From a virus: a stretch of 64,000 bases of DNA. The translations under genes and the position numbers were made by a program. The stretch spans positions 62,001 to 126,000 of the IMG/VR virus record IMGVR_UViG_3300021962_000028; one strand, 5' to 3'. Positions 1 through 64,000 of the stretch are shown here, piece by piece (within the stretch, counting starts at the first letter, position 1; the number at the start of each line of letters is the position of its first letter). The notes below the pieces were generated by a model, which worked only from the letters and a program-made list of their open reading frames with translations, did not search any database and was not told the origin of the DNA.

Positions 1-115
1 AGGAACGATAACCTGATAGCTTCGCACTTTTCCCTTTTTTCATTCTGTTTCATATTGTTCAAGTTTATTTTTTATAAAAATAAGTAATAAATCTTGTCTT
101 GTCAAAAACTTTCTG
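1..115. other. Intergenic start of window
   Basis: AT-rich sequence ahead of the bS21 promoter. I see no gene or clear RNA in it; the first 40 bases could be the end of a neighbouring unit cut by the window edge. Confidence 0.4.
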
Positions 116-123
116 TAACTTTG
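116..123 (+). promoter_or_regulatory. Bacteroidota-type -7 box (TAACTTTG)
   Basis: TAACTTTG fits the TAnnTTTG box and lies 15 nt before the ATG of the bS21 gene. It supports the start at 139 rather than the longer reading frame. Confidence 0.65.
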
Positions 124-138
124 GAATATTTGTATTAT

Positions 139-327
139 ATGTTAATTGTAGAGATAAATAACCGACAACCATTAGAGAAAGCCCTTAAAATTCTAAAGGG
201 AAAAGTAATTCGTACTAAACAAACTGAAAACCTAAAAAATAGGAAGGAGTTTACTAAAAAATCAGTTGAGCTTAGAGAACAAAGAATAAAAGCGATTTAT
301 AAAGAAAAATTTAGAGAATCTCGTTAA
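139..327 (+). CDS. rpsU: Ribosomal protein bS21 homologue
   Basis: A 62-residue basic protein that reads like bacterial bS21: start MLIVEINN, a middle block ALKILKGKV, then FTKKSVELREQR and KAIYK, matching the family pattern of FTKPSxxRRE followed by KAIYK. Length equals that of the family (about 60-70). bS21 sits on the 30S subunit near the anti-Shine-Dalgarno region, and large phages are known to carry homologues. The start at 139 is chosen because the family begins there and a TAACTTTG box lies just upstream; upstream codons would be inside the promoter. It converges with the next gene, overlapping its 3' end by 17 nt. Likely role: replaces or modifies host bS21 on ribosomes during infection (inference). 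Confidence 0.85.
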   Translation: MLIVEINNRQPLEKALKILKGKVIRTKQTENLKNRKEFTKKSVELREQRIKAIYKEKFRESR

Positions 328-1015
328 GAGACTTTAATTTAAATAATGAAACAGAATCAACTTTTTCATTTTTAATTTTCTCAATAGTTTCTGTTATTTT
401 AGTCTTAGTTACTGAATCAGATTTTGTAGACAAATTTTCTAATTTTTCAATAACCATTTCACTAACAACATCATATCTTTTATCTAATTCAGACTGAGAT
501 AGTGTAGAATATTTTTTAATTTCTTTTAACTCAGATTCGCTAATATTATTTAAATAATTTTTTAAAGTACTATTAGCAACCTCAACCATAGTATCGTAAG
601 ATACATTGATTACGTTAGTTTGGTTCTTTTTAGTGATAAGATGATTAATAATAGTATTTTTACTATTAATAATATTTTCAACAACTACAGTATTTTTATT
701 AACTACAGTGTCAATGTCTTTATAGTGGTTTTCAGTTTTAACGTCTTTAACCCAAGACTCTAATAATGACATAGTTTTCTTATTAATTGAAATCTTTTCA
801 ATTAAACCAATACACTCATTTAGATAGTCGTCCGCAAAACTTTTTTCAAATCCTTTCTCTTTACTTAATTCATCGTAAAGATAAAACATTTTACTAACCT
901 CTTTATTCTCTAATACTAATTTCTTGAATACTTTAATATCAGTATTAAACGAATCTTTTTTGTAAGACTCGACAAGTTTTGTTTCTATTTTTGATTTTAA
1001 TAATCCGAATTCCAT
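311..1015 (-). CDS. Hypothetical protein, possible head-region protein
   Basis: 234 residues, charged, rich in Lys, Glu and Asn, predicted mostly helical, with no membrane segment or motif I recognise. It is the last visible gene of the leftward head operon, directly after the portal gene (13 nt gap), where T4-like phages often carry core or protease genes; I cannot assign it to either. A TATTTATA motif lies 14 nt before the start. Confidence 0.7.
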   Translation of the reverse strand: MEFGLLKSKIETKLVESYKKDSFNTDIKVFKKLVLENKEVSKMFYLYDELSKEKGFEKSFADDYLNECIGLIEKISINKKTMSLLESWVKDVKTENHYKDIDTVVNKNTVVVENIINSKNTIINHLITKKNQTNVINVSYDTMVEVANSTLKNYLNNISESELKEIKKYSTLSQSELDKRYDVVSEMVIEKLENLSTKSDSVTKTKITETIEKIKNEKVDSVSLFKLKSLNEIL

Positions 1016-1028
1016 ATCTTATTTTATC

Positions 1029-2882
1029 TTATAAATATCTCTTATTTAAGAGTTTGTCTAATTCTTCAGAAATATCTCCTAAAGAATCTTGTCCTTTAGA
1101 TAAATCAATATAACTATCTTCAGTTAACATATCCTGAGATTCTAATAAAATATTAAGATTTTCTCTTTTAACTGATTCAGGAGTTATCTCAGATTCCCCT
1201 CCTGCTGGTGGGGCTTCTCCTCCTGTATCACCGCCAATTGGAGACTCTCCTCCACCTCCTAAACCTGCTGGTGGGGTAAATCCACTTTCTTCACCACCCG
1301 CAGTTTCACCTCCCGCACTTGCGGTGGTACCTGATGGACTTCCATATAATTTATCTATATTGTCGAAAATACCTGTTTTAGTTATAACTGTAGGAGTATT
1401 TTCAAGTTCTTTAGCAACCGCCTTTTCAAGTCTTTGTTGTTGTAAATCTAATCTAATATCTTCATCTGAAAAACCTAATACGTGTTTCTTAGCCCAAGAT
1501 ACTGACACAGGGGCGATACCTTCAATAGCAGTAACCGCATCTTTGTAAAGTAATATTTTTTCTTTCCACACGTCAATTTTTAACAAATCAGCTTGTGTCG
1601 ATGGATTTGATAATGTTAGAGTAAAGTTAGATAACTCGTCCTCAAATCCCAATAAGAATAAATGTATAATAGCAACTTTATTAAGTTCCGCTAACATACT
1701 TTTTTGTATTCTATTAATAGTTCGTGCAAAACGGATATCTTGTAATGATAAGTTTTTACCATCACCAACAACTTCCTCAAAACCTAAAAATGCTTTAGGT
1801 ACACGAAGTGCCGTTAATAATTTCTTTTGGATATATTCGATATCTGCAATCTCAGAAAGGTTTTGCGCTCCTGGTAATGTATCAATAGGGTTTGGTGCCG
1901 CAGGGTCACGAACAGGTACGAAGTAATCTTGGTCTACCGCCATTTGATTAAACCTCATATCAACATTACCCGTTTTATGGTCAACAACTTGGTCTCTTTT
2001 AAATTTATTTGCAACACGTTGTACATAAGCTTCAACATCCTTATCGTCCATATTACCAACAAATACCTTAAAGATTCTTCTTTCAGGTGCTCTTGATGTA
2101 CGATAGATTAACATTGCGTCTTCCGATAATAATAACTGTTTCCAAATACGTCTTGCTTTTTCTAACATAGAAGTACCATAAGGAAGTTTTCTATCATCAC
2201 CCAATAATCTAAAGTGGGCAATTTCCCAAGTATTGAATGACATATCTTTATTCTTCCAATTGAATGCAAGTGCTTTTTGCTCACCTTCGCCACTGTCTAA
2301 ATTAGATTTACCTTTCATACCTCTTTCAACCCTTTCAATCTCAATGTTAGGTAATTGCATACATCCAACAATTCCTTTCTCAGGGTCTAATTTAAGATAA
2401 ACAAAATTATCACCGTACTTACAAGTGTTTCTAGTCCACATTGCAAGGTTAGTGTTAATATCTAACACATTGTTAAATAAATCAGCCAATACTGATTTAA
2501 TACGTTTTGATTCTGAGTATATTTGTAGGATGTAACCGTTTTGGTCGGCAGTTGTAGATTCTTCGGCATAAATGTCTAACGCTGCGGAAATCTCAGGAGT
2601 ATACTCCATAGATTCGTAGTCGTAATACGACGCCAATCTTGTTGGTTCAAAATAAACTCCTTGACTGTAGAGGTTATTTTCTATTTTAGTCCACTGATTT
2701 GCAAGATAGAATGTTTGTTGGGCTTGTAATTTAGCCTTCTCATATTCTTGTGCATTTGTTGTTTTTAATAACTCTTTCTTATCGTATTTAAAAACGGGGT
2801 AATCCTGATTCATTAAAGAATTAGGACCAAAGGTCTGTGATAACCTTTGCCAAACCGTTAAATCTCTATTTTCATTACTCAT
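1029..2882 (-). CDS. Portal protein (T4 gp20-like)
   Basis: 617 residues. The order of recognisable blocks matches gp20-type portals: an N-terminal segment with YYDYESMEYTPEISAALDIYAEEST, then YGDNFVYLKLD, the stem region RAPERRIFKVFVGNM, and the distal LRVPKAFLGFEE block followed by RTINRIQKSMLAEL. The portal forms the dodecameric channel at one capsid vertex through which the terminase packages DNA. The C-terminal 100 residues are Gly/Pro-rich (about 510-570) and then acidic. It lies immediately downstream of the terminase gene, as in T4-like head clusters. Confidence 0.93.
   Translation of the reverse strand: MSNENRDLTVWQRLSQTFGPNSLMNQDYPVFKYDKKELLKTTNAQEYEKAKLQAQQTFYLANQWTKIENNLYSQGVYFEPTRLASYYDYESMEYTPEISAALDIYAEESTTADQNGYILQIYSESKRIKSVLADLFNNVLDINTNLAMWTRNTCKYGDNFVYLKLDPEKGIVGCMQLPNIEIERVERGMKGKSNLDSGEGEQKALAFNWKNKDMSFNTWEIAHFRLLGDDRKLPYGTSMLEKARRIWKQLLLSEDAMLIYRTSRAPERRIFKVFVGNMDDKDVEAYVQRVANKFKRDQVVDHKTGNVDMRFNQMAVDQDYFVPVRDPAAPNPIDTLPGAQNLSEIADIEYIQKKLLTALRVPKAFLGFEEVVGDGKNLSLQDIRFARTINRIQKSMLAELNKVAIIHLFLLGFEDELSNFTLTLSNPSTQADLLKIDVWKEKILLYKDAVTAIEGIAPVSVSWAKKHVLGFSDEDIRLDLQQQRLEKAVAKELENTPTVITKTGIFDNIDKLYGSPSGTTASAGGETAGGEESGFTPPAGLGGGGESPIGGDTGGEAPPAGGESEITPESVKRENLNILLESQDMLTEDSYIDLSKGQDSLGDISEELDKLLNKRYL
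1030..1037 (-). promoter_or_regulatory. TATTTATA motif
   Basis: Reads TATTTATA on the minus strand, 14 nt before the ATG at 1015 and overlapping the portal stop codon. One of the recurring phage motifs described in the findings. Confidence 0.45.
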
Positions 2883-2918
2883 AATTAAAATTTAGTATAA
2901 TTTAAAAATATATAAACA

Positions 2919-4685
2919 TTATCTCGACCTACCGAACAACCATAAATATTTTTGATAGTCATTTTTAGTCGCCTCGTTAGAATAATTCTGATGGTTAGGC
3001 ATTCCTGCAGGAATTACAGGATTAAACGACACCTGTCTACCAATTTCCTCATTATTATTTACCGTCCAAGAACTTAACATTGCTTTAGTCTGTTCTGTTA
3101 CTTTGGTCAGCTGATTAAATGAATTCTCACCAACATATGTTGCCATAGCAATTGCCATAATCAAATCATCGTGATGACCTTTTTGGTGGTCTGGTCTTCC
3201 GTTTATATATACAAAGGTATTCATCTCATTAAAGAGTCTATTACTATAGATTTTAAATCCGTGTCTCATAGATTCTTCAAATGAAGAAATTATTTGAACC
3301 CTCTTGTTATTAAAGTTTAACCCTGGAATCTTATCTAAAGCTTTAGGGTCGTATTTCCATTTATTACCCATTTCAACTCCATCAATATACAAGTTCTTAT
3401 AATTCATCTCCTGTAATTTTCGAGCAGTTGAAACCCCCATACCTCCTGTGATATCAATAACCACAAACGCACTATACATCATCGCCCATTTATAAGCAAT
3501 CTCTGCAGCTACGTCAGGTGGGATTTTACCTATGTATTCTAATACTTGTTCTCTTTCGTCAAAATCAATAATAATCATTGAAGTAAAGTCTTCAGAATCT
3601 CCTCTTGATACGTCAACACCCATAATATATTTATGACCTTCAACAGGTTCTTTCCACATCCATAATGCACCTCCCATCATTCTATTGGTAGGTTCTTTTA
3701 ACATATTTTGATGAATATCTTGTAATTGTTTTGAATCAAATACGTTATCACCAGAACCTAAGAAGTTACACTCTAACTCCTGAGACACTTTACGTTTATC
3801 GTATTTTAATTTTTTAACCATACCCTCAAACCAACTTGATGTAGGTTTATATCCGTCGGCAAGTTTTTGTTTGATTTCTTCAAAATCTCTTAATCTAGGG
3901 TCTATGGATGAATAATCGATAGTATCAATCTCCTTATATTCATCTCGATTTAAATAAAAGTGAATTAAGTCTTCAACTTTTAGTAATTTTAAATCTTTAG
4001 TGTATCTTGGGTCTTTAAACCAATACATCTCTGAGATTTTGAATTCATTCATACCTCGTAATGCTTGGTCATATATTTCATAGTAGATTGGGTCATAACC
4101 GTTAGGTGTTGATACCACAATCACTTTACCCCCTGTTGAAAGGGATGCCATACAAGCCGCCCAAAAATCTCCATCGGCTTCAATATATGCAGCTTCGTCA
4201 AATACAAGAATTGTTGGAGTATAACCCCTTAACGCATCTCGTGATGTTGCAACCGCCTTAACTTCACATCCGTTAGTTAACTTATAGTGTCTTTGTGAAT
4301 TTTTTTCACTTGAAAACCCTACACCTGTCCAATTAGGCCATTGTTCAGTAAAACCTCTAATCTTATTTGCCATCTCAACCGCAGTATCCAATTTGTTGGC
4401 GATGATTAGAATTTTTTCAGGTTTTTTCTTAGACGCAAATACTAAACGTTTTGACGCCCAAGCTGCGGTAACTGTAGATACTCCAGCTTGTCGGTATTTT
4501 AACGCAATATTTTCATTGTAATTCTCGTAATCCTCCAATAAGGTTACTTGGTCAGGAAATAATTCCAAAGGGACATACTGAGATACAGTATTGTCATAGG
4601 TCTGTAAATAAGTTTTAAGTGCGTAAGGAGTATTCTTTACGCACTTAGTATATTCTAATATTAATTGTTCTTTAGTAAAAGCCAT
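2919..4685 (-). CDS. Terminase large subunit (T4 gp17-like)
   Basis: 588 residues. The ATPase half shows a phage-type Walker A (KYRQAGVSTV), Walker B ILVFDEAAYIE and the coupling motif VSTPNG; the nuclease half shows an RNase H-like acidic triad in GVDVSRGDSEDF, VVIDITGG and GHHDDLIMA. It pumps DNA into the prohead and cuts the concatemer at the portal. It is followed by the portal gene after 36 nt, and preceded by a gene ending 3 nt upstream. Length is typical of gp17 (about 600). Confidence 0.95.
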   Translation of the reverse strand: MAFTKEQLILEYTKCVKNTPYALKTYLQTYDNTVSQYVPLELFPDQVTLLEDYENYNENIALKYRQAGVSTVTAAWASKRLVFASKKKPEKILIIANKLDTAVEMANKIRGFTEQWPNWTGVGFSSEKNSQRHYKLTNGCEVKAVATSRDALRGYTPTILVFDEAAYIEADGDFWAACMASLSTGGKVIVVSTPNGYDPIYYEIYDQALRGMNEFKISEMYWFKDPRYTKDLKLLKVEDLIHFYLNRDEYKEIDTIDYSSIDPRLRDFEEIKQKLADGYKPTSSWFEGMVKKLKYDKRKVSQELECNFLGSGDNVFDSKQLQDIHQNMLKEPTNRMMGGALWMWKEPVEGHKYIMGVDVSRGDSEDFTSMIIIDFDEREQVLEYIGKIPPDVAAEIAYKWAMMYSAFVVIDITGGMGVSTARKLQEMNYKNLYIDGVEMGNKWKYDPKALDKIPGLNFNNKRVQIISSFEESMRHGFKIYSNRLFNEMNTFVYINGRPDHQKGHHDDLIMAIAMATYVGENSFNQLTKVTEQTKAMLSSWTVNNNEEIGRQVSFNPVIPAGMPNHQNYSNEATKNDYQKYLWLFGRSR

Positions 4686-4688
4686 AAA

Positions 4689-5975
4689 TTACTTAGGTCT
4701 TGAGATACCCAAGCCACCTAAGAAATCATCTAAACCGTCATCGTCATCGTCATCATCGTAGTCATCTTCATAACTTCCTAATGAATCTTCTAAATCACGT
4801 TTTTTCAAATCAGTAATAATATCTTTAACCATATCTTGTAAGAATTTCTCACCTTTAGGGTCTCCAGATAATATTTGTTTCGCAACTTCAAAAAACTGTT
4901 TTGTGTCTAACGCTGAAAATCTAGCGAACAGGTAGTGTTGGATATGTTTTTTATCTTCATCAAAGACTTCCATAGGATATGATTGAGAGAATTTCTCCCA
5001 AATAACAGGTCCCAATCTTAAGTCCCAAATCTCGTTAGGTAGAGTATCTGTACTTCCCATAATCATTTGTTGTGATTTAGGGTCATCTGGTAATCCGTGA
5101 GTACCAAAAACCTCCATAACTCCTTTAATAAGTTCGTGAATTAAAACAGGGAAAAATAATCCTCTCGCTTTAATTGTTGGTGGGTCAGTAGTATCGTCAA
5201 CTTCTTCTTTACCAGCCATACTTGACGGATTACCCGCCATCATTTGTACGGCTTCGTCAGGCATTAACCAATAAACTAAATCATTAATCGACATCAATAC
5301 CCCGTATAAGTTTAATAATTGAGGGTCAATTCTATTTAACTCAGCTCTAACCAATTCAAACATATAATGTCCTTTTTTAGAAGAACCTTGAATTAACGCA
5401 TTAATGAATCTACGTTTAGCCTTTTCTAAGTCAAACTTTTCCATTGCAGTCATAAAATCGTCTAAATCTTCTTCAGCATCTTGACTACCAAATTGTTGTT
5501 CAATCTCTTCTTCTTCTGGTTCCTCACCTTGTTGTTGGAATCTACTTTGGTCAATACCCCCCATACCAACTAGTTTGGCGTCAAATTGGAAAGACCCGTC
5601 AGGAATTCCCATTTCTTTGATAACTAAATCGACCGCTAATTTCTCAAGATATTCTTTATTTTGAGACTCAATTTGCATAACTCTTTGAACCGCACCCATT
5701 AGGGCTCTTTGTAGTTGCATAAAAGCGTTTTGTCCTGATATGTCTTCCATACCCGTATAACGTTTTACTCGTTCAACAACATCTTTAAATCTTTTAGATG
5801 CAACCAATTCTTCAAAGTTATCAGGAACACCGTTCTTATCCACATCAGGGAACGCGGGGTTTTTTGATAAACTTGTTGTTTGAGTTCTAAGTTTATTCTC
5901 CAAGTCAGGATTCATTCTTTCTCGTCCTTGACCGTAATCTATAGCTTCTTTAGCGTCTAATTTAAACTTTGCCAT
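4689..5975 (-). CDS. Hypothetical acidic head-operon protein
   Basis: 428 residues, soluble, with two strongly acidic tracts: one near residues 155-175 and a C-terminal Asp run near 405-415. An early segment reads DVDKNGVPDNFEEL, a calcium-binding-like DxDxNG loop. The gene abuts the terminase (3 nt gap) and its ATG overlaps the upstream stop, so it is co-expressed with packaging genes. A packaging or head role is inferred from position only; I do not recognise the family. Confidence 0.75.
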   Translation of the reverse strand: MAKFKLDAKEAIDYGQGRERMNPDLENKLRTQTTSLSKNPAFPDVDKNGVPDNFEELVASKRFKDVVERVKRYTGMEDISGQNAFMQLQRALMGAVQRVMQIESQNKEYLEKLAVDLVIKEMGIPDGSFQFDAKLVGMGGIDQSRFQQQGEEPEEEEIEQQFGSQDAEEDLDDFMTAMEKFDLEKAKRRFINALIQGSSKKGHYMFELVRAELNRIDPQLLNLYGVLMSINDLVYWLMPDEAVQMMAGNPSSMAGKEEVDDTTDPPTIKARGLFFPVLIHELIKGVMEVFGTHGLPDDPKSQQMIMGSTDTLPNEIWDLRLGPVIWEKFSQSYPMEVFDEDKKHIQHYLFARFSALDTKQFFEVAKQILSGDPKGEKFLQDMVKDIITDLKKRDLEDSLGSYEDDYDDDDDDDGLDDFLGGLGISRPK

Positions 5976-6880
5976 TATTTTTTTAATTTAATTCCGATAG
6001 TATCAAATGACATCCAAGACGGTAACTCTTTGTTAGTTCTCGCCTTAGGAGCTGGTGATGTTTTTGGTTTATAAGGACTATCCTTATCTGGTTTTGGTGG
6101 AGTTTTAATTCCAGGTTTTGTTGTTGGTTTAGTCGGAGCGGGAGCGTTCGCAACCATTGATTCTTTAGTCTCCGATTTTCTTGCTTTAGGAGCTGGTGAT
6201 GTTTTTGGTTTGTAAGGACTATCCTTATCAGGTTTTGACGGGGTTTTAACAGGAGTCTTCACAGGAGCCTCTTTAGTATTATTTTCCGTAACATCAATAG
6301 ACCCTAAAGTACCAATTGGTTTGTTAAGTGTTTTTTTTGTAATTAGATTCATTAAATCTCCTTTTTTCATTTTTGCATTTGAGTGTTTCTCAAGCAAATA
6401 TAGGATTTTATTTTCTAAAATCACAGAAGTAATATCTTTTCCCTCATTCATAGATTGTTTGATGGCTTTAACACATCTTTCATATTTGTTATTCTGTTTT
6501 GAATTCCACATATGTCTTTCAGTTGTACCAAATTCATTACCTAATTGAGAAGTACAAATTGCGAATGGATTAATCTTTTTAGTTTTTTTCTTTTTACCTT
6601 CAGACATTTCACCTTCATTGGTAACATCCATACTACCATCAGCATTCATTTTAACCGCTCTACCTCCTGGTAATGCCTTACCTTTACTCTTAGCATCTTG
6701 AACTTCGCTAGCCGAATATTTAGTGATACTAGTTTGTATTGTTTGAGCTTCTTTAGTTTCTTTCTTTTTACCTTCTACAAGGTTTCTATGTAATGTGTCA
6801 ATTTCTGACTCACTTAAAGTCATTAAGGTTTTTGGACTAAAACCAAAATCTACTAATTTTGAGTATTTGTTAGTTTTCAT
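5975..6880 (-). CDS. Hypothetical head-operon protein with duplicated Lys/Pro tail
   Basis: 301 residues. The N-terminus has LVDFGFSPKTLMTLSESEI, a leucine-rich helix pair; the middle carries NPFAICTSQLG followed by a Cys (KYERCVKAIKQ), a pattern I recall from unnamed proteins of marine phages; the C-terminal third contains a nearly exact duplication around PDKDSPYKPKTSPAPKAR. Probably an internal or scaffolding-type protein because it is basic, low-complexity and inside the head operon (inference). The gene overlaps both neighbours by a few bases. Confidence 0.7.
   Translation of the reverse strand: MKTNKYSKLVDFGFSPKTLMTLSESEIDTLHRNLVEGKKKETKEAQTIQTSITKYSASEVQDAKSKGKALPGGRAVKMNADGSMDVTNEGEMSEGKKKKTKKINPFAICTSQLGNEFGTTERHMWNSKQNNKYERCVKAIKQSMNEGKDITSVILENKILYLLEKHSNAKMKKGDLMNLITKKTLNKPIGTLGSIDVTENNTKEAPVKTPVKTPSKPDKDSPYKPKTSPAPKARKSETKESMVANAPAPTKPTTKPGIKTPPKPDKDSPYKPKTSPAPKARTNKELPSWMSFDTIGIKLKK
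6031..6260 (-). repeat. Duplicated coding segment
   Basis: Two copies of a roughly 55-60 nt stretch encoding PDKDSPYKPKTSPAPKAR-type sequence lie about 130 nt apart inside the gene ending at 5975. Confidence 0.7.
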
Positions 6881-7280
6881 ATACTACTTTTTTTTCAAAT
6901 TCAAGAACGACATCTCGTTCGTATAATTTATTTTTAACCTCTTGTTCGGTTTCACCAAAATTAAATACTAATCGTTTAGTAACTGTAAAATCAGTATTTT
7001 CATTTTCTTTCTCCCAACCTAAGGCAATCACCCCATCCATACAATCCATAAAACTAAAAAAATCAGAGTTCTGTATTAATTCTAACTCTATTGAGGTATT
7101 TTTCAGTACTCCGACTTTTTTTATATAATCAAGTTCAGGTGGTTTAGGGTAACCGTTGGAAGGTTTTGCCTCCCAACTTTCATCCCAAATATCAGTTTTA
7201 TCTTCAGAAAAAATAAACTCATACATATTATCCCCTTTATAGTTAGGACCTAACCCATTTATAAAGACTAAATAACTCAT
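6870..7280 (-). CDS. Hypothetical protein in head operon
   Basis: 136 residues, no signal or membrane segment. It reads MSYLVFINGLGPNYKGDNMYEFIFSE, then WDESWEAKPSNGYPKPP. The compact beta-rich composition and tight overlaps (11 nt with the downstream gene, 4 nt with the upstream one) point to a conserved structural or assembly accessory, but I do not recognise the family. Confidence 0.7.
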   Translation of the reverse strand: MSYLVFINGLGPNYKGDNMYEFIFSEDKTDIWDESWEAKPSNGYPKPPELDYIKKVGVLKNTSIELELIQNSDFFSFMDCMDGVIALGWEKENENTDFTVTKRLVFNFGETEQEVKNKLYERDVVLEFEKKVVYEN

Positions 7281-8662
7281 ATAAGACTACCTTTAGGTGA
7301 TATTTTATATTGTTTATAACCTAATTCAAATACTAAGTTTTTCTTATTTGTTTTACCAACAAGTTTAGCGTTAACATTTTCTTTTAGGAATTTTTTAGCA
7401 CTAACCTCTTGTTGTATTGATTCAGATAGTCTTTTGATTTCACCATTTAATTCAGACAAAGTAATTTTAGTTTTTACTTTTCTTTCTTCATTAATTGTTT
7501 TGTTAAATTTCTTTTCACTTTCAGTTATAGTAAAATATTTCATTAACGTATCTTCAATTTTAGATTCGAACATTGAACTAGCGATACTATCTAAATGTTT
7601 AGAATCTTCACTCATCTCACCACCGTCAGAACCAAATCTTGCACCTGTTGCTTTTAATGCCGTTGTTTGTGCAATATCATTACCTAAGTCAGCCCAAGCG
7701 TTTTCTTCACTCATTTCTCCAAAACCAATAGGTTCTTCATCACCAGGAATTGGTTGTTCCTCGTCAAAATTATCTTCGTCATTTTCTTCGTCATCATTAC
7801 CAAATTTTTCTTCAGGATTGAATTCTTCTTCCGCACCTTCTAATTTGTTAACAATATCTTCCATATCGTCTTCATCTAATTTTTCCAAATCTAACGCAGA
7901 CAATATTGAATTAATAACGTACTTAATGTCTTTTGATGACATAGATTCTTCTTCATCTTCAGAAGAATTTAACGTTCTTAATTTTTGACCTAATTTACCT
8001 GTAAGTTTTTGTATTGTTTTGAATGTTACAACCTCGTCATTTTCTTCATTACCTTCCATATCATCCGTTCCCATATCGTCAGTTCCCATATCGTCAGTTC
8101 CCATATCATCCGTTCCCATATCACCTGTTGGTGATGGGGGTGGTGGTGGAACATCTCCCATATCATCTGTTGGAGCAGGAGGTGGAGGTGGGACATCCCC
8201 TAAAGGAGCCGCGGGTGGAGCTGGTGGTGGAGGTGGTACATTTTCTACCTCGTCGGTAGGGTTAGAATTTTTTTTTTCTGATTTCGGAGTTTTTAATGTA
8301 AATCTTTTTTGTTCCGAAAACAATGATGTACCTTCATCATTACCATATAATTCATTCATTTCTTTAGCCATTAAATTTAATCTTTTTAACGCTTGAGAAT
8401 ATGAATCATAATATTTTCTTTCTCTCATAGGTGCGATATAATCGACCTCTGATTCTGAAATAGTTTGTTTAATAATATAACCTGTCTTTTCTCTAACAAT
8501 TTGGTATTCATTACCGTCAGCAAGTTGAAGGCTATATTCGTTTTTAGACGTTTCATTAATTCGGGATGGGGTACTCTCGTTAAATCTTGCGATTTCAAGA
8601 ATCCTTTGTATTTTTTCCATACCTTGAAGTTTTTCACTTCCTATTGGTTTTAAATCTGCCAT
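7277..8662 (-). CDS. Low-complexity acidic protein, possible prohead core or scaffold
   Basis: 461 residues. Order of parts: N-terminal helix ending RILEIARFNES, a PPPPPAPP-rich section (about 140-175), five DMGTD repeats (about 180-200), an acidic Glu/Asp stretch (about 200-310), and a helical C-terminal half ending in a basic FELGYKQYKISPKGSL segment. Such a composition suits a scaffolding or core protein that is proteolysed or released during maturation (inference). The LxE/NES-like N-terminal end resembles the prohead protease sites discussed in the findings. Confidence 0.7.
   Translation of the reverse strand: MADLKPIGSEKLQGMEKIQRILEIARFNESTPSRINETSKNEYSLQLADGNEYQIVREKTGYIIKQTISESEVDYIAPMRERKYYDSYSQALKRLNLMAKEMNELYGNDEGTSLFSEQKRFTLKTPKSEKKNSNPTDEVENVPPPPPAPPAAPLGDVPPPPPAPTDDMGDVPPPPPSPTGDMGTDDMGTDDMGTDDMGTDDMEGNEENDEVVTFKTIQKLTGKLGQKLRTLNSSEDEEESMSSKDIKYVINSILSALDLEKLDEDDMEDIVNKLEGAEEEFNPEEKFGNDDEENDEDNFDEEQPIPGDEEPIGFGEMSEENAWADLGNDIAQTTALKATGARFGSDGGEMSEDSKHLDSIASSMFESKIEDTLMKYFTITESEKKFNKTINEERKVKTKITLSELNGEIKRLSESIQQEVSAKKFLKENVNAKLVGKTNKKNLVFELGYKQYKISPKGSLI
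8057..8124 (-). repeat. Tandem 15-nt repeat encoding DMGTD
   Basis: About four to five in-frame 15-nt units inside the gene ending at 7277; a coding repeat, not a mobile or CRISPR element. Confidence 0.75.
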
Positions 8663-8692
8663 TTTATTTTTATTTTAACTTTTTTTAATTTA

Positions 8693-8875
8693 TTAACTGT
8701 TTAACCCATTAGGTCCTCCTAATGTAACCATTTGTAATTGTACAACCGCATCACCAGCACCATTAGTGTATGTTGGATGTGGGGTGTCAACGTAAGTTGC
8801 AGTAGTCCCTTGGTCAGTGTCGCACACTACACAAATTTCGGACGTAAATGTTCCAGCGCTATATGTTGTTGCCAT
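8693..8875 (-). CDS. Small hypothetical protein
   Basis: 60 residues beginning MATTYSAGTFTSEICVV, beta-rich, Thr/Gly-rich and without a signal peptide. It has its own TATTTATA motif 14 nt ahead of ATG and sits just before the head operon. It could be a small decoration or neck-type protein, but nothing in the sequence proves this. Confidence 0.6.
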   Translation of the reverse strand: MATTYSAGTFTSEICVVCDTDQGTTATYVDTPHPTYTNGAGDAVVQLQMVTLGGPNGLNS

Positions 8876-8889
8876 AGTATTTTTTTATC

Positions 8890-8897
8890 TATAAATA
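8890..8897 (-). promoter_or_regulatory. TATTTATA motif
   Basis: TATTTATA on the minus strand 14 nt ahead of the ATG at 8875. Candidate phage promoter for the leftward head operon. Confidence 0.45.
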
Positions 8898-8911
8898 TAT
8901 CAAACTAACCA

Positions 8912-9697
8912 TTATTTCAAAGATTTGTTAATCTTCTCTTGTAATGATAGTCTTTCATCTGTTAGTTTATTTTCAAAATCATAAAGTTTTTCAATATACC
9001 CATTTCGTCTTAGTACCTTAAATACCAAGTTTTCGTTAGAATATTCTCCACCCTTTTCTAAACCACACTGTCTAAATTTCTTTATTTTTTCTTTATATTT
9101 TTTGATTAATTCTTTAGCATCCTCTAGTTCTTCATCTCCAGCGTTTTCAATTACACCGTCAATTATTTCCATCCATTGTTCTGATTTATGTTTAATCTCA
9201 TCAATGTTAATACTAACGTCTTCTTTTTTTGGTTTCTTAATCCACTCATCGAATAATACAGAATAAACCCCCGTACTTTCGTGAGGTTCCTTTTCATCTT
9301 GAGCATACAACTCAACTTCATATTTTTTTATAGTAATGTCGTGAGTGTTGTTGAACAACATTTTTTTAAGATTAAAAAGTTTTTGATATAACTCAACTGA
9401 TTCTTTTGGGAATTGGTCAAAGTCGATTAATAAGTGTAAATCAAAGTCTGAAAATTTTGACCAATTATAATTTGATAGTGACCCTGTTAGAATTATATCA
9501 CCAACAAATACTGGAACGTCTAAGAACTCTATAAATTCATAAGCTATCTCAAGTAGTCTTTCTCTAATTTCAGGTTTCATAGTTTCAACCTGTCCTTTAG
9601 GGTCGGACATAAATCTTTCGTTGGGTAATACCCAAACATCAGGATTTAATTCATCCTGCAATAAAAAACTTTTTAAAATTTCAGATTGTTGTCCCAT
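8912..9697 (-). CDS. Nucleotidyltransferase-fold protein
   Basis: 261 residues. Residues 65-95 show the Pol beta-type nucleotidyltransferase signature: GSLSNYNWSKFSDFDLHLLID, that is GS followed by paired acidic residues in DxD. A third acidic position may be E in YEVELYAQD. Such enzymes add a nucleotide to protein, RNA or small-molecule targets; the substrate cannot be told here. The C-terminal part is a charged helical extension. A TATTTATG motif lies 4 nt before the ATG. Confidence 0.75.
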   Translation of the reverse strand: MGQQSEILKSFLLQDELNPDVWVLPNERFMSDPKGQVETMKPEIRERLLEIAYEFIEFLDVPVFVGDIILTGSLSNYNWSKFSDFDLHLLIDFDQFPKESVELYQKLFNLKKMLFNNTHDITIKKYEVELYAQDEKEPHESTGVYSVLFDEWIKKPKKEDVSINIDEIKHKSEQWMEIIDGVIENAGDEELEDAKELIKKYKEKIKKFRQCGLEKGGEYSNENLVFKVLRRNGYIEKLYDFENKLTDERLSLQEKINKSLK

Positions 9698-9701
9698 TAT
9701 A

Positions 9702-9709
9702 CATAAATA
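9702..9709 (-). promoter_or_regulatory. TATTTATG motif close to ATG
   Basis: GTATTTATG on the minus strand, 4 nt ahead of ATG at 9697. It belongs to the start-proximal group. Confidence 0.45.
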
Positions 9710-9727
9710 CTTAAAAAGTTAACTTTG

Positions 9728-9982
9728 TTAAACCTTTTTGTATTTATGTACCTTAGAAATGTTTGTATTGAAAAACTTACCCTGTGATTCAGCCATTCTA
9801 AACTGAGTATAAGTTTTATGAGTAACGTCATCGTACTCATATTTAGTTCCATTTTTAAACTCAACAACAAGTTTACTTGTTTCAGTATCATACTCGGTTT
9901 TAACCAAATTTGTTGAGTCTATTTCGTTAATAATTTTAGTACCTAATATCGTTTCTTTTTTGATTCCCATATCATTAATCAT
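9728..9982 (-). CDS. KTSC domain protein
   Basis: 84 residues. The segment LVKTEYDTETSKLVVEFKNGTKYEYDDV, then AESQGKFFNTNI, follows the KTSC domain pattern (YD...L.V.F.NG..Y.Y..V...A.S.G.yfn..I), a small domain common in phage and bacterial proteins and suspected to bind RNA or nucleoprotein; its function is not proven. Start may be the ATG at 9982 (overlapping the previous stop) or 9970. Confidence 0.8.
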   Translation of the reverse strand: MINDMGIKKETILGTKIINEIDSTNLVKTEYDTETSKLVVEFKNGTKYEYDDVTHKTYTQFRMAESQGKFFNTNISKVHKYKKV

Positions 9983-10274
9983 TTGGATTATTTAGTGGAG
10001 TTTCTTCATCAATGTGTTTCATCTCTTTCTTAAGATAATCAATAAACTCATTATGGTCAATATCAAAATACATCCTAACCTCATTAAATAACCTTTTATG
10101 TTCACTACTAAAGTCTTGATAATATTTCATAATATCTTGTGGATAATATGGAGGTTTAACTAAGTCTTCTTCGGACCATCCTTCTCGTTTAAAACAATGA
10201 CGTAATTTACGATAAATTTTTTGTAACTGACTATCAGCGTCAAGTTGTTTTATATATTTCTCAAAAGGTCTCAT
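9975..10274 (-). CDS. Small hypothetical protein
   Basis: 99 residues, helical and charged (MRPFEKYIKQLDADSQLQKIYRKL...). No recognised family. I place the start at 10274 because an ATG 6 nt upstream lies within the TATTTATG motif itself, leaving the motif 3 nt from the chosen ATG. The next gene starts within its stop region, so the two are co-translated. Confidence 0.65.
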   Translation of the reverse strand: MRPFEKYIKQLDADSQLQKIYRKLRHCFKREGWSEEDLVKPPYYPQDIMKYYQDFSSEHKRLFNEVRMYFDIDHNEFIDYLKKEMKHIDEETPLNNPND

Positions 10275-10277
10275 AGA

Positions 10278-10285
10278 CATAAATA
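10278..10285 (-). promoter_or_regulatory. TATTTATG motif close to ATG
   Basis: TATATTTATG on the minus strand, 3 nt before the chosen ATG at 10274. It decides the start call. Confidence 0.45.
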
Positions 10286-10299
10286 TATTAAAAATAAAA

Positions 10300-10320
10300 A
10301 ACCCCCATTGATTGGGGGTT
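10300..10320 (-). terminator. Rho-independent terminator
   Basis: Perfect ACCCCC/GGGGGT hairpin with a T-rich tail on the minus strand, just after the stop of the UVR-motif gene. Confidence 0.8.
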
Positions 10321-10324
10321 TGTT

Positions 10325-10771
10325 TTATGACTTTAGTTTTTTCAACATATCTCTCAATTCAATCGACTTTTCAAAATCTTGGTCGTTTATAGATTTTTTA
10401 AGTTCTAGTTCTAATTTAGAAATCTCTTCTTGATTAGACTCGTATTTTTTAATTTGGTCTCTAAGTTTAACCGCTTCTTCAAATTTTTCAGATTCAACTG
10501 CAGATTTAAGTTTTCTTTTTAAATCATTAATTACTGAATCGTCGTTTGATTTTACATTTCTACTACCACCCGTTCTAATAAAACTTGTGACGTGTACAGA
10601 ACCATCATCAGAAATAAAAGTCTCTTTTGTCCAATTACCTAATTCGTCGGTTCCCTTCTCAACCTCACTTTTATTTGGTAGACCACCAAAAATTGAATCG
10701 AATTGACTAAACATTGAGTCGAATTCGTTAAATAAGTCATTAAAATTGTTTTTTCTTCTTCCGAAAATCAT
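10325..10771 (-). CDS. UVR-motif protein, possible ClpC adaptor (McsA-like tail)
   Basis: 148 residues. The C-terminal half holds two UVR-type helical repeats: EKFEEAVKLRDQIKKYE (about 95-112) and QDFEKSIELRDMLKKLK (about 131-147). UVR repeats occur in UvrB/UvrC, McsA and the ClpC middle domain. The N-terminal half has an FDSMFSQFDSIFGGLP segment and GNWTKETFISDDGSVHVTSF and lacks McsA zinc cysteines. It is divergent from, and about 200 bp away from, a ClpC-like ATPase that has the same kind of repeat. An adaptor role is inferred; plain conserved phage protein is the alternative. Confidence 0.75.
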   Translation of the reverse strand: MIFGRRKNNFNDLFNEFDSMFSQFDSIFGGLPNKSEVEKGTDELGNWTKETFISDDGSVHVTSFIRTGGSRNVKSNDDSVINDLKRKLKSAVESEKFEEAVKLRDQIKKYESNQEEISKLELELKKSINDQDFEKSIELRDMLKKLKS

Positions 10772-10878
10772 AGTTTTAAAATTTTGTTTTAAATTTATTT
10801 TTTATTTTCAATTATTCTATCTAAATTTGTACCGTAACAATAATAAAAGAAATATTGTCATAAGTCAATACCCTTATG

Positions 10879-10922
10879 TGACACAATGTCATATATAAAT
10901 ATTATCACCTGACATTATGTCA
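10879..10922. promoter_or_regulatory. Paired palindromes TGACAnnATGTCA-like (candidate operator)
   Basis: TGACACAATGTCA (10879-10891) and TGACATTATGTCA (10910-10922) lie 31 bp apart centre to centre, about three helical turns. A weaker related site, TGTCATAAGTCA, lies near 10856-10867. They sit between the UVR and ClpC-like genes, upstream of the ClpC promoter, and look like a two-site operator. Confidence 0.55.
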
Positions 10923-10948
10923 ATATTGGATTTTTAGAATAATTTTTG

Positions 10949-10956
10949 TACCTTTG
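10949..10956 (+). promoter_or_regulatory. Bacteroidota-type -7 box (TACCTTTG)
   Basis: TACCTTTG 17 nt before the ATG of the ClpC-like gene. Confidence 0.6.
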
Positions 10957-10973
10957 TAAAAAAATAAAATAAT

Positions 10974-12998
10974 ATGATAGAATCAATGGACAATGACAAC
11001 AGAAAAGAGAACAAACGACCTTCTGACTCATCAACACCCGCTTTAGACAATTTTAGTCGTGATTTGATTAAACTTGCCGAACAAGGTAAATTAGACCCTG
11101 TAGTAGGTAGAGAGAAAGAAATCTTACGTATTGCTCAAATACTTTCCCGTAGAAAGAAAAATAACCCAATTATCATTGGAGAACCTGGTTGTGGTAAAAC
11201 CGCAATTGTTGAAGGTTTGGCAATGAAAATCTATGAAGGGGATTGTCCAAGAAATCTAGCCGACAAAAGAATTCTTTCATTAGATATGACTTCGATTGTT
11301 GCTGGTACAAAATACCGTGGTCAATTTGAAGAAAGAATGAAAGTTCTTATTGAAGAACTTCAGGCCAACCCTGACATTATCATCTTTATTGATGAAATTC
11401 ATACAATAGTTGGTGCAGGTAATTCTTCAGGGTCGTTAGATGCTTCAAATATCTTTAAACCCGCACTCGCTCGTGGAGAAATCCAATGTATCGGAGCGAC
11501 AACATTAGACGAATATCGTAAAAACTTTGAAAAAGATGGGGCGTTAGAGCGTCGTTTTCAAAAGGTTATTGTTGATGGGGCAACTAAAGAAGAAACTTTG
11601 GTCATCCTTAAAAATCTTAAAGACAAGTATGAGGGGTTTCATAAGGTATCCTTCAGTGATGAAGTTCTTGAGACTTGTGTAACTTTGGCGGAACGTTATA
11701 TCACAGATAGAGAATTCCCTGATAAAGCAATTGATATTCTTGATGAGGTTGGGGCACGTAGTCAGGTTGATATGAAACTTCCTGAAATTATTGAAGAGTT
11801 AAAAACCAAAGCACTTGATATTAAGAACCAAAAGGTTGAGGTTGTTAAAAATCAACGTTATGAGGAGGCCGCAGAACTTAGAGATAAGGAGAGAAAGATT
11901 TTGTCAAAACTTGATGAGGAGAAGAAAAAATTCGAGCAAGATTTGACTACAAAACGTAAAGAAGTTTCTTTAGAATTAGTTTACGATGTTGTTTCTAATA
12001 TGACTAAAATCCCTGTTAGTAAATTGAATGCGGATGATACTAAGGCTTTAGTCGATTTAGATAAAACTTTAAATACCAAAGTTATTGGTCAAGAAGAGGC
12101 GGTTAAACGTATTGCAAAATCAATTAAAAGAAATCGTTTAGGTATTAAAGACCCAAATCGACCAATCGGTTCATTTATTTTCTTAGGGTCCACAGGTGTT
12201 GGTAAAACTTATTTAGCGAAACAATTAGCTAAAGAAGTGTTTGGTAGTGAAGATTCGTTAATCCGTGTGGATATGTCTGAGTACCAAGAGAAACATACCG
12301 TATCTCGTTTAATCGGAGCACCTCCAGGATATGTTGGTTATGATGAGGGAGGTCAATTAACTGAACAAGTTAAAAATAAACCTTATTCGGTAATCTTATT
12401 TGACGAGATTGAGAAGGCAAATAAAGATATTTTCTCATCTTTACTTCAAATGTTGGATGATGGACATATGACGGATGGTTTAGGTCGTAAAATTAACTTT
12501 AAGAATTGTATCATCATTATGACATCAAACTTAGGGGTTAAAAAATTACAAGACTTTGGTAATGGTGTTGGGTTCTCAAATTCTAATAACGCTTTTGTTA
12601 ACGAAGAATTAAGAAAACAAACACTACAGAAAGAATTGAAAAAATTCTTTTCACCTGAATTCTTAAACCGTATTGATGATACTATTATCTTTAATAGTTT
12701 AGGTCAAAACGACGTTGATAAAATTGTCGCTATCGAATTAGATAAGTTAAAAGTTCGTTTAGATAGTATGAAATATCAAATCACGTTTGATAAGTCAATT
12801 TCTGAAATGATTTCGAAAGTAGGTTTTGATGAAATGTACGGAGCACGTCCTCTAAAAAGAGCAATCCAAGATAAGGTTGAGGATTACATCTCGGAAGAAG
12901 TTCTTAGAAATAACATTAAAGAGGGTGTTAAATACGTTTTAACTACCGAAGATGGTGAGACTGTATCAATTCAGTCTAAAAAGAAAAAAGGGGTTTAA
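10974..12998 (+). CDS. ClpC-like AAA+ unfoldase lacking the N-terminal domain
   Basis: 674 residues with two AAA+ modules. D1: Walker A GEPGCGKT (69-76), Walker B FIDE (138-141). Middle: a UVR-type motif [18 protein letters not shown], as in ClpC. D2: Walker A GSTGVGKT, Walker B LFDEIEKA and sensor region [17 protein letters not shown] loop between the D2 motifs is in the place of the ClpP-docking IGF/VGF loop. Bacterial ClpC is about 810-850 residues; the missing part is the N-terminal Clp repeat domain. It unfolds substrates and feeds them to ClpP, which this phage also encodes at 35.4 kb. Promoter and palindromic operators lie upstream; a terminator follows. Confidence 0.92.
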
Positions 12999-13010
12999 TA
13001 CCCCTTTTTT
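12984..13010 (+). terminator. Rho-independent terminator
   Basis: AAAGGGG/CCCCTTT hairpin plus T-run at the end of the ClpC-like gene, usable in both directions for the convergent pair. Confidence 0.8.
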
Positions 13011-13213
13011 TTATCATTAATTTTGTCTTTTTTATAATCTAAAAAATCAAGAAAAAACCCAACACCTACAATAATATTCATTCCCACAGACATTAGTATT
13101 TCATAAATGTCTTCATAGACATTCATAGTTAAGTGAATATGACCAACAATCCAAAAAGGTATTGATAGGTTTTGTGATATCCAAGAAAGAGAGTATCTTA
13201 TAAAATATTTCAT
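12995..13213 (-). CDS. Small membrane protein
   Basis: 72 residues with hydrophobic segments around residues 8-30 (ISQNLSIPFWIVGHIHL) and 38-58 (ILMSVGMNIIVGVGFFLDF), ending in a Lys/Asp-rich tail. No family recognised. It has a GTATTTATA motif 2 nt before its ATG, and lies between two terminators, so it is an independent unit. Confidence 0.65.
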   Translation of the reverse strand: MKYFIRYSLSWISQNLSIPFWIVGHIHLTMNVYEDIYEILMSVGMNIIVGVGFFLDFLDYKKDKINDKKKGY

Positions 13214-13215
13214 AC

Positions 13216-13223
13216 TATAAATA
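13216..13223 (-). promoter_or_regulatory. TATTTATA motif close to ATG
   Basis: GTATTTATA only 2 nt before the ATG at 13213. With a terminator just upstream, this must be the promoter region, implying a leaderless or near-leaderless mRNA. Confidence 0.5.
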
Positions 13224-13236
13224 CCCTTTAATTAAA

Positions 13237-13262
13237 AAACCCCTCCGTTTCCGAAGGGGTTT
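13237..13262 (-). terminator. Rho-independent terminator
   Basis: ACCCCT/AGGGGT hairpin with A- and T-rich flanks after the stop of the M20-like peptidase gene. Confidence 0.75.
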
Positions 13263-13267
13263 TATTT

Positions 13268-14098
13268 TTACCAATATCTAAAGGTTGATGATTTTTGTCT
13301 TTCGTGTGTATATTTTTGATACCCTAATGACTCTATCATTTGTTTACCCATATCAACACCATTAAACGTATCTTCAACCACAACATACTCTTGGTTAGTG
13401 TGGTATCGGTAATATCCGATTGAGAAGTTAATACAGGAGAAATCAAACTTAGTCTTCAATGCGTATACATCTGTGTATGGGTGTACCATATACTGACGTT
13501 TCTCATTCATACTTTCGGTTATTACCTTATCACATTTTTCAAAGAATTCCCCTTCTTTATCAAATAATCTAGCACCATAACAAGTTTCAGTTACCATCCA
13601 ATTTTCGGGAGCGTCGAATTGAATTGCATATCCAACGTTAGTAAAGAAACTTGGGTCTGCCATTTTTGAACCGTGACAACCTGTTTCTTCAGATACAAAA
13701 AATGCGGCTTTAAGGTTTGGAAGTTCTTTTAGTAATTCAAAACAGGCAAATACCCCGCATTTATCATCACCACCAATTCCTGTTGGTAGTCCGTTATCGT
13801 TGTACGCTTTTAGTGAAAGTTTTAAATCACCGTTAGAATTAGGCAACATTTCTTCTCTAACATTAATAGTATCTAATTTGTGAACCGTATCAGTATGTGC
13901 GACGACACAAGGAAAAACAAAGTCTTCAGGAAGTTCTCCTGTTTGTTTTATAGCGTAAACATTTAAATGTTCGTCAACGTAGTGTTCAATATTATTAGAC
14001 TTTAACCAGTCAACAATAAACTGAACCATTAAATCTTCTTGATATGTGTAAGTAGGCACTGAAAGTACTTCCTTAAGTAACTGCAAATCTCTTGCCAT
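13268..14098 (-). CDS. M20/M28-type zinc metallopeptidase
   Basis: 276 residues. Metal-site blocks appear in order: VAHTDTVH (first His/Asp), GGDDKCGVFACFELL (bridging Asp), FVSEETGCHGSK (catalytic and metal Glu), IQFDAPENW (Asp). This is the order in peptidase T, M20 and M42 aminopeptidases. It is shorter than cellular relatives (about 370-410), mainly because the lid domain is small or absent. It probably trims peptides in the cytoplasm, perhaps products of the Clp system (inference). A TATCTTTG box upstream suggests early, host-polymerase expression. Confidence 0.82.
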   Translation of the reverse strand: MARDLQLLKEVLSVPTYTYQEDLMVQFIVDWLKSNNIEHYVDEHLNVYAIKQTGELPEDFVFPCVVAHTDTVHKLDTINVREEMLPNSNGDLKLSLKAYNDNGLPTGIGGDDKCGVFACFELLKELPNLKAAFFVSEETGCHGSKMADPSFFTNVGYAIQFDAPENWMVTETCYGARLFDKEGEFFEKCDKVITESMNEKRQYMVHPYTDVYALKTKFDFSCINFSIGYYRYHTNQEYVVVEDTFNGVDMGKQMIESLGYQKYTHERQKSSTFRYW

Positions 14099-14117
14099 AA
14101 TTTTAGTATATTAGACA

Positions 14118-14125
14118 CAAAGATA
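14118..14125 (-). promoter_or_regulatory. Bacteroidota-type -7 box (TATCTTTG)
   Basis: TATCTTTG on the minus strand 19 nt ahead of the peptidase ATG at 14098. Confidence 0.6.
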
Positions 14126-14136
14126 AGTAAAATAAT

Positions 14137-15165
14137 TTAATCAAACAACTCTGGGTGGTATAAAAAATTATTAAATTGTTCTAAATCATAATCACCACGT
14201 TTAAAATCCATAGTACCCTTTTTCTTATATTCTAGTTCTATTTTATTGGTTTCAGGATTTATTCTTATGACTTTAAACATCATTTTATTTTCATCCTTAG
14301 GTCTACCATACCAAACATTGTATTTAAATTTTTTGGTAACGTAAGTTACTAATTTTTTGTATTCATCCAAATCTGCAAACTTATCACCATCCTCCATATC
14401 TGAGATGATGTTCTCCAACTGGTATTTTACTGACCTATTAAATGATTCGGAATCAAATTCATTAGACCCCATATATTCATACATATTACTCCAATAATCG
14501 CCATCAACTGATTTGTCGTGACCAACAGTTTTTAATAACGTTAATAAATCACTATTTTTATTACCGTACTTATCGTATAACTTAATTAATGAATCTACGG
14601 TTGTCATATATTTGTAAAAACAACCTTGGGTATTGTGAATACCGTTTTCTAAAAAAATATCACATAATTCTTTAGTAATTTCTTTCTCCATTGAGTTTTT
14701 CATCCCTGAGTCCATCTCAGATTCGTAATCACCAATAATATAATCAACACGATTATTAAACAACTCCTCAAGTAATCTACAAAATTCAACCGCTTGAGCA
14801 TCATCCTGTAAGTTTAAATTTGGGGCAATTAATCTTTTAATTTCCTCCATTAATTCTTTATTCTCATCATTAAAGTATGGAAAAACATAACCTTCTCTCC
14901 AATCTTCTTCCGCTCTATAACTGTCAAAAACTTCTAAATTACCGTAAGACGAATATAGATTATTTAAAAACCAAACATCATCATCGGATAAGTCAAATAA
15001 TTTAAAATACTGTTCGTCGTTTTCAAATTTCAAAGTAATAATACCGTTATCTCTAACATTAAATATTAATTCGTCATTTATCCCTTTACCATCAACTAAT
15101 CCTCTCTTAAACATATGCAATTGCATATATAACCAATCGGGATTTGATTCTTTTAGTATTTTCAT
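14137..15165 (-). CDS. Hypothetical protein, 342 residues
   Basis: Soluble, acidic, aromatic-rich protein beginning MKILKESNPDWLYMQLHMFKRG. The first residues read LKES, like the LxE-S ends seen in several other proteins of this window. Tyr, Asp and Asn are frequent; no catalytic motif stands out. It resembles in style the other large unassigned proteins at 45.1-46.9 and 61.0-62.2 kb. A TATTTATT motif lies 16 nt before ATG. Confidence 0.7.
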   Translation of the reverse strand: MKILKESNPDWLYMQLHMFKRGLVDGKGINDELIFNVRDNGIITLKFENDEQYFKLFDLSDDDVWFLNNLYSSYGNLEVFDSYRAEEDWREGYVFPYFNDENKELMEEIKRLIAPNLNLQDDAQAVEFCRLLEELFNNRVDYIIGDYESEMDSGMKNSMEKEITKELCDIFLENGIHNTQGCFYKYMTTVDSLIKLYDKYGNKNSDLLTLLKTVGHDKSVDGDYWSNMYEYMGSNEFDSESFNRSVKYQLENIISDMEDGDKFADLDEYKKLVTYVTKKFKYNVWYGRPKDENKMMFKVIRINPETNKIELEYKKKGTMDFKRGDYDLEQFNNFLYHPELFD

Positions 15166-15198
15166 CTATATTTACTTTAACAATAAATACAACAAACA

Positions 15199-15230
15199 TT
15201 TGGATATTTAAAAAACAAATTGTATCTTTG
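15199..15230 (+). promoter_or_regulatory. Full Bacteroidota promoter of tmRNA
   Basis: TTTG (15199-15202), a 20 bp spacer, then TATCTTTG (15223-15230), matching the -33/-7 consensus. The tmRNA 5' end follows after 19 nt. Confidence 0.75.
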
Positions 15231-15249
15231 TAATGTTCTTTGAAAATAT

Positions 15250-15635
15250 GGGGATGAATGGAATCGATTGGCATTGTTGCGTATCGGTGGCACGTCGGAA
15301 CTGAATTAATTCCGTAAAAACTGATTCAAAACTGTAAACGGCAACGTTTTAGACAAAATGGCTCTATTAGGTCTTGTTAAACAAGATGAGCTTGTTTCTG
15401 TAGCGTAAGCACAAAAACATTCGGGTCGGCGGACTTATAACCTAGGAACAGAAGTCTTTATAGGTGTGGTTTCTATCTTAAAAGGAACAAGTGGAGGATT
15501 AGTTCTCAGTAAACCGAACCACTATAAAATAAGGGAATTGTGAATTTCGGAACATTAGAAAATGTTGACCTAAACGTGTAGTCACTTATATGTGAAGTGA
15601 ACAAGACGAGAGTTCGAATCTCTCCATCTCCACCA
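15250..15635 (+). ncRNA. ssrA: tmRNA (transfer-messenger RNA)
   Basis: The 5' end GGGGATGAATGG and 3' end CATCTCCACCA pair to form the tRNA-like acceptor stem, with a G3-U70 wobble (alanine identity), A73 and an encoded CCA. The T-arm GAGAG-TTCGAAT-CTCTC is perfect. An internal reading frame ends at a TAA at 15406-15408; if resumed at GGC (15340) the tag is 22 residues, starting GNVLDKM and ending DELVSVA, rather than the short GENNYALAA-type tag of the host phylum. The downstream half shows pseudoknot-like GC-rich segments. It rescues stalled ribosomes and tags the product for proteases. A terminator follows. Confidence 0.92.
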
Positions 15636-15640
15636 TTAGA

Positions 15641-15674
15641 AATAAGGGATTTAATTATCCCTTATTTTTTTTTA
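15641..15674 (+). terminator. Rho-independent terminator of tmRNA
   Basis: AATAAGGGAT/ATCCCTTATT hairpin with a long T-run directly after the tmRNA 3' end. Confidence 0.8.
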
Positions 15675-15703
15675 CTTATTGACAAATAATAATTGACTAA
15701 CTA

Positions 15704-15711
15704 TATTTATA
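15704..15711 (+). promoter_or_regulatory. TATTTATA motif
   Basis: TATTTATA 45 nt ahead of the small lipoprotein gene at 15757. Confidence 0.4.
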
Positions 15712-15756
15712 ATCTAATCTAAACAATAAAACTTAACTAAAAACAAAAATCAAACA

Positions 15757-15921
15757 ATGAAAAAAGTATTTTTTGCAATCGGGGTAGTGGCTTTTTTATC
15801 ATCTTGTGGTGGTAATGCGTCTAAAACAGAAGGAACAAACGTTGATTCAACTACAGTTTCAACTGACACTACTAAAATGGTTGTAGATTCAACAAAAGTT
15901 GACACTACGTCAGTAAAATAA
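15757..15921 (+). CDS. Small Thr/Ser-rich lipoprotein
   Basis: 54 residues. A signal peptide MKKVFFAIGVVAFLSSC with a lipobox (LSSC, Cys17) is followed by a GGN start and a short, soluble tail with VDSTTV, DTTK and VDST repeats. After lipidation only about 37 residues remain. Small lipoproteins of this kind are candidates for superinfection exclusion or lysis control; the sequence itself gives no proof. It sits alone between tmRNA and a terminator. Confidence 0.75.
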   Translation: MKKVFFAIGVVAFLSSCGGNASKTEGTNVDSTTVSTDTTKMVVDSTKVDTTSVK

Positions 15922-15942
15922 TTATTACTGAGCCTAAATAAT

Positions 15943-15968
15943 AAACCCTCCAATCGGAGGGTTTTTTT
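15943..15968 (+). terminator. Rho-independent terminator
   Basis: CCCTCCAATCGGAGGG hairpin followed by seven T, after the small lipoprotein gene. Confidence 0.8.
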
Positions 15969-15969
15969 A

Positions 15970-16557
15970 TTATACTAATTTTGAAAAGAAATCTTTAATA
16001 CCTGTTGAGGCGTTTGACACTAAGTCCTTGAGTTTTGTATTTCCAACTTTATAATCCATTATTTTAGATAACAGATTTTCATCATCATCTGTTTTATAAT
16101 CAATTTTATAATTACCGTTGGCGTACTCCTCCTCAATCCACATAATTAATTCCACTATTTTTTCCTCATCGCCGCTAATATCAACACCAGCACCTACTTC
16201 AGGTTCTCCTGGAAATGTTTTATAATGGAAACTACCTACGGCGTGTACATTATCAACCTTACCATTTGGGTCTTTTTTAGCGTAAGGATTTTCGGTAGTT
16301 CTTAAACCCATACTATCCGCCTTATCAATTACCTTTATTGCAACATCTCTATCGGTAAATCCAAGGTGTAAATGGTCTTCGTGACCTGACCAAGTAATTC
16401 CGTTAATTCGAGTCCCGTGGTCATATCCGTGGCCAATTTCCCCTCCTGTCTTTGTCGCAGGATTATAAACTAACTCATCAACCCCCTCAATGTCTGATTC
16501 ATTGATGTTCATTAATTCTCTATTTCTTTTAATTTCTTCTATTAAATTCTGTCTCAT
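15970..16557 (-). CDS. Possible zinc peptidase with N-terminal virion signature
   Basis: 195 residues. N-terminus: MRQNLIEEIKRNRELMNINES, the I.RI..LM...ES pattern shared with other proteins here. The core shows GHEDHLHLGFTDRD, then GSFHYKTFPGEPEVGAGVDISG; these His/Asp groups recall M15-type D-Ala-D-Ala or L-Ala-D-Glu peptidases (SxHxxGxAxD and HxH), but in reversed order, so the assignment is tentative. If correct it would cut cell-wall peptides and, given its N-terminus, may travel in the virion. Confidence 0.6.
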   Translation of the reverse strand: MRQNLIEEIKRNRELMNINESDIEGVDELVYNPATKTGGEIGHGYDHGTRINGITWSGHEDHLHLGFTDRDVAIKVIDKADSMGLRTTENPYAKKDPNGKVDNVHAVGSFHYKTFPGEPEVGAGVDISGDEEKIVELIMWIEEEYANGNYKIDYKTDDDENLLSKIMDYKVGNTKLKDLVSNASTGIKDFFSKLV

Positions 16558-16574
16558 AATATTAAATATTTGTA

Positions 16575-17288
16575 TTAAACTAATCCTATTGATATTCTAA
16601 AAACTTCTTCCATCCAATAAGGTAAGTCAATACCTGCATCGTCAAAATAAAAGTTTCTTGGCCATTTATCGAAGGTATTAGATAGGGCTTCTTTTATATT
16701 TTTATATTCGGGGAAATTTTCTTGAATAAATTCTTCGTCAACATCTCCCTCTAATTGTTGTAAATCATATTCAATCTTAGGTTCAGTACCTTTAACTCTG
16801 AACGTTAAATCTAAAAATAATTCATCTCTAAAATCACTAACCCCTATTCTTGGAATAAATTTACCGAATATCTTAAGGTGTTCTTGTTTTCCGTGATGAT
16901 GGTTAACATTTAAAGTTGTAATATCTTGTAAGTTATGAAGTAACTCAGATTTAAATGAATTTGTTATATAAAATATTTCACTAAACGGGACCTCAGAACC
17001 CAGTATATGAAAAACGTCTTGAATTCCTTTTTGTTGGCCAACATAACTAACATATATATGGTTTGGTTCAAATGAAATATACTCTGAAAGTTTTTCAACT
17101 TCAGTTCTTAAATTAACCCCAATTATTAATAAGTTATATGGGACATCACCAACATTTTCAATATCAAATACGACTCTAATGTTATCATACATATCTGATT
17201 CAACGCTAAGAATATTAACTATTAGTCCTGGAGAAAATTCTTTCCCATTAATAAAGTGTTTAAGTATTTTTTCTAAACCTGTTACCAT
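16575..17288 (-). CDS. Hypothetical protein, 237 residues
   Basis: Soluble, beta-rich protein (MVTGLEKILKHFINGKEFSPGLIVNI...), with HVNHHHGKQEHLK in the middle and FRVKGTEPKIEYDLQQLEGD later. No family recognised. It is divergent from the zinc-knuckle gene at 17330 and shares a palindromic promoter region with it. Confidence 0.65.
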   Translation of the reverse strand: MVTGLEKILKHFINGKEFSPGLIVNILSVESDMYDNIRVVFDIENVGDVPYNLLIIGVNLRTEVEKLSEYISFEPNHIYVSYVGQQKGIQDVFHILGSEVPFSEIFYITNSFKSELLHNLQDITTLNVNHHHGKQEHLKIFGKFIPRIGVSDFRDELFLDLTFRVKGTEPKIEYDLQQLEGDVDEEFIQENFPEYKNIKEALSNTFDKWPRNFYFDDAGIDLPYWMEEVFRISIGLV

Positions 17289-17292
17289 ATGT

Positions 17293-17312
17293 TATAAATA
17301 CTGGTATTTATA
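17293..17312. promoter_or_regulatory. Palindromic TATAAATAC-TG-GTATTTATA divergent element
   Basis: A perfect inverted pair lies between the divergent starts at 17288 and 17330. The minus-strand copy ends 4 nt before its ATG; the plus-strand copy ends 17 nt before its ATG. Confidence 0.55.
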
Positions 17313-17329
17313 ATTAAATTAAAACTATA

Positions 17330-18109
17330 ATGAAACTATTAACCTTAGCGAAAGCCGTTCAGCCTTTTATTCAAAAAAATATCACATTAGAAGGGATATA
17401 TAAAGAAATTTTAACTAATAAATCATTACCTTTCACAACAATGTTAAAACCTATCGATTTGATTAAATTAGTTTTTTTAGCCAAAAAAGTATCAAACGGT
17501 GAAGACCCAAGAGAAATAATGACACAATTAGATAATAATATTTTTCTTTTCTCAACTGTAGAATTTGGAGATAATAACCAAACAATAGATTGTGAAGAAT
17601 GCCAAGGAGACCCTAGTGTTGAATGTACTTGGTGTGATGGTACTGGTGAAACCGATTGTGATGAATGTGATGGTTCAGGTGAGGATGAGGAAGGAAACTC
17701 GTGTGATGAATGTCAAGGAGGGGGTAAAGTTGAGTGTAATAACTGTGACGGTGAAGGGACTCAAGAGTGCGGATATTGTGATGGTCAAGGATATAATGAG
17801 ACTGAGGATTATACCCCATATGATATTGGGTACTATGTATCATATGATGAAACTCTTAAAAACTCATTACAACAAAGATTATTAAGAAATAACACTGAAG
17901 ACCCAATTTTTAATTCCAAAAAAACATTCTTACTGTCAGTTAATCAAATAGGTGTTGATGAGGGTGATAGTGAAAGTATTAAAGATAATTTCGCAAATAC
18001 AACACACTTATTAGAGATAAATGATGAAGAAGTAAGTGAAAGTCTAATTTATGGAAACGGTAGAATACTACCTACAGGGTTTTTTGATAGTTTAAGTGAA
18101 TTTATGTAA
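17330..18109 (+). CDS. Zinc-finger protein with DnaJ-type CxxCxG repeats, no J domain
   Basis: 259 residues. Residues 85-145 carry at least six CxxC pairs arranged as in the DnaJ central domain (DCEECQGD, CTWCDGTGETDCDECDGSG, CDECQGGG, CNNCDGEG, CGYCDGQG), which binds two zinc ions and helps hold unfolded protein. There is no J domain, so it cannot recruit DnaK in the usual way. The C-terminal half is unassigned. It may be a holding chaperone or a zinc-dependent assembly factor; chaperone function is inferred. Confidence 0.75.
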   Translation: MKLLTLAKAVQPFIQKNITLEGIYKEILTNKSLPFTTMLKPIDLIKLVFLAKKVSNGEDPREIMTQLDNNIFLFSTVEFGDNNQTIDCEECQGDPSVECTWCDGTGETDCDECDGSGEDEEGNSCDECQGGGKVECNNCDGEGTQECGYCDGQGYNETEDYTPYDIGYYVSYDETLKNSLQQRLLRNNTEDPIFNSKKTFLLSVNQIGVDEGDSESIKDNFANTTHLLEINDEEVSESLIYGNGRILPTGFFDSLSEFM

Positions 18110-18715
18110 TTACTTCTCTAAATGACCCATCAAAACACCACCTATTGCGGTTGCGTGAACTTGTAAGTGATTTACAGATTCCATATCAAGTTTGGTCTTT
18201 CTTTTGGTAAAATCCAATCCTAAAGTACCAATAAATTTATCATCAATAGTTTTTATTGAAAATAAGAATCCTGATTTACATCCTGTATCTTCGGCAATAT
18301 ATTTTAAACCGTAGGTTGGGATTGTTTCATCTTTAAAATCAGGGATTTCAATCACATCGTTTTCGTATAATTGATTAATAGACTTGCTAAATAAATTAAC
18401 AGGGATATTTTGAAAATTTAATTGTATTGAATTTACGGAAGGTGATACCGTCTCATAGATAATACTAAATTTAGCCATCGATTTACCTGTTGGGTAAAAG
18501 TGTCCACCATTGTGAAATTGCATTATCCAAACTCTATCCGCTTTAAATTCTTCCTTAATATGTTCAATTTTTGAGGTAATTAATTCACTAACTTGTAGTG
18601 CCTCTTTAACCATATCAGGTTTTTCTTTTTTCTTTTCTAACTTACTCTTTAAGTATAAAAGAACCACAGGACCTAATACCCCCGTTATAAATGCTACAAT
18701 TACTTCACTTGACAT
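18110..18715 (-). CDS. Membrane-anchored GAF-like domain protein
   Basis: 201 residues. One N-terminal membrane segment (VAFITGVLGPVVLLYL, about 5-20), a charged linker, then a GAF-like fold: RVWIMQFHNGGHFYPTG, an effector-pocket region, and a closing block SGFLFSIKTIDDKFIGTLGLDF. GAF domains bind small ligands or form dimers. Such proteins occur in several large phages without known function. It converges on the zinc-finger gene, with stop codons adjacent. Confidence 0.65.
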   Translation of the reverse strand: MSSEVIVAFITGVLGPVVLLYLKSKLEKKKEKPDMVKEALQVSELITSKIEHIKEEFKADRVWIMQFHNGGHFYPTGKSMAKFSIIYETVSPSVNSIQLNFQNIPVNLFSKSINQLYENDVIEIPDFKDETIPTYGLKYIAEDTGCKSGFLFSIKTIDDKFIGTLGLDFTKRKTKLDMESVNHLQVHATAIGGVLMGHLEK

Positions 18716-18763
18716 TAACTAATCTTTTGTTTTATGTTTTATAAATATCCTATTATAAAAAAA

Positions 18764-18784
18764 AATACGACATTATGTCGTATT
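18764..18784 (-). terminator. Rho-independent terminator
   Basis: AATACGACAT/ATGTCGTATT hairpin with a T-run on the minus strand, just after the RNA ligase stop. Its core resembles the TGACATTATGTCA operator near 10916. Confidence 0.75.
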
Positions 18785-19867
18785 TTAAAGTTTTTCAAAT
18801 TTAGGTTTTAGATATTTCCATATCATATGGTCATATGGTTTTCTATCCCACATTGCAAAACATAGTGATTTAACCTTAGGGTGTACCTTATTAAGTTCTA
18901 AATGTTCCGCAAATTCTTTTTTAGTCGGCTCAACTTCTTTATCCCCATATTTACCATATCTAAAATAATCGTGCATCTTACCTGCGTATTCTGAGTAACG
19001 ATAATGGTTATAATTCAAAGTTGAAACATACTGTTTTACTTTTTTGTAAAATTCGTCAGGAACGTCTTTAAGATAGTCCTCCATTTTACCTCCAGAACTT
19101 AAAACTTCCCAAACACCAGTTGTAGATAGATTAGTCATTATTTTATGAAGACGAAGATATTCTTCACCTTTTATCTTCATTCTATCTCCATTAGAGAATC
19201 TAACGACAAACCCTTCTTTATTATCCGCAATGGCGTGTTTCAAGTAAGTGTAGTCAGAAATTCCATCGTATTTTCTAACAATATTAAATCCTAAGTTGTT
19301 CAGAAGGTTTTTAAACCTAACATCCTCATTATTACCTGAATGGATGTTAACCTCATCACCATCTTTAGTGTGTATCATCCCTAATAATACCAAATCTTCA
19401 AAATCGTAAGAACAAACTATTCTATTTTCAGGATAGATTATCTCAAACAAATAAGTATAGTCAGGGTTTAATCTGTTATAATCGTATTTCTGAAGTAACT
19501 TAGTACCTTTAACCGCTTGGTCAGAAGTAAAAGAACCACGAGTAGCAAGAACCCACTCACCTTTATAGTTGAACAGTATCCCTAAAGAACCATCCATTTT
19601 TTCATAAACATCAAACTCTTCAGTTGGGGTGTGTTGGTTTTCTTCTATGTTAAAAAACTTCTTAAATGGTCTTGCAACGACATTACCTTCATTATCAGTA
19701 ACCAAACCACGGCATTGTTTAGTAACGTCATCCCAAAATTTATATTGGTTGTTACCTTCACCGTATTGAACCTTTGGAGTGTAGTTCCATATAGTCAAAG
19801 GAAGGGTAGGATGCACTTGTTTTTGCACCAACTCTTTCTCATAATATTTGTTCAATTGTTCTAACAT
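18785..19867 (-). CDS. rnlA: RNA ligase, T4 Rnl1 type
   Basis: 360 residues. The adenylated lysine motif is KMDGSLG (Lys90 in VYEKMDGSLG); upstream is the Rnl1-type block CRGLVTDNEGNVVARPFKKFFN, and downstream nucleotidyltransferase motifs FEIIYPENRIV, EGFVVRF and KIKGEEYLRL. Length and order match T4 RNA ligase 1 (374 residues), which reseals tRNAs cut by host anticodon nucleases. Together with the large phage tRNA set this suggests tRNA repair. TATCTTTG lies exactly 4 nt before ATG, a likely leaderless early gene. Confidence 0.9.
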   Translation of the reverse strand: MLEQLNKYYEKELVQKQVHPTLPLTIWNYTPKVQYGEGNNQYKFWDDVTKQCRGLVTDNEGNVVARPFKKFFNIEENQHTPTEEFDVYEKMDGSLGILFNYKGEWVLATRGSFTSDQAVKGTKLLQKYDYNRLNPDYTYLFEIIYPENRIVCSYDFEDLVLLGMIHTKDGDEVNIHSGNNEDVRFKNLLNNLGFNIVRKYDGISDYTYLKHAIADNKEGFVVRFSNGDRMKIKGEEYLRLHKIMTNLSTTGVWEVLSSGGKMEDYLKDVPDEFYKKVKQYVSTLNYNHYRYSEYAGKMHDYFRYGKYGDKEVEPTKKEFAEHLELNKVHPKVKSLCFAMWDRKPYDHMIWKYLKPKFEKL

Positions 19868-19871
19868 ACTA

Positions 19872-19879
19872 CAAAGATA
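19872..19879 (-). promoter_or_regulatory. TATCTTTG box 4 nt before ATG
   Basis: TATCTTTG-TAGT-ATG at the RNA ligase start. Confidence 0.65.
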
Positions 19880-19894
19880 ATATTTTTTATTTAA

Positions 19895-20131
19895 TTACCA
19901 ACTATCAACGTCGGTTAAATCTAATTCTGTTCTTGTTTTGTGGCTATACACCGCAATTCCACTACCAATACCTGTTGGTGTTATTTTCCAAGTGAATGTA
20001 CCATATTCACCATAAATCGCTTTAATGTGTGATAACCACTCATCATACATTTTCTGTTGTTTCTCGCTGAGCTCCTCGTGTATCACGGTTTTTCTCGTAT
20101 TCTTTCCTCCCATCGCATTTAGTTTTTTCAT
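19895..20131 (-). CDS. Small hypothetical protein
   Basis: 78 residues (MKKLNAMGGKNTRKTVIHEELSEKQQKMYDEWL...), ending in a beta-rich segment GTFTWKITPTGIGSGIAVYSHKT. No recognised family. It overlaps the next upstream gene by 89 nt in another frame on the same strand. Confidence 0.6.
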   Translation of the reverse strand: MKKLNAMGGKNTRKTVIHEELSEKQQKMYDEWLSHIKAIYGEYGTFTWKITPTGIGSGIAVYSHKTRTELDLTDVDSW

Positions 20132-20261
20132 TTATATTCCAAAGTTCTTTTCCTCCATTTTTCATATGACAGTTATGGGGTTTATCCATTCGTTTGGAGA
20201 ACCCAACAATCATATCATTATGTTTATTCCTTACAACCCAAGGACATTCTTTACAACTCAT
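20043..20261 (-). CDS. Small Cys/His-rich, probably zinc-binding protein
   Basis: 72 residues. MSCKECPWVVRNKHND, then KPHNCHM, then ELWNINEKTKCDG: CxxCPW plus HNCHM and a late Cys form a plausible zinc site. I recall this arrangement from unnamed T4-like phage proteins. Its ATG abuts the stop of the phosphoesterase gene; the unusually long overlap with the 19895 gene is in a different frame, and both look real. Confidence 0.6.
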   Translation of the reverse strand: MSCKECPWVVRNKHNDMIVGFSKRMDKPHNCHMKNGGKELWNINEKTKCDGRKEYEKNRDTRGAQRETTENV

Positions 20262-20920
20262 TACCCTACAACCCCCGTTAATTCATCTAAGTGATGGTCG
20301 TTACCAATTTCAGACACTTTGTCTCTGTGACGTAATAATGGAACTACTTCTCTCATAACGTTGTACGGTCTGAACTCAGGGTGTCCATCCATCCCCACAT
20401 CCATACGTTGACCTTTACCAAATCTCAAACTAGTCGGTAGGTGACAATGTCCGTGAAGGTGCATAACACCCTTGTTTAATCCGTCCCAAGAGCTAATTGG
20501 GTAGTGCATCAAACGGAATGTGTGTTCTGCAATTTTCAAAGTGTTATAATGTGAAACACTTTTGAAATAACCTTGGCATCCTTGTCGGTTGTTTTCAATG
20601 TGGTGGTCGTGATTACCAAGAATAAGGTGAATGTTTTTACAAACAATTCGGTCCCAAAATTCTTTAATAGATTCAAACCCACCAAATGACCAGTCTCCAA
20701 GACAGATTAAGATGTCGTCTTGCATAACATTTTCATTAATGTTATTTACGATTGACGCATTCATTTTATCTAACGATTCAAAATCACGAGTCTGTGAAAT
20801 TGGAATCGACCCGTCAGGCATACGCCAATTTGTAGTGCCACGACATATGTTTTTGTGATTGTAATGTGGGTCTGAAAAAATCCACACATTACCTTTAAAA
20901 TCTTTATCTATTTTAATCAT
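20261..20920 (-). CDS. Calcineurin-like metallophosphoesterase
   Basis: 219 residues with all metal motifs in order: FSDPHYNH (DxH), LGDWSFGG (GD), GNHDHH (GNHD), LMHYPISSW and HGHCH (GHxH). Members cut phosphomono- or diesters, including 2',3'-cyclic phosphates. Its place in a run with RNA ligase, CYTH and cyclic-phosphate receiver genes suggests RNA end processing, though the substrate is not shown by the sequence. A second paralogue-like enzyme is at 48277. Confidence 0.87.
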   Translation of the reverse strand: MIKIDKDFKGNVWIFSDPHYNHKNICRGTTNWRMPDGSIPISQTRDFESLDKMNASIVNNINENVMQDDILICLGDWSFGGFESIKEFWDRIVCKNIHLILGNHDHHIENNRQGCQGYFKSVSHYNTLKIAEHTFRLMHYPISSWDGLNKGVMHLHGHCHLPTSLRFGKGQRMDVGMDGHPEFRPYNVMREVVPLLRHRDKVSEIGNDHHLDELTGVVG

Positions 20921-20921
20921 C

Positions 20922-21383
20922 TTATTCCGCTAATTTCTTATTACTAAATTCTTTAATACCTGTAACCTCATATAATATTTCCTTCTCAATATATCTTGGA
21001 AAACTGATTTTATCGTTTAGGTCTTTTAATTCGACCTCTAAGATTATTATGTTAATTCCGTTATACTTGTCAATCTCAAATTTATGTCCCTTATATTTAA
21101 TTACGGTTCTTGTTTTATTTATATGTAACGAATTACTTAAATTTAATTCATTAAACTCTTCTTGAGTCAATGTTATCTCCTCCTCCTGATTAACACCTTT
21201 AGAGATATTTGTTTTTTTTGTTTTGAATATCTGTACGTCACCTGTAGGGGTCTCAACTTGATATCTATAACGATACCCATCTGAATGATACCACTGTTCA
21301 ATTTGATAAACAGTGTTAATTCTTTCTAATCTTGGGAATCTTTTTAACAAAAATTTTCGTTCTATCTCTTTAAATGTTTTCAT
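20922..21383 (-). CDS. CYTH-fold protein
   Basis: 153 residues starting MKTFKEIERKFLLKRFP: the EIERKFL motif opens CYTH/triphosphate tunnel enzymes. Later pairs RYRYQVE, IFKTKKTN, TRTVIKYKGHKFEIDKY and ILEVELKD supply the alternating charged strands of the tunnel. Family members hydrolyse triphosphates or make cAMP; the substrate is unknown here. The gene overlaps its upstream neighbour by 4 nt. Confidence 0.8.
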   Translation of the reverse strand: MKTFKEIERKFLLKRFPRLERINTVYQIEQWYHSDGYRYRYQVETPTGDVQIFKTKKTNISKGVNQEEEITLTQEEFNELNLSNSLHINKTRTVIKYKGHKFEIDKYNGINIIILEVELKDLNDKISFPRYIEKEILYEVTGIKEFSNKKLAE

Positions 21384-21868
21384 ACTAATTCCATTTCTTT
21401 TTTAAACCATTTAGGTGTTTCTCGATTTTTCCATACCGCGAATCCTGATTTTGCACCAATATAATAATTTCGATACGATTCAACAACGGATTTAACTTTA
21501 TACTCGTCAGGCATTGCTTTTGGTGGTTCAGTAAATCCTTTGTCACAAATGTTTGGTTTATTTGTTACACACCACTCAATCACATCCTGTGATTTATGTC
21601 GTTTTTCATATCGGTAAGTATACTCTTTACACAACTCTAAACCCAGTTCACAAAGATACAAATAATTTGTCAAACTTTCACGAGTCCATATCGCACAAGG
21701 ATGATTTTTATGTGATAATTTGTAAGGAACTTGTGGGGTAACTTGTGGGGTTAAATGGTGAACACCACACAATAATTGAGCGGTTTCAAGTATCATTTTA
21801 ACTACGTGTTTATCACAATGATATTCCGCACATTTTTTTAAATCAAAATCAAGAAAAAATATATTCAT
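21380..21868 (-). CDS. Conserved phage protein, CDKHVVKM family
   Basis: 162 residues beginning MNIFFLDFDLKKCAEYHCDKHVVKMILETAQLL, a sequence pattern I recall from many T4-like and cyanophage hypotheticals, with HPCAIWTRES and MPDEYK further on. A loose resemblance to pyrimidine-dimer glycosylase-type proteins exists in the DKHVVKM block, but catalytic function is not established. The gene is part of a tightly overlapping leftward operon. Confidence 0.65.
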   Translation of the reverse strand: MNIFFLDFDLKKCAEYHCDKHVVKMILETAQLLCGVHHLTPQVTPQVPYKLSHKNHPCAIWTRESLTNYLYLCELGLELCKEYTYRYEKRHKSQDVIEWCVTNKPNICDKGFTEPPKAMPDEYKVKSVVESYRNYYIGAKSGFAVWKNRETPKWFKKEMELV

Positions 21869-22101
21869 TATGTATTAAATTGTTCCCACCAAGTAGGAAT
21901 GTTAACTAATATGGCAACCTCAACAATTACCATTAAAACTCTACCGAAAGTTGTTGTAAACGCCCACCAATGAAATGGATTAAAGTCCCAAGCTATAAAA
22001 CTACCAAGTAGGTAAAAAATCCCGTTAGCTATTACTAACGGGAGTGTTATCATCCAAATCACTTCTAAAAATGCGTTTATTTTATACTTCAACTTTTCCA
22101 T
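21868..22101 (-). CDS. Small membrane protein
   Basis: 77 residues with two hydrophobic spans: FLEVIWMITLPLVIANGIFYLLGSF and FTTTFGRVLMVIVEVAILVNI. No family recognised. It overlaps the upstream stop, so it is co-expressed with its neighbours. Confidence 0.65.
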   Translation of the reverse strand: MEKLKYKINAFLEVIWMITLPLVIANGIFYLLGSFIAWDFNPFHWWAFTTTFGRVLMVIVEVAILVNIPTWWEQFNT

Positions 22102-22102
22102 A

Positions 22103-22543
22103 TTATACTGTGTGTTCTATTTGTACTCTAATACAATCTTGAGGTAATCGATTGATATGTCGGTAGTTATTAATATACCCCATCATATTTGCACTGCCAA
22201 TAGCATTCGCAGAGTGGACTACAACGTTCACAACAGGTTTACCGTCCATCCATTGTTCCACTAACCATTTAGTACAATCCATACCTGTTTTTTCGGTGAT
22301 GTTATCGTAGTTCAATTCGTAGTTATGGTAAACATTTTTATGCCACTCCGCCATTGCAGTGTCACCTAAATCGTGGTCCAAAGAAATCAAACTAATATTT
22401 TCCAATCCAATCTCGGTCACTTTTTCTACAAATTCATCGTAAGAACGAACAACAACCCATTGGTCTTTTTCAACAGGAGTTCTTACATCATCCAAATATA
22501 TTCTTTGTTTCATACTATAATTTTTTTTACTAATTTTCTTCAT
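22103..22543 (-). CDS. Cyclic-phosphate processing receiver-domain protein (cREC-like)
   Basis: About 146 residues. RIYLDDVRTPVEKDQWVVV, then ISLISLDHDLGD and VNVVVHSANAIGSANMMGYI follow the pattern of the cREC receiver-like family, linked by published comparative genomics to RNA 2',3'-cyclic phosphate processing. The start at 22543 has TATATTTG exactly 4 nt before ATG, as at other genes; an ATG at 22513 (MKQRIYLDD) is a good alternative that matches family N-termini. The RNA ligase, phosphoesterase and CYTH genes follow downstream. Confidence 0.75.
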   Translation of the reverse strand: MKKISKKNYSMKQRIYLDDVRTPVEKDQWVVVRSYDEFVEKVTEIGLENISLISLDHDLGDTAMAEWHKNVYHNYELNYDNITEKTGMDCTKWLVEQWMDGKPVVNVVVHSANAIGSANMMGYINNYRHINRLPQDCIRVQIEHTV

Positions 22544-22547
22544 TTGA

Positions 22548-22555
22548 CAAATATA
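22548..22555 (-). promoter_or_regulatory. TATATTTG box 4 nt before ATG
   Basis: TATATTTG-TCAA-ATG(22543) on the minus strand. Confidence 0.6.
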
Positions 22556-22559
22556 TGGA

Positions 22560-23060
22560 TTAACTACCAACTTTCCAAGCGAAGTTTACAATCTTTCTTT
22601 TTTTAACTGCGTCTTCAGTATTACCAATAACAACACCATCTTTAATTGTAAACGCGTGTCTACTAACACACATAACATAAGTTCCTTTTGGGTATTTTTT
22701 AATAAAAGTACCTACGGTCATTTTACGATTAACTTTCTTACCTTTTACTGTAACAGTATACTCAAGAGTGTTGAAAGACGAATGTTCAATAGGTTTCCCC
22801 ATTTCTTTACAACATTTACGACCAATACGAACACGGTCTTTAGCGAATTTATTCATTCCAGGAATGAATCCAAAAGTACCTTGTCTTGGTTTACGTCCAA
22901 ATTTATCAGCAACAAATTTATGAGCCTTATCATATTCAATATCAAATGCCGATGCTATCGCACGAACAACACAGTCATTAGTTTCAGATTTTGCGATAGA
23001 AGAATTATCATAACCTTTAATCGCTTCGGATGTCTTACAGTATGGTAGTTGATTTTTCAT
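22560..23060 (-). CDS. Putative cysteine protease-like protein
   Basis: 166 residues. TNDCVVRAIASAFDIEYDKAHKFV supplies a Cys at a helix start and KGTYVMCVSRHAFTIKDGVVIGN supplies a His before a hydrophobic strand, the Cys-His pattern of papain-like and C39-type folds seen in phage proteins. Between them is a basic stretch with GRKPRQGT. Enzyme activity is not certain. TATCTTTG lies 4 nt before ATG. Confidence 0.65.
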   Translation of the reverse strand: MKNQLPYCKTSEAIKGYDNSSIAKSETNDCVVRAIASAFDIEYDKAHKFVADKFGRKPRQGTFGFIPGMNKFAKDRVRIGRKCCKEMGKPIEHSSFNTLEYTVTVKGKKVNRKMTVGTFIKKYPKGTYVMCVSRHAFTIKDGVVIGNTEDAVKKRKIVNFAWKVGS

Positions 23061-23064
23061 AAGA

Positions 23065-23072
23065 CAAAGATA
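23065..23072 (-). promoter_or_regulatory. TATCTTTG box 4 nt before ATG
   Basis: TATCTTTG-TCTT-ATG at 23060. Confidence 0.65.
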
Positions 23073-23105
23073 TGAAGAATATTTTAATTGGCAAAGAAAA
23101 ATATG

Positions 23106-23191
23106 CGGAAGATGAGGGGCTCGAACCCTCGCGACTTTAACATCCTACCTGTTTAGCAAACAGGCCCCTTCACCAACTTGGGTAATCTTCC
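23106..23191 (-). tRNA. tRNA-Ser(GCT)
   Basis: Acceptor GGAAGAT/ATCTTCC with G73, anticodon loop TTGCTAA on a CCTGT/ACAGG stem, a long variable arm, and T-loop TTCGAGC. Reads AGC and AGU codons. Confidence 0.93.
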
Positions 23192-23196
23192 AATAG

Positions 23197-23268
23197 TAGT
23201 CCCTGAGGGATTCGAACCCCCACTAAAACATCCGTAGTGTTTCGTGCTCTCCGTTACACCAAGAGACT
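23197..23268 (-). tRNA. tRNA-Arg(ACG)
   Basis: Acceptor AGTCTCT/AGGGACT with A73; anticodon loop CTACGGA on AAACA/TGTTT; T-loop TTCGAAT. A34 would need deamination to inosine by a TadA-type enzyme. Confidence 0.9.
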
Positions 23269-23274
23269 GTACAT

Positions 23275-23478
23275 CTAATTAAAGGTATATTTCATATCTT
23301 CATTAAAGATAAAAACATTACCTTCTTGAGTTATACCTAACTTACTCAAAACAATATTAAATTCTTCTTGAGTGAAAAATTTAGATTGTACCAACCTGTA
23401 ATACGAGTTTAATAAATCAACTATCTCAGGTTCTGAAATTTGATGGGTGTTTAATAATTCATTTAATTTGTCTGTCAT
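23275..23478 (-). CDS. Small hypothetical protein between tRNAs
   Basis: 67 residues (MTDKLNELLNTHQISEPEIVDLLNSYYRLV...), helical and charged. The longer frame to 23628 begins with residues that cover structured RNA sequence, so the start at 23478 is preferred. No family recognised. Confidence 0.55.
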   Translation of the reverse strand: MTDKLNELLNTHQISEPEIVDLLNSYYRLVQSKFFTQEEFNIVLSKLGITQEGNVFIFNEDMKYTFN

Positions 23479-23918
23479 ATATTTTAGGATTTTAAGTGTC
23501 AGAATAAAAAGGTCCTGAATCATCCCTCCGCCTTCTGAGGAGAACCTTTTAGTTTTTAGTATAGTTTGGCGTTCATAGTATCCCACACCGATATGACTAA
23601 GATTCGTTAGCCCATAGTAACCATCCACGGTGGGTCTGTACTCTCACCCATATTTCAGGGTTACCCTCAGAACATCTTCACCCTACCCCCAAAGTTACGT
23701 GGCGAGTCTCACTCGGAAGACAGAGTGTGTATTGTAAGATTGTTCAGTGTTCTTACAACTTGTGGATTGTATTACGACTAATTAAAGCCCCTCACCCCCT
23801 TAATCCATAATGGGGAATCCTTGTTTGTTTGTGTAGCCTCCCCCATAGCCTTGAAGCCTTCAAGTCAGGTTCACACTCCATAACGGTAGGATATTTCCGT
23901 TAATCGTGGGGTCTTTTG
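23479..23918 (-). ncRNA. Structured non-coding stretch in tRNA array
   Basis: About 440 nt, GC-richer than surrounding genes, with no convincing gene. Minus-strand reading shows strong hairpins, including TTGTAAGA/TCTTACAA and GGGTAACCC-type pairs. It may be a discrete ncRNA or decayed tRNA genes. Confidence 0.4.
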
Positions 23919-24003
23919 CGGAGGAAGTAGGATTCGAACCTACGGTACCTTGCGGTACGCTAGTTTTCAAGACTAGTGCAATCGACCACTCTGCCATTCC
24001 TCC
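23919..24003 (-). tRNA. tRNA-Ser(TGA)
   Basis: Acceptor GGAGGAA/TTCCTCC with G73; loop CTTGAAA on CTAGT/ACTAG; variable arm TACCGCAAGGTA; T-loop TTCGAAT. Reads UCN codons. Confidence 0.94.
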
Positions 24004-24102
24004 AATTTAGGTCGTCACGAACCCATCTGTGACTTATTACTAGATACTTGTAGTTTACTTACTATAGTTTAATCCGTTACTACAAGGGAACCCAACCTAT
24101 CG

Positions 24103-24176
24103 GGTGACTAACGGGAATCGAACCCGTGACAACTTGAACCACAATCAAGTGCTCTGCCTACTGAGCTATAGCCACC
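24103..24176 (-). tRNA. tRNA-His(GTG)
   Basis: Acceptor GTGGCTA/TAGTCAC with G-1 and C73, the histidine identity pair; loop TTGTGGT on CTTGA/TCAAG; T-loop TTCGATT. Confidence 0.93.
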
Positions 24177-24390
24177 ATATTAATCGTTCAATCATTTTTG
24201 ACTGTCCCCAATACCGAATTTCAGCGGCAACTCACTTTTGTGAGGGGTTAGAACTTGTGTGTTAACTTACTCCTGTTACTGGTACACTAACCAACCGACT
24301 TAGACTCAAGTAATCGGCTCAGGTCCCTATGGTTGTAACACCACTTCTCATCATTCGGGAGCAAACTAGTCGTGTACTACTCGACTCGTG
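24177..24390 (-). ncRNA. Structured non-coding spacer
   Basis: About 214 nt without a gene. Minus strand shows a multi-branched fold: CCCC/GGGG closing CTCAC-AAAA-GTGAG and CCG/CGG hairpins near 24205-24250, and GGTTAG/CTAACC just upstream. Confidence 0.4.
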
Positions 24391-24492
24391 TAGTCAGGAC
24401 AGGATTCGAACCTATTCCGTCTTTGCCATAAAGAGTCATCCGTACTGTTACTCAACCTTGGGGAGGTGACACCAACCAATGGTCTCCTGACT
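24391..24492 (-). tRNA. Aberrant tRNA-like gene (102 nt)
   Basis: A perfect 7-bp acceptor AGTCAGG/CCTGACT with A73 and a normal T-arm (ATAGG-TTCGAAT-CCTGT) enclose about 70 nt instead of about 42. A D-arm ACC/GGT and possible loop TCCCCAA can be drawn, followed by two extra hairpins (GAGT/ACTC and CTTT-ATGGC-AAAG). I cannot assign an anticodon safely; it may be a tRNA with a giant variable arm, a decoy or a pseudogene. Confidence 0.5.
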
Positions 24493-24497
24493 ATTTG

Positions 24498-24631
24498 TAA
24501 TCAAGGTCGGACTCGAACCGAATACCGTTCAAGACGGATTAGACAACCTTACGACTCCATAGACCCCACAAGTGTCTGGGACTATTGGTCTTGGGGACTC
24601 GGGCACCGTCCCTCATTACGCCCACTTGATT
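24498..24631 (-). tRNA. Aberrant tRNA-like gene (134 nt)
   Basis: Acceptor AATCAAG/CTTGATT with A73, D-stem-like GGGC/GCCC and a canonical T-loop TTCGAGT flank about 60 nt more than a tRNA should hold. A hairpin with loop TCTTGAA (AATCCG/CGG-T-ATT) lies close to the T-arm. Anticodon not assignable with confidence. Confidence 0.45.
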
Positions 24632-24636
24632 ATTTA

Positions 24637-24682
24637 CCCCACTTCACCAGGTTAACGGACTGGCTGCCATATGGGAGTGGGG
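24637..24682 (-). other. Hairpin with 7-bp closing stem
   Basis: CCCCACT/AGTGGGG ends enclose an inner CCAG/CTGG stem and a CCATATGG palindrome. It lies between the 134-nt tRNA-like gene and tRNA-Phe. Possible processing signal or degenerate tRNA-like element. Confidence 0.45.
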
Positions 24683-24706
24683 GTTTCCCGTTAATTCGGG
24701 ACTCCG

Positions 24707-24779
24707 TGGAACGGGGCGGAATCGAACCGCCGACACCTTGCTCTTCAGGCAAGTGCTCTACCAACTGAGCTACCGTTCC
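24707..24779 (-). tRNA. tRNA-Phe(GAA)
   Basis: Acceptor GGAACGG/CCGTTCC with A73; loop CTGAAGA on CTTGC/GCAAG; T-loop TTCGATT. Confidence 0.95.
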
Positions 24780-25237
24780 AAGTATGATAATGATGGAGTA
24801 CCCGTCTCGCTCCAATCTTAACTGCTTTCCTGAGTTTTAGGAGGCCTCGGCAGAAAGGGTGATGAACTATTTTTCCATTCGGAATTGTCGACATTCCATT
24901 GAATGGTAAGAACCATTATCAATATTTTAAAAATTGGTGAGACCTTAAGATTTACTCATTCGTGGGTCACCCCATCCGTTCTACCTAGACCTCGCCTTTA
25001 ACATCCGTTCTACCCAAACCATCGTTTTTACCTGTTAACCTTTCGGAAAACTTTGAGTACCTCCTCAATGAGTTAATCTGATAGGGGCTCCATCTTGCTC
25101 GTCATTTCTGACTCCCTATGGGGTTCTGCTGATATAGGTCTATCTGCTATCTTACCAATCTAATTATTCAAAGAACTCTTTTGACAGGGGAGTAGGTCAC
25201 CAACTTACCAACTACCTACCCCCCTTCAACCACATTA
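24780..25237 (-). ncRNA. Long structured leader of tRNA transcript
   Basis: About 458 nt between a full promoter at 25238-25269 and tRNA-Phe, with no gene. It contains a 13-nt direct repeat (GGTAGAACGGATG on the minus strand at 24973-24985 and 25002-25014) and several hairpins. Probably a stable leader RNA or processed ncRNA. Confidence 0.45.
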
Positions 25238-25269
25238 CAAATGTACGGCAAATTATTTAATTCTCCAAA
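25238..25269 (-). promoter_or_regulatory. Full Bacteroidota promoter for the tRNA array
   Basis: On the minus strand TTTG (25269-25266), 20 bp, then TACATTTG (25245-25238). It drives leftward transcription toward tRNA-Phe and beyond. Confidence 0.7.
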
Positions 25270-25278
25270 CATTTTTTG

Positions 25279-25350
25279 TAGTTCCTGTAGGATTCGAACC
25301 TACGACAACTTGTATGTAAAACAAGGGCTCTTCCACTGAGCTAAGGAACT
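25279..25350 (-). tRNA. tRNA-Val(TAC)
   Basis: Acceptor AGTTCCT/AGGAACT with A73; loop TTTACAT on CTTGT/ACAAG; T-loop TTCGAAT. Confidence 0.95.
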
Positions 25351-25356
25351 GTTAAG

Positions 25357-25428
25357 TACCGATGGGAAGAATTGAACTTCCGACACCTTCCGTATGAAAG
25401 AAGTGCTCTACCACTGAGCTACATCGGT
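25357..25428 (-). tRNA. tRNA-Met(CAT), elongator or Ile2
   Basis: Acceptor ACCGATG/CATCGGT with A73, fully paired at 1-72, so not an initiator; loop TTCATAC on CTTCT/GGAAG; T-loop TTCAATT. It could decode AUG, or AUA if C34 becomes lysidine. Confidence 0.9.
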
Positions 25429-25482
25429 ATTTTGGTGGACGTAGACTCATCACCTACTCTTGGGTTTCCACCGAACCCCTTG

Positions 25483-25553
25483 TTGTCCCTGAAGGATTCG
25501 AACCTCCACCGCGTGGACCAAAACCACGTGTCCTGCCATTAGACCAAAGGACA
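25483..25553 (-). tRNA. tRNA-Gln(TTG)
   Basis: Acceptor TGTCCTT/AGGGACA with A73; loop TTTTGGT on CGTGG/CCACG; T-loop TTCGAAT. Confidence 0.93.
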
Positions 25554-25571
25554 GTTTGACTGTTTTTCCGA

Positions 25572-25579
25572 TATTTATA
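25572..25579 (+). promoter_or_regulatory. TATTTATA motif
   Basis: GATATTTATAG 30 nt ahead of the holin ATG at 25610, on the strand opposite to the surrounding tRNAs. Confidence 0.45.
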
Positions 25580-25609
25580 GACTGGCATAAACCTTTAATC
25601 AAATTTATA

Positions 25610-25774
25610 ATGACTAAAGAACAAATCCAAGGTATCGTTAGACACGCACTTACTTTTGTGGGTGGTATCCTGATTATGAAAGGTCTTGCAACTGATTCAA
25701 CAGTTCAAGAACTTATCGGAGCTGCAGTTACATTAGTTGGTGGTGTATGGTCAATTATTGCTAAACAGAAATAA
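25610..25774 (+). CDS. Pam3-gp28-type putative holin
   Basis: 54 residues: MTKEQIQGIVRHALTFVGGILIMKGLATDST, then GAAVTLVGGVWSIIAKQK. The RHALT..GG....KG...S....G....GG.WS...K pattern is that of the Pam3-gp28 family of small phage holin-like membrane proteins. It would form membrane lesions for endolysin release. The frame could extend to 25556 but the ATG at 25610 matches the family start. It stands alone, rightward, inside the leftward tRNA array, with its own motif and terminator. Confidence 0.8.
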   Translation: MTKEQIQGIVRHALTFVGGILIMKGLATDSTVQELIGAAVTLVGGVWSIIAKQK

Positions 25775-25792
25775 TTGATAACGACCTAATCG

Positions 25793-25821
25793 AAAAAGAG
25801 GGGATTTATATCCCCTTTTTT
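25793..25821 (+). terminator. Rho-independent terminator
   Basis: AAAGAGGGGAT/ATCCCCTTTT hairpin with a T-run after the holin gene. Confidence 0.8.
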
Positions 25822-25827
25822 ATTTTG

Positions 25828-25908
25828 TGGGAGTGGAGGGATTCGAACCCCCAATGTCGTAAGACCACTGATTTACAGTCAGCTAAGCAACCGTTGCTCA
25901 ACACTCCC
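25828..25908 (-). tRNA. tRNA-Tyr(GTA)
   Basis: Acceptor GGGAGTG/CACTCCC with A73; loop CTGTAAA on a CTGA/TCAG stem; long variable arm; T-loop TTCGAAT. Confidence 0.94.
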
Positions 25909-26056
25909 AATTTAGGAAAACAGAAGATGGTTCAGTGGACATCTGTTTTTACGATTAGCGTTACTCGGGTGAATACCTGCAAACTCCGATTATATTAGTC
26001 AGTATTCACTCTCGAACTATCAATACAATCATTCCCTAATCAACCTAATTTTTTTG
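25909..26056. other. Spacer with hairpins
   Basis: 148 nt, no gene. An imperfect hairpin AAAACAG(A)AGATG/CATCTGTTTT near 25917-25950 could act as a terminator, and GTGAATA/TATTCAC pairs lie near 25970-26010. Confidence 0.4.
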
Positions 26057-26128
26057 CGGCCAGGGAGAATTACGATATCTCGACCTATCGCTTAACAGGC
26101 GATTGCTCTTCCTCTGAGCTACCTGGCC
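26057..26128 (-). tRNA. tRNA-Asn(GTT) with unusual T-arm
   Basis: Acceptor GGCCAGG/CCTGGCC with G73; loop CTGTTAA on ATCGC/GCGAT. The T-arm reads GAGA-TATCGTAAT-TCTC rather than the usual TTCGANT loop, so the T-loop is atypical. Confidence 0.88.
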
Positions 26129-26133
26129 ATTTG

Positions 26134-26206
26134 CACGCCTACCAAGATTCGAACTTGGAACAACAGTTTTGGAGACTGTGATGATAAACCGTTTCACCAT
26201 AGACGT
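26134..26206 (-). tRNA. tRNA-Trp(CCA)
   Basis: Acceptor ACGTCTA/TAGGCGT with G73; loop CTCCAAA on ACAGT/ACTGT; T-loop TTCGAAT. Confidence 0.94.
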
Positions 26207-26211
26207 ATTTG

Positions 26212-26283
26212 AGGTCGGTACAGGAATCGAACCTGTGTAGATAGTTTTGCAGACTATCGCCTAAACCACTCGGCCAACCGACC
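26212..26283 (-). tRNA. tRNA-Cys(GCA)
   Basis: Acceptor GGTCGGT/ACCGACC with U73 (cysteine identity base); loop CTGCAAA on ATAGT/ACTAT; T-loop TTCGATT. Confidence 0.94.
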
Positions 26284-26289
26284 CTATTG

Positions 26290-26364
26290 TGTCCCCGACA
26301 GGACTCGAACCTGTGACTCCCTCATTAAAAGTGAGGTGCTCTAAACCAACTGAGCTACGAAGAC
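26290..26364 (-). tRNA. tRNA-Lys(TTT)
   Basis: Acceptor GTCTTCG/CGGGGAC with A73; loop CTTTTAA on CCTCA/TGAGG; T-loop TTCGAGT. Confidence 0.94.
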
Positions 26365-26370
26365 ATTAAG

Positions 26371-26444
26371 TTGTCACAGATGGGCTCGAACCATCGACCT
26401 TTCGCGTATCAGGCGAACGCTCTAACCAACTGAGCTATGTGACA
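26371..26444 (-). tRNA. tRNA-Ile(GAT)
   Basis: Acceptor TGTCACA/TGTGACA with A73; loop CTGATAC on TTCGC/GCGAA; T-loop TTCGAGC. Confidence 0.95.
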
Positions 26445-26450
26445 ATGTTG

Positions 26451-26522
26451 TCGGGGTGGCGGGAGTCGAACCCGCCGCCTCGTGTTCCCAAAACACGCGT
26501 CTCTCCTCGAGACTACACCCCG
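26451..26522 (-). tRNA. tRNA-Pro(TGG)
   Basis: Acceptor CGGGGTG/CACCCCG with A73; loop TTTGGGA on CGTGT/ACACG; T-loop TTCGACT. Confidence 0.94.
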
Positions 26523-26571
26523 TTTACTTTTCTTACCAATATGTCAAAGAACACTTTATTACAAAAAAAAA

Positions 26572-26594
26572 TCCTGAACTTTTTGAGTTCAGGA
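26572..26594 (-). terminator. Rho-independent terminator
   Basis: TCCTGAACT/AGTTCAGGA hairpin followed by a T-run on the minus strand. It separates the upstream small-gene unit from the tRNA run. Confidence 0.75.
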
Positions 26595-26631
26595 CTTTGA
26601 TATATTTGTTGTATGTTTTTCTAAAATTACA

Positions 26632-26742
26632 TTACACTAAATCATCATTAACTGAACTTGTATGCGAAATACGCGGATACGAACAATTACTAAATTGTTG
26701 TTTCCAAATCACGACGTTCATATGTTTATTAGTGTTTTTCAT
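26632..26742 (-). CDS. Possible 36-residue peptide
   Basis: MKNTNKHMNVVIWKQQFSNC... ending NDDLV. It lies between a TAACTTTG box (26788-26795) and a terminator, so something small is transcribed here, but the peptide has no recognisable feature and could be chance. Confidence 0.3.
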   Translation of the reverse strand: MKNTNKHMNVVIWKQQFSNCSYPRISHTSSVNDDLV

Positions 26743-26787
26743 TTTTTCTATTTGTTGTGGTATCTCTACCTGTTTCTATAATTACTA

Positions 26788-26795
26788 CAAAGTTA
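26788..26795 (-). promoter_or_regulatory. Bacteroidota-type -7 box (TAACTTTG)
   Basis: TAACTTTG on the minus strand, 45 nt ahead of the 36-residue frame. Confidence 0.5.
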
Positions 26796-26829
26796 CGAAA
26801 AATTACGTAATTGTCAAATATTTTTTATT

Positions 26830-27414
26830 TTATTTTAAAAAAGATAATACTTTTTCTTTAATACCAGATTGTTTTAACCCTTCATTACCTCTTGGAGTCA
26901 ATACAAAATTTTCTAAACCCCAATCGTGAACCCATTTAATCGAATACGACATCCCTTCTTTACCCATATCAAGGTCGTCGATAGCTACCCACTCAGTAAC
27001 CTCAGGATGATTCTTTAAGTATTGGTTGATTTCCAATGTACGAGTCTGTTCTAAATCCCAATCTCTATTCCAAGGGAACGAACCATCGTAGTTATTACAT
27101 TCACTTAAGTTAGGTGTAAAGGCGATTGGTTTTTTATTAATTCCTTGGGACTCGTAATACTCTCCCATTTCCTCAACGGTACACCATCTTTTCCAATCTG
27201 ATGATACCACAATTTCCGCACCAGTTTTTTCCAAGATTTCGTTAAGAACTTTAATAGCTTTCTTATTGAAATTATCAAAACGGTATTCTAATGGCATTTC
27301 CTTTGGGGTCATTGATAACTTTTGACCGTCCCATTTATTTCGTTTCTTATAACGACCACCCCACTCTGTGGATAAACAGATTACTCCGTCGTGGTCTAAA
27401 AATATAACTTTCAT
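26830..27414 (-). CDS. HAD-fold phosphatase-like protein
   Basis: 194 residues. MKVIFLDHDGVI gives the HAD motif I (DxDGV), AEIVVSSDWKRW the motif II Ser, and WVAIDDLDMG the motif IV acidic pair. The set resembles HAD domains attached to RNA-repair (Swiss Army Knife) proteins and to phage 5'/3' phosphatases, so RNA end dephosphorylation is possible. Start at 27414 forms an ATGA overlap with the stop of the upstream gene; the longer frame has no better start. Confidence 0.75.
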   Translation of the reverse strand: MKVIFLDHDGVICLSTEWGGRYKKRNKWDGQKLSMTPKEMPLEYRFDNFNKKAIKVLNEILEKTGAEIVVSSDWKRWCTVEEMGEYYESQGINKKPIAFTPNLSECNNYDGSFPWNRDWDLEQTRTLEINQYLKNHPEVTEWVAIDDLDMGKEGMSYSIKWVHDWGLENFVLTPRGNEGLKQSGIKEKVLSFLK

Positions 27415-27686
27415 TTTTTTTCTATTTTTTTTAAAACCATAGACGACCATTTTTGTCTTGGCCCGTTTTTCATTAACACCTCGTTGATAAAAGTCTCAGC
27501 ATCAGGAAGATTGTTGAATTTTAGAACGGTGTTGTAAGACCCACTCTCATAACATTCTTTATACTTTACGTACGACCACCATTTAAACCATAAAAATTTT
27601 TTAGATTCTTTTATACAGAAATGAACTTGGTTACTAATACCATTCTCATTAAAATAATCTTCTCTAATAATCAGGTAACTTTTCAT
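27411..27686 (-). CDS. Small hypothetical protein
   Basis: 91 residues, aromatic and charged (MKSYLIIREDYFNENGISNQVHFCIKESKKFLWFKWWSYVKYKECYE...). No family recognised. TATATTTG lies exactly 4 nt before ATG; it forms a two-gene unit with the HAD gene. Confidence 0.65.
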   Translation of the reverse strand: MKSYLIIREDYFNENGISNQVHFCIKESKKFLWFKWWSYVKYKECYESGSYNTVLKFNNLPDAETFINEVLMKNGPRQKWSSMVLKKIEKK

Positions 27687-27690
27687 AGTA

Positions 27691-27698
27691 CAAATATA
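27691..27698 (-). promoter_or_regulatory. TATATTTG box 4 nt before ATG
   Basis: TATATTTG-TACT-ATG at 27686. Confidence 0.65.
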
Positions 27699-27701
27699 CG
27701 A

Positions 27702-27869
27702 CTATTTTTTAATAATATAACCATATTGGTTTAAAATTAGAATAATCCCTAAAATGGATAAACCAAGACAAATTATTTTAACAATAACGTCAATGAATGT
27801 TTTCTTACTCCATATAACCCCAAAGATTAGGAATATAATTGTCGCAATAATATTGAATATAAGTTGCAT
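27702..27869 (-). CDS. Small two-span membrane protein
   Basis: 55 residues, MQLIFNIIATIIFLIFGVIW then VIVKIICLGLSILGIILIL, ending YGYIIKK. The frame upstream of 27869 covers a tRNA and is rejected. No family recognised. Confidence 0.55.
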   Translation of the reverse strand: MQLIFNIIATIIFLIFGVIWSKKTFIDVIVKIICLGLSILGIILILNQYGYIIKK

Positions 27870-27890
27870 ATTTGTTTTTTTAGATATTTG

Positions 27891-27964
27891 TGGTCCATAC
27901 AGGACTTGAACCTGTGACCTTCTCATTATGAGTGAGCTGCTCTAACCAACTGAGCTAAAGGACC
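27891..27964 (-). tRNA. tRNA-Met(CAT), second elongator or Ile2
   Basis: Acceptor GGTCCTT/ATGGACC (one T-T mismatch) with A73; G1-C72 paired, so not an initiator; loop CTCATAA on GCTCA/TGAGA; T-loop TTCAAGT. One of the two CAT elongators may be the lysidine-type Ile tRNA for AUA. Confidence 0.9.
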
Positions 27965-27970
27965 TATTTG

Positions 27971-28043
27971 AGCCTCCTGTAGGATTCGAACCTACGACCC
28001 CTTCATTACAAGTGAAGTGCTCTACCAGCTGAGCTAAGGAGGC
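27971..28043 (-). tRNA. tRNA-Thr(TGT)
   Basis: Acceptor GCCTCCT/AGGAGGC with T73; loop CTTGTAA on CTTCA/TGAAG; T-loop TTCGAAT. Confidence 0.95.
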
Positions 28044-28328
28044 CTATTTAATTTTCTTATATACGTAAGTTATTGTGTCCCCTATTTTGTAGATATCGTC
28101 CCTATCTGTTGAGAATGCTTGTCCGCACTCTGTTTTGTAGTAATATTTTGGAGTTAATTCATTAATTGCCACAGGTTGTTTAACCCAAGAACTATCTATA
28201 ACGCATTTAACAACTTTGTCCCCTGGTTCAATTTTATTTCTATTTTCACACCCTGTTAATACAAAGGCAATAATACCAATTAATAAAAACCAAATAATGG
28301 CAAATACGTACGGTGCGAACTTTTTCAT
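28044..28328 (-). CDS. Small lipoprotein
   Basis: 94 residues with a hydrophobic signal (FAPYVFAIIWFLLIGIIAFVLTGC) ending in a lipobox LTGC, then a polar domain with two further cysteines (VKCVIDSSW, TECGQAF). Unknown family. Its stop directly abuts tRNA-Thr, so both are probably in one transcript. Confidence 0.7.
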   Translation of the reverse strand: MKKFAPYVFAIIWFLLIGIIAFVLTGCENRNKIEPGDKVVKCVIDSSWVKQPVAINELTPKYYYKTECGQAFSTDRDDIYKIGDTITYVYKKIK

Positions 28329-28347
28329 ATATTATTTTTTTTGTAAT

Positions 28348-28602
28348 TTAAACAACCAAATACTTTATAGAATTTTTTTTAATCCATTCTGAATCATATT
28401 TAAACTCCTTCCAATTGTCGAAGTCCTTAAGTTCTTCTAATACCTCATTAGGTACTAATGTAAACCCTTCAGGTGCAATACCATCAAATTTATGATATGC
28501 AGAATGTTCTATTTTTTCTTTCATCATTTGACAGAATAACTCACTTTTGATAAACTCATTATGTTCTTCTTCAAATACAATATCTTGATTAATATCAACC
28601 AT
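28348..28602 (-). CDS. Small hypothetical protein
   Basis: 84 residues, acidic (MVDINQDIVFEEEHNEFIKSELFCQMMKEKIE...), with FDGIAPEGFTLVPNEVLEELKDF. No recognised family; lies between tRNA-Arg and the lipoprotein gene. Confidence 0.6.
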   Translation of the reverse strand: MVDINQDIVFEEEHNEFIKSELFCQMMKEKIEHSAYHKFDGIAPEGFTLVPNEVLEELKDFDNWKEFKYDSEWIKKNSIKYLVV

Positions 28603-28617
28603 AATTTCTTAATTTAG

Positions 28618-28689
28618 TAGCCCCACCAAGAATCGAACTTGGAACTAATCTTTAGAAGAGATTCGTTATATCCATTTAACTATGGAGCC
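28618..28689 (-). tRNA. tRNA-Arg(TCT)
   Basis: Acceptor GGCTCCA/TGGGGCT (G1-U72) with A73; loop CTTCTAA on AATCT/AGATT; T-loop TTCGATT. Reads AGA and AGG, common codons in this AT-rich genome. Confidence 0.93.
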
Positions 28690-28694
28690 ATTTG

Positions 28695-28871
28695 TTAGAC
28701 TTTTTTAACTAAGTAAACGTGACCTGAGTCTGAGTTTTTAGAAAAAATATCTCTCATTTTAATTGCTTCTTCCTCGGTTTCAAATTCCCATATTTCAGAG
28801 TGACCATCTAATATGATAACAGGAACTTTAACTCCGTTAAGACTTTCCATTAATTTTACAATTACCCACAT
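28695..28871 (-). CDS. Small hypothetical protein
   Basis: 58 residues: MWVIVKLMESLNGVKVPVII, then a LDGHSEIWEFETEEEAIKMRDIFSKN segment, ending HVYLVKKV. The beta-alpha-beta layout with an EEEA helix resembles small phage proteins of unknown role. A TAAATTTG box lies 18 nt upstream, supporting a real gene. Confidence 0.6.
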   Translation of the reverse strand: MWVIVKLMESLNGVKVPVIILDGHSEIWEFETEEEAIKMRDIFSKNSDSGHVYLVKKV

Positions 28872-28889
28872 AATATTTTATTTACACTA

Positions 28890-28897
28890 CAAATTTA
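28890..28897 (-). promoter_or_regulatory. Bacteroidota-type -7 box (TAAATTTG)
   Basis: TAAATTTG on the minus strand, 18 nt ahead of the ATG at 28871. Confidence 0.5.
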
Positions 28898-28914
28898 GTA
28901 AAAATTATCCGAAT

Positions 28915-29076
28915 TTACAAATTAAAACAACTTTTAAGTGAAAATAATATAAAAAAAATTATTACTAACAGAATTGAGTAACCGAAAACTTTATTATTTC
29001 TTTCAACCTTTTCTTTTGAACGACCTTGCCATTCATCAGAATCCCATACTTCAGAATCCCATTCTTCATTTTCCAT
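28915..29076 (-). CDS. Small single-span membrane protein
   Basis: 53 residues: an acidic N-terminus with a repeated (S)E-WDS-(D)E pattern (MENEEWDSEVWDSDEW), a basic linker, and one C-terminal membrane span GYSILLVIIFFILFSL. Tail-anchored layout. No family recognised. Confidence 0.55.
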   Translation of the reverse strand: MENEEWDSEVWDSDEWQGRSKEKVERNNKVFGYSILLVIIFFILFSLKSCFNL

Positions 29077-29106
29077 ACTTAATAAGTATTACTAAATTTA
29101 TTTGTG

Positions 29107-29178
29107 CGGTCTATGAGGGAATCGAACCCTCCTCACTACCGTGACAGGGTAGCATCCTAGCCGATGAACGAATAGACC
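29107..29178 (-). tRNA. tRNA-Asp(GTC), copy 1
   Basis: Acceptor GGTCTAT/ATAGACC with G73; loop CTGTCAC on CTACC/GGTAG; T-loop TTCGATT. Confidence 0.94.
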
Positions 29179-29186
29179 AATTTTTG

Positions 29187-29259
29187 CGGTCCCGACGGGA
29201 TTCGAACCCGTACCTCGCACCGTGACAGGGTGGAATTGTAACCATTCAACCACGGGACC
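29187..29259 (-). tRNA. tRNA-Asp(GTC), copy 2
   Basis: Acceptor GGTCCCG/CGGGACC with G73; loop CTGTCAC on a CACC/GGTG stem; T-loop TTCGAAT. Same anticodon as copy 1 but clearly different stems, so not a recent duplication. Confidence 0.93.
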
Positions 29260-29265
29260 TTTTTG

Positions 29266-29338
29266 AGCGGAAGACGGGACTCGAACCCGCAACCCCCGAC
29301 TTGGAAGGACGGTGCTCTACCAATTGAGCTACTTCCGC
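29266..29338 (-). tRNA. tRNA-Gly(TCC)
   Basis: Acceptor GCGGAAG/CTTCCGC with T73; loop CTTCCAA on CCGTC/GTCGG; T-loop TTCGAGT. Confidence 0.95.
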
Positions 29339-29344
29339 ATTTTT

Positions 29345-29412
29345 GGGTAGAATCAGACGCGTTCTGTCTACCGAGACCTCGTCGTTAACTTTCGTCAGAG
29401 CGGACCGAGACA
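29345..29412. other. Structured spacer
   Basis: No gene. GGTAGA/TCTACC with an inner CAGA/TCTG stem near 29346-29373, followed by GAGACC/GGTCTC-type pairing. Possible RNA processing signal. Confidence 0.4.
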
Positions 29413-29418
29413 CTTTTG

Positions 29419-29492
29419 TTGCGGGTGAGGGACTCGAACCCCCGTCTTTGGCTTATGAGACCAAGCTGGAACCACCTCCAGTCTAACCCACG
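29419..29492 (-). tRNA. tRNA-Met(CAT), initiator-type, copy 1
   Basis: Acceptor CGTGGGT/ACCCGCA leaves C1-A72 unpaired, the hallmark of bacterial initiator tRNA; A73; loop CTCATAA on TTGGT/GCCAA. The anticodon stem lacks the full run of three G-C pairs, so initiator function is probable but not certain. Confidence 0.85.
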
Positions 29493-29503
29493 ATATATTA
29501 TTT

Positions 29504-29593
29504 GTTATCACTTCAGCCACATCGTGAAAGCCGCCCCTCACGCGTTGTTTAAAGGAATCCGATTGCGGCCTCATCCTACTGAGTTATGATAAC
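29504..29593 (-). other. Cloverleaf-like element without tRNA T-loop
   Basis: 90 nt closed by a perfect 7-bp stem GTTATCA/TGATAAC, followed by TA and a D-arm-like ACTC-AGTAGGAT-GAGG. Central GCCGC/GCGGC stem and a CTT(T)CA/TGAAG arm replace normal anticodon and T-arms. Looks like a degenerate or repurposed tRNA. Confidence 0.45.
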
Positions 29594-29597
29594 TTTG

Positions 29598-29669
29598 TTG
29601 CGGGAGGAGGATTCGAACCTCCGACCTCAAGGTTATGAGCCTTGCGAGCTACCACTGCTCTATCCCGCG
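29598..29669 (-). tRNA. tRNA-fMet(CAT), initiator-type, copy 2
   Basis: Acceptor CGCGGGA/TCCCGCA with C1-A72 unpaired and A73; D-arm AGAGCAGTGGTAGCTC as in bacterial initiators; loop CTCATAA on CAAGG/CCTTG; T-loop TTCGAAT. Confidence 0.92.
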
Positions 29670-29675
29670 ATGTTG

Positions 29676-29749
29676 TGGAGATGGTGAGAATCGAACTCAC
29701 CCCAGATTGATTGCAAATCATTCTCGTCGGCCTTGAGACATACACCCCC
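29676..29749 (-). tRNA. tRNA-Ala(TGC)
   Basis: Acceptor GGGGGTG/CATCTCC contains the G3-U70 wobble that defines alanine tRNAs; A73; loop TTTGCAA; T-loop TTCGATT. Confidence 0.93.
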
Positions 29750-29756
29750 ATTTTTA

Positions 29757-30020
29757 TTATGAATACTTTTTAGCGATATTCATAATAGTATCTTCATCTT
29801 CTTTACTCATTCTATGATAAGAATTTGCTAAAACATCACAATAATCCCTATGAGTTTCCTCAATTAGTGTATATTGATTTGGTTTACCAGGACCCTTACT
29901 ATTTTTAGTTAAGTGACCTCTTTCGATTAATTCATCAATTAATTCATTAATTTCACTTTTAGAGCATTCATCAATAAATTCATAAACCTCTAAATCAATG
30001 TAAGTGCTAAATTCAGGCAT
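29757..30020 (-). CDS. Small hypothetical protein
   Basis: 87 residues, acidic. EFIDECSKSEINELIDELIERGHL then KGPGKPNQYTLIEE looks like a small winged-helix or ParD-like helical domain (an INELIDELIERG helix followed by a GPGKP turn). DNA binding is a guess. It sits between tRNA-Glu and tRNA-Ala in the same orientation. Confidence 0.6.
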   Translation of the reverse strand: MPEFSTYIDLEVYEFIDECSKSEINELIDELIERGHLTKNSKGPGKPNQYTLIEETHRDYCDVLANSYHRMSKEDEDTIMNIAKKYS

Positions 30021-30040
30021 AATAGTTATTTTTAAGTTTG

Positions 30041-30112
30041 TAGTCCCTACGGGAATCGAACCCGTCTTTTATCCGTGAAAGGGATATGTCCTAACCGATA
30101 GACGAAGGGACC
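30041..30112 (-). tRNA. tRNA-Glu(TTC)
   Basis: Acceptor GGTCCCT/AGGGACT (G1-U72) with A73; loop CTTTCAC on ATCC/GGAT; T-loop TTCGATT. Confidence 0.94.
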
Positions 30113-30128
30113 ATTTTTAAATCTTTTA

Positions 30129-30159
30129 CAAAGATACAACCAATATTTCAAAGAACAAA
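30129..30159 (-). promoter_or_regulatory. Full Bacteroidota promoter ahead of tRNA-Glu
   Basis: TTTG (30159-30156), 19 bp, TATCTTTG (30136-30129) on the minus strand, 16 nt before the tRNA-Glu 5' end. Head of the right part of the tRNA array. Confidence 0.7.
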
Positions 30160-30175
30160 ATTTTACAAATAAAAA

Positions 30176-30200
30176 AACCCATCTCTTTTGGAGATGGGTT
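30176..30200 (-). terminator. Rho-independent terminator
   Basis: AACCCATCTC/GAGATGGGTT hairpin plus T-run on the minus strand, ending the glycosyltransferase operon before the tRNA promoter. Confidence 0.8.
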
Positions 30201-30361
30201 CAGTGAATTCATAGTATAGGAATATCACACCATCTCCATTGGAGTAGTCGCTTCAGTTCTATCTGTCCCGCCTATTAGTATGATATGTATTGTTTTCATT
30301 TGCAGTTTTACTTGTTTTTTATTAAATATACGTATGTAACGTAAAAAGTCAAATTTTATTT
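30201..30361 (-). other. Trailer region after glycosyltransferase operon
   Basis: 160 nt. The only frame is a 24-codon one (30225-30299, MKTIHIILIGGTDR...), too short to claim as a gene. The rest shows no clear structure besides an ACCATCTCCATTGGAG-type hairpin. Confidence 0.35.
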
Positions 30362-32128
30362 TTAAAAATTAAATCCTCCCCCTCTTTTTGTGTTAATTCC
30401 ACTTGTTCTACCCGTCTTTTTACCAGATGGGACGGTATATGGTATTACAACATCTCTACTATTCTGTCTTTTTTGGTCAATTAAATCCTTGTCAATTTTT
30501 TTAACAACTTTTTTATCGGACAATAATGATAAAATATTCTTACGAATATCTTCTACCGTACTATTATCTGACTTTTCAATTGATTTAGATGTAGCTTCAT
30601 TATTAGTATTGACTAACTTACTATCGGTATCTACAAACGTATTTTTAGAATAAACTTGTTTTAACGTATCAATAGTACTGTGTTGGGGGGTATCAATTAC
30701 GGGTTTAGTGGCCGTATTATAATAATAATTGATTTTACCGATGTCAGTTTTAGGGTAAATTCTAATAAAGGTAGAAGTCTTTAATTCATCTAATGGTCCA
30801 AAATTTGTTTTTGAATTTGTTAACTCAATATAATGTTTTCGTAATTTAGAACCATAGTTAGTTTCAGGATTAGTCGTTAATCCATTTTCGTGAATTCTTC
30901 GATAAAATAATGTTTCCTCAATTCGTTTAAAGGTCACACCATTTTTTTGGGTTCTAACCATAAAATCCGAATCTGCCGCACATCTCCAACCCTCAAAACC
31001 ATTAAAATGGTGAAAAATATGTTTTCTAATTCCAAAAACCCCTTCACCAAATAAATTAGAATATGTTTTATATTTTGGGTCATCGTAATTAATTTCTTCT
31101 TTAAAGTCGTGATACATAGGTTTAACACATTCATAATCAGTAAGGGTATTAATTATCTTGAAAACCATATCATCCGACATAACATCGTCAGAATCAAAAA
31201 ATATTAAATTTTCTGTTTTAGAAATTTTTGACAATGTATTCTTAATAACATAAGGACCAACATTTTCTTCAAAGTAAAATAACTTAATTCTAAAATCGAA
31301 TATGTTTTCTCGCACAAACTTTAAAGTTTTTTCACATTTATCAATTCCAACTAAGATTTCAAAGTTTTGTAATTGATTACAAGAATTAACTACAGAATCT
31401 AAACATTCTTTTAAAAAGTCCACATTATTAAATGTTGGTATAATAACCGAAACTTCTTTATCCAAATAGGATTCGTTAGTAAGGGTTGTTTGAATAAAAT
31501 CGGAACGTAAATCTTTTTCATAGATAGACCCTTCAAAATTTTGTTGGGTAACGTATCCGCTATTATGTTTTGCACATATAATATCAATGTTATTTTCTTT
31601 AGCATATTTACCAATCCATACATCCGCCATATTTGGTCTATCAAAATATTCTATTGGAACTTTAAATAAATCAGTATGGAAACACATAACACCTGTCCCA
31701 CCAAATTGAACTTTAGTATCTTGAGATAAAAGTTGTTTAAAGTGGTATACTGAAGTATTACGTCCATAAAAACTATTAATAGGAAATGAGTTAAATGTTC
31801 GAGCGTGTAAAGTAATAATCGACTTCCTTTTATATTGATTAACCTTATCAATCATATATTCAGTGTAGTTTTCAGGGTAAATTAAGTCGTCATCTATGGT
31901 GAAAAAATACCCGTCGGAATTCATTAAATTATAAAATTTATAAGCATCCCCTCTATCATTATCCGAAATAAATAAATTTATTTTTTTATCATACAGTTCA
32001 GGTGGAATCTCGGTATAATCATTTAATGCTACATTTATAATGTCAGATTGATTATAAATCGATTCAATAGTTTTAATCAGAGTATCCCCTCTTTTATAAC
32101 TGGCGACATTATATATTACTTTATCCAT
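30362..32128 (-). CDS. Tandem two-domain glycosyltransferase (GT2-like)
   Basis: 588 residues from the ATG at 32128 (the frame reaches 32152 only with a TTG). Domain 1 (about 1-215): NVASYKRGDTLIKTIESIYNQ and FFTIDDDLIYPENY with a DDD metal motif. Domain 2 (about 220-440): VSVIIPTFNNVDFLKECLDSV and LIFFDSDDVMSDDM with DSDD. Both are GT-A folds using nucleotide-sugar donors. The C-terminal 120 residues are low-complexity and basic. It probably glycosylates phage DNA, virion protein or a polysaccharide together with neighbouring enzymes (inference). Confidence 0.85.
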   Translation of the reverse strand: MDKVIYNVASYKRGDTLIKTIESIYNQSDIINVALNDYTEIPPELYDKKINLFISDNDRGDAYKFYNLMNSDGYFFTIDDDLIYPENYTEYMIDKVNQYKRKSIITLHARTFNSFPINSFYGRNTSVYHFKQLLSQDTKVQFGGTGVMCFHTDLFKVPIEYFDRPNMADVWIGKYAKENNIDIICAKHNSGYVTQQNFEGSIYEKDLRSDFIQTTLTNESYLDKEVSVIIPTFNNVDFLKECLDSVVNSCNQLQNFEILVGIDKCEKTLKFVRENIFDFRIKLFYFEENVGPYVIKNTLSKISKTENLIFFDSDDVMSDDMVFKIINTLTDYECVKPMYHDFKEEINYDDPKYKTYSNLFGEGVFGIRKHIFHHFNGFEGWRCAADSDFMVRTQKNGVTFKRIEETLFYRRIHENGLTTNPETNYGSKLRKHYIELTNSKTNFGPLDELKTSTFIRIYPKTDIGKINYYYNTATKPVIDTPQHSTIDTLKQVYSKNTFVDTDSKLVNTNNEATSKSIEKSDNSTVEDIRKNILSLLSDKKVVKKIDKDLIDQKRQNSRDVVIPYTVPSGKKTGRTSGINTKRGGGFNF

Positions 32129-32141
32129 ACTTTTTTTAAAA

Positions 32142-32846
32142 TTATATTGCAATTAGTTTTTCTTGTTTTCTTAATTCAGGTAAAAACATTGATTCGTGGT
32201 CTCCGTGAGTTGTTAATGAATCAATTACGTGATACATATTCAAACCTTTGGAGAATAGTCTATTACTTATTTGGTCCCCAACTCCGCAACTAAGATTTGG
32301 GTTATTATCCCACCTATTTGGACTTATTGGATTTATATTAAAATCTAATGATTCAAAAAAGTTATACTTACATATGAATACTAATTCACACCACTGAGTT
32401 TTATAATATTCGTTATATTCTATCGGTAAAACTCCCGTCCATTTTGGTTGATTTCTTTGTGATTCTATCATAAGAGTACCCAAAGTCATTTTATTATCAT
32501 CAGGAATACTTTCAAAAATCCTAACACTTTCTTCAAAGAAATTATCTTTTAACCTTAAATCATCTTGTAAATAAACAAAATAATCTGAATTAATATTTTT
32601 ACAATATTTGAATGTGTCAGTAATGACTTTCCAAACATTTTTTAACCCATTATTTTTAATATACTTAATATATTTAACATCATAATCCTCAAGATTATAA
32701 GGTTCTTTACTTCCATCATCAAATACGGTCACCAATATATTATATTGGGTATTTTTGAATATATCATCTAAAAGATTTTTTAACATCTCCTCCCGATTAT
32801 AAGTTGTAATAATCACACAAAAATCGTATTTCTCTTTATCTTTCAT
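32142..32846 (-). CDS. GT2-family glycosyltransferase
   Basis: 234 residues: YDFCVIITTYNREEMLKNLLDDIF (donor-binding start), FDDGSKEPYN, then FVYLQDDLRLKDNF with the DD metal motif. Single GT-A domain, soluble. It lies between the tandem glycosyltransferase and the methyltransferase-like gene, with 1-nt overlap upstream; all three are one operon. Confidence 0.87.
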   Translation of the reverse strand: MKDKEKYDFCVIITTYNREEMLKNLLDDIFKNTQYNILVTVFDDGSKEPYNLEDYDVKYIKYIKNNGLKNVWKVITDTFKYCKNINSDYFVYLQDDLRLKDNFFEESVRIFESIPDDNKMTLGTLMIESQRNQPKWTGVLPIEYNEYYKTQWCELVFICKYNFFESLDFNINPISPNRWDNNPNLSCGVGDQISNRLFSKGLNMYHVIDSLTTHGDHESMFLPELRKQEKLIAI

Positions 32847-33394
32847 TAATGTAATATTGTAAATGTTTTTTTATCTTCACAAATTATAGATGAAGTTATG
32901 TTTTTATTTAGTTTTTCTGATAAAAATATAGACATATTCTTATCATTTTCTCTATTAGTATCATCAATAATTATTGGTATGTCTGTTTTAAACATTTCAT
33001 AATTATTAATAATATTAACTCTGTTTTCCCCTATTGGACCGTCAATAAGTAATAAATTGTAATTGGTGGGTAATTCAGTTTTTAAAATTTCAACGTCGTA
33101 CCATCCATCTACTAAAGGTGCGTAGATATATTTTGAATCAGGTACTAAATCAACCCATTCAATATCGTGTTCAACACTATAAACATTATAAAATTTAACT
33201 AATTCTTTGGTACCATTACCACTACCTAATTCAAGAATAGTACTTCCTTTGGGTATGTTTTTAAAAATCCAATCAAACAGTTCTTTTGATATTGCCCAAC
33301 CGCCAAATGAATCATAATTAACCTCACGTTTTAAGTCAGTGTTAGTAACTACTCTTTTTGTACCTACAACTCTTTTGTTGTTTATTCTATTCAT
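32846..33394 (-). CDS. SAM-dependent methyltransferase-like protein
   Basis: 182 residues. GSTILELGSGNGTKELVKFY is a class I SAM-binding motif; VYSVEHDIEWVDLV carries the acidic ribose-binding residue; YNLLLIDGPIGENRVNII resembles the motif IV region of small sugar or polysaccharide methyltransferases. It probably modifies a glycan made by the adjacent glycosyltransferases (inference). Confidence 0.75.
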   Translation of the reverse strand: MNRINNKRVVGTKRVVTNTDLKREVNYDSFGGWAISKELFDWIFKNIPKGSTILELGSGNGTKELVKFYNVYSVEHDIEWVDLVPDSKYIYAPLVDGWYDVEILKTELPTNYNLLLIDGPIGENRVNIINNYEMFKTDIPIIIDDTNRENDKNMSIFLSEKLNKNITSSIICEDKKTFTILH

Positions 33395-33447
33395 TTAATA
33401 ACATTTCTATTTATAATTATAAGTATAATTATTTTTAAATCTATAAT

Positions 33448-34272
33448 ATGGTAAAAACAGTAGGAGTAGTTGGTAATGGTTTTGTTGGGGAAACTATTGC
33501 GTTTGCATTTAGCCCAACATCTAACGTAAAAATCTATGACGTTAACCCATTGAAAACAACCCATACATTAGAAGAGGTTATGGGACAAGAATTTATTTTT
33601 GTATGTCTACCAACCCCAATGTTAAGTGATGGGTCTCAAGACATTTCATTTATTGAAGACTTCTTCGGTAGTGTAATTTATAATGAAAATACTGTTTTTA
33701 TTATAAAATCAACTATACTACCAGGCACTACGGAGTCTTTAATTAAGAAGTACGGTCATAATATTGTTTTTTCACCTGAGTTTTTAACCGAGAGAACTGC
33801 TAAGTTAGATATGTTAACACAATCAAGAATTATTTTAGGAGGTGAACCATCTTTAACTAAACGAGTTGAAGAATTATTCAATGACCGATTTATGAATAGA
33901 CACATTATTCATACCGATTCTAAAACTGCTGAGTTTGTGAAATATATGAACAACACATTCTTTGCGGCAAAAGTTAGTTTGATGAACGAATATTATCGAC
34001 TAAGTCAATTAATTGGTGTTAATTGGGACGACGCACTTTATGGGTTCGCGTCCGATGGTAGAATTGGAGATTCCCACTTACACGTACCAGGTCCTGATGG
34101 TAAATTAGGGTTTGGAGGAACTTGTTTTCCAAAAGACATAAACGCACTTATCACAATGGCAAAAGAAGTGGGTTGTAATATGAATGTATTAGAGTCCGCG
34201 TGGAAAACTAATTTGGAAGTCAGACCTGAACAAGATTGGAAATCTTTAAAGGGTAGGGCGGTTTCAGAATAA
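33448..34272 (+). CDS. UDP-glucose/GDP-mannose dehydrogenase family, shortened
   Basis: 274 residues. Rossmann start TVGVVGNGFVGETIAFAF, NAD pocket FVCLPTPM, central block VFSPEFLTERTAKLD, substrate helix AEFVKYMNNTFFAAKVSLMNEY, and catalytic Cys in FGGTCFPKD. The C-terminal UDP-binding domain (about 110-150 residues) of usual 390-450 residue enzymes is missing, so either the enzyme is minimal or the sugar is bound differently. It would make a uronic-acid nucleotide sugar for the divergent glycosyltransferases. Confidence 0.85.
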   Translation: MVKTVGVVGNGFVGETIAFAFSPTSNVKIYDVNPLKTTHTLEEVMGQEFIFVCLPTPMLSDGSQDISFIEDFFGSVIYNENTVFIIKSTILPGTTESLIKKYGHNIVFSPEFLTERTAKLDMLTQSRIILGGEPSLTKRVEELFNDRFMNRHIIHTDSKTAEFVKYMNNTFFAAKVSLMNEYYRLSQLIGVNWDDALYGFASDGRIGDSHLHVPGPDGKLGFGGTCFPKDINALITMAKEVGCNMNVLESAWKTNLEVRPEQDWKSLKGRAVSE

Positions 34273-34277
34273 GGACA

Positions 34278-34285
34278 TATTTATA
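34278..34285 (+). promoter_or_regulatory. TATTTATA motif
   Basis: CATATTTATAAG 19 nt ahead of the small frame at 34305. Confidence 0.4.
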
Positions 34286-34304
34286 AGAAAGAAAACCGTA
34301 AATT

Positions 34305-34409
34305 ATGAAAACGTATAACAACACAGGTCTTTTGATACAGGATAACATTATCACATCGTTATGTGGCAATGGTATAGTGACCTTACGCGGTTTAGATAAA
34401 CAAAAATAA
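34305..34409 (+). CDS. Possible 34-residue peptide
   Basis: MKTYNNTGLLIQDNIITSLC..., ending TLRGLDKQK. It has a TATTTATA motif 19 nt upstream and a terminator downstream (34438-34467), which supports a real small transcript. No similarity recognised. Confidence 0.4.
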   Translation: MKTYNNTGLLIQDNIITSLCGNGIVTLRGLDKQK

Positions 34410-34437
34410 GATTAGTTAAACTAAAAACGTATAAAAG

Positions 34438-34467
34438 AAAGGTCACAAGAAATTGTGACCTTTTTTT
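34438..34467 (+). terminator. Rho-independent terminator
   Basis: AAAGGTCACAA/TTGTGACCTTT hairpin with T-run. Confidence 0.85.
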
Positions 34468-34487
34468 GTTTTATTAAAAAAATGTAT

Positions 34488-34495
34488 TAAATTTG
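34488..34495 (+). promoter_or_regulatory. TAAATTTG box 7 nt before ATG
   Basis: TAAATTTG-TACAGTT-ATG at the HNH gene start (34503). Confidence 0.6.
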
Positions 34496-34502
34496 TACAG
34501 TT

Positions 34503-35000
34503 ATGGATAGAGTATTAGTATTAAATGCGGATTACACTCCGTTAAACGTGACTTCGTCTCAAAGGGGATTCAAGTTAGTGTTTAAAGGTAAAGCGGAAGT
34601 CTTAAAGAGTTCCGATAACCCTATCTATGCAGGATATCAAAATTTTGTTCGTCCATTAATTATACGTTTATTGAAGTATGTAAAATACCGAGTTAGAAAT
34701 ATTAGGGTTAACAGAAATAGAATTTATAGACGGGATGGTGGAGAGTGTGTTTATTGTGGTTCAACAAAACAATTAACTTTGGACCACGTTATACCAAAGT
34801 CTAAAGGAGGTAAGAATACTTGGAGTAATTTGGTTACTTGTTGTCATAAGTGTAACTTATACAAAGCGGATAGAAATCCACAAGAAGCTGGTATGAATAT
34901 GAGGACAAAACCGTATGAACCAAGTCTGTTCTCAGACGTATTGAATAATTCAATTGAACGTGTGTGGATTGATTATAAAAGTTCGATGGGATTTGATTAA
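34503..35000 (+). CDS. HNH endonuclease family protein
   Basis: 165 residues. N-terminal MDRVLVLNADYTPLNVTSSQRGFKLV..KGKAEV is typical of the conserved bacterial/phage HNH family; the nuclease core is CVYCGSTKQLTLDHVIPKSKGGKNTWSNLVTCCHKCN: two CxxC zinc pairs plus DHVIP and N-x8-H-like residues. It may be a genome-nicking or processing nuclease rather than a mobile homing enzyme, as it stands alone with its own promoter and is not inserted in a gene. Confidence 0.88.
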   Translation: MDRVLVLNADYTPLNVTSSQRGFKLVFKGKAEVLKSSDNPIYAGYQNFVRPLIIRLLKYVKYRVRNIRVNRNRIYRRDGGECVYCGSTKQLTLDHVIPKSKGGKNTWSNLVTCCHKCNLYKADRNPQEAGMNMRTKPYEPSLFSDVLNNSIERVWIDYKSSMGFD

Positions 35001-35023
35001 TCCAAATTTATTTCGTACATTTG
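34992..35023 (+). promoter_or_regulatory. Full Bacteroidota promoter for tRNA-Leu pair
   Basis: TTTG (34992-34995), 20 bp, TACATTTG (35016-35023), 19 nt ahead of tRNA-Leu(TAA). Confidence 0.7.
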
Positions 35024-35042
35024 TACCATAGTTCTTTGAAAC

Positions 35043-35128
35043 GCTCGGGTGGTGGAATAGGTAGACACGTCAGACTTAAAATCTGATGGACCGTAAGGTC
35101 CGTGCGGGTTCGATTCCCGCCCCGAGTA
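35043..35128 (+). tRNA. tRNA-Leu(TAA)
   Basis: Acceptor GCTCGGG/CCCGAGT (G1-U72) with A73; loop CTTAAAA on CAGA/TCTG; variable arm GGACCGTAAGGTCC; T-loop TTCGATT. Confidence 0.95.
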
Positions 35129-35342
35129 CTAAGAGTAAGGGATACTCTGAAAGTTTGGTAACGTTCTTTATAAATGTTATAGTTGTCGCCTTCCACGACT
35201 TTAGAGAGGGGGTTCGTCGGATCCTGGACGTAACAAATCCACCGAGTATGTTTGACTTTTATGTGCGGGTAAGACCGTCTCGTGTTTTCAATAGGAAAAC
35301 AGAAGAAAAATCCACTCACCGTAATCTCAGGTGGGTACTCAC
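35129..35342 (+). other. Spacer between two tRNA-Leu genes
   Basis: 214 nt without a credible gene; frames here read through both tRNAs. GAGTAAGGGATACTC and CTCACC/GGTGGGT-type pairs suggest folded RNA, like the spacers in the main tRNA array. Confidence 0.4.
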
Positions 35343-35422
35343 ATCAGAGTGGTGGAATTGGTAGACACGTATGCCTTAGGAGCATATGCTACGGCGTGAG
35401 GGTTCGAGTCCCTCCTCTGATA
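35343..35422 (+). tRNA. tRNA-Leu(TAG)
   Basis: Acceptor ATCAGAG/CTCTGAT with A73; loop CTTAGGA on ATGC/GCAT; T-loop TTCGAGT. It reads CUN codons. ClpP follows 19 nt downstream on the same transcript. Confidence 0.94.
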
Positions 35423-35441
35423 CTAAATTTAAAATTTAAAT

Positions 35442-36116
35442 ATGGATAACGCAAAAGAATTTAAATCGTACTACACGAAACACTTGTATAAACCATCAAG
35501 TCATTTGGATTACTACTCAAAACAAATTGAGAATTCTATGACTCCATACATTTTGGAAGAAAGAGAAATGAGGGCGACTCAAATCGACATCTTCTCAAGA
35601 TTAATGAGAGACCGTATCTTATGGGTCGCTGGTGAAGTTAATGATAATATGTCAACTATTGTTCAGGCTCAGTTAATGTTCTTGGATTCTGCGGACAGTA
35701 CAGACATCACAATGCACATTGATAGTCCAGGTGGGTCGGTTAAATCAGGTCTAAGTATGGTTGACGTTATGGATTACATTAAATGTGATATCCGTACAGT
35801 AAACACAGGTATGGCAGCATCAATGGGTTCAGTATTGTTAGGTGCAGGAACAAAGGGAAAACGTTCTTCATTACGTTTCTCAAGAACAATGTTACACCAA
35901 TCTTCAGGTGGGTTCCGTGGAAATATCCAAGATGCGGAAATCGATATGAAAGAATGGAAAAAAATCAACGAGACACTATTTGAATTACTTGGTAGTTACT
36001 GTGATAAAACGGCAAAACAAGTAATGAAAGATGCAAGTCGTGACTTATGGTTATCTTCACAAGAGGCACTTAATTACGGTATCATTGATGAAATCGTAAA
36101 ATCTAAGAAGGGGTAA
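35442..36116 (+). CDS. clpP: ClpP-family serine protease
   Basis: 224 residues. Catalytic Ser127 in GMAASMGS, His152 in MLHQSSGG, Asp201 in SRDLWLSSQEALNYGIIDEI; the substrate strand is IDSPGGSV. The triad is intact. The 40-residue N-terminal extension rich in Tyr and His (ending MTPYILEEREM) differs from short bacterial propeptides. ClpP forms a 14-mer chamber fed by AAA+ unfoldases; this phage encodes one with a VGF-type docking loop at 11-13 kb. It is co-transcribed with two tRNA-Leu genes and ends in a terminator. Confidence 0.93.
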   Translation: MDNAKEFKSYYTKHLYKPSSHLDYYSKQIENSMTPYILEEREMRATQIDIFSRLMRDRILWVAGEVNDNMSTIVQAQLMFLDSADSTDITMHIDSPGGSVKSGLSMVDVMDYIKCDIRTVNTGMAASMGSVLLGAGTKGKRSSLRFSRTMLHQSSGGFRGNIQDAEIDMKEWKKINETLFELLGSYCDKTAKQVMKDASRDLWLSSQEALNYGIIDEIVKSKKG

Positions 36117-36122
36117 AATGAA

Positions 36123-36148
36123 AAAAGGAGGTCAAATGACCTCCTTTT
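36123..36148 (+). terminator. Rho-independent terminator
   Basis: AAAAGGAGGTCA/TGACCTCCTTTT hairpin after clpP; a further T-run follows at 36169-36178. Confidence 0.75.
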
Positions 36149-36200
36149 CCACAGGAAAAATTACCCTCCTTTTTTTTATCTATTTATAATAAACAATCAA

Positions 36201-36890
36201 TTACGATTGAGTATCCGAGTCAGCAGGAATCAAAGAAGATTTCATAGAATCTAATTGATTACCGAATTTTTCAGACATCTTATCCACTAATGGACAAACA
36301 ATACCTGAAATCTTTTCTTTAACTTTGTCACCAAAGTCACTACTTTTAATCACGTCATATAATGAATTTCTAACAAAGTCCATAAAATCACCGCCCATAC
36401 CTTTTTCATACTCTAATTGTCTTAGGTATGCCTCAGGAATAGATTCTGATATTTTTTCTGTTAAAAACTCACAATCTGAAAATAATTTAGGGACATCTTT
36501 TAAATCCGTATTACCTAAAGCGGTAATTAAGAAATTTTTAAGGAAATTGTTATCTTCAATTCCTAATTTTTCTAATATCCATCTAACTCCTTTTTCTTTA
36601 AATAATTCAACCACTGCATTAGTACTTCCACCAAATAAGTTACCTAAAACGGTGAAAACACTTTCAGCATTTTCTTTAATTAAATTACTATCAAAACCTT
36701 GTTTATGTAAGTAAATCATCTCAGAAAGAAGATTCACAAAAGTATCATCTAATTGTTTTTTAGTTTTAATCTTAGAAGATTCTGCAATCATTAAGAATCT
36801 TGTTTGAATTATCTTAGATTCACCTAACAATCGATTTTTACTTTCTTTAGTTTCGATTAACTGTTTTCTTATATTATTTTTAAGACTCAT
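36201..36890 (-). CDS. Hypothetical helical protein
   Basis: 229 residues, starting MSLKNNIRKQLIETKESKNRLLGESK, an N-terminal amphipathic helix ending in LLGES, then helical segments with GVRWILEKLGIEDNNFL. No catalytic motif. It follows the 552-residue gene within a leftward operon of large probable virion proteins, and shares the N-terminal signature with them. Confidence 0.65.
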   Translation of the reverse strand: MSLKNNIRKQLIETKESKNRLLGESKIIQTRFLMIAESSKIKTKKQLDDTFVNLLSEMIYLHKQGFDSNLIKENAESVFTVLGNLFGGSTNAVVELFKEKGVRWILEKLGIEDNNFLKNFLITALGNTDLKDVPKLFSDCEFLTEKISESIPEAYLRQLEYEKGMGGDFMDFVRNSLYDVIKSSDFGDKVKEKISGIVCPLVDKMSEKFGNQLDSMKSSLIPADSDTQS

Positions 36891-36907
36891 ATCTTTATAT
36901 TCTTTTT

Positions 36908-38524
36908 TTATTGTAATGGTGGTTGGTCCATAGACTTCATAGAAGCAAAAGATACTTTATATCTATCTTCTAATCCTTCATCAGACAACGCACTTATTTG
37001 ATTTCTATCTGTAATGATTCGTTTTCTAGCACAGTTAGCAACAACTTGTTTCATCGCTTTTAATTCACCAATTTCAAACGCTTCACAACTTGTAACACTT
37101 TCCGCTTTCTTCTTAAACAATCCTGTTTCTTGGTATTGTATACAATCTAATAATTTAGAAATTGTAGTTTTACAGAATTCTGCAGTTAACGTATTCCCTG
37201 CCATATATGCCGAAAGATTTTTATCGATATTTGTTGTCGCGGCAGTTGTCATATTCTGACCCTTTATCACATACGCAGTGAATGGAACCGTAAACGGAGC
37301 TTTATCGAACTTAACCTCAGTATAATTCATAATGTCTTGTTGAGGTGGGTTTGTTAAAGGATTCCAATTTGATTGATTACTTGTTTTCGCTAATTCGTTG
37401 GTTGCGGTAGTTATTGCACTTTTAAGTTGTGTAAAATTATCATTAACAACTGTAACATATCTTTGGTATTTTTCACCCATAGATGTATAAAAATCAATTA
37501 AATTTTCTAAGAAAGTCGCGTAATATCCGAAACCATTACTTCTATATTTTGAATTAATACCTGAAATAACCGCTTCAGTGGCTTGTGTCAACTCAACAGA
37601 ATTTAATCTATAATTACCTAAAATAATTTTAAGCCCTAAATAATCATTAGTCTCTTTTACCATATCATAAGTTTCTGATTGGTCAGGTGTTAAATTAGAC
37701 GCTTGATTACCTCCCATACCTACAGGACCTACCGTGTAAGACGCTCCGTTATTATCTGTAATTGTTAAACCATTATTACAATTGTATAATAGATTAACTT
37801 TACCATTATCACCTTTAACCCCAACAGGTCTTGATACCGCTAAGTAATTACCACCCTGTCTCGGAGTTTTGGTAAAATAGATATCAACTTCAACACCTTT
37901 ATTATCTTTTCCAACGGTATGGAACATTCCATAACCCTCAATTCTTTCAAATGACGTTACACAATTAGGGAAACCTGTTGCCCAATCACCTCCAGATGTT
38001 TGTTGATTAGTATTTGTACCACCATAAGTAACTCTAACATCGTTGTCTCCATTACACGACCAAGTACCTGATGAATTATCACTTGTTGTGAATTTACCAT
38101 CTTTACTGAATGTATATGTAACACTGTTAGCATTAACCACCCATTGTTTTTGAGTGTTTAATGAACCGCTTTGATTGTTAATATTAAGAATACATTTTTG
38201 AAAACCTTCTGCAGTACCCGCCTCAATATTACTTCTATTGGTGACATTAGAATTGTTTTGATTTTGATTTTGGTTTTGATTTTGGTTCTGATTTTGGTTC
38301 TGATTTTGGTTTTGATTTTGGTTTTGATTTTGGTTTTGATTTTGGTTAGTATTTCCTCCTTGGTCAAAAGGATTTCCCCCTTGGTCAAAAGGATTCCCCC
38401 CTTGGTCAAAAGGATTTTGTTCTACTAATACTTTACGCATACCCTCTATGTTATTTGGATTTTCATTTTCAAATAACTTATTAATGATTGAGGTTACGTT
38501 TGTTTTTTTATTTTTGTATCGCAT
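36908..38524 (-). CDS. Large protein with NPFDQGG and (NQ)n repeats
   Basis: 538 residues from the ATG at 38524 (frame open to 38566, overlapping the upstream gene). N-terminal helix ending GMRKVLVEQ, three NPFDQGG repeats, about 18 NQ dipeptides, then a soluble half with several Cys and lipocalin/META-like strand patterns (QWVVNANSVTYTFSKDGKFTTSDNSSGTWSCNGD). Perhaps a virion-associated protein (inference from repeats and neighbours). Confidence 0.7.
   Translation of the reverse strand: MRYKNKKTNVTSIINKLFENENPNNIEGMRKVLVEQNPFDQGGNPFDQGGNPFDQGGNTNQNQNQNQNQNQNQNQNQNQNQNQNQNQNQNNSNVTNRSNIEAGTAEGFQKCILNINNQSGSLNTQKQWVVNANSVTYTFSKDGKFTTSDNSSGTWSCNGDNDVRVTYGGTNTNQQTSGGDWATGFPNCVTSFERIEGYGMFHTVGKDNKGVEVDIYFTKTPRQGGNYLAVSRPVGVKGDNGKVNLLYNCNNGLTITDNNGASYTVGPVGMGGNQASNLTPDQSETYDMVKETNDYLGLKIILGNYRLNSVELTQATEAVISGINSKYRSNGFGYYATFLENLIDFYTSMGEKYQRYVTVVNDNFTQLKSAITTATNELAKTSNQSNWNPLTNPPQQDIMNYTEVKFDKAPFTVPFTAYVIKGQNMTTAATTNIDKNLSAYMAGNTLTAEFCKTTISKLLDCIQYQETGLFKKKAESVTSCEAFEIGELKAMKQVVANCARKRIITDRNQISALSDEGLEDRYKVSFASMKSMDQPPLQ
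38252..38346 (-). repeat. Tandem NQ-dipeptide coding repeat
   Basis: Roughly 95 nt of alternating CAAAAT/CAGAAC-type codons giving about 18 NQ units, prone to length change. Confidence 0.8.
38352..38416 (-). repeat. Three 21-nt repeats encoding NPFDQGG
   Basis: Three in-frame copies with only third-position differences. Confidence 0.85.
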
Positions 38525-40373
38525 AAGTCCCATCAGATTGTTTTTTAAATTTAAGTTCAATTTCAACTCCTTGACTATTTTTACCTTTAGCGATAATTAA
38601 AGTCTTATCTGACCCGTCAATTTCATATGATGTCATAACATTTTTATACGTTGGGTACTGTTGGTCAAACCACGTTTTAAATTCTTGTTTGTTTGCATCA
38701 CCCGTTTGATTTTGGTTTTTATTTTGGTTTGGGTCAGGAGGTGTGCTAGATACCGTAGACATTTTATGAGGTGTTAGACTCTCACTTCCAGCACCAATCG
38801 CGGCGTCACTAGGTTCAAATTTAAAAGTTGTATAAAGTTTACCATCAACCGAAATCCCTGGGTCTAACTGTATAGTACCTTCTTTAGCGGATAATACAGT
38901 AACCTTAGGTGTTTCGGTTCTTAAACCAGCGTTTGCCGATGCGTCTTTAGCACCGAAAATTGATGTTCCGTTAATTTTTGGGTCATCATATTTTAAAAAT
39001 TCACCAACTTTTTCAGTTATTTGTTCGTTTGAAAGTGGGGTTAAATCATCAATATACCCTGTAAATTTTTCTACAGTTTGTCCACTCTTCTTCCACATCC
39101 ATCCGATAGCTCCCGTAAATAAAACCGCACTATGTAGACAAACTACACCAAACGCTTTCCACCATTCCTTAGTTCCCATTTCACCAAGTTGAATCACTTT
39201 TACGTAATTTTTACTTAGACCCTCAAAGAAATTTCTTGTTTGACCACCTAATTTAGTAAGTGTTGTAGGAGCTTTAAATCCTTTACTTTCCAAATACTTT
39301 TCAAATGTGGGGAATTTTTGTTTTTCTCTAAAATTTGTATATTTTTTATCGTATTCAGCCCATTGAGTTAGTAAATTCGCGGTATCTTTAATACTTGGAG
39401 AATCTAAGGTAATTAATCTAATTTGTTCTTGAGTGAAAGCCCCTTTTTCACTTAACTGTATAAACCAAGCTGCTTCCTCTTCACTAAGTTTTGTAAAATC
39501 TTTACCTTTTAATTTGTTAAACCATTCATTCGCACTAACCTTTAACTCAGAAGCGTTCATATTTGATATTTTCTCAGCGATTAATTCACTTGTACTTAAT
39601 TCTTCAACAGTCTCTTCAGCCTCTTTTTCTCCGTTTTCAATAACATCGTTAATAATTTCGTCATTAATTTCACCTTCAATTTCACCTTCAATTTCACCTT
39701 CAATACCTTGTTCTACCGATTTACCAAAAGGAGTTCCTCCCGCTTCCTCAACATTTTTACTAATTTTTGCAATTGCATTATCTAAATCATCGGTTAATTC
39801 TTTCTTAACAACGTCTGATAAATCTACTTGAGATTCTACAGATTTTCTTAATTTAGTTAAATCTTCTAAAGTTTCGTTGGCAAAACCAATATATTCCGAA
39901 TCAACTTTAGTTCCGAAAGATTCCATACTCGCAGCAACTTCACCTCTAACTTTTGTAAATGCGTTTGAGTTACGTACTCCAGTATTTAATATTTTTTCAA
40001 TGGCTCCTGAACCTCCTGATTGTTCCAATTCTTTAAGTGCTTGTTTAACAAACGCGTTTTTAATTGTCGCTACTTCAGCTCTTTCAATTCCTTTCTCACC
40101 AATTTTCGCCAAATCTTCTAAAGTTCTAATCCCTGCCGATTCAAGTTTTTTAGATATACCTGATTCAGTATCTTTACTTAACGCCTCAATCGCTCTTTCG
40201 CCTGCTTGGGTTAAGGAGGTTTTTTCGGCAGATTCAATACCTTTTTCAGTACCTAAAAATAGTTTTTCAAGGGCACTTTCTCCGTATTTCGATAATGGAG
40301 ATTCGGTTAATAATTTAATACCCATCATTTCTCTTATTCGGGATACTTCAGTAAGTAACATATTATTTTTCAT
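38508..40373 (-). CDS. Large hypothetical protein with N-terminal virion signature
   Basis: 621 residues. N-terminus MKNNMLLTEVSRIREMMGIKLLTES; then long coiled-coil-like helices (about 30-260), an EGEI repeat (about 225-245), a hydrophobic segment near residues 415-435 (GVVCLHSAVLFTGAIGWMW), and a C-terminal domain ending FKKQSDGTYAIQK. It may be an ejected or internal capsid protein (inference). It is the middle gene of a three-gene set with the neighbours at 36.9 and 40.4 kb. Confidence 0.7.
   Translation of the reverse strand: MKNNMLLTEVSRIREMMGIKLLTESPLSKYGESALEKLFLGTEKGIESAEKTSLTQAGERAIEALSKDTESGISKKLESAGIRTLEDLAKIGEKGIERAEVATIKNAFVKQALKELEQSGGSGAIEKILNTGVRNSNAFTKVRGEVAASMESFGTKVDSEYIGFANETLEDLTKLRKSVESQVDLSDVVKKELTDDLDNAIAKISKNVEEAGGTPFGKSVEQGIEGEIEGEIEGEINDEIINDVIENGEKEAEETVEELSTSELIAEKISNMNASELKVSANEWFNKLKGKDFTKLSEEEAAWFIQLSEKGAFTQEQIRLITLDSPSIKDTANLLTQWAEYDKKYTNFREKQKFPTFEKYLESKGFKAPTTLTKLGGQTRNFFEGLSKNYVKVIQLGEMGTKEWWKAFGVVCLHSAVLFTGAIGWMWKKSGQTVEKFTGYIDDLTPLSNEQITEKVGEFLKYDDPKINGTSIFGAKDASANAGLRTETPKVTVLSAKEGTIQLDPGISVDGKLYTTFKFEPSDAAIGAGSESLTPHKMSTVSSTPPDPNQNKNQNQTGDANKQEFKTWFDQQYPTYKNVMTSYEIDGSDKTLIIAKGKNSQGVEIELKFKKQSDGTYAIQK
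39665..39712 (-). repeat. 12-nt repeat encoding EGEI
   Basis: Four near-identical units inside the gene ending at 38508. Confidence 0.7.
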
Positions 40374-40389
40374 ATCAATATTTTTTATT

Positions 40390-40397
40390 TATAAATA
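40390..40397 (-). promoter_or_regulatory. TATTTATA motif
   Basis: GGTATTTATA on the minus strand about 16 nt ahead of the ATG at 40373. Confidence 0.45.
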
Positions 40398-40444
40398 CCT
40401 TAATAGGTCTAAATGTTTATTCTAATAGTTTATAATCTTTATAT

Positions 40445-42121
40445 TTAGTCAAAAGGGTTCGTCTCTGAATTTTGAGTTACAGGTGGTATTACCTGACTTT
40501 TAGACTTAGCAATTGAATCCATAGCTTGTTGTCTCCTAATTCTATTTTTTTCAAATTCGTCAGCACTATTTTCAATATTTTGTAATTGTACTGAATAATA
40601 TTCTTCAGCCGCCAACTTACTCTGTTTTACATCGGTTGACGTTTCTTCCCCAATTTTCTGAGCCGCCTCATAATTTTGTTTAATATTATCTAAATAAGTA
40701 ATAGCCTCTTCTTGAGTAGGTTTACTTTCAGCCTCTTGTTTAATCTTAGTAAGTTCCTCTTGAGGCATTTCCTTACCGTAAAGTTTTTTGTAGGCAATTT
40801 TTACTCCTTCAGCACCTAATATAATAGGTGTATCTACAGTTACTACTGCTTTACCCATTTTAACACTACCTTCTTTAATCTTAATACCAAATTTAGAAGC
40901 CTTTTGTGCAAAAGTTTTACCGACAGTTGGATTTGTTGCGGCTTTAGCTGCATTAACCTTGTAAACTTCTTGAATAACCGTTTTAAATCCGTCGGGTTTT
41001 GTTTTTGCGGCTTTAGCAACAGTTTCATATAATTCTTGTGCGGGTTTTGACATACCTTCAAAAATCAATGGATTTGTACCATCAAACTTTCCTAAAGTTT
41101 CGACTATTTCTTTACATTCCGCTTCACCATATTTAACGGTGTTACCCAACCAACCTCTAATACCTGGTGCGTTATGTATAAGTGGTAACGCGGCAAATAC
41201 AAATGACACTGTTGGGTCTAAACCTCTGTCCATTTCATATAACCCGATACCTACGTTGAATGCTGCCTGAGTTAAGAAATCTAAACCTATCGTCACTAAC
41301 TTGGCATTATTCATCACACTTAAGGCGGATGTTATTTCGGCCGATGCCGCAGTTGCAACCGCAACTCCTTCAGCTACCGCAACTCCCTCCGCAACAAAAT
41401 AAGCCCCTACAATAATATCCGCAATACCTGCAGTTGCAATACCAATTAAAATTGCCCCACCAATCTGAACAATCCAACCGTATTCATCCCACCATTTATC
41501 ACCAGTACTTCTTAAGTCGTCAGATGTCGGGGGTGAATAAGATACTTCTTTACCTCCTTCGGTTTTATAGTACCAAGGTTGCATAATCCAACCTCTATCA
41601 TCCCTATCATTTTCGTTTTTATAATGAATAGTCGCCCAATCGTAATTTTCGTCTTTTAATTCGATTAAGAAATGATAATTTTCGCCATTTTCGTGAGTAA
41701 CTGTTGGTCCTGTTTTAAAGGATTTAGGCCAATTCATCGCTGCAATTTCTTGCCAATACTTATTCGTCGGGAAAAATACTTTAGTCCCGTCATTCATTAA
41801 TTTATACCAACCATATTTTGGGTCTTCTTTTAAACCTGGAAATAAAGTACCTGATGTGTCTGTATCTTTAAACATATCCCATTTAGTACCTTCAACTACG
41901 TCAATTTCTTGACCATTTAAATAAGGCATTTTAATAGTAGTTCTTCTAGTCAAATAAGAACCGTCAGTGGTACCTCCAGGATTTTCTATAACACCATAGT
42001 TAGGTGCTCCTAAAACTGATTCGAGTATATTGATTTTTTTAATATTCTCGGTTAAAGTATCACCTACAGAATATTTCATTAATAATTTAATCCTATCTAA
42101 AGATTGTTCTTTATCACTCAT
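40445..42121 (-). CDS. Large hypothetical protein with hydrophobic central segment
   Basis: 558 residues. N-terminus MSDKEQSLDRIKLLMKYSVGD, then INILES; a beta-rich Trp/Tyr section (about 50-200); an Ala/Val/Gly-rich hydrophobic segment (about 215-265, GGAILIGIATAGIADIIVGAYFVAEGV) that could insert in a membrane; a charged helical tail. Such architecture suits a protein delivered from the virion into the cell envelope, but this is inference. No enzyme motif is seen. Confidence 0.7.
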   Translation of the reverse strand: MSDKEQSLDRIKLLMKYSVGDTLTENIKKINILESVLGAPNYGVIENPGGTTDGSYLTRRTTIKMPYLNGQEIDVVEGTKWDMFKDTDTSGTLFPGLKEDPKYGWYKLMNDGTKVFFPTNKYWQEIAAMNWPKSFKTGPTVTHENGENYHFLIELKDENYDWATIHYKNENDRDDRGWIMQPWYYKTEGGKEVSYSPPTSDDLRSTGDKWWDEYGWIVQIGGAILIGIATAGIADIIVGAYFVAEGVAVAEGVAVATAASAEITSALSVMNNAKLVTIGLDFLTQAAFNVGIGLYEMDRGLDPTVSFVFAALPLIHNAPGIRGWLGNTVKYGEAECKEIVETLGKFDGTNPLIFEGMSKPAQELYETVAKAAKTKPDGFKTVIQEVYKVNAAKAATNPTVGKTFAQKASKFGIKIKEGSVKMGKAVVTVDTPIILGAEGVKIAYKKLYGKEMPQEELTKIKQEAESKPTQEEAITYLDNIKQNYEAAQKIGEETSTDVKQSKLAAEEYYSVQLQNIENSADEFEKNRIRRQQAMDSIAKSKSQVIPPVTQNSETNPFD

Positions 42122-42132
42122 ACTTTTAAATA

Positions 42133-42372
42133 TTACGTTAATTGATTTGCAGGACCATCTCTTTTAACCCTATCAGGTCTTTTCTCATTTGAAATCGGGT
42201 TTGCAGGACCTCTTGTTAGTTTAGAACCAACAATTCCTGACCAAGTTGTAACGTTACTTCCACCACCAGTTGACCCTCCAGCAGGAGCGTCTTCCTCCTC
42301 AATTTCGGTCTTATCATTTGATGTGGTGTATTTTTCCATCAAACGTATTAAATAATCAACGTCTATCCTCAT
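42133..42372 (-). CDS. Small hypothetical protein
   Basis: 79 residues: MRIDVDYLIRLMEKYTTS, then an acidic and a Gly-rich linker, ending in a basic NEKRPDRVKRDG tail. The short N-terminal helix resembles the RI..LM signature of its neighbours. A TATTTATA motif lies 7 nt before ATG; it heads the operon of large proteins. Confidence 0.6.
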   Translation of the reverse strand: MRIDVDYLIRLMEKYTTSNDKTEIEEEDAPAGGSTGGGSNVTTWSGIVGSKLTRGPANPISNEKRPDRVKRDGPANQLT

Positions 42373-42379
42373 AATTATC

Positions 42380-42387
42380 TATAAATA
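42380..42387 (-). promoter_or_regulatory. TATTTATA motif near ATG
   Basis: AATATTTATAG on the minus strand, 7 nt ahead of ATG at 42372; probable promoter of the 36.2-42.4 kb operon. Confidence 0.5.
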
Positions 42388-42412
42388 TTTTGTTTTTATG
42401 GAAAAAAATCAA

Positions 42413-42420
42413 TACATTTG
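42413..42420 (+). promoter_or_regulatory. TACATTTG box 4 nt before ATG
   Basis: TACATTTG-TCAT-ATG at 42425; it fixes the start and rejects the upstream ATG at 42398. Confidence 0.65.
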
Positions 42421-42424
42421 TCAT

Positions 42425-42931
42425 ATGAAAAATTTATTATTATTATTCGGGATTTTTGGTTTACTAATTTCTTGTGAGAAATACGAACAACCAACACTAT
42501 TAAGTTTAAGTGGTGAGTATGTGATTGATAAAATTACATTTGAAAAAATAGATAACGCGGTAACTCCTGACGATACCATTTATCAACCTGGTACAATGTA
42601 TATAAATCCTTTGGAAAGATTTCCTATGGATAGTATTAGTGTTGGGTTTACCAAATGGCATTTGGATTATTCAGTGATATCTATGAAACCAATACCGACA
42701 AATACGGGTCAATATATTTGGACCAAACAATATTTCTATTCTGTAATTAACCATTATTCAAATTATGATTTAGGTTATTTAGATTTTAATTGTGAAGGTA
42801 GTAGACGAGTATTTAAAATTATTGATGACCAAGCTGAGAGTATAACCTTAAGGTCCACAGGTCAGTGGGGTTATGCGGAAATAGGTCCTGATATTTCGGT
42901 TACATTACATTTAACCAGAATTGGTCCATAA
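42425..42931 (+). CDS. Lipoprotein, lipocalin-like
   Basis: 168 residues. Signal MKNLLLLFGIFGLLISC with lipobox LISC (Cys17). The mature part opens LSLSGEYVIDKITFEKI and continues as an antiparallel beta protein, consistent with the small lipocalin-like lipoproteins common in Bacteroidota. It may have been taken from a host. It is rightward with its own promoter and shares a bidirectional terminator with the next gene. Confidence 0.7.
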   Translation: MKNLLLLFGIFGLLISCEKYEQPTLLSLSGEYVIDKITFEKIDNAVTPDDTIYQPGTMYINPLERFPMDSISVGFTKWHLDYSVISMKPIPTNTGQYIWTKQYFYSVINHYSNYDLGYLDFNCEGSRRVFKIIDDQAESITLRSTGQWGYAEIGPDISVTLHLTRIGP

Positions 42932-42932
42932 A

Positions 42933-42958
42933 AAAACCCTCAGAAATGAGGGTTTTTT
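42933..42958. terminator. Bidirectional terminator
   Basis: AAAACCCTC/GAGGGTTTT hairpin between the convergent genes ending at 42931 and 42962. Confidence 0.8.
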
Positions 42959-42961
42959 ATT

Positions 42962-43258
42962 TTAGTATAAGTCTTTAGTTGGTAGTCTTTCAGGGTATAT
43001 CATATAGTATTCATTTAAGAATGCCAATAATTCATCTTCATCAACACCATCGTCTAAGTTCTCAACATCATCTTCGTCATCTTCATCATAGAAGTCTAAA
43101 TCTTCCATTATTAGATTATAACCAAAATCATCAGATTCACTTAATTCTATTTCATCGACACGAATCTCGTCGTTATTGTCTTCATTAAGTCTAAACTTTA
43201 CTTCAATAGTATCTATTGAATGATTAACGTAGTATGATATAATTTCTACTATTTCCAT
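42962..43258 (-). CDS. Acidic hypothetical protein
   Basis: 98 residues, very rich in Asp and Glu (EDDEDDVENLDDGVDEDE), starting with a beta-strand MEIVEIISYYVNHSIDTIEVKFRL. Possibly a DNA-mimic-type protein, but composition alone does not show that. Confidence 0.6.
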   Translation of the reverse strand: MEIVEIISYYVNHSIDTIEVKFRLNEDNNDEIRVDEIELSESDDFGYNLIMEDLDFYDEDDEDDVENLDDGVDEDELLAFLNEYYMIYPERLPTKDLY

Positions 43259-43309
43259 AAAATATTATTTATAACAATAAAATATCTCAAAAAAATTAAA
43301 AATCCACTT

Positions 43310-43765
43310 TTAATTATATTTTTTAAATCTTTTGAACATATCTAAAGATTCCTGTAATTTCTCTTTGAAGTTGTCTTCTACTGAATCGTCCTCTAAGTAT
43401 TCCGAGTTCATTTCTTCTTCCATTCCACCACATTCAGTACATTCTTCTTCCTCAACGTAGTCAAACTCATCAGAACCTCCAATACCTTTAACTTGACCGT
43501 GTCCACATTCACAAACCTCTTCGTATAATCCACACTCATCACAAACGTTCTTAGATTCTTTCATATACATTTTATTGTTGTATTTTGACACATTACCTAA
43601 ATGGTCTATCTGTAACCCATCTTTGTCATTTGCAAAATCTTGGGTATATAATGGAGTCATATTAGATTGTTGGTTATTTGTTGCATAACCGTCATACACT
43701 GTTTTGTGTTTATCTAATATGTTCTCTTTTTCTTCTTTTGTTATTGCTAAAAATAATCCGCTCAT
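43310..43765 (-). CDS. Hypothetical protein with zinc-ribbon-like cysteines
   Basis: 151 residues. N-terminal TKEEKENILDKHKTVYDG resembles a helix (EEK..IL..H) I recall at the start of other marine phage proteins. Residues 74-120 hold CDECGLYEEVCECG and ECTECGG, i.e. four to five CxxC/CxC pairs that could bind zinc; the C-terminal part is acidic and helical. Function unknown. Confidence 0.6.
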   Translation of the reverse strand: MSGLFLAITKEEKENILDKHKTVYDGYATNNQQSNMTPLYTQDFANDKDGLQIDHLGNVSKYNNKMYMKESKNVCDECGLYEEVCECGHGQVKGIGGSDEFDYVEEEECTECGGMEEEMNSEYLEDDSVEDNFKEKLQESLDMFKRFKKYN

Positions 43766-43902
43766 AATTTTTGTTTTTTTATATAAATATATTGACCTCT
43801 TGATTAATGTTTGTTATGTTTGATATATAAGAATTGGGGAAGGGTTTTTGGTTTAATATCTTGGTAACTTATTTCTCTTTAATACTCTTCCCATTCTTTC
43901 TT
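43766..43902 (-). promoter_or_regulatory. Intergenic region with shared 25-nt element
   Basis: It contains a 25-nt element (43851-43875) that recurs with one change at 58923-58947, and a GGGAAG/CTTCCC pairing around it. A TATTTATA-type motif near 43785 serves the gene starting at 43765. Confidence 0.5.
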
Positions 43903-44484
43903 TTAGTGGATTTTAATCCAATAATTGAGCATTAGGGATGCGTACCTTTGAATATATCGATTAATTACGTTAATATCCATCTCTTTACCCTCTTTCTCAA
44001 GAACTTTCATAACACCTTTAACCATTTCGTGTTGAGCTTTGTCTGCTAAGTCCAAAACTTCTTCAAATGATTCTTCATCACCAATATTCTTGTATTTAAA
44101 TTCGTGTTCAATTCTTTCTTTACCAAGATAAAGATACGGGGAAGCCCCGAACATATTAGTTATTCCTGACTCTCTTACCTTTTCCAAATATTGACCCAAA
44201 AATCTTGTATTAAAATTTTCAACAATAGTTTTATTGTCAATAAACCATTTTGCTTTATCAAATGAATTTTCTTGAATAGGCTCTAATTTTCTCCAAGCGT
44301 CTGTTACAGATAATAAAGATAATTGACTACCGTCCTCCCATCTAACACTATAAATCACTCCGTCCTTCTCAAAAGGGTCTCTACTTACTTTAATGACAGT
44401 ACCTTTACTACCTGGCGACATCATTTCACCTTCCATATGTAGTAACATTACTTTATCATCAACTTGTAACTCGGGATTTATCAT
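43903..44484 (-). CDS. Hypothetical protein with SH3-like N-terminal domain
   Basis: 193 residues. Residues 1-65 read VDDKVMLLHMEGEMMSPGSKGTV, then VIYSVRWEDGSQLSLL, a small SH3/KOW-like barrel (GxKGTV...WxDGSxL). The C-terminal 120 residues are helical and unassigned. It is divergent from the gene at 44528. Confidence 0.65.
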   Translation of the reverse strand: MINPELQVDDKVMLLHMEGEMMSPGSKGTVIKVSRDPFEKDGVIYSVRWEDGSQLSLLSVTDAWRKLEPIQENSFDKAKWFIDNKTIVENFNTRFLGQYLEKVRESGITNMFGASPYLYLGKERIEHEFKYKNIGDEESFEEVLDLADKAQHEMVKGVMKVLEKEGKEMDINVINRYIQRYASLMLNYWIKIH

Positions 44485-44514
44485 ATCTTTTTTTAATAAT
44501 AAATATATTCATTA

Positions 44515-44522
44515 TATTTATT
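44515..44522 (+). promoter_or_regulatory. TATTTATT motif near ATG
   Basis: TATATTTATT-GTTGT-ATG at 44528. Confidence 0.45.
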
Positions 44523-44527
44523 GTTGT

Positions 44528-45148
44528 ATGAAAGTATTAATAACAGAGAATCAATATCGAACAATTCTATTAGAATCGTCTAAAAACTCATTAAATAATG
44601 TTTTAGAGGATTTAAAAGAGTTTGCAACAATGGTTATTGAAAAAACTCAACAGGATGTTGGAGTTAACTTAAAGATGTTATTAATATGGGGTGCTGGTGT
44701 AGGTGGAGTAATGGCTCCGTTAAATGAATTCATTCAGAATGGTGACTTCAATTTAAATGATTTTCAAATCGCATCTATATTATGTGCAACTACGGCAATT
44801 CTTTATGGTGAAAGTAAAAGTGTTATAAACGAATTACTTAAAGTTATAAAAGACGAGGGGATTGTAGATGAATTCAACAGAGTTTTATCGAAAGGTACTA
44901 AATTAAAGAAAGTATTTCTTAATTTCATTCAAAGTCTTAATATGACTTTATCAAGTGTAACTAACATTATGAGTTACGCATTTATTATCCCTATTTTACC
45001 TATATTATGGGATATGTCTCAAACAGGTGTTACTAAACCAGAGGTTAAAGAAATTGTGATTAGATTAATGTCATTTGGGTTAACCGCAATTTCAGGGAAC
45101 ACATTAAGAGAACTAGTGACAAAATTAGTCAACCGATTTAGGGACTAA
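44528..45148 (+). CDS. Membrane-associated hypothetical protein
   Basis: 206 residues from ATG 44528; the longer frame covers the divergent gene and is rejected. N-terminus MKVLITENQYRTILLESS carries the LLES ending seen elsewhere. Hydrophobic segments near 55-70 (LLIWGAGVGGVMAPL), 85-100, 150-170 (IMSYAFIIPILPILWD) suggest membrane contact. No family recognised. Confidence 0.6.
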   Translation: MKVLITENQYRTILLESSKNSLNNVLEDLKEFATMVIEKTQQDVGVNLKMLLIWGAGVGGVMAPLNEFIQNGDFNLNDFQIASILCATTAILYGESKSVINELLKVIKDEGIVDEFNRVLSKGTKLKKVFLNFIQSLNMTLSSVTNIMSYAFIIPILPILWDMSQTGVTKPEVKEIVIRLMSFGLTAISGNTLRELVTKLVNRFRD

Positions 45149-45925
45149 TTTTCTAAAGTACTCTTCAATTTCATTCTCATCCATATCACCACCAGAATAT
45201 AAATGAACTTTTTTACCACATATTCTTTCAGGTATCAAATATAATGACAGATAATTTTCTTCGGTTTCACCCATACTAAACGCATCTGAAAATACCTGAC
45301 GATAGGCCTCACCTTCCATAAAATATCTAAGTTCTTCTAACTCGGTGTCGGTACTTTCCATCAATAATGTATATAACGACTCAACTAAATCTTGACTTAC
45401 TGAAGTAATAACAACTTTTTTATCTGAGTCATATCGTTTTAGTATTATTTTATCAATATTAAAACCACAATTAACAGTCACCTGATAGGAATGATTTTCA
45501 ATATCATATAACCCGTCATACTTAACAATGAACATAACACCAAAGTCCTGATATGAAATACCAAAATCAGGTATTTTCTTAAACATACTTTCTAACTTAT
45601 TCTCAAGTTTTAAAGGTAGATAATAGTCACTTCCTTTAATTGGGGTCCCATTAACATAAATCCTATCTAAATTTACTGTCATATTACCTGACGAATCAAT
45701 AAATTTAATTTTTTCATTAATTATGTTATAAGCAAAAAATTCTAACATATAATGATTCCATCCTCTACCTTCAGGTACGGTACAATTAACATCTATTGAT
45801 AATGTATCTTTTTTATGACCAGTATTATGAAACTTAAAGATAATTCCATTATCTTCATAATCTTTATGTGTCAATAACCTCTCAAGTAACTTGTACTCAT
45901 TATCAGGAATATAATTATTTTCCAT
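45125..45925 (-). CDS. Hypothetical protein, 266 residues
   Basis: Soluble, beta-rich, aromatic protein (MENNYIPDNEYKLLERLLTHKDYEDNGI...), ending DMDENEIEEYFRKLVPK. No motif recognised. It overlaps the stop region of the convergent gene by 24 nt and follows the HELQH protein gene with an 11-nt overlap. Confidence 0.6.
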   Translation of the reverse strand: MENNYIPDNEYKLLERLLTHKDYEDNGIIFKFHNTGHKKDTLSIDVNCTVPEGRGWNHYMLEFFAYNIINEKIKFIDSSGNMTVNLDRIYVNGTPIKGSDYYLPLKLENKLESMFKKIPDFGISYQDFGVMFIVKYDGLYDIENHSYQVTVNCGFNIDKIILKRYDSDKKVVITSVSQDLVESLYTLLMESTDTELEELRYFMEGEAYRQVFSDAFSMGETEENYLSLYLIPERICGKKVHLYSGGDMDENEIEEYFRKLVPKSVD

Positions 45926-46904
45926 CTCGATAGTACTGTAATATTCTTTGGATTACCTTTTCTTGATGTTTATCATCTAAGGTATGTTTAGACTTGTTAT
46001 TATTAAACCATTCCCGAGCACTTTGCTCAAACGGTTGTTTTCTTAACTTAGATATCCTTTTAAGACCCGCAACCTGAGCGTCTAACTCGTGTGGTTGTAC
46101 GTAGTATTTTTTAGGGTTATTTGTAGTTTTTTTAGGTTTTTCATCACCTCTCTCCGCCTGTATTAAATGTTGTAGTTCGTGTCTAACTGTCTCATTTAAA
46201 CTACCAACCAAGTCGTACATTTTTTGGGGGAAGTCGTTTTCATTATAAACTATTTCAATTTCCATAGTATCCTCATCATCATAATACCCCCCATCAAGTT
46301 CATAACCATCTACATCATCCGACTTAACAATAGTTAGCTCAAGATTAAAATTAGTTTTTAAATTTGGGAAAGAATATGTGATGTCTTCACTAATATCTTC
46401 AGGTAATACATAATCACCTTCGCCCTGGCTTTTAAACACCCTAACGATGTCCTCAACAACTTTTCTAACTACGTTTCTTTTTTCTGATTTAGTTTCTTTA
46501 ATCATTTCAGGATTTGATTCAAATGGGTTATATTGTTTACCAACATATTCAATAGATTCTACACTAGGGTCGTCTTTAATACTAAAATGTTGTAAAACTC
46601 TCCAAATATATTGTGTTAACTCTCTAGTAAAATGATAGGACCTGTCCCAACATTTATTTCTTGTATCACAGTTGTCAAGTAAATCTGATAATTGGTGTGG
46701 AGTAAATTCTGTAACATAAACTTTTACCCCTACGTGATTTCTTGGTTCTCCCATATGTAATAATTCCACATCATTAACCAATTCTATCTTAAATGAACAT
46801 TTAATAATGAAGTCAGGGGCTCCACTAACAAATGGACCCTCATATTGAAAGACTTTGTCTTTTATTACTCTATTAACTATTTTATATAAATCTTCATTAT
46901 TCAT
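45915..46904 (-). CDS. Putative zinc metallopeptidase (HELQH)
   Basis: 329 residues. The segment ETVRHELQHLIQAERGDE gives an HExxH-like zinc site (H-E-L-Q-H); 30 residues later, YVQPHELDAQVAGL supplies a Glu as third ligand, as in gluzincins. The first 200 residues are beta-rich and unassigned. It might process virion proteins or host proteins; the target is unknown. A GTATTTATT motif lies 3 nt before ATG. Confidence 0.7.
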   Translation of the reverse strand: MNNEDLYKIVNRVIKDKVFQYEGPFVSGAPDFIIKCSFKIELVNDVELLHMGEPRNHVGVKVYVTEFTPHQLSDLLDNCDTRNKCWDRSYHFTRELTQYIWRVLQHFSIKDDPSVESIEYVGKQYNPFESNPEMIKETKSEKRNVVRKVVEDIVRVFKSQGEGDYVLPEDISEDITYSFPNLKTNFNLELTIVKSDDVDGYELDGGYYDDEDTMEIEIVYNENDFPQKMYDLVGSLNETVRHELQHLIQAERGDEKPKKTTNNPKKYYVQPHELDAQVAGLKRISKLRKQPFEQSAREWFNNNKSKHTLDDKHQEKVIQRILQYYRDGK

Positions 46905-46907
46905 ACT

Positions 46908-46915
46908 AATAAATA
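46908..46915 (-). promoter_or_regulatory. TATTTATT motif near ATG
   Basis: GTATTTATT-AGT-ATG at 46904. Confidence 0.5.
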
Positions 46916-47374
46916 CTATCGATAGTAGGTTCCGTACCTATAAGGAATAGAAATTCCAAAACCAATATACGGTATGTCACTAACACCAACAGTAACAGAT
47001 ACATCCCATATGTCCTTATTACGGGTTAAAAGTTTTATTGGTTGTAGTTTAACCATAACATCAGGGTAAAAAACAGGGTCTGGACCAATAGTTAAATCTG
47101 TTTTAACTCCTGCACCTAAAACCACTCCACACTTTAAAAGTCCATAGGTTATACCTATTCTGTTAAAATAAGCATAAGGTGTGCGATAGATATAAGGATT
47201 TGAAGTCGCACCTATCTTATAGTAAGCGCCAATATAAAACCCAAAGTTATCATCGTTGATATTTTCAAACGAACAGATTACACTTCTATCTTCAGGAATA
47301 ACGGTTAAACCTGAATATTGTCCGTACGACGGAACACTAATTAAAATCAAAAGGAATAATATTATTTTTTTCAT
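46916..47374 (-). CDS. Exported hypothetical protein
   Basis: 152 residues with signal peptide MKKIILFLLILISVPSYGQ cut before YSGLTVIPE. The mature part is Tyr/Gly-rich with alternating strands (YFNRIGITYGLLKCGVVLGAGVKTDL), like a small outer-membrane-barrel or barrel-fragment protein. TATTTTTG lies 4 nt before ATG. Envelope-directed role inferred. Confidence 0.65.
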   Translation of the reverse strand: MKKIILFLLILISVPSYGQYSGLTVIPEDRSVICSFENINDDNFGFYIGAYYKIGATSNPYIYRTPYAYFNRIGITYGLLKCGVVLGAGVKTDLTIGPDPVFYPDVMVKLQPIKLLTRNKDIWDVSVTVGVSDIPYIGFGISIPYRYGTYYR

Positions 47375-47378
47375 ACTA

Positions 47379-47386
47379 CAAAAATA
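47379..47386 (-). promoter_or_regulatory. TATTTTTG box 4 nt before ATG
   Basis: TATTTTTG-TAGT-ATG at 47374. Confidence 0.6.
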
Positions 47387-47418
47387 CGATTTTATTTCTT
47401 ATTTTACAAAAATATTTA

Positions 47419-47426
47419 TAACTTTG
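47419..47426 (+). promoter_or_regulatory. TAACTTTG box 4 nt before ATG
   Basis: TAACTTTG-TACT-ATG at 47431. Confidence 0.65.
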
Positions 47427-47430
47427 TACT

Positions 47431-47661
47431 ATGAATAAACAAAATAACATTAAACCAGAGAAACCTACTAAATTCGAGAGAGTTTATGAGGATGAAGATA
47501 CGATTAGTATTTGGAAATATGATTTGAAAAAAACAACAACAGGTCCTGTTGAGGTTGAGATTAAATATAAGAAGGGGTATGTTCATCCTAAACCTGAGAA
47601 GAAAAAAACTTTAAAGGATTTGGTTGATGAGGAGAAAAAGTCTAAGAAGAAAGGGTCTTAA
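47431..47661 (+). CDS. Small charged hypothetical protein
   Basis: 76 residues, Lys/Glu-rich (MNKQNNIKPEKPTKFERVYEDEDTISIWKYDLKKT...), ending in KKSKKKGS. No family recognised. The promoter box 4 nt before ATG supports it; it overlaps the convergent gene by 20 nt. Confidence 0.65.
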   Translation: MNKQNNIKPEKPTKFERVYEDEDTISIWKYDLKKTTTGPVEVEIKYKKGYVHPKPEKKKTLKDLVDEEKKSKKKGS

Positions 47662-48229
47662 TTCTTTGTTCTATGGATTTTTTCATTATTAACAAATCCT
47701 GTAACTCTCTATTTTGAGATTCTGTTAAAACTTTTTTAGGCTTTCTTGACTCAACTAATGATGGTTTTCCAATATCATAAATTTCCCAATCACCTGATTC
47801 TGAGTCATATGTATCTTCATCTCTAAATTCACCATCATAGTAATCAAATCCGTGTGGGTCGTTATAAATGAACCCACTAACATAATCTTTAGAATAAGTA
47901 TTAATACGATGTAAATATTTTTCTGTCGAAGATTTTCTAACGTCAACAGTTATGATAACAGGAAACACCATCATTTTAGGGATAGTAATGTCACCCTCAC
48001 CATTAAAGTTATGGTTGTCCTGATATAATTTCCAAAAAAACCCGTAGTCCTCCCAATTAATATCCATAATACCAAATTTCTTAAGCGAGGTATCAATTAA
48101 CCCTAAAATAGTGTCATCATAAACCTCATCATCAGTCCAACTAATATTTTCTTCAGTTGCTTGTTTATCGATTTCTTTGATAATCATTTTCAATATTGAT
48201 ACGGGTAATTCGTTTTCAAATCGTCTCAT
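47642..48229 (-). CDS. Hypothetical protein, 195 residues
   Basis: Acidic, aromatic-rich protein (MRRFENELPVSILKMIIKEIDKQATEENISW...) with a C-terminal basic helix KPKKVLTESQNRELQDLLIMKKSIEQRI. No motif recognised. GTATTTATT lies 3 nt before ATG. Confidence 0.6.
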   Translation of the reverse strand: MRRFENELPVSILKMIIKEIDKQATEENISWTDDEVYDDTILGLIDTSLKKFGIMDINWEDYGFFWKLYQDNHNFNGEGDITIPKMMVFPVIITVDVRKSSTEKYLHRINTYSKDYVSGFIYNDPHGFDYYDGEFRDEDTYDSESGDWEIYDIGKPSLVESRKPKKVLTESQNRELQDLLIMKKSIEQRIKTLSS

Positions 48230-48232
48230 ACA

Positions 48233-48240
48233 AATAAATA
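48233..48240 (-). promoter_or_regulatory. TATTTATT motif near ATG
   Basis: GTATTTATT-TGT-ATG at 48229; a terminator lies immediately upstream, so this must be the promoter region. Confidence 0.5.
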
Positions 48241-48253
48241 CTTTGGAAATAAA

Positions 48254-48278
48254 AAAACCACCCGAAGGTGGTTCTTTT
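48254..48278 (-). terminator. Rho-independent terminator
   Basis: AACCACC/GGTGGTT hairpin with T-run on the minus strand at the end of the phosphoesterase gene. Confidence 0.75.
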
Positions 48279-48975
48279 AATCATTACCCAAAAAAGTAAC
48301 TTTGTTTGTGATTGGGTCCCAATCAATATTCCAAGGAGTATGAGCGTAAAGATATCTTTCGTTCAATACTGATGCGTTGAAGTAATGAGTGTGTCCGTCA
48401 AAGTAGTGACCGTACCCAGTGTGGATATGACCACAAACGTGAATCTTTGGTTTGATAGTTTTAATTCTTTCAGCCAATAATTCACAACCTAAATGGTCTC
48501 CTCTGCGACCTTCAACATCATCCAAGAACCCCCAAGCTGGACCGTGAGTGATTAGGATGTCAGTATCCTCAGGAATCGCATTCCATTTTTCTAATAACTC
48601 AGAACCATTTTTAGGTAAATTGAACGCCCAATTATAAAATTCAGGTTGCCAAGGACTACCGTAAACTTTAACCATTTGTTTGTCATCACCAACTTTCAAC
48701 CAATCATCTTGTAAATAATCAACTGTTTTGTAAGAGTTTACAATTTGCATTGCTTTCTCAACGTTGTTTTGGAATCCCCAATCGTGATTACCCGCAATAA
48801 AGATTTTATGGTCGTAATTATCGATTTTATCAAACCATTTACAAAATTCGGTAATCTCGTGCTCATAACCCATAGAAGACATATCCCCTGCGTGGATTAA
48901 CAAATCACCACCAGGTAAATCCTGAGTTATGTGTTTGTGTTTTGTGTGCGTATCTGATATAAATGTTATTTTCAT
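48277..48975 (-). CDS. Calcineurin-like metallophosphoesterase (MPPED-type)
   Basis: 232 residues with the full motif set: FISDTHTKH, IHAGDMS, AGNHDW, LITHGPA and CGHIHTGYG. Arrangement and length resemble the MPPED/phosphodiesterase branch, different from the enzyme at 20261. Substrate unknown. TATATTTG lies 4 nt before ATG. Confidence 0.88.
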   Translation of the reverse strand: MKITFISDTHTKHKHITQDLPGGDLLIHAGDMSSMGYEHEITEFCKWFDKIDNYDHKIFIAGNHDWGFQNNVEKAMQIVNSYKTVDYLQDDWLKVGDDKQMVKVYGSPWQPEFYNWAFNLPKNGSELLEKWNAIPEDTDILITHGPAWGFLDDVEGRRGDHLGCELLAERIKTIKPKIHVCGHIHTGYGHYFDGHTHYFNASVLNERYLYAHTPWNIDWDPITNKVTFLGND

Positions 48976-48979
48976 AGTA

Positions 48980-48987
48980 CAAATATA
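48980..48987 (-). promoter_or_regulatory. TATATTTG box 4 nt before ATG
   Basis: TATATTTG-TACT-ATG at 48975. Confidence 0.65.
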
Positions 48988-48998
48988 ATAAAATTATT

Positions 48999-49598
48999 TT
49001 AATCCCACCAACCTTTTATTCCCGAACCATCAAATTGTTCGTACCAATCTTTATCTTTATCAAATTTTGAAGTGTCTTGACCTTTCAAAATTGTAAAAAG
49101 TTCATCCCATTCCTGATTCTCAATTTCACGAGCCCTGTCAAATACTTTACGATTGTGAATTTTTTCTTCTTCAGTATCTTTATCGATTAAACGACTATAA
49201 CCTGGTTTATCCTCAATAGGTTCAAACTCCCAATCGTGATGTACTATTTCACCAAGTTCTTTTTCCGCCATCTCAATGTAGTTATCCTGATTGTAATTTT
49301 TAATTAACTCAATCGCTCTACGCATCGCGGCAACTTTCTTTAAACGAGATTCATCAATTTCATTTCCGTGTTTCTCAACAGTGTCAGAAATGTTAGTTAG
49401 ACCAATCTCAAGGAATTTTAAAGTTCCGTGATGGTCAAACCAATAATGACTCCATAACGCTTTTCTAAATGTCCAAACATTCTTGAAAAATCTTGGTAAG
49501 TCATATCTGAATAACTCGTATGTTTTATACCACCAAGTTTGGTGTCGTATTAATGTCTTAAGACTATCCCCAAAACTATCTGCAAATCCTACCTTCAT
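48999..49598 (-). CDS. Hypothetical protein, 199 residues
   Basis: Trp/Arg/Glu-rich, helical (IRHQTWWYKTYELFRYDLPRFFKNVWTFRKALWSHYWFDHHG...), with ESRLKKVAAMRRAIELI. I recall similar sequences among unnamed large-phage proteins; no function known. A TATCTTTG box lies 15 nt upstream. Confidence 0.6.
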   Translation of the reverse strand: MKVGFADSFGDSLKTLIRHQTWWYKTYELFRYDLPRFFKNVWTFRKALWSHYWFDHHGTLKFLEIGLTNISDTVEKHGNEIDESRLKKVAAMRRAIELIKNYNQDNYIEMAEKELGEIVHHDWEFEPIEDKPGYSRLIDKDTEEEKIHNRKVFDRAREIENQEWDELFTILKGQDTSKFDKDKDWYEQFDGSGIKGWWD

Positions 49599-49613
49599 AA
49601 CTTTAATTTTTTA

Positions 49614-49621
49614 CAAAGATA
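49614..49621 (-). promoter_or_regulatory. Bacteroidota-type -7 box (TATCTTTG)
   Basis: TATCTTTG on the minus strand, 15 nt ahead of ATG at 49598. Confidence 0.55.
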
Positions 49622-49646
49622 GTAAATTTAAACCAAATACCAAATA

Positions 49647-49676
49647 AAAAAGACCTAAGATTTCTCTCAGGTCTTT
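49647..49676 (-). terminator. Rho-independent terminator
   Basis: AAAGACCT/AGGTCTTT hairpin with T-run on the minus strand, downstream of the HEVSH gene. Confidence 0.7.
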
Positions 49677-49747
49677 CGATACAGGATATATATAGACACC
49701 CAAAGAAGGGCGGATGTTTTAATAAATATAACAAATTTTTAAAAAAA

Positions 49748-50182
49748 TCAATCTTCAGAGTCTTCTAAACCCAATTTTTTTGATATTTGGGGTAATAATT
49801 CTTCATTAAACTCAATACCGTGTCTTTCTTTGAAGTGTTTCAATAATAATTCAATAGGTTTTTCATATCCGTGATGTTGTAAAATAACGTACGCACCTAA
49901 ATCCGCTTCAAGTTCTTCTCTCTCGTCTCTTGGGCCTGAATGGTCTAAAAGTATGTGAGAAACTTCGTGAGCTTCAATGAATTTTAAAACTCCCTCATTA
50001 CCCTCGTCCATTAATACCTCACCATCAATAATGACCAAATTTTTATTTGGTACCATAAACCCGTAACCATATTCGTTAAAATATTCTTTCACTTGAGGGT
50101 ATAATGGGTCGTCATTGAATACCACAACGATAGTTACGTCTGGTAAAAACTCGCTTTTATATTCTAATTGTGTTTGTTCCAT
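49748..50182 (-). CDS. HExxH metalloprotease-like protein
   Basis: 144 residues. KFIEAHEVSHILLDHSG supplies HEVSH, and 12 residues later REELEADLGAYVIL supplies the third ligand Glu/Asp, the arrangement of ImmA/IrrE-type peptidases. It has no DNA-binding domain. It may cut a host repressor or regulator, but this is inference. Confidence 0.72.
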   Translation of the reverse strand: MEQTQLEYKSEFLPDVTIVVVFNDDPLYPQVKEYFNEYGYGFMVPNKNLVIIDGEVLMDEGNEGVLKFIEAHEVSHILLDHSGPRDEREELEADLGAYVILQHHGYEKPIELLLKHFKERHGIEFNEELLPQISKKLGLEDSED

Positions 50183-50194
50183 AATTTAAAAAAT

Positions 50195-50215
50195 GGGGTG
50201 GTTTAGTTCCACCCC
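50195..50215 (-). terminator. Hairpin overlapping gene end
   Basis: GGGGTGG/CCACCCC hairpin with T-rich minus-strand tail, overlapping the stop of the next gene. Confidence 0.55.
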
Positions 50216-50430
50216 AAGGTATTTCTTTTGTGCGCTAAGATAATCTGAAACTTTTCATCATATTCGTATGTTAGTTTATCCATTTGACTATCCTTTGATT
50301 TCAATAAATTTGACCATTTATATTTAAATTGTTTATAACACTTTTCAGTGGTGTCTAACTGACCTTGTTTTGTACAAGACTCTAATACGTTGATTATCCA
50401 ATCATAATCTTTTTTGAAATTTTCAATCAT
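50203..50430 (-). CDS. Small hypothetical protein
   Basis: 75 residues (MIENFKKDYDWIINVLESCTKQGQLDTTEKCYKQFKYKW...), helical. The longer frame begins at a TTG inside the promoter box and is rejected. No family recognised. Confidence 0.6.
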   Translation of the reverse strand: MIENFKKDYDWIINVLESCTKQGQLDTTEKCYKQFKYKWSNLLKSKDSQMDKLTYEYDEKFQIILAHKRNTLGWN

Positions 50431-50457
50431 ATATGTGTTATTATTAATTATACAAAA

Positions 50458-50465
50458 CAAAGATA
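50458..50465 (-). promoter_or_regulatory. Bacteroidota-type -7 box (TATCTTTG)
   Basis: TATCTTTG on the minus strand, 27 nt ahead of the ATG at 50430. Confidence 0.55.
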
Positions 50466-50492
50466 CGTATTTTTTTTTAAATCAACTAAATT

Positions 50493-51314
50493 TTATACTA
50501 AAAGTGAATAATATTCTTTAAAATGTTTTAATCTGTCGGCTAAACCGATTGTTCCACCATTAACTCTTTTTGTCACCGCAGTAACTGTTGCATCATCAGC
50601 ACCTTTATCACATATCGCCCATAACTTGTTAGAATCAAAGAAAAAAGCCGCAGATGCTAAAGGATATTTTGTCGCAACTAAATCAGGATTTGATACCGTA
50701 TCTTCACCAATAAATTTTGCGAAGTTAGTATAGTTTGATTTACCTGTTAATTGAATGTATCCTCTACCACGGAATTTATAACCTTCTTTAGACGCTTCAT
50801 CACCATTACCCATTCTACTACCGTAAACACGAGATGCAATTTTTTCAGGTTGTCTTGCATAAGACTCTGCTAAGTTACCTGGAAAATATTTGCCAAAGAT
50901 TTTTTTAAGACCATCAGCAGAATAATTAACGTTTTCACTAACCGCTTTGAACCCTCCACTCTCGTGACCACATTGTGCTAAGAAATGTGCTAATCTTAAT
51001 GGTGTGGTAATATTGAATTTAGCTGCGGTTTCAGGAATCTGAGCAATAACCGCATCAGGAATATGACCTTTTAATTTTTCTAATTTTAATGGACCTCCTG
51101 TTGGGATTACAACATCTTCTTTAATTACCTCACCCGCAAACATTTTACTCCAAGTGCCATCACCAACGATACCATCGGCGGTTAATCCATTGGCCGCCTG
51201 CCATTGTTTAACTTTTGTTTCAGTACCAGGACCAAAATCTCCATCGGCAGTTAGACCTAATTTTGATTGTAATTTTTTTACGTCTTCACCTTTAGAACCT
51301 TTTTTTAATAACAT
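50493..51314 (-). CDS. Endolysin: peptidoglycan-binding domain plus GH19 lysozyme
   Basis: 273 residues. Residues 1-60: PG_binding_1 domain (GSKGEDVKKLQSKLGLTADGDFGPGTETKVKQWQ). Residues 80-270: GH19 chitinase-type muramidase fold, with FLAQCGHESGGFKAVSENVNYS (catalytic Glu region), the second acidic segment around YGSRMGNGDEASKEGYKFRGRGYIQLTGKSNY, and SAAFFFDSN. It degrades peptidoglycan for lysis. No signal peptide, so it needs a holin such as the 25.6 kb protein. Confidence 0.93.
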   Translation of the reverse strand: MLLKKGSKGEDVKKLQSKLGLTADGDFGPGTETKVKQWQAANGLTADGIVGDGTWSKMFAGEVIKEDVVIPTGGPLKLEKLKGHIPDAVIAQIPETAAKFNITTPLRLAHFLAQCGHESGGFKAVSENVNYSADGLKKIFGKYFPGNLAESYARQPEKIASRVYGSRMGNGDEASKEGYKFRGRGYIQLTGKSNYTNFAKFIGEDTVSNPDLVATKYPLASAAFFFDSNKLWAICDKGADDATVTAVTKRVNGGTIGLADRLKHFKEYYSLLV

Positions 51315-51373
51315 TGTTTTAATATTTTATAATAGTTTATTTACTATAAATATTTAAAAAACAACATTATATC

Positions 51374-51775
51374 CTATATTACACCTTTTCTCTTTAAATA
51401 CGCTCTACATTTTGGGTACTGTGATTTCTCAAACTTCCTCGCGTCAATTTCTAAAGGATGGTTTTCATAATCATACTCCTCACACAATTTAGAATATTGT
51501 GACATATTATTTATTTTAGGCATTTGTAGAAAATGTCTATATTCGTGAATAACTGTTCGGATAATTAACGTCTCAGTTTCACATACTAACGGGAAAACAG
51601 TTATAACTCTATTATAATATAAACCGTAATTATATTTGTTGGATTTATTGAATGAGACCTTTAAAGAGGGTTCCAATGTTTTAAGTGGGTTACCAAACTT
51701 GCTAAGACACCATATGAAAGTTTCTTTAGCGATTTCTTTACATTGTTGTTTAGTTAAAAATTTTCCCGTTTTCAT
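51374..51775 (-). CDS. SprT-like zinc metallopeptidase
   Basis: 133 residues. IIRTVIHEYRHFLQMPK gives HExxH (H-E-Y-R-H) and the C-terminal YENHPLEIDARKFE gives a possible third acidic ligand, recalling SprT/WLM-type single-domain proteases of phages. TATCTTTG lies 4 nt before ATG. Target unknown. Confidence 0.72.
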   Translation of the reverse strand: MKTGKFLTKQQCKEIAKETFIWCLSKFGNPLKTLEPSLKVSFNKSNKYNYGLYYNRVITVFPLVCETETLIIRTVIHEYRHFLQMPKINNMSQYSKLCEEYDYENHPLEIDARKFEKSQYPKCRAYLKRKGVI

Positions 51776-51779
51776 AACA

Positions 51780-51787
51780 CAAAGATA
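51780..51787 (-). promoter_or_regulatory. TATCTTTG box 4 nt before ATG
   Basis: TATCTTTG-TGTT-ATG at 51775. Confidence 0.65.
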
Positions 51788-51818
51788 CGAAAAATGGTTT
51801 AAATTAACAAAAAAACTT

Positions 51819-53516
51819 TTAATAACCTAAAATAGTGTTATTTGAATATCCTGTGTTAATTAAATAATAATTTGCACTACCTCCACTCACTGGTGATGAA
51901 ATGGTAATACTTTGTACACCTGGATATGTACTTCTTAAGTCATTTGTTGACGTATTAATTATTGAAAATTGGGATGAGGTAAATAATCTAACGCTTGGTA
52001 GTGAGGGTCCCCAACTTGAAAATCTTCCATTCTTTTTCATAAAAATGTAATACTCGTCAGATACCGTAATATTACCATCATTATTAACATCGTACTTATA
52101 AAAATCTAAAGAAGTGAAGGACCTAGTTATTGCTTTTGTAGCGGCACCTATTGCGTCAATATTTTGTAGACCTGTAATTGTGGTAGGAGCGTCTAATTGA
52201 ATATACCACTCAACTGATGGGTTAGTGGATTCATTAATTGTGTATTTACCTGTAACATCCGTATATACGGTTTTAAATAACACCCAAGGTGTGAAGGTAA
52301 CTATATAATCAAATTCAAGTACATAAGGTAACGAAACATTATTAGGTAAGTCGTTCCATAGACCCGCACCAACGAATTGTGCGTAATCTTCACCCCCCGC
52401 ATTATTTGGTTCTCCACCATTCCAAGATAGATATGGGTTTATACCAAACCTGTAAGATAGTGACATATAATTTCTATTTATCTCATCCGAAGTTAAAGAA
52501 GTGTTATATACTTGGAATGAGCCTAATCTGAACGACCCATAACCACCGTGACCCATATGAGTCCCATCCGCCAATCCTAGTGCAAACACTTGGTCACCCC
52601 CACCATTTAAATGAGGTGCTAATCTATTAAACGTTGAACTACCAAAAGACACTCCATTTTTATATCCTGTCATTGTTGACCCATCATAGGTTAACGCCAC
52701 CATACACCACTGATTTAATGTAATACTTGTGGATATTTGAGTAATTCCCGTTCCATTCCAAAAACCACATCTTAATGTATTACCACCTGTAATTTCAATA
52801 ACTGACTCGTGCCATCCTGAGGTTGTCGATGTCGTACCCAATTCATCTAATATAATACCATTACCTGTTGGGTACACCCATAGTATTAATGTAATGACTT
52901 TTGAATTTGTGAAATGACTTGTTAAACTTGGTGTAATACCATAGTTATTAACACCATTAAATGTTAGGTATTTTCCCCCGCCTGTAGTTAGAACTGGTGA
53001 ATTATATAATGTAATATTTTTTGAATTTTTTAAATCCGTTAAAACACTACCTGAATTATAACTATTAACATCGTAATTGTTGGTTTGAGTGGTTGTTACA
53101 TAATTCTCAGTCCACCTCCACCCACCTAAGGGTTCTGAATAAAAGGCTCCTGTTTTATCCTGATAATAACCTATCCACCCTGAAGGCCAAGTGTTAAAAA
53201 GAAAATTTTTCTCGGAAACATCTGATATTGTCGCCAAATGCCCGTTCATATTTTCACAAGCGGTTTTTGCATCTAACCAAAACATTGAGCCTGTTGAACG
53301 ATAATATGAGTGACCGTTATAGTTGGTTTGAGACGTAAATCCGTTTAATGATGGTGTTGTTCGCTTATATAATTTCACAGGAACATTCGACGCTCCAACC
53401 CCATTTGAATTGTAGATATACCCTGAATAAGTAAAATTTTGACCCATCACAACATTGGTGAAGAACAAAACCAAAACACATATAATGTTTCTAACCTTAG
53501 ATTTTATTAACTGCAT
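51819..53516 (-). CDS. Exported C-type lectin-like protein with inserted LamG domain and dockerin-like loop
   Basis: 565 residues. Signal peptide ends VVMGQ. C-type lectin part 1 (about 48-135): HSYYRSTGSMFWLDAKTACENMNGHLATISD..; a LamG/concanavalin-like domain (about 165-345) with YLTFNGVNNYG and WCMVALTYDGSTMTGYKNG; then lectin part 2 (about 360-405): YLSWNGGEPNNAGGEDYAQF. So one lectin fold appears split by another domain. Near residue 475 is YKYDVNNDGNITVSDEYY, a dockerin/EF-type Ca loop, and the C-terminus matches an internal part of the 57-58.9 kb protein. Carbohydrate-binding surface protein (inference). Confidence 0.8.
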   Translation of the reverse strand: MQLIKSKVRNIICVLVLFFTNVVMGQNFTYSGYIYNSNGVGASNVPVKLYKRTTPSLNGFTSQTNYNGHSYYRSTGSMFWLDAKTACENMNGHLATISDVSEKNFLFNTWPSGWIGYYQDKTGAFYSEPLGGWRWTENYVTTTQTNNYDVNSYNSGSVLTDLKNSKNITLYNSPVLTTGGGKYLTFNGVNNYGITPSLTSHFTNSKVITLILWVYPTGNGIILDELGTTSTTSGWHESVIEITGGNTLRCGFWNGTGITQISTSITLNQWCMVALTYDGSTMTGYKNGVSFGSSTFNRLAPHLNGGGDQVFALGLADGTHMGHGGYGSFRLGSFQVYNTSLTSDEINRNYMSLSYRFGINPYLSWNGGEPNNAGGEDYAQFVGAGLWNDLPNNVSLPYVLEFDYIVTFTPWVLFKTVYTDVTGKYTINESTNPSVEWYIQLDAPTTITGLQNIDAIGAATKAITRSFTSLDFYKYDVNNDGNITVSDEYYIFMKKNGRFSSWGPSLPSVRLFTSSQFSIINTSTNDLRSTYPGVQSITISSPVSGGSANYYLINTGYSNNTILGY

Positions 53517-53949
53517 TAATTAAAGCCTTTTTCAAACCTGCCGAAAATGAAGATTTTTCAAATGGTATATTTTCATCTTGTAATTCAATAAAAGTTGATT
53601 TGACATCAATTTTACTCTCCCCAACACCAATATAATCTTTATCGTCGATAGTCACTCTTAATGTTACTATAGTAACCTTTCTTTTTTTCTCGAATGGACC
53701 TATTGAGATACCAGTAGTTGGTGCCTCAATACTTTCAATCACAACTGAAACAGGTTTACCGTCTTCACATATGGAATATTTTTCAGATAATACCTCTTCA
53801 GTTATTTGTTTTACCCCCAATGTAAATCGTTTAGGGCTAATCCCTTGAATACTGTCTTTAGTTTGAACACTTTTAACAGTAAAACACGACTGAGAGTAAG
53901 ATGTTATTGACATTAAAGTCGTCAATGTAATTAATAATAATATTTTCAT
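53497..53949 (-). CDS. Exported protein of the CsgG-like operon
   Basis: 150 residues with signal peptide MKILLLITLTTLMSITSYSQ. The mature part has SVVIESIEAPTTGISIGPFEKKRKVTIVTLRVTIDDKDYIGVGES, strands resembling part of a CsgG/lipoprotein-assembly fold, ending SAGLKKALINAVNKI, like the C-terminal helix of CsgG-type proteins. Possibly a periplasmic partner of the CsgG-like protein; no lipobox. Confidence 0.6.
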   Translation of the reverse strand: MKILLLITLTTLMSITSYSQSCFTVKSVQTKDSIQGISPKRFTLGVKQITEEVLSEKYSICEDGKPVSVVIESIEAPTTGISIGPFEKKRKVTIVTLRVTIDDKDYIGVGESKIDVKSTFIELQDENIPFEKSSFSAGLKKALINAVNKI

Positions 53950-53950
53950 T

Positions 53951-55543
53951 TTATAATAAAGCTTTAGCTCCAAGTAATACTTGGTAATTTAATGTGGCAT
54001 CTTTTACTTGTTGTACACCACTGAAACTTAAATTTAATTTAAATTTACTACTTATTCGATAATCAAATGCGGTGAATGGTACTGCTAACCATCCTGATTC
54101 GTACCACAACCCTTCATAATAATATACATATGGTGAGTATACAAATACTAACATAGTTGTGTTATTTATTTTTTTAGTAACTTTAAAAGTACCTATTAAT
54201 CCACCTAATGCCGATAAACTTTGGAATCTTGCGGAACCTAAGTTACCTGTCGTGTAATTAACCCCTAAAGTACCTGTAATATTTTTATATTTATAAGATT
54301 CCATTATTGAGGTTGTGTTGAAAAAATCCTTTTCAAAGTTCAACATTGATGAATTAGCAATAATTGATGTTAAATTTTTTCTTCGGTATCCCGCGAAAAA
54401 AGTGATGTTTGAATTGTTAATAGAACTAGTAAAATTAAGTAACGCACCTCTAACAAATGTATTATCGGTGTTTGACTTTGTGAAACTCATATTAACTCTA
54501 AACTGTTGAGCTTCGTCACCCGACGCACTACTAATCGCTACAATATCACCCGTTAATAAAATCCCACCTTGTTTTGCATTCGCAACTTTAGATTTAACTT
54601 GGGCCGAGTTAGATGATGAGGTTTTGGTCATATCATTTAACTTATCCTCATTTGGGGTTTCATTCCCGTTGTTAGTAGTGTTACCACCTGAACCTTGAGA
54701 ATTACCTCCATTTGTCGTTACAGACGATTGAGTCGTTTGACTTCCTCCTTGAGTTGGGTTACCTGTATTTGTAGTGTTTCCTCCTGTTGTTGACGTTGTA
54801 GTTCCTTGACTTGAATTACCTCCTCCAGTGTTTTGGTTATTTCCATTACTTGTTTGTGATTGCGGGTTCGTTTGATTTCCTCCAGAAGTAGATGAACCTC
54901 CTCCATTGTTATTTGTGGTACCATTATTTTGTGTTTGATTGTTAATGGTCGACGAACCTGAATTTGAGGTTGTCTGACCGTTAGAACCACCACTTTGATT
55001 TGAATTTCCGTTGGTTGTTCCGTTGGTTGTTTGAGGACTAGACCCCTGAGAACCACCATTTTGTGTGGTTGTCTGTGTATTCCCTCCGATGGTTGATGAA
55101 CCCTGATTAGGTTTAGATTTATTATCTTCAGAGTTGGACTTTTCCTTAGCTTCGATAATACCTCCGATATTCGAACCACCGATTGATGATATGTCGTTTA
55201 ACGCGGATAAAACATTTGTTAAAACCGCAATATTGTTAGCCGCAATAATTGCATTCATTGTTGTATTTTGATATAATGCAACACCACTACAAGGACCCGA
55301 AGGATTTGATGAATTAATTTGAGTAATCCATTGCTCCAAAGCACCTGATTGTAATTGAGTGGGGGTAAAACTTTGCACCTGACCATAATACATTAAGGCA
55401 ACATTTCCATTAGGGTTATTAATGAAAAGTTCTTTAATTTTATTAGTACAGGGGTCCGTATATGTATACGAAAACCCCTGTCCAAATACCATTAATGTTG
55501 TGAACAGAAAACTTAGTGTTATTAAAATTTTCTTAATGTTCAT
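53951..55543 (-). CDS. Exported repeat protein with barrel-like C-terminus
   Basis: 530 residues from ATG 55543 (frame open further, overlapping the upstream gene). Signal MNIKKILITLSFLFTTLMVFGQ; N-terminal domain with DPCTNK and GPCSG; then about 150 residues almost entirely of Asn, Gly, Gln, Ser and Thr (about 165-310); then a beta-rich C-terminal part (about 340-530) that alternates like an outer-membrane barrel (RGALLNFTSSINNSNITFFAGYRRK, LVFVYSPYVYYYEGLWYE). Could be an anchored adhesin or a secreted amyloid-like substrate; not resolved. Confidence 0.65.
   Translation of the reverse strand: MNIKKILITLSFLFTTLMVFGQGFSYTYTDPCTNKIKELFINNPNGNVALMYYGQVQSFTPTQLQSGALEQWITQINSSNPSGPCSGVALYQNTTMNAIIAANNIAVLTNVLSALNDISSIGGSNIGGIIEAKEKSNSEDNKSKPNQGSSTIGGNTQTTTQNGGSQGSSPQTTNGTTNGNSNQSGGSNGQTTSNSGSSTINNQTQNNGTTNNNGGGSSTSGGNQTNPQSQTSNGNNQNTGGGNSSQGTTTSTTGGNTTNTGNPTQGGSQTTQSSVTTNGGNSQGSGGNTTNNGNETPNEDKLNDMTKTSSSNSAQVKSKVANAKQGGILLTGDIVAISSASGDEAQQFRVNMSFTKSNTDNTFVRGALLNFTSSINNSNITFFAGYRRKNLTSIIANSSMLNFEKDFFNTTSIMESYKYKNITGTLGVNYTTGNLGSARFQSLSALGGLIGTFKVTKKINNTTMLVFVYSPYVYYYEGLWYESGWLAVPFTAFDYRISSKFKLNLSFSGVQQVKDATLNYQVLLGAKALL
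54640..55110 (-). repeat. Asn/Gly/Ser/Thr/Gln-rich coding repeat region
   Basis: Roughly 470 nt of imperfect short repeats such as TTNGNSNQSGG inside the gene ending at 53951; frame-shifted readings of the same DNA give spurious open frames. Confidence 0.7.
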
Positions 55544-55544
55544 C

Positions 55545-55892
55545 TTAAACGTCTGTAGTGTTCGATAAAGACACACCGTCTTCTTCGTCAACCTTTTGAA
55601 TTAACATTTTATCTCTGTCCTCAGAATTGAACCAGTAATCAACAACTTTATTTAAGTTACCTACGAATGCTCCTAAAAGGATTAATAACATTTCTTTCCA
55701 ATCCTCTTTAATTTCAATACCAAAGAATACCGCGGAATTAATTCCTGCAATTATAAAGAAAAACAAACCTAATACGATGGCAGTAATTCTCCAACGATTA
55801 GATTGCATTTGTTGTAACATATAATAGAAACGATTTTTATCTTCTACTTTCACCATTTTGGTTTCACCCATTAATAAACTTTTTAAACTCAT
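55545..55892 (-). CDS. Two-span membrane protein, holin-like
   Basis: 115 residues from ATG 55892 (a GTG lies at 55913). Cytosolic helix, then hydrophobic spans AIVLGLFFFIIAGINSAVFFGI and MLLILLGAFVGNLNKVVDYWF, then an acidic tail. Layout resembles small phage holin or envelope proteins. It sits between the CsgG-like and repeat-protein genes; a role in lysis or in envelope delivery cannot be separated. Confidence 0.6.
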   Translation of the reverse strand: MSLKSLLMGETKMVKVEDKNRFYYMLQQMQSNRWRITAIVLGLFFFIIAGINSAVFFGIEIKEDWKEMLLILLGAFVGNLNKVVDYWFNSEDRDKMLIQKVDEEDGVSLSNTTDV

Positions 55893-55896
55893 TTTT

Positions 55897-56613
55897 TTAA
55901 GATTTAAAGACACCCTTTTTTATTAATTTTGACACAACTCTTGACGATGCCGTTTCAAGAGCCTTTTTTGTCGAAATACCTATAGTTGATTGATTAAATT
56001 TGATATCATCAACATCTGACAACAATGATGATGTTTTAACCGTTGACGCCTCACCTAAACCACTACCTGTGTAAATTTCGCCCGTTTCAGCGTCCACAAA
56101 TCTTACTTGTAAACCTAAACGAGTTATTTGAGTTGTTTTTGCACCATCAGAAGCTTTAATGACTTCATCTTCAGACACTGAAAAATCATATACTTCGATG
56201 TACACAAAATATTTAGCTAAAATTACATTACCTTTAACTTCTATTTTATTACTCGAAATCCCTTTATCTGATGCTTTGTCTTGAGCAATCATTTTTTGTT
56301 TAATTTCCTCTTTATCTTCAGTAAATTTAAATCTATCTGTTGATTCAAGATATTCTAAAACTATGTTAGCAACACCTAATCCCACTCTTTTATCTTTAAG
56401 TTCAGGATACATAGAATATAGTTCTTCATTAATACCAATTTTAAGAACTTGGATAGGTATTACGATAGTATCAGTATAGTCTGATACTACAGAAATGGAT
56501 TGTTTCTTTTCAAAATCCGCTTGATACTGTTCGGTTTTAACCGTACCTATTTGACCACTTACTTTACAAGAAAGTAATATTATGGGTAATAGGGTATACA
56601 ATAACTTTTTCAT
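55897..56613 (-). CDS. CsgG-like lipoprotein
   Basis: 238 residues from ATG 56613. Signal with lipobox LLSC (Cys about 17). The body follows the CsgG/curli-assembly pattern: RVGLGVANIVLEYLESTDRFKFTEDKEEI, GNVILAKYFVYIEVYDFSV, ITRLGLQVRFVDAETGEIYTGSGLGEAS, and a final ALETASSRVVSKLIKKG helix. CsgG forms the outer-membrane pore of curli (type VIII) secretion. I see no CsgE/CsgF homologue with certainty. The gene's ATG overlaps the previous stop. Confidence 0.75.
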   Translation of the reverse strand: MKKLLYTLLPIILLSCKVSGQIGTVKTEQYQADFEKKQSISVVSDYTDTIVIPIQVLKIGINEELYSMYPELKDKRVGLGVANIVLEYLESTDRFKFTEDKEEIKQKMIAQDKASDKGISSNKIEVKGNVILAKYFVYIEVYDFSVSEDEVIKASDGAKTTQITRLGLQVRFVDAETGEIYTGSGLGEASTVKTSSLLSDVDDIKFNQSTIGISTKKALETASSRVVSKLIKKGVFKS

Positions 56614-56951
56614 TACCAAGAATCCTCTTCTTTTTTAACAGGTTTAGCAGGTTCAGTTGTCTGAGCTGCAGGTTTTTCAATAATACGTTCTTTAATGATT
56701 GTATTTGTACCACCACCGTTTTCAACTTTTTGTTTATTTTCTTGATTTTGTTGTACGTTAACTATAACTGGTGCGGGTGCCGCAGTTTGTTCTGTTTTAG
56801 GTTCTTCTTTTTCTTCTGAATGACCACCAAATAACATTGTTGATACCCATACCCCACCGCCAGCAATTACTGTAGTTAGTGTTCCGATTATTGTTTTCTT
56901 TAACCCTGACCAAGTTCCATCTGATTCAGGTACGTTTGTTTCCTCTGACAT
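56613..56951 (-). CDS. Single-span membrane protein with Pro/Glu-rich tail
   Basis: 112 residues: KTIIGTLTTVIAGGGVWVSTMLFGG span (about 18-42), then a GHSEEKEEPKTEQTAAPAPV linker and TTEPAKPVKKEEDSW end. A TonB-like or periplasm-spanning layout, but no TonB motif. It precedes the CsgG-like gene with overlapping codons. Confidence 0.6.
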   Translation of the reverse strand: MSEETNVPESDGTWSGLKKTIIGTLTTVIAGGGVWVSTMLFGGHSEEKEEPKTEQTAAPAPVIVNVQQNQENKQKVENGGGTNTIIKERIIEKPAAQTTEPAKPVKKEEDSW

Positions 56952-56993
56952 AATATTTGTTTGTTTTAATTTAGTTTATTGTTTAAAGGCTAA

Positions 56994-57014
56994 GAGGTCA
57001 CAAATTGTGACCTC
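56994..57014 (-). terminator. Hairpin, possible terminator
   Basis: GAGGTCACAA/TTGTGACCTC perfect hairpin just after the stop of the T9SS-cargo gene; its tail is not T-rich, so termination is uncertain. Confidence 0.45.
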
Positions 57015-57019
57015 ATTTA

Positions 57020-58921
57020 TTATTTTAAAATTATTTTACTTGTTAGTTGTATGTCACTTCGTTTAAGAACCGCAACATAAACACCTGCAGGTAAATAACC
57101 AAGGTTAGTACTGTACTGATAATCACCTTCAGGCATCTTATCATTAACCATTACTTTATATTCTTTACCATCAACACCGTAAACCGATAACCTAACGTTA
57201 CCATATTCTTTTACTTCAAATTTAACAGTAACATAATCTTGGGTCGGGTTAGGGTACACTATCATACCATCAATACTTGTCATATTTCCATTTATCATTT
57301 TGTAAACTTGAATAACTCCGTTAGTAGGTGTTATTTCCAAATCTTTACATTGGTTGTCACCAGCGAATTTATCGGTAGTCCAAAGAGGACTTTCGTCCCA
57401 TAAATTTTGTGGTTGTTTTGCGATAAATTTTAAAGTCACCACTTCATCGTTATTACGAATAGGTTTTAAATGATTACTATTATCGTAACCACCCCAAGTA
57501 ATAATGTTATCATTAGTATTCAAGTATGTTAACCAACTTGATGCTGATGATTTAGAATCAATACCTTTGAATTCTAATAATGTGTCATTATATTTTAACC
57601 CAAACTGTAATGAACCTAAGTCAGTACCACTTGTAAAAACTTTTACAGGTATATTAACTAGATTACCTTCTTGTACTGATAATCTCGGTACGTTAACTTC
57701 TATCGAAGTTGTTGGGAAATCATACTCAACTCTATTGTCAATCACATTATATATTTGAGATTCAACACCAGGTTGAGGGTTAATTAAAACCTCAATCGGG
57801 GTCACACGAGCCATATGATAACCTGTTCCGTTAGCGTCACCAGGTACTAACACGTAGAATGTTGGGGATGGTGCTCCCGCAATAATATTAAATGTGAAGT
57901 TGGTTGTACCAGGGATTGATGACAAATAGTTTGTGGATGAACCGTTAATTGTCGTGTATTCAGACGCAGTGAAGAATTTAACATCTTTAACACTGTTAGG
58001 CCAAACTGAGAATCTACCTGAGATTCTACCAAATACACCGTAAGCGTCCGATATAGTTATATTATTATCACCGTTAACATCCGCAGCGTAGTAATCAAAC
58101 CCTGTCGGTGTTTGAGTTCCTAATACATAGTCATTAACTTTTTGAGCATCAGCCGTAGAAATAACATTACCTACTGACATAGTATCACCAACAATTTTAA
58201 TACGAACATCATAACCTGTAGTATCAACCGCAATATCGTTAAACGCGAAGATACCTGAGTTATTAGTTAATGTACTAGTTACTGATGTCCAAGACCCACT
58301 AGGTCTAAGTTTTTTCTCAAGACCAACTGTTAAGTTTTTAGCCCCTGTACCTGTAACGTTTGTAAACGTACCCGTAAAAGAAAATGTCTGAGGTAACATA
58401 ACCCCACCAAAGTTTTGTAAGGTTAACGAATTATCAGTACCATCTTGTTTTGTAGAAATAGATGGATATGTGTTTATACCACTAAACGACATATTACCTA
58501 CAGATGTTAATGATGAGAATCCTGCGATATGTTGTAATTTCAATTGTACAAATGCACCGTCAGGAATCTCAAAAGTAGATAAACTACCTGTATAAGATAA
58601 TGTAATTGTTACATAACCATTTGCAGGGTTATCTACATATTGTAAATACTGAGAATACGATGTGTTTAATGAGGTAACTGTGTCGACACCTGAAAAGGCA
58701 AGTTTGTCGTAGTATACTCTGAATTGAGCCGCGGTAATTAGAGTTGTAGTGTTATTGTAGAAACACAAACCTACGTTAGTAAAACCAGCTGCCGACGGTG
58801 CCAATTGGTAATTTGAATCTAACGTAACGAAGACCCCTGTTGTGGTCGGGGTAGGACACGTTTGAGAGAATCCGATTGCACTCATTAATAGAAATGAGGC
58901 AACCGCTAAGAGTTTTTTCAT
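57020..58921 (-). CDS. Secreted T9SS-cargo protein with cohesin-like and dockerin-like regions
   Basis: 633 residues. Signal peptide MKKLLAVASFLLMSAIGFSQ. Beta domain 1 (about 30-160); carbohydrate-binding-like linker; dockerin-like Ca loop DVNGDNNITISDAYGVF (about 285); a segment homologous to the lectin protein C-terminus; a cohesin-like domain (about 405-515, SVQEGNLVNIPVKVFTSGTDLGSLQFGLKYN); and a C-terminal type A sorting domain beginning VYPNPTQDYVTVKF and ending LPAGVYVAVLKRSDIQLTSKIILK. Such domains direct export across the outer membrane by the host T9SS. It is the first gene of the leftward surface operon. Confidence 0.85.
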   Translation of the reverse strand: MKKLLAVASFLLMSAIGFSQTCPTPTTTGVFVTLDSNYQLAPSAAGFTNVGLCFYNNTTTLITAAQFRVYYDKLAFSGVDTVTSLNTSYSQYLQYVDNPANGYVTITLSYTGSLSTFEIPDGAFVQLKLQHIAGFSSLTSVGNMSFSGINTYPSISTKQDGTDNSLTLQNFGGVMLPQTFSFTGTFTNVTGTGAKNLTVGLEKKLRPSGSWTSVTSTLTNNSGIFAFNDIAVDTTGYDVRIKIVGDTMSVGNVISTADAQKVNDYVLGTQTPTGFDYYAADVNGDNNITISDAYGVFGRISGRFSVWPNSVKDVKFFTASEYTTINGSSTNYLSSIPGTTNFTFNIIAGAPSPTFYVLVPGDANGTGYHMARVTPIEVLINPQPGVESQIYNVIDNRVEYDFPTTSIEVNVPRLSVQEGNLVNIPVKVFTSGTDLGSLQFGLKYNDTLLEFKGIDSKSSASSWLTYLNTNDNIITWGGYDNSNHLKPIRNNDEVVTLKFIAKQPQNLWDESPLWTTDKFAGDNQCKDLEITPTNGVIQVYKMINGNMTSIDGMIVYPNPTQDYVTVKFEVKEYGNVRLSVYGVDGKEYKVMVNDKMPEGDYQYSTNLGYLPAGVYVAVLKRSDIQLTSKIILK

Positions 58922-58922
58922 A

Positions 58923-58947
58923 GTTTAATATCTTGGTAATTTATTTC
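58923..58947 (-). promoter_or_regulatory. 25-nt element shared with 43851-43875
   Basis: It lies directly 5' of the T9SS-cargo ATG and matches the other copy at 24 of 25 positions. Probable 5' UTR or regulatory element. Confidence 0.55.
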
Positions 58948-59142
58948 CTAATAAATATTTTATTTATACGGATTATTACATTAAACTATTAAACTATTTC
59001 TAAAAATGGGAAAATTATTACTTTAAAAGTAATTATATGTGTAAAAATTATGAGAAGTATTATATATAAAACCTACCTTACCACTACAAGAGTAATGATT
59101 TACTCAATTGACATTATGCAAAGATTTTTTTTAATTTAAAAA
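58948..59142. other. Intergenic region
   Basis: About 195 nt, very AT-rich, with TATTTATT-type motifs near 58955-58975; no gene seen. It presumably holds the promoter of the surface operon and the 3' end of the transglycosylase transcript. Confidence 0.4.
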
Positions 59143-59934
59143 TTACACCATACCCGTGGTTTGGTAATAGTTTTTAAGGTCACCAACTGTTAGGGGAGTT
59201 CCTTTTTCCTTACCTAAAACTCTATTAAACACAGGATTAGCATCCGCAACTGTTTTTGCCGATAAATCTCTACTTTTTAAAACAAAATCGTCCGATTTAC
59301 CTGCTGCAATAGGGAAAAAATTATATATGTATAAATCTTCAGGTTCTTTTATCTTACCATTCTCATAACCTTTAACCCAAAAGTCTTTAATTGCATCCAT
59401 CTGAGCACTTAAATCATTTCTTAGGTCTTCTAAAGAGTATGATTTACCATTAATTGTTTTTGTACCTCCACCACTAGGACAAAATTGAATTAAACCAACA
59501 CAACCAATACTATTTTTGATTTTAGGGTCTAATCCCGATTCGTGGTTCATTAACTTAATTATATATTTTTCATCAATATTAATTGCGTTGGATATTTCTT
59601 CTAACTTTTCTTGGAAAATCTTATTATCAAGTAATTTTTGACCTTTTTCACTAATGTTATCCAATTCTAAATCTTTTAATTCTTTTTCTGAATCAGGACC
59701 TTTGAATAAATCTTTTAGTTTTTTAATAATACTAGTTTCCTCATCTTTTTTATCACCATCTAAGTCAATTGATTTAATTTTTTTAACTAAATCAGTGCCT
59801 TTCAAATAATCAACGGCTTTTGACCCTAAGTCTTTAATATCATCAATTAAATCTTCATTAACTGAAGATTCTTGCAAATTAGATAGTTTTCTAAATCGAT
59901 TTATCTCTTCTAATATTTTCTTATTGTCATTCAT
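59143..59934 (-). CDS. Lytic transglycosylase-like protein with N-terminal virion signature
   Basis: 263 residues. N-terminus ILEEINRFRKLSNLQESS has the shared RI..L....ES pattern. C-terminal SLT-type domain (about 110-250): IIKLMNHESGLDPKIKNSIGCVGLIQF (catalytic Glu in HESGL; GLIQF motif) and YIYNFFPIAA. It cleaves peptidoglycan glycan strands. With the N-terminal signature it is probably carried in the virion for DNA entry rather than for lysis (inference). Confidence 0.82.
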   Translation of the reverse strand: MNDNKKILEEINRFRKLSNLQESSVNEDLIDDIKDLGSKAVDYLKGTDLVKKIKSIDLDGDKKDEETSIIKKLKDLFKGPDSEKELKDLELDNISEKGQKLLDNKIFQEKLEEISNAINIDEKYIIKLMNHESGLDPKIKNSIGCVGLIQFCPSGGGTKTINGKSYSLEDLRNDLSAQMDAIKDFWVKGYENGKIKEPEDLYIYNFFPIAAGKSDDFVLKSRDLSAKTVADANPVFNRVLGKEKGTPLTVGDLKNYYQTTGMV

Positions 59935-59939
59935 AGTAT

Positions 59940-60158
59940 CTACTCTTTTTTAGAATAAATATCATCAGGATTAGAATTATCAAGAATCTTAACTACATAC
60001 AAATCTAATAACAACGCATAAACGTACCACTGAGCCTCATCTAAAGAAATTTCTGGATTATTAAACGACACCTTTAAATAATAGAATAATTTAAAAACCA
60101 GATACAACCTAACCACAACTATCAATGCGGTAAACATTATTTTAAGTATTCTTATCAT
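59940..60158 (-). CDS. Small membrane protein
   Basis: 72 residues with one or two hydrophobic segments (IMFTALIVVVRLYLVFKLFYYL). Its start overlaps the stop of the P-loop kinase gene by 4 nt. No family recognised. Confidence 0.6.
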   Translation of the reverse strand: MIRILKIMFTALIVVVRLYLVFKLFYYLKVSFNNPEISLDEAQWYVYALLLDLYVVKILDNSNPDDIYSKKE

Positions 60159-60562
60159 AATTTAAATTCAAATCTATTACGCATTATTTCTAATTTATCT
60201 TCAGGAACTCCGTGTACATTTTCACCACCGTGTCTATTTTCAACCACAATAGTAAAAACAGTATATCCCCATTCTTTCGCCATTTCAATATACGGGACCA
60301 TTTCCCATTCTTGAGTAAATGTGTTAGACACCACAATTACATTGTTTAGGTTACCTGTTGTGTAGTTAATTAACATCGCGTTACTAACTTGTCCCTGACA
60401 CCATTTATGGGCATCTTTTAATTTAGTCACGTCAAATTTATATTCTCCGTCAACCATAAAATATTGGTCGGCCTCAAAATGAACACCACCTAATGTTTTT
60501 GCAAAAGTAGTTTTACCACTACCTGGTATCCCTCTAACTATATATAATATTTTTTTTCCCAT
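60155..60562 (-). CDS. P-loop kinase, polynucleotide kinase-like
   Basis: 135 residues. Walker A RGIPGSGKTTFAK near the start, then FEADQYF and a lid with HGGENVHGVPEDKLEIMRNRF. This small ATPase layout resembles the 5'-kinase domain of Pnk and the 2H-associated or 4BP2-type kinases. It could phosphorylate RNA 5' ends for RNA ligase 1 (inference). TACATTTG promoter box about 17 nt upstream. Confidence 0.8.
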   Translation of the reverse strand: MGKKILYIVRGIPGSGKTTFAKTLGGVHFEADQYFMVDGEYKFDVTKLKDAHKWCQGQVSNAMLINYTTGNLNNVIVVSNTFTQEWEMVPYIEMAKEWGYTVFTIVVENRHGGENVHGVPEDKLEIMRNRFEFKL

Positions 60563-60579
60563 ATTTTAGTATTTAACCA

Positions 60580-60587
60580 CAAATGTA
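60580..60587 (-). promoter_or_regulatory. Bacteroidota-type -7 box (TACATTTG)
   Basis: TACATTTG on the minus strand, 17 nt ahead of the kinase ATG at 60562. Confidence 0.55.
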
Positions 60588-60633
60588 ATGTTTTATTATG
60601 GTTAAATCAAATAATTCCGATATTTATTTTAAA

Positions 60634-61008
60634 ATGAAAACTATGGACTTAGAAAGTATAATCAAACAAGTTTTACGTGAAGAATTTGGAACTAATAAAT
60701 TCATTTATGAAGATGAATTTGGTTCAGTAGAACAAACAACAATAACTGAAGCTGAGTATAAAGGAAGAAAAGTTCAGTTAGGTAAAATAATGCAAGGTGA
60801 CGTTAAGAAATTTAAAGTATACGTTAAAAACGATAAAGGAAACGTTGTTAAAGTTAACTTTGGGTTTGGTGGTAAATCTGCCAAGGGTAAACGAATGGTC
60901 ATCAAGAAAAATAACCCTGAAAGAAGAAAAAGTTTTAGAGCGAGAATGAGATGTGATAATCCAGGTCCTAGATGGAAACCACGTTATTGGGCGTGTAGAA
61001 CTTGGTAA
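60634..61008 (+). CDS. Conserved phage protein with RARxxCDNPG-type C-terminus
   Basis: 124 residues from ATG 60634 (an ATG at 60598 would add 12). N-terminal helix DLESIIKQVLREEFG, then a basic half ending RRKSFRARMRCDNPGPRWKPRYWACRTW, a terminal signature I recall in many marine phage hypotheticals; two Cys with flanking Trp may bind metal. Family name not recalled with certainty, and function unknown. Confidence 0.7.
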   Translation: MKTMDLESIIKQVLREEFGTNKFIYEDEFGSVEQTTITEAEYKGRKVQLGKIMQGDVKKFKVYVKNDKGNVVKVNFGFGGKSAKGKRMVIKKNNPERRKSFRARMRCDNPGPRWKPRYWACRTW

Positions 61009-61015
61009 TAATATA

Positions 61016-61041
61016 AAAACCCCCTTAATTGGGGGTTTTTT
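61016..61041. terminator. Bidirectional terminator
   Basis: AAACCCCC/GGGGGTTT hairpin between the convergent genes ending at 61008 and 61044. Confidence 0.8.
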
Positions 61042-61043
61042 AT

Positions 61044-62183
61044 TTATATCGATTCCCGAGGTACATCATCGGGATACATTTGAACAACTCTCCCACCATT
61101 TTCTTGGTGTGTTCTCTCCACCAAATTCTCAAGTATATTATTCAGTCTATTAATTATAGGCTCCCCAACGTCATAACCCATAGATTCTTCCATAGATTCT
61201 TCCATAGATTCTTCCATAGATTCTTCCATTACCATTTCACCTATTGACCTATCTATCTCCTCATTTGTTATATCAACTTGGATATTTTCCAAAATTCTCA
61301 AAGGCCTTTCAATATCCATACCCACGGCTCTTGGAATCTCCCTATTAGACATTCTCTTTTGACCATAATATTCGTTTTCTAACCACAATAGTTGTCTATT
61401 TCGTTCTTCGTCAGTTAAACTATTCCAATTAGATACTTTGACATTATGGAATTGGTCTTTAAAGATATCCATAATATTATTAGGTAATCCTGTTTCTAAC
61501 GAGTCAATTCTTTGGTCCACAATATCCCAAAAAGAAGTTTCTCTTTCGTACGATGAATCAAGGTTTTTGAACCCCGCAACTTTATTTCCTGTTTTTTTAT
61601 TAATTACATAGATTAAGATACCTCTTTTTACGTATTTGTAATAGTAGTCAGGTTCTCTATCAGATGCGGTACACCATTTAGTAGACGCTCCGTATTTTTT
61701 AGATGATAAGTAGGATAAAGGTTTTAAAACTAACCATTCATCATTTTCAAACAATTTTTCAATTTGTTTTTCCATTTCTTTGTCAACTAATTTTAAGTCG
61801 GCTAAAGACATTTGTAACTCTAATTCTTCAAATGTTTTATATGAAGTTAAATCGGAATTTTCAATTAACTTTCTTTCATTCATCTCAATGAATTTAGTTA
61901 AAGTTGTATAGTTACTATACCCGATAAAATCACTAATAACTCTATGATAATTTTGTAATTCAAAAAATGACATATCATTAACTTTATCTTCAGATATTTT
62001 GTATTCACGTATTAATTCGTTACGAATATCACTAGCGTGAGATTCTTTAGATTCAAACTTATGTTTGATTAAATTAACCATCATCTCAGTATATTTTGGT
62101 TTAATTACCAAATTATTCATAAGGTCAATAAGATTAATCCCGAATAAAGGATTTTGTTTTTTTAATTCATCAATTCTAGACAT
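61044..62183 (-). CDS. Hypothetical protein with WCTA motif and MEES repeats
   Basis: 379 residues. Middle: LKPLSYLSSKKYGASTKWCTASDREPDYYYKYVKRGILIYVI, a pattern shared by several phage hypotheticals that I cannot name. C-terminal part has four to five MEES repeats followed by VDDVPRESI-like tail (VVQMYPDDVPRESI). It belongs to the operon with the GMP-reductase-like gene (12 nt gap). Confidence 0.65.
   Translation of the reverse strand: MSRIDELKKQNPLFGINLIDLMNNLVIKPKYTEMMVNLIKHKFESKESHASDIRNELIREYKISEDKVNDMSFFELQNYHRVISDFIGYSNYTTLTKFIEMNERKLIENSDLTSYKTFEELELQMSLADLKLVDKEMEKQIEKLFENDEWLVLKPLSYLSSKKYGASTKWCTASDREPDYYYKYVKRGILIYVINKKTGNKVAGFKNLDSSYERETSFWDIVDQRIDSLETGLPNNIMDIFKDQFHNVKVSNWNSLTDEERNRQLLWLENEYYGQKRMSNREIPRAVGMDIERPLRILENIQVDITNEEIDRSIGEMVMEESMEESMEESMEESMGYDVGEPIINRLNNILENLVERTHQENGGRVVQMYPDDVPRESI
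61180..61228 (-). repeat. Four 12-nt repeats encoding MEES
   Basis: Perfect in-frame tandem units in the gene ending at 61044. Confidence 0.85.
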
Positions 62184-62195
62184 TTTTAATATATA

Positions 62196-63221
62196 TTATT
62201 TGTTAAAACGTTTAAGTGCGTTTTCAGTTATGAAAACAAATTCAGAATCTTTAAATGATTCTAATGTTAGTGAGTTAGTGTATGACATCGCAGATTTCAA
62301 ATAATCCTTGAAGTTTGTAACCCATTGCTCCAAAGTATAATCAATTTTATTTGATTTAGAAATACCCTCTGAGGTTTTTAACACTCCTTTATTCCATTTT
62401 CTCTGAACATCTTTAGTACTCATTCCTCTAAAAGATTTGTACATATATTTTCTAAATTTAGGGTATCTATACCATATGTATTCTGACTGACTATTGGTTA
62501 AGTTGATTTTATTAAACAATCTAGTTTGTCCGCAAGATTCTAAACATTTATTTAAAACTCCTCCCAACATAACATAATCAGCACCTAACGCAAGAGCTTT
62601 AATTATATCATCATAATTTCTAAACCCTCCATCAGCAACAATTTTAGTATCATACCCATTCTCTTTTTTAATCTGATAACATTCGTGAATTAATGATGCC
62701 ATAGGATAATGAATACCTGTATTTGCCGAGGTCAAACAACCTGAACCTCCACCAATTCCCACTCTCACATAATCAACTCCAATTTTTGAAAGTTGTTTAT
62801 ACGTTTTAGGATTGGCAATATTCCCAACCATTAAAGTATGTAATGATTTATCTCTGTTTTTGATGAATTTTTTACATAAATCGTGTAATTTTTTAATATG
62901 ACCATTGGCAATATCTACTAAAATATTAACCTTCATATTAATCTCTTCTCTTAAATAAAAATTAACAATGGTCTCGAATTCATCTAATGAAACTGAATAA
63001 AATGTATCGTCAACCATATCTTCACCTCTAGGTAAACACACAGGAATTTTTTGGTTTAAATATTTTCTATAGTTGTCTAAATCAACAACGGTATCCATAG
63101 GGGATACCATTATAGGTAATTCTCCATTTTCATTTAAAATATTAACTTCACTTCTACTACTAATTGAGGAAATTGTTTCTGGAATTATTGTTATGTCTTT
63201 AAAGTCAAATTTTTTTTTCAT
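62196..63221 (-). CDS. IMP dehydrogenase/GMP reductase family enzyme
   Basis: 341 residues. TIM-barrel blocks: FDFKDITIIPE, MVSPMDTVVDLDNY, HTLMVGNIANPKTYKQL, DYVRVGIGGGSGCLTSANTG (catalytic Cys loop), KIVADGGFRNYDDIIKALALGADYVMLGG. The catalytic-loop spacing and absence of a CBS domain fit a GMP-reductase-like, non-CBS member, interconverting IMP, XMP or GMP. Length matches GMP reductase (about 345). It may adjust the purine pool during infection. Confidence 0.85.
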   Translation of the reverse strand: MKKKFDFKDITIIPETISSISSRSEVNILNENGELPIMVSPMDTVVDLDNYRKYLNQKIPVCLPRGEDMVDDTFYSVSLDEFETIVNFYLREEINMKVNILVDIANGHIKKLHDLCKKFIKNRDKSLHTLMVGNIANPKTYKQLSKIGVDYVRVGIGGGSGCLTSANTGIHYPMASLIHECYQIKKENGYDTKIVADGGFRNYDDIIKALALGADYVMLGGVLNKCLESCGQTRLFNKINLTNSQSEYIWYRYPKFRKYMYKSFRGMSTKDVQRKWNKGVLKTSEGISKSNKIDYTLEQWVTNFKDYLKSAMSYTNSLTLESFKDSEFVFITENALKRFNK

Positions 63222-63381
63222 TATCTTTTTTTATTATTTGTTTTGTTTGGAATATACAACATATTCAATCATATAAAACTATTTATTAGTAAACAAGCCT
63301 CCTCATTAAATTGGGGACTTTTAGGACCGTTACCGTTGTGGTAACAAACGAAAAGGGGAATTCGCTACTCCCCTTTTTACT
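63222..63381 (-). other. Intergenic structured region
   Basis: 160 nt, no gene. Minus strand shows GTTACC-ACAAC-GGTAAC and CCTC/GGGG pairings, plus the terminator at its right end; it may be a leader of the GMP-reductase-like transcript. Confidence 0.4.
63351..63378 (-). terminator. Rho-independent terminator
   Basis: AAAGGGGA/TCCCCTTT hairpin after the stop of the 48-residue gene; T-rich only moderately on the minus strand. Confidence 0.6.
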
Positions 63382-63528
63382 TTAAAAAAATACCCCCCAA
63401 ATCTTTAAGAAGACCCACTTAGCAATATACACACAAGACATTAGCATTACTAATGACAAACCAACTATTAATCCGACTAAACTTAGTCCGACAGTTGTTA
63501 ATCCTATTTTCATCAATTTTGAGTTCAT
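63382..63528 (-). CDS. Small membrane protein
   Basis: 48 residues: MNSKLMKIGLTTVGLSLVGL, then IVGLSLVMLMSCVYIAKWVFLKIW, two hydrophobic spans. A near-consensus TATCTTAG box 4 nt before ATG and a terminator downstream support it. No family recognised. Confidence 0.5.
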   Translation of the reverse strand: MNSKLMKIGLTTVGLSLVGLIVGLSLVMLMSCVYIAKWVFLKIWGVFF

Positions 63529-63552
63529 ACTGCTAAGATATAATAATTTTTT

Positions 63553-63966
63553 TTATTCGCCAAAATTATTTTCCTCAATTAATCTTGCAATTCTACTTCT
63601 ACCCTTTTCATTAATTGGGATTGGATTACCTTCCTCGTCAATTCTAACAAATCTGATATGTGTTTTTAAAACAACCGCCTGATTACCTGTGTAAACATTA
63701 TGGGCTCTTGCCTCCATATATAAACTAACTGAAGTATTACCTAATTTACTTGGGTACCCATAGATTTTTAAAAGTTGACCCTCTTTTGCGGGTTTCTCAA
63801 AAAAACATTTATCGATAGATACTGTGACCATTCTTGGTGAGTCACATAATTGCATTGAATAACCCGCGGCTGCGGCGTCAATCCAGGCCAAAAGTTTTCC
63901 TCCAAATAAGTTTCCGTGAAAACCTAAATCGGATTTTTTAATTGGGTGAGTGTTTAAAAGTTCCAT
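63553..63966 (-). CDS. Acyl-CoA thioesterase, hotdog fold (YciA/BACH-like)
   Basis: 137 residues. FHGNLFGGKLLAWIDAAAAGYSMQL gives the N-x-x-G-G motif and the catalytic Asp of the acyl-CoA thioesterase family; VTVSIDKCFFEKPAKEGQLLKIYG and TGNQAVVLKTHIRFVRIDEEG follow the YciA pattern. It would hydrolyse acyl-CoAs and so affect lipid metabolism or membranes. Unusual phage cargo. TATATTTG lies 4 nt before ATG. Confidence 0.88.
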   Translation of the reverse strand: MELLNTHPIKKSDLGFHGNLFGGKLLAWIDAAAAGYSMQLCDSPRMVTVSIDKCFFEKPAKEGQLLKIYGYPSKLGNTSVSLYMEARAHNVYTGNQAVVLKTHIRFVRIDEEGNPIPINEKGRSRIARLIEENNFGE

Positions 63967-63970
63967 AACC

Positions 63971-63978
63971 CAAATATA
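63971..63978 (-). promoter_or_regulatory. TATATTTG box 4 nt before ATG
   Basis: TATATTTG-GGTT-ATG at 63966. Confidence 0.65.
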
Positions 63979-64000
63979 ATAAAAAACCCCCGATGAATCA
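63979..64000 (-). terminator. Partial terminator at window edge
   Basis: A-run followed by CCCCCGATGAATCA; the pairing G-run would lie beyond the window. Incomplete, so uncertain. Confidence 0.35.

Follow-up and report, generated by a model that had tools for sequence, protein, structure and literature searches.

Why do phages carry tmRNA genes, and where do the proteins tagged by these RNAs go? Phage tmRNAs are already known (PMC4131195, PMC7162821, PMC8776804), and so far they have been listed without explanation. They occur in the mycobacteriophages Bxz1, Cali, Catera, Wildcat and others and in Bacillus phage G (PMC4131195), and a survey of huge phages describes tmRNA and SmpB (PMC7162821). 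Here we analysed a 64,000-nucleotide stretch (the window), corresponding to bases 62,001-126,000 of a 158,622-bp IMG/VR viral record. A sequence-only reading of this DNA had proposed that it encodes a tmRNA with an unusual tag, whose tail could send tagged proteins to a phage protease instead of host ClpXP.

A full-length tmRNA gene in a viral genome

The covariance search with Rfam RF00023 recovered a tmRNA gene at 15250-15635 on the plus strand, from the mature 5' G to the encoded CCA, at 101.8 bits and E 1.3e-38 (cut-off 47 bits). The match spans the full length of the model (1-374 of 374) and has exactly the coordinates given by the sequence-only reading; the alignment is good in the 5' part and of low confidence from the tag through the later of the four pseudoknots expected in a tmRNA. 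Rfam detected no second full tmRNA across the 158,622-bp record. The viral nature of the record is supported by genes for the portal protein (1029-2882, minus strand; phrog_213, E 6.1e-68) and for the terminase large subunit (2919-4685, minus strand; phrog_2, E 2.2e-40), the latter serving as our clade marker.

Direct reading of the gene recovers an alanine-type acceptor arm, GGGGAUG/CAUCUCC, with the G3 (15252)-U70 (15629) pair and an encoded CCA, and a T-arm, GAGAG-UUCGAAU-CUCUC. The gene is preceded by a Bacteroidota-type promoter (15199-15230, plus strand) composed of TTTG at 15199-15202 and TATCTTTG at 15223-15230, the latter box ending 20 nt 5' of the mature tmRNA end. A TAnnTTTG box is found upstream in 66 of 85 distinct relatives, compared with 9% of random stretches. 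An intrinsic terminator with a 13-pair stem and a T run follows at 15638-15669 (plus strand). Each of these elements had been named from the sequence beforehand, and each is there. The tRNA-like ends, the G3-U70 pair and CCA are shared with standard bacterial SsrA of the Bacteroidota type, as is a glycine resume codon with pyrimidine-A at positions -5/-4.

A predicted 22-residue tag read from GGC

The tag frame occupies 15340-15408 on the plus strand: 22 codons (15340-15405) starting with GGC at 15340 and encoding GNVLDKMALLGLVKQDELVSVA, followed by the TAA stop at 15406-15408. In E. coli, the main determinant of frame choice is A86, located four bases 5' of the resume codon (PMC2481249). An A at this position is invariant among the relatives of the window tmRNA (56 of 56 distinct upstream sequences), and the base before it is T or C, the same as in Bacteroidota hosts. 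ARAGORN reports the identical frame in six relatives (GNVLDKMETLGLVRESEVTVA, GETFAKLQAVGLLRTEEVTVA and four others). The frame agrees with the one originally proposed, and no other frame of the window tmRNA encodes a host-like tag. A switch of the ribosome into this frame at GGC is thus well supported. A one-off tag or a frame error is ruled out by the invariant A, the ARAGORN predictions in relatives, and the tag family and codon test described below.

It is very hard to credit that the whole feature is a chance resemblance or a misreading, with no working tmRNA or a wrong frame. Such a view could point to ARAGORN, which on the window does not report the copy at 15250-15635, and to free folding, which is mildly better than for shuffled sequences (minimum free energy z -1.6); a z value of this size is ordinary for RNAs with pseudoknots. 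It is contradicted by the Rfam E value, the frame determinant kept in every relative, the conserved peptide and the agreement of ARAGORN on the frame in six relatives.

A conserved tag family under purifying selection

A probe with the exact tag core retrieved ten viral contigs, and a degenerate probe retrieved more. To avoid circularity, we used a tag-blind probe comprising the tRNA-like 3' domain only, and scored the tags with the pattern G-x9-GL-x6..9-A. Among the 110 viral tmRNAs recovered in this way, 94 carry a tag of this GL family, 21-22 residues long and representing 42 distinct peptides; all scans together yield 128 tmRNAs with 50 distinct peptides. The family consensus is G-x9-GL-x-VxVA. 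The same probe applied to one genome per bacterial species recovered no GL-type tag among the 118 cellular tmRNAs listed; the cellular tags among the matches listed, where readable, are mostly 8-16 residues long, and the Bacteroidota ones end in ALAA or AMAA. The tag is long and atypical, as the sequence-only reading had it, and is moreover a member of a conserved family; the accompanying statement that Bacteroidota tags are usually short and end in ALAA holds for the Bacteroidota tmRNAs examined, with AMAA as a second ending. The standard Bacteroidota SsrA tags have 9-10 residues, and the phage tags have 21-22, with a GL core and a VxVA tail. The possibility of a host gene in a misassembled contig was rejected, given the absence of GL tags from the cellular tmRNAs listed and the adjacent terminase and portal genes.

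The GL tags share an amphipathic core, K-L/M-x3-GL-x-R, and a VxVA tail, with the C-terminal Ala and Val(-4) both conserved. The majority of the tags end in VA and some in VAA or YAA, while none of the 50 distinct tags ends in LAA or MAA. In a codon test on 46 distinct 63-nt tags, 61% of single-base codon differences were silent, compared with 26% expected; codon position 2 varies least, and the variation is concentrated at third positions. This pattern of codon variation indicates purifying selection on the peptide, acting on the whole 21 residues and not on the tail alone. RNA structure is an unlikely sole source of the tag conservation, as third codon positions hold most of the variation.

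ARAGORN misses most of the GL-tag tmRNAs found by Rfam or by pattern (L009, L057, L070 and other loci). Surveys based on ARAGORN therefore under-count phage tmRNAs; the survey of huge phages used this program (PMC7162821). A scan with a GACTAARC... pattern returned chiefly prophage-type contigs carrying ordinary host tmRNAs.

A ClpC-like unfoldase without an N-domain is encoded next to the tmRNA

The gene for an Hsp100 unfoldase of 674 aa lies at 10974-12998, 2.3 kb upstream of the tmRNA and on the same (plus) strand (phrog_4871, E 1.1e-239; PF07724). Among solved structures, it is closest to the ClpC proteins from S. aureus and B. subtilis (PDB 6em8, 3j3s). Like these proteins, the phage unfoldase has two AAA+ domains with intact Walker motifs and pore loops, an M-domain stretch, and a ClpP-docking VGF loop (GNGVGFSNS) aligned at the position of the ClpC loop, which satisfies the [LIV]GF pattern of the ClpC subfamily. 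Unlike them, it lacks the N-domain, since its alignment begins only at ClpC residue 150, and its gene adjoins a tmRNA gene. The ClpC N-domain binds adaptors such as MecA. Across the clade, the unfoldase open frames measure ∼666-734 aa.

Two genes on the opposite strand separate the unfoldase from the tmRNA. The first (13268-14098, minus strand; phrog_4191, E 9.5e-34) encodes a metallopeptidase of the M42/M20 type, similar to TET aminopeptidases and PepT. Its Pfam match falls below the cut-off; the two-metal site expected of M42/M20 enzymes (HxD, GGDDKxG, EE, D, H) is complete, represented by HTDTVH, GGDDKCG, SEETG, FDAP and H, and these motifs recur in 90% or more of the 38 members aligned. 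A fold model of medium confidence matches TET aminopeptidases and PepT. The second gene (14137-15165, minus strand), divergent from the tmRNA and present in 36 of 37 loci, encodes a conserved protein with a confident predicted fold, for which the structural search returned no match.

A ClpP peptidase of 224 aa is encoded 20 kb from the tmRNA (35442-36116, plus strand; PF00574, E 2.7e-58). Its nearest PDB structures are true ClpPs, and the catalytic Ser, His and Asp are present in the segments AASMGS, MLHQ and RDLWLS, as aligned to solved ClpPs. The ClpP gene comes after two tRNA-Leu genes and is adjoined by genes for a UDP-glucose/GDP-mannose dehydrogenase and an HNH endonuclease (33448-35000). 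The window contains 27 tRNA genes (23105-30112 and 35043-35423), including four tRNA-Met and two neighbouring tRNA-Asp with an identical anticodon. No SmpB gene was found in the 158,622-bp record, and SmpB occurs in 3 of 47 tmRNA-bearing records. With no SmpB in its record, the phage tmRNA presumably shares that of the host.

GL tags and ClpC occur together within one clade

All 42 GL-tag records, some of them fragments of 13-28 kb, contain the ClpC gene. The same search found it in none of five records with other tags. It was likewise found in none of 12 phages with tmRNA tags ending in LAA, MAA or IAA, several of whose records are fragments. In the reverse search starting from ClpC, 45 loci had 6 kb or more of DNA downstream, and in 44 of them a GL-tag tmRNA lies on the strand of ClpC. 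True ClpP was detected in 13 of the 42 GL-tag records, the record of the window among them, and not in the other 29, many of which are fragments.

These counts are not independent, since the GL-tag phages form a single uncultured clade, and Fisher values computed from them do not stand as independent tests. Their terminases are 63-93% identical, and the block running from terminase to tmRNA is conserved in its entirety. The linkage of tag and ClpC may therefore reflect descent instead of function. A distance correlation between tag and ClpC gave no signal beyond phylogeny (partial r 0.06), and their co-evolution was dismissed on this measure. Searches with two tags (tblastn) and two tmRNAs (blastn) recovered no named phage relatives. 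The nearest cultured terminase, 27% identical, belongs to Flavobacterium phage immuto, in which neither ClpC nor ClpP was found. Two huge phages carry a ClpC that is 58-60% identical, and no tmRNA was found in them.

Other lineages give thin but real support for the pairing of a long tag with phage Clp genes. Two further lineages have Clp genes of their own together with a long tag of the non-LAA type: a second long-tag family, represented by G053 with ClpC, ClpP and a terminase, and the huge phage LR756508, which has a ClpC without the N-domain and a tmRNA (L401 1501-1947). The tag of LR756508 is likely the 36-residue GVNNADYESAGFTAEDFAQMDGESLYHGSERKPAAV, ending in PAAV; ARAGORN reads this tag differently, and a search for its relatives returned unrelated coding sequence only. 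The second long-tag family (L103, L122, L154, L474) has tags of 25-26 residues, such as GDILNVEENFFATASRSFAGEVAVA. All four of its records contain a true ClpP, and the 197-kb member of the family carries a terminase and a full-length ClpC.

A putative private degron

The suggestion that the different tail routes tagged proteins to a phage protease has become more plausible, since the phage encodes an adjacent ClpC-type unfoldase and a true ClpP, and since the unfoldase accompanies a non-LAA tag. The sequence establishes the RNA, its reading frame, the tag family and the genes around it; recognition of the tag by the phage ClpC is our inference. We see roughly even chances that the phage tmRNA substitutes a private degron, read by a phage ClpC(-ClpP) protease, for the degradation tag of the host. 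Judging by the anatomy of the RNA, host AlaRS would charge it via G3-U70, and host SmpB would bring it to stalled ribosomes, as the lack of SmpB in the record implies. The ribosome would resume at GGC, appending Ala and GNVLDKMALLGLVKQDELVSVA. For ClpXP, the terminal Ala-Ala is the main determinant of recognition, and altering either Ala raises KM (PMC7652416). The GL tag, without this preferred end, would be taken directly by the phage ClpC, which has no adaptor-binding domain, and the tagged protein would be handed to a ClpP, either the phage's or the host's. Breakdown of the peptides may be completed by the M42/PepT-like exopeptidase encoded nearby. In this way, stalled ribosomes would be rescued and amino acids recovered under phage control during infection.

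An extended form of this proposal is more tentative: a complete phage line from the stalled ribosome to amino acids, comprising a private-degron tmRNA, an adaptor-free ClpC reading only that degron, ClpP and the M42/PepT-like exopeptidase. If it is true, tagged products, among them perhaps host proteins made from cleaved mRNAs, would not pass through host ClpXP at all, and an orthogonal tag-protease pair would have evolved in nature.

The explanation that competes most closely with a private degron, though we hold it to be rather unlikely, is ordinary rescue with a drifted degron that is still recognised by ClpXP or some other protease of the host, while ClpC, the peptidase and ClpP have different roles, for instance in virion assembly or host takeover. 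The tag does end in Ala after small hydrophobic residues, some members end in VAA or YAA, and a VA end may still be accepted by ClpXP; the gene block is that of a single inherited clade, and a role in virion assembly has been proposed for phage ClpA/ClpX (PMC7824862). However, drift does not agree with purifying selection over all 21 residues, tail included, or with the other phage tmRNAs, which retain LAA-type tails in records where the unfoldase was not found.

Another reading is that the tag is not a degron at all, serving instead for binding or localisation, or that its core is bound by a phage protein; unfinished proteins would then be sequestered or made more stable. We regard this as improbable. 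Both the length and the conserved amphipathic core of the tag go beyond the needs of a ClpX-type degron, and the conserved gene at 14137-15165 with no fold match adjoins the tmRNA; but the conserved C-terminal Ala and Val(-4) are what is expected of a C-degron, and an unfoldase and peptidases are encoded nearby. Still less probable is that the main effect of the phage tmRNA is to displace host tmRNA from SmpB and stalled ribosomes, shutting off host tagging with the tag being secondary. The rarity of SmpB (absent here, in 3 of 47 records overall) implies that host SmpB is shared, and phage DS6A has a tRNA-like fragment that inhibits host tmRNA (PMC4131195), but a full reading frame under selection would be needless for such competition.

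Relation to known phage systems

Phage tmRNAs and phage Clp components are both known. Like Bxz1, Cali, Catera, Wildcat and phage G, the present phage combines a large genome with a tmRNA, and it has many tRNAs; the phages and hosts are unrelated. The huge phages surveyed earlier are likewise large metagenomic phages with tmRNA, and in the accessible part of that survey we found no discussion of tags or phage unfoldases (PMC7162821). Jumbo phages encode ClpP, ClpS, ClpA and ClpX; in the consulted sections of this work, which shares with ours the phage-encoded Clp parts, a link to a phage tmRNA or tag was not found (PMC7824862). A 2025 tmRNA database covered RefSeq viruses (PMC11915505). In the accessible portions of the openly licensed literature, we found no description of a conserved long tag family or of a tie between phage tmRNA and an unfoldase.

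The conserved long tags of a widespread uncultured clade, encoded beside an unfoldase without the adaptor domain, turn the question of why phages carry tmRNA into one that can be tested with four clonable parts. If orthogonal, the tag-protease pair would lend itself directly to targeted protein degradation in Bacteroidota. As the standard finder overlooks most such genes, phage annotation under-counts tmRNAs.

Unusual tmRNAs and neighbouring RNAs

Several further RNA features were observed during the searches. GOLLD RNA is present in two huge phages of 635 and 642 kb (L398 17535-17940 and L399 14055-14461), where it precedes a ClpC-like unfoldase gene by a few kb; no tmRNA above the cut-off was found in these genomes. 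At L055 6866-7092 (minus strand), a group I intron matching RF00028 at 86.5 bits abuts the T-loop of a phage tmRNA. It probably sits inside the tmRNA, since three more contigs (L143, L149, L152) have the T-arm broken at the same point. An abiF RNA (RF03085) lies beside a phage tmRNA at L129 9346-9382. Permuted tmRNAs occur in crAss-like phages (L529 2957-3326 and L530 2987-3176), and ARAGORN reads the tag of the L529 copy as GNINVVDYTGLQEAA.
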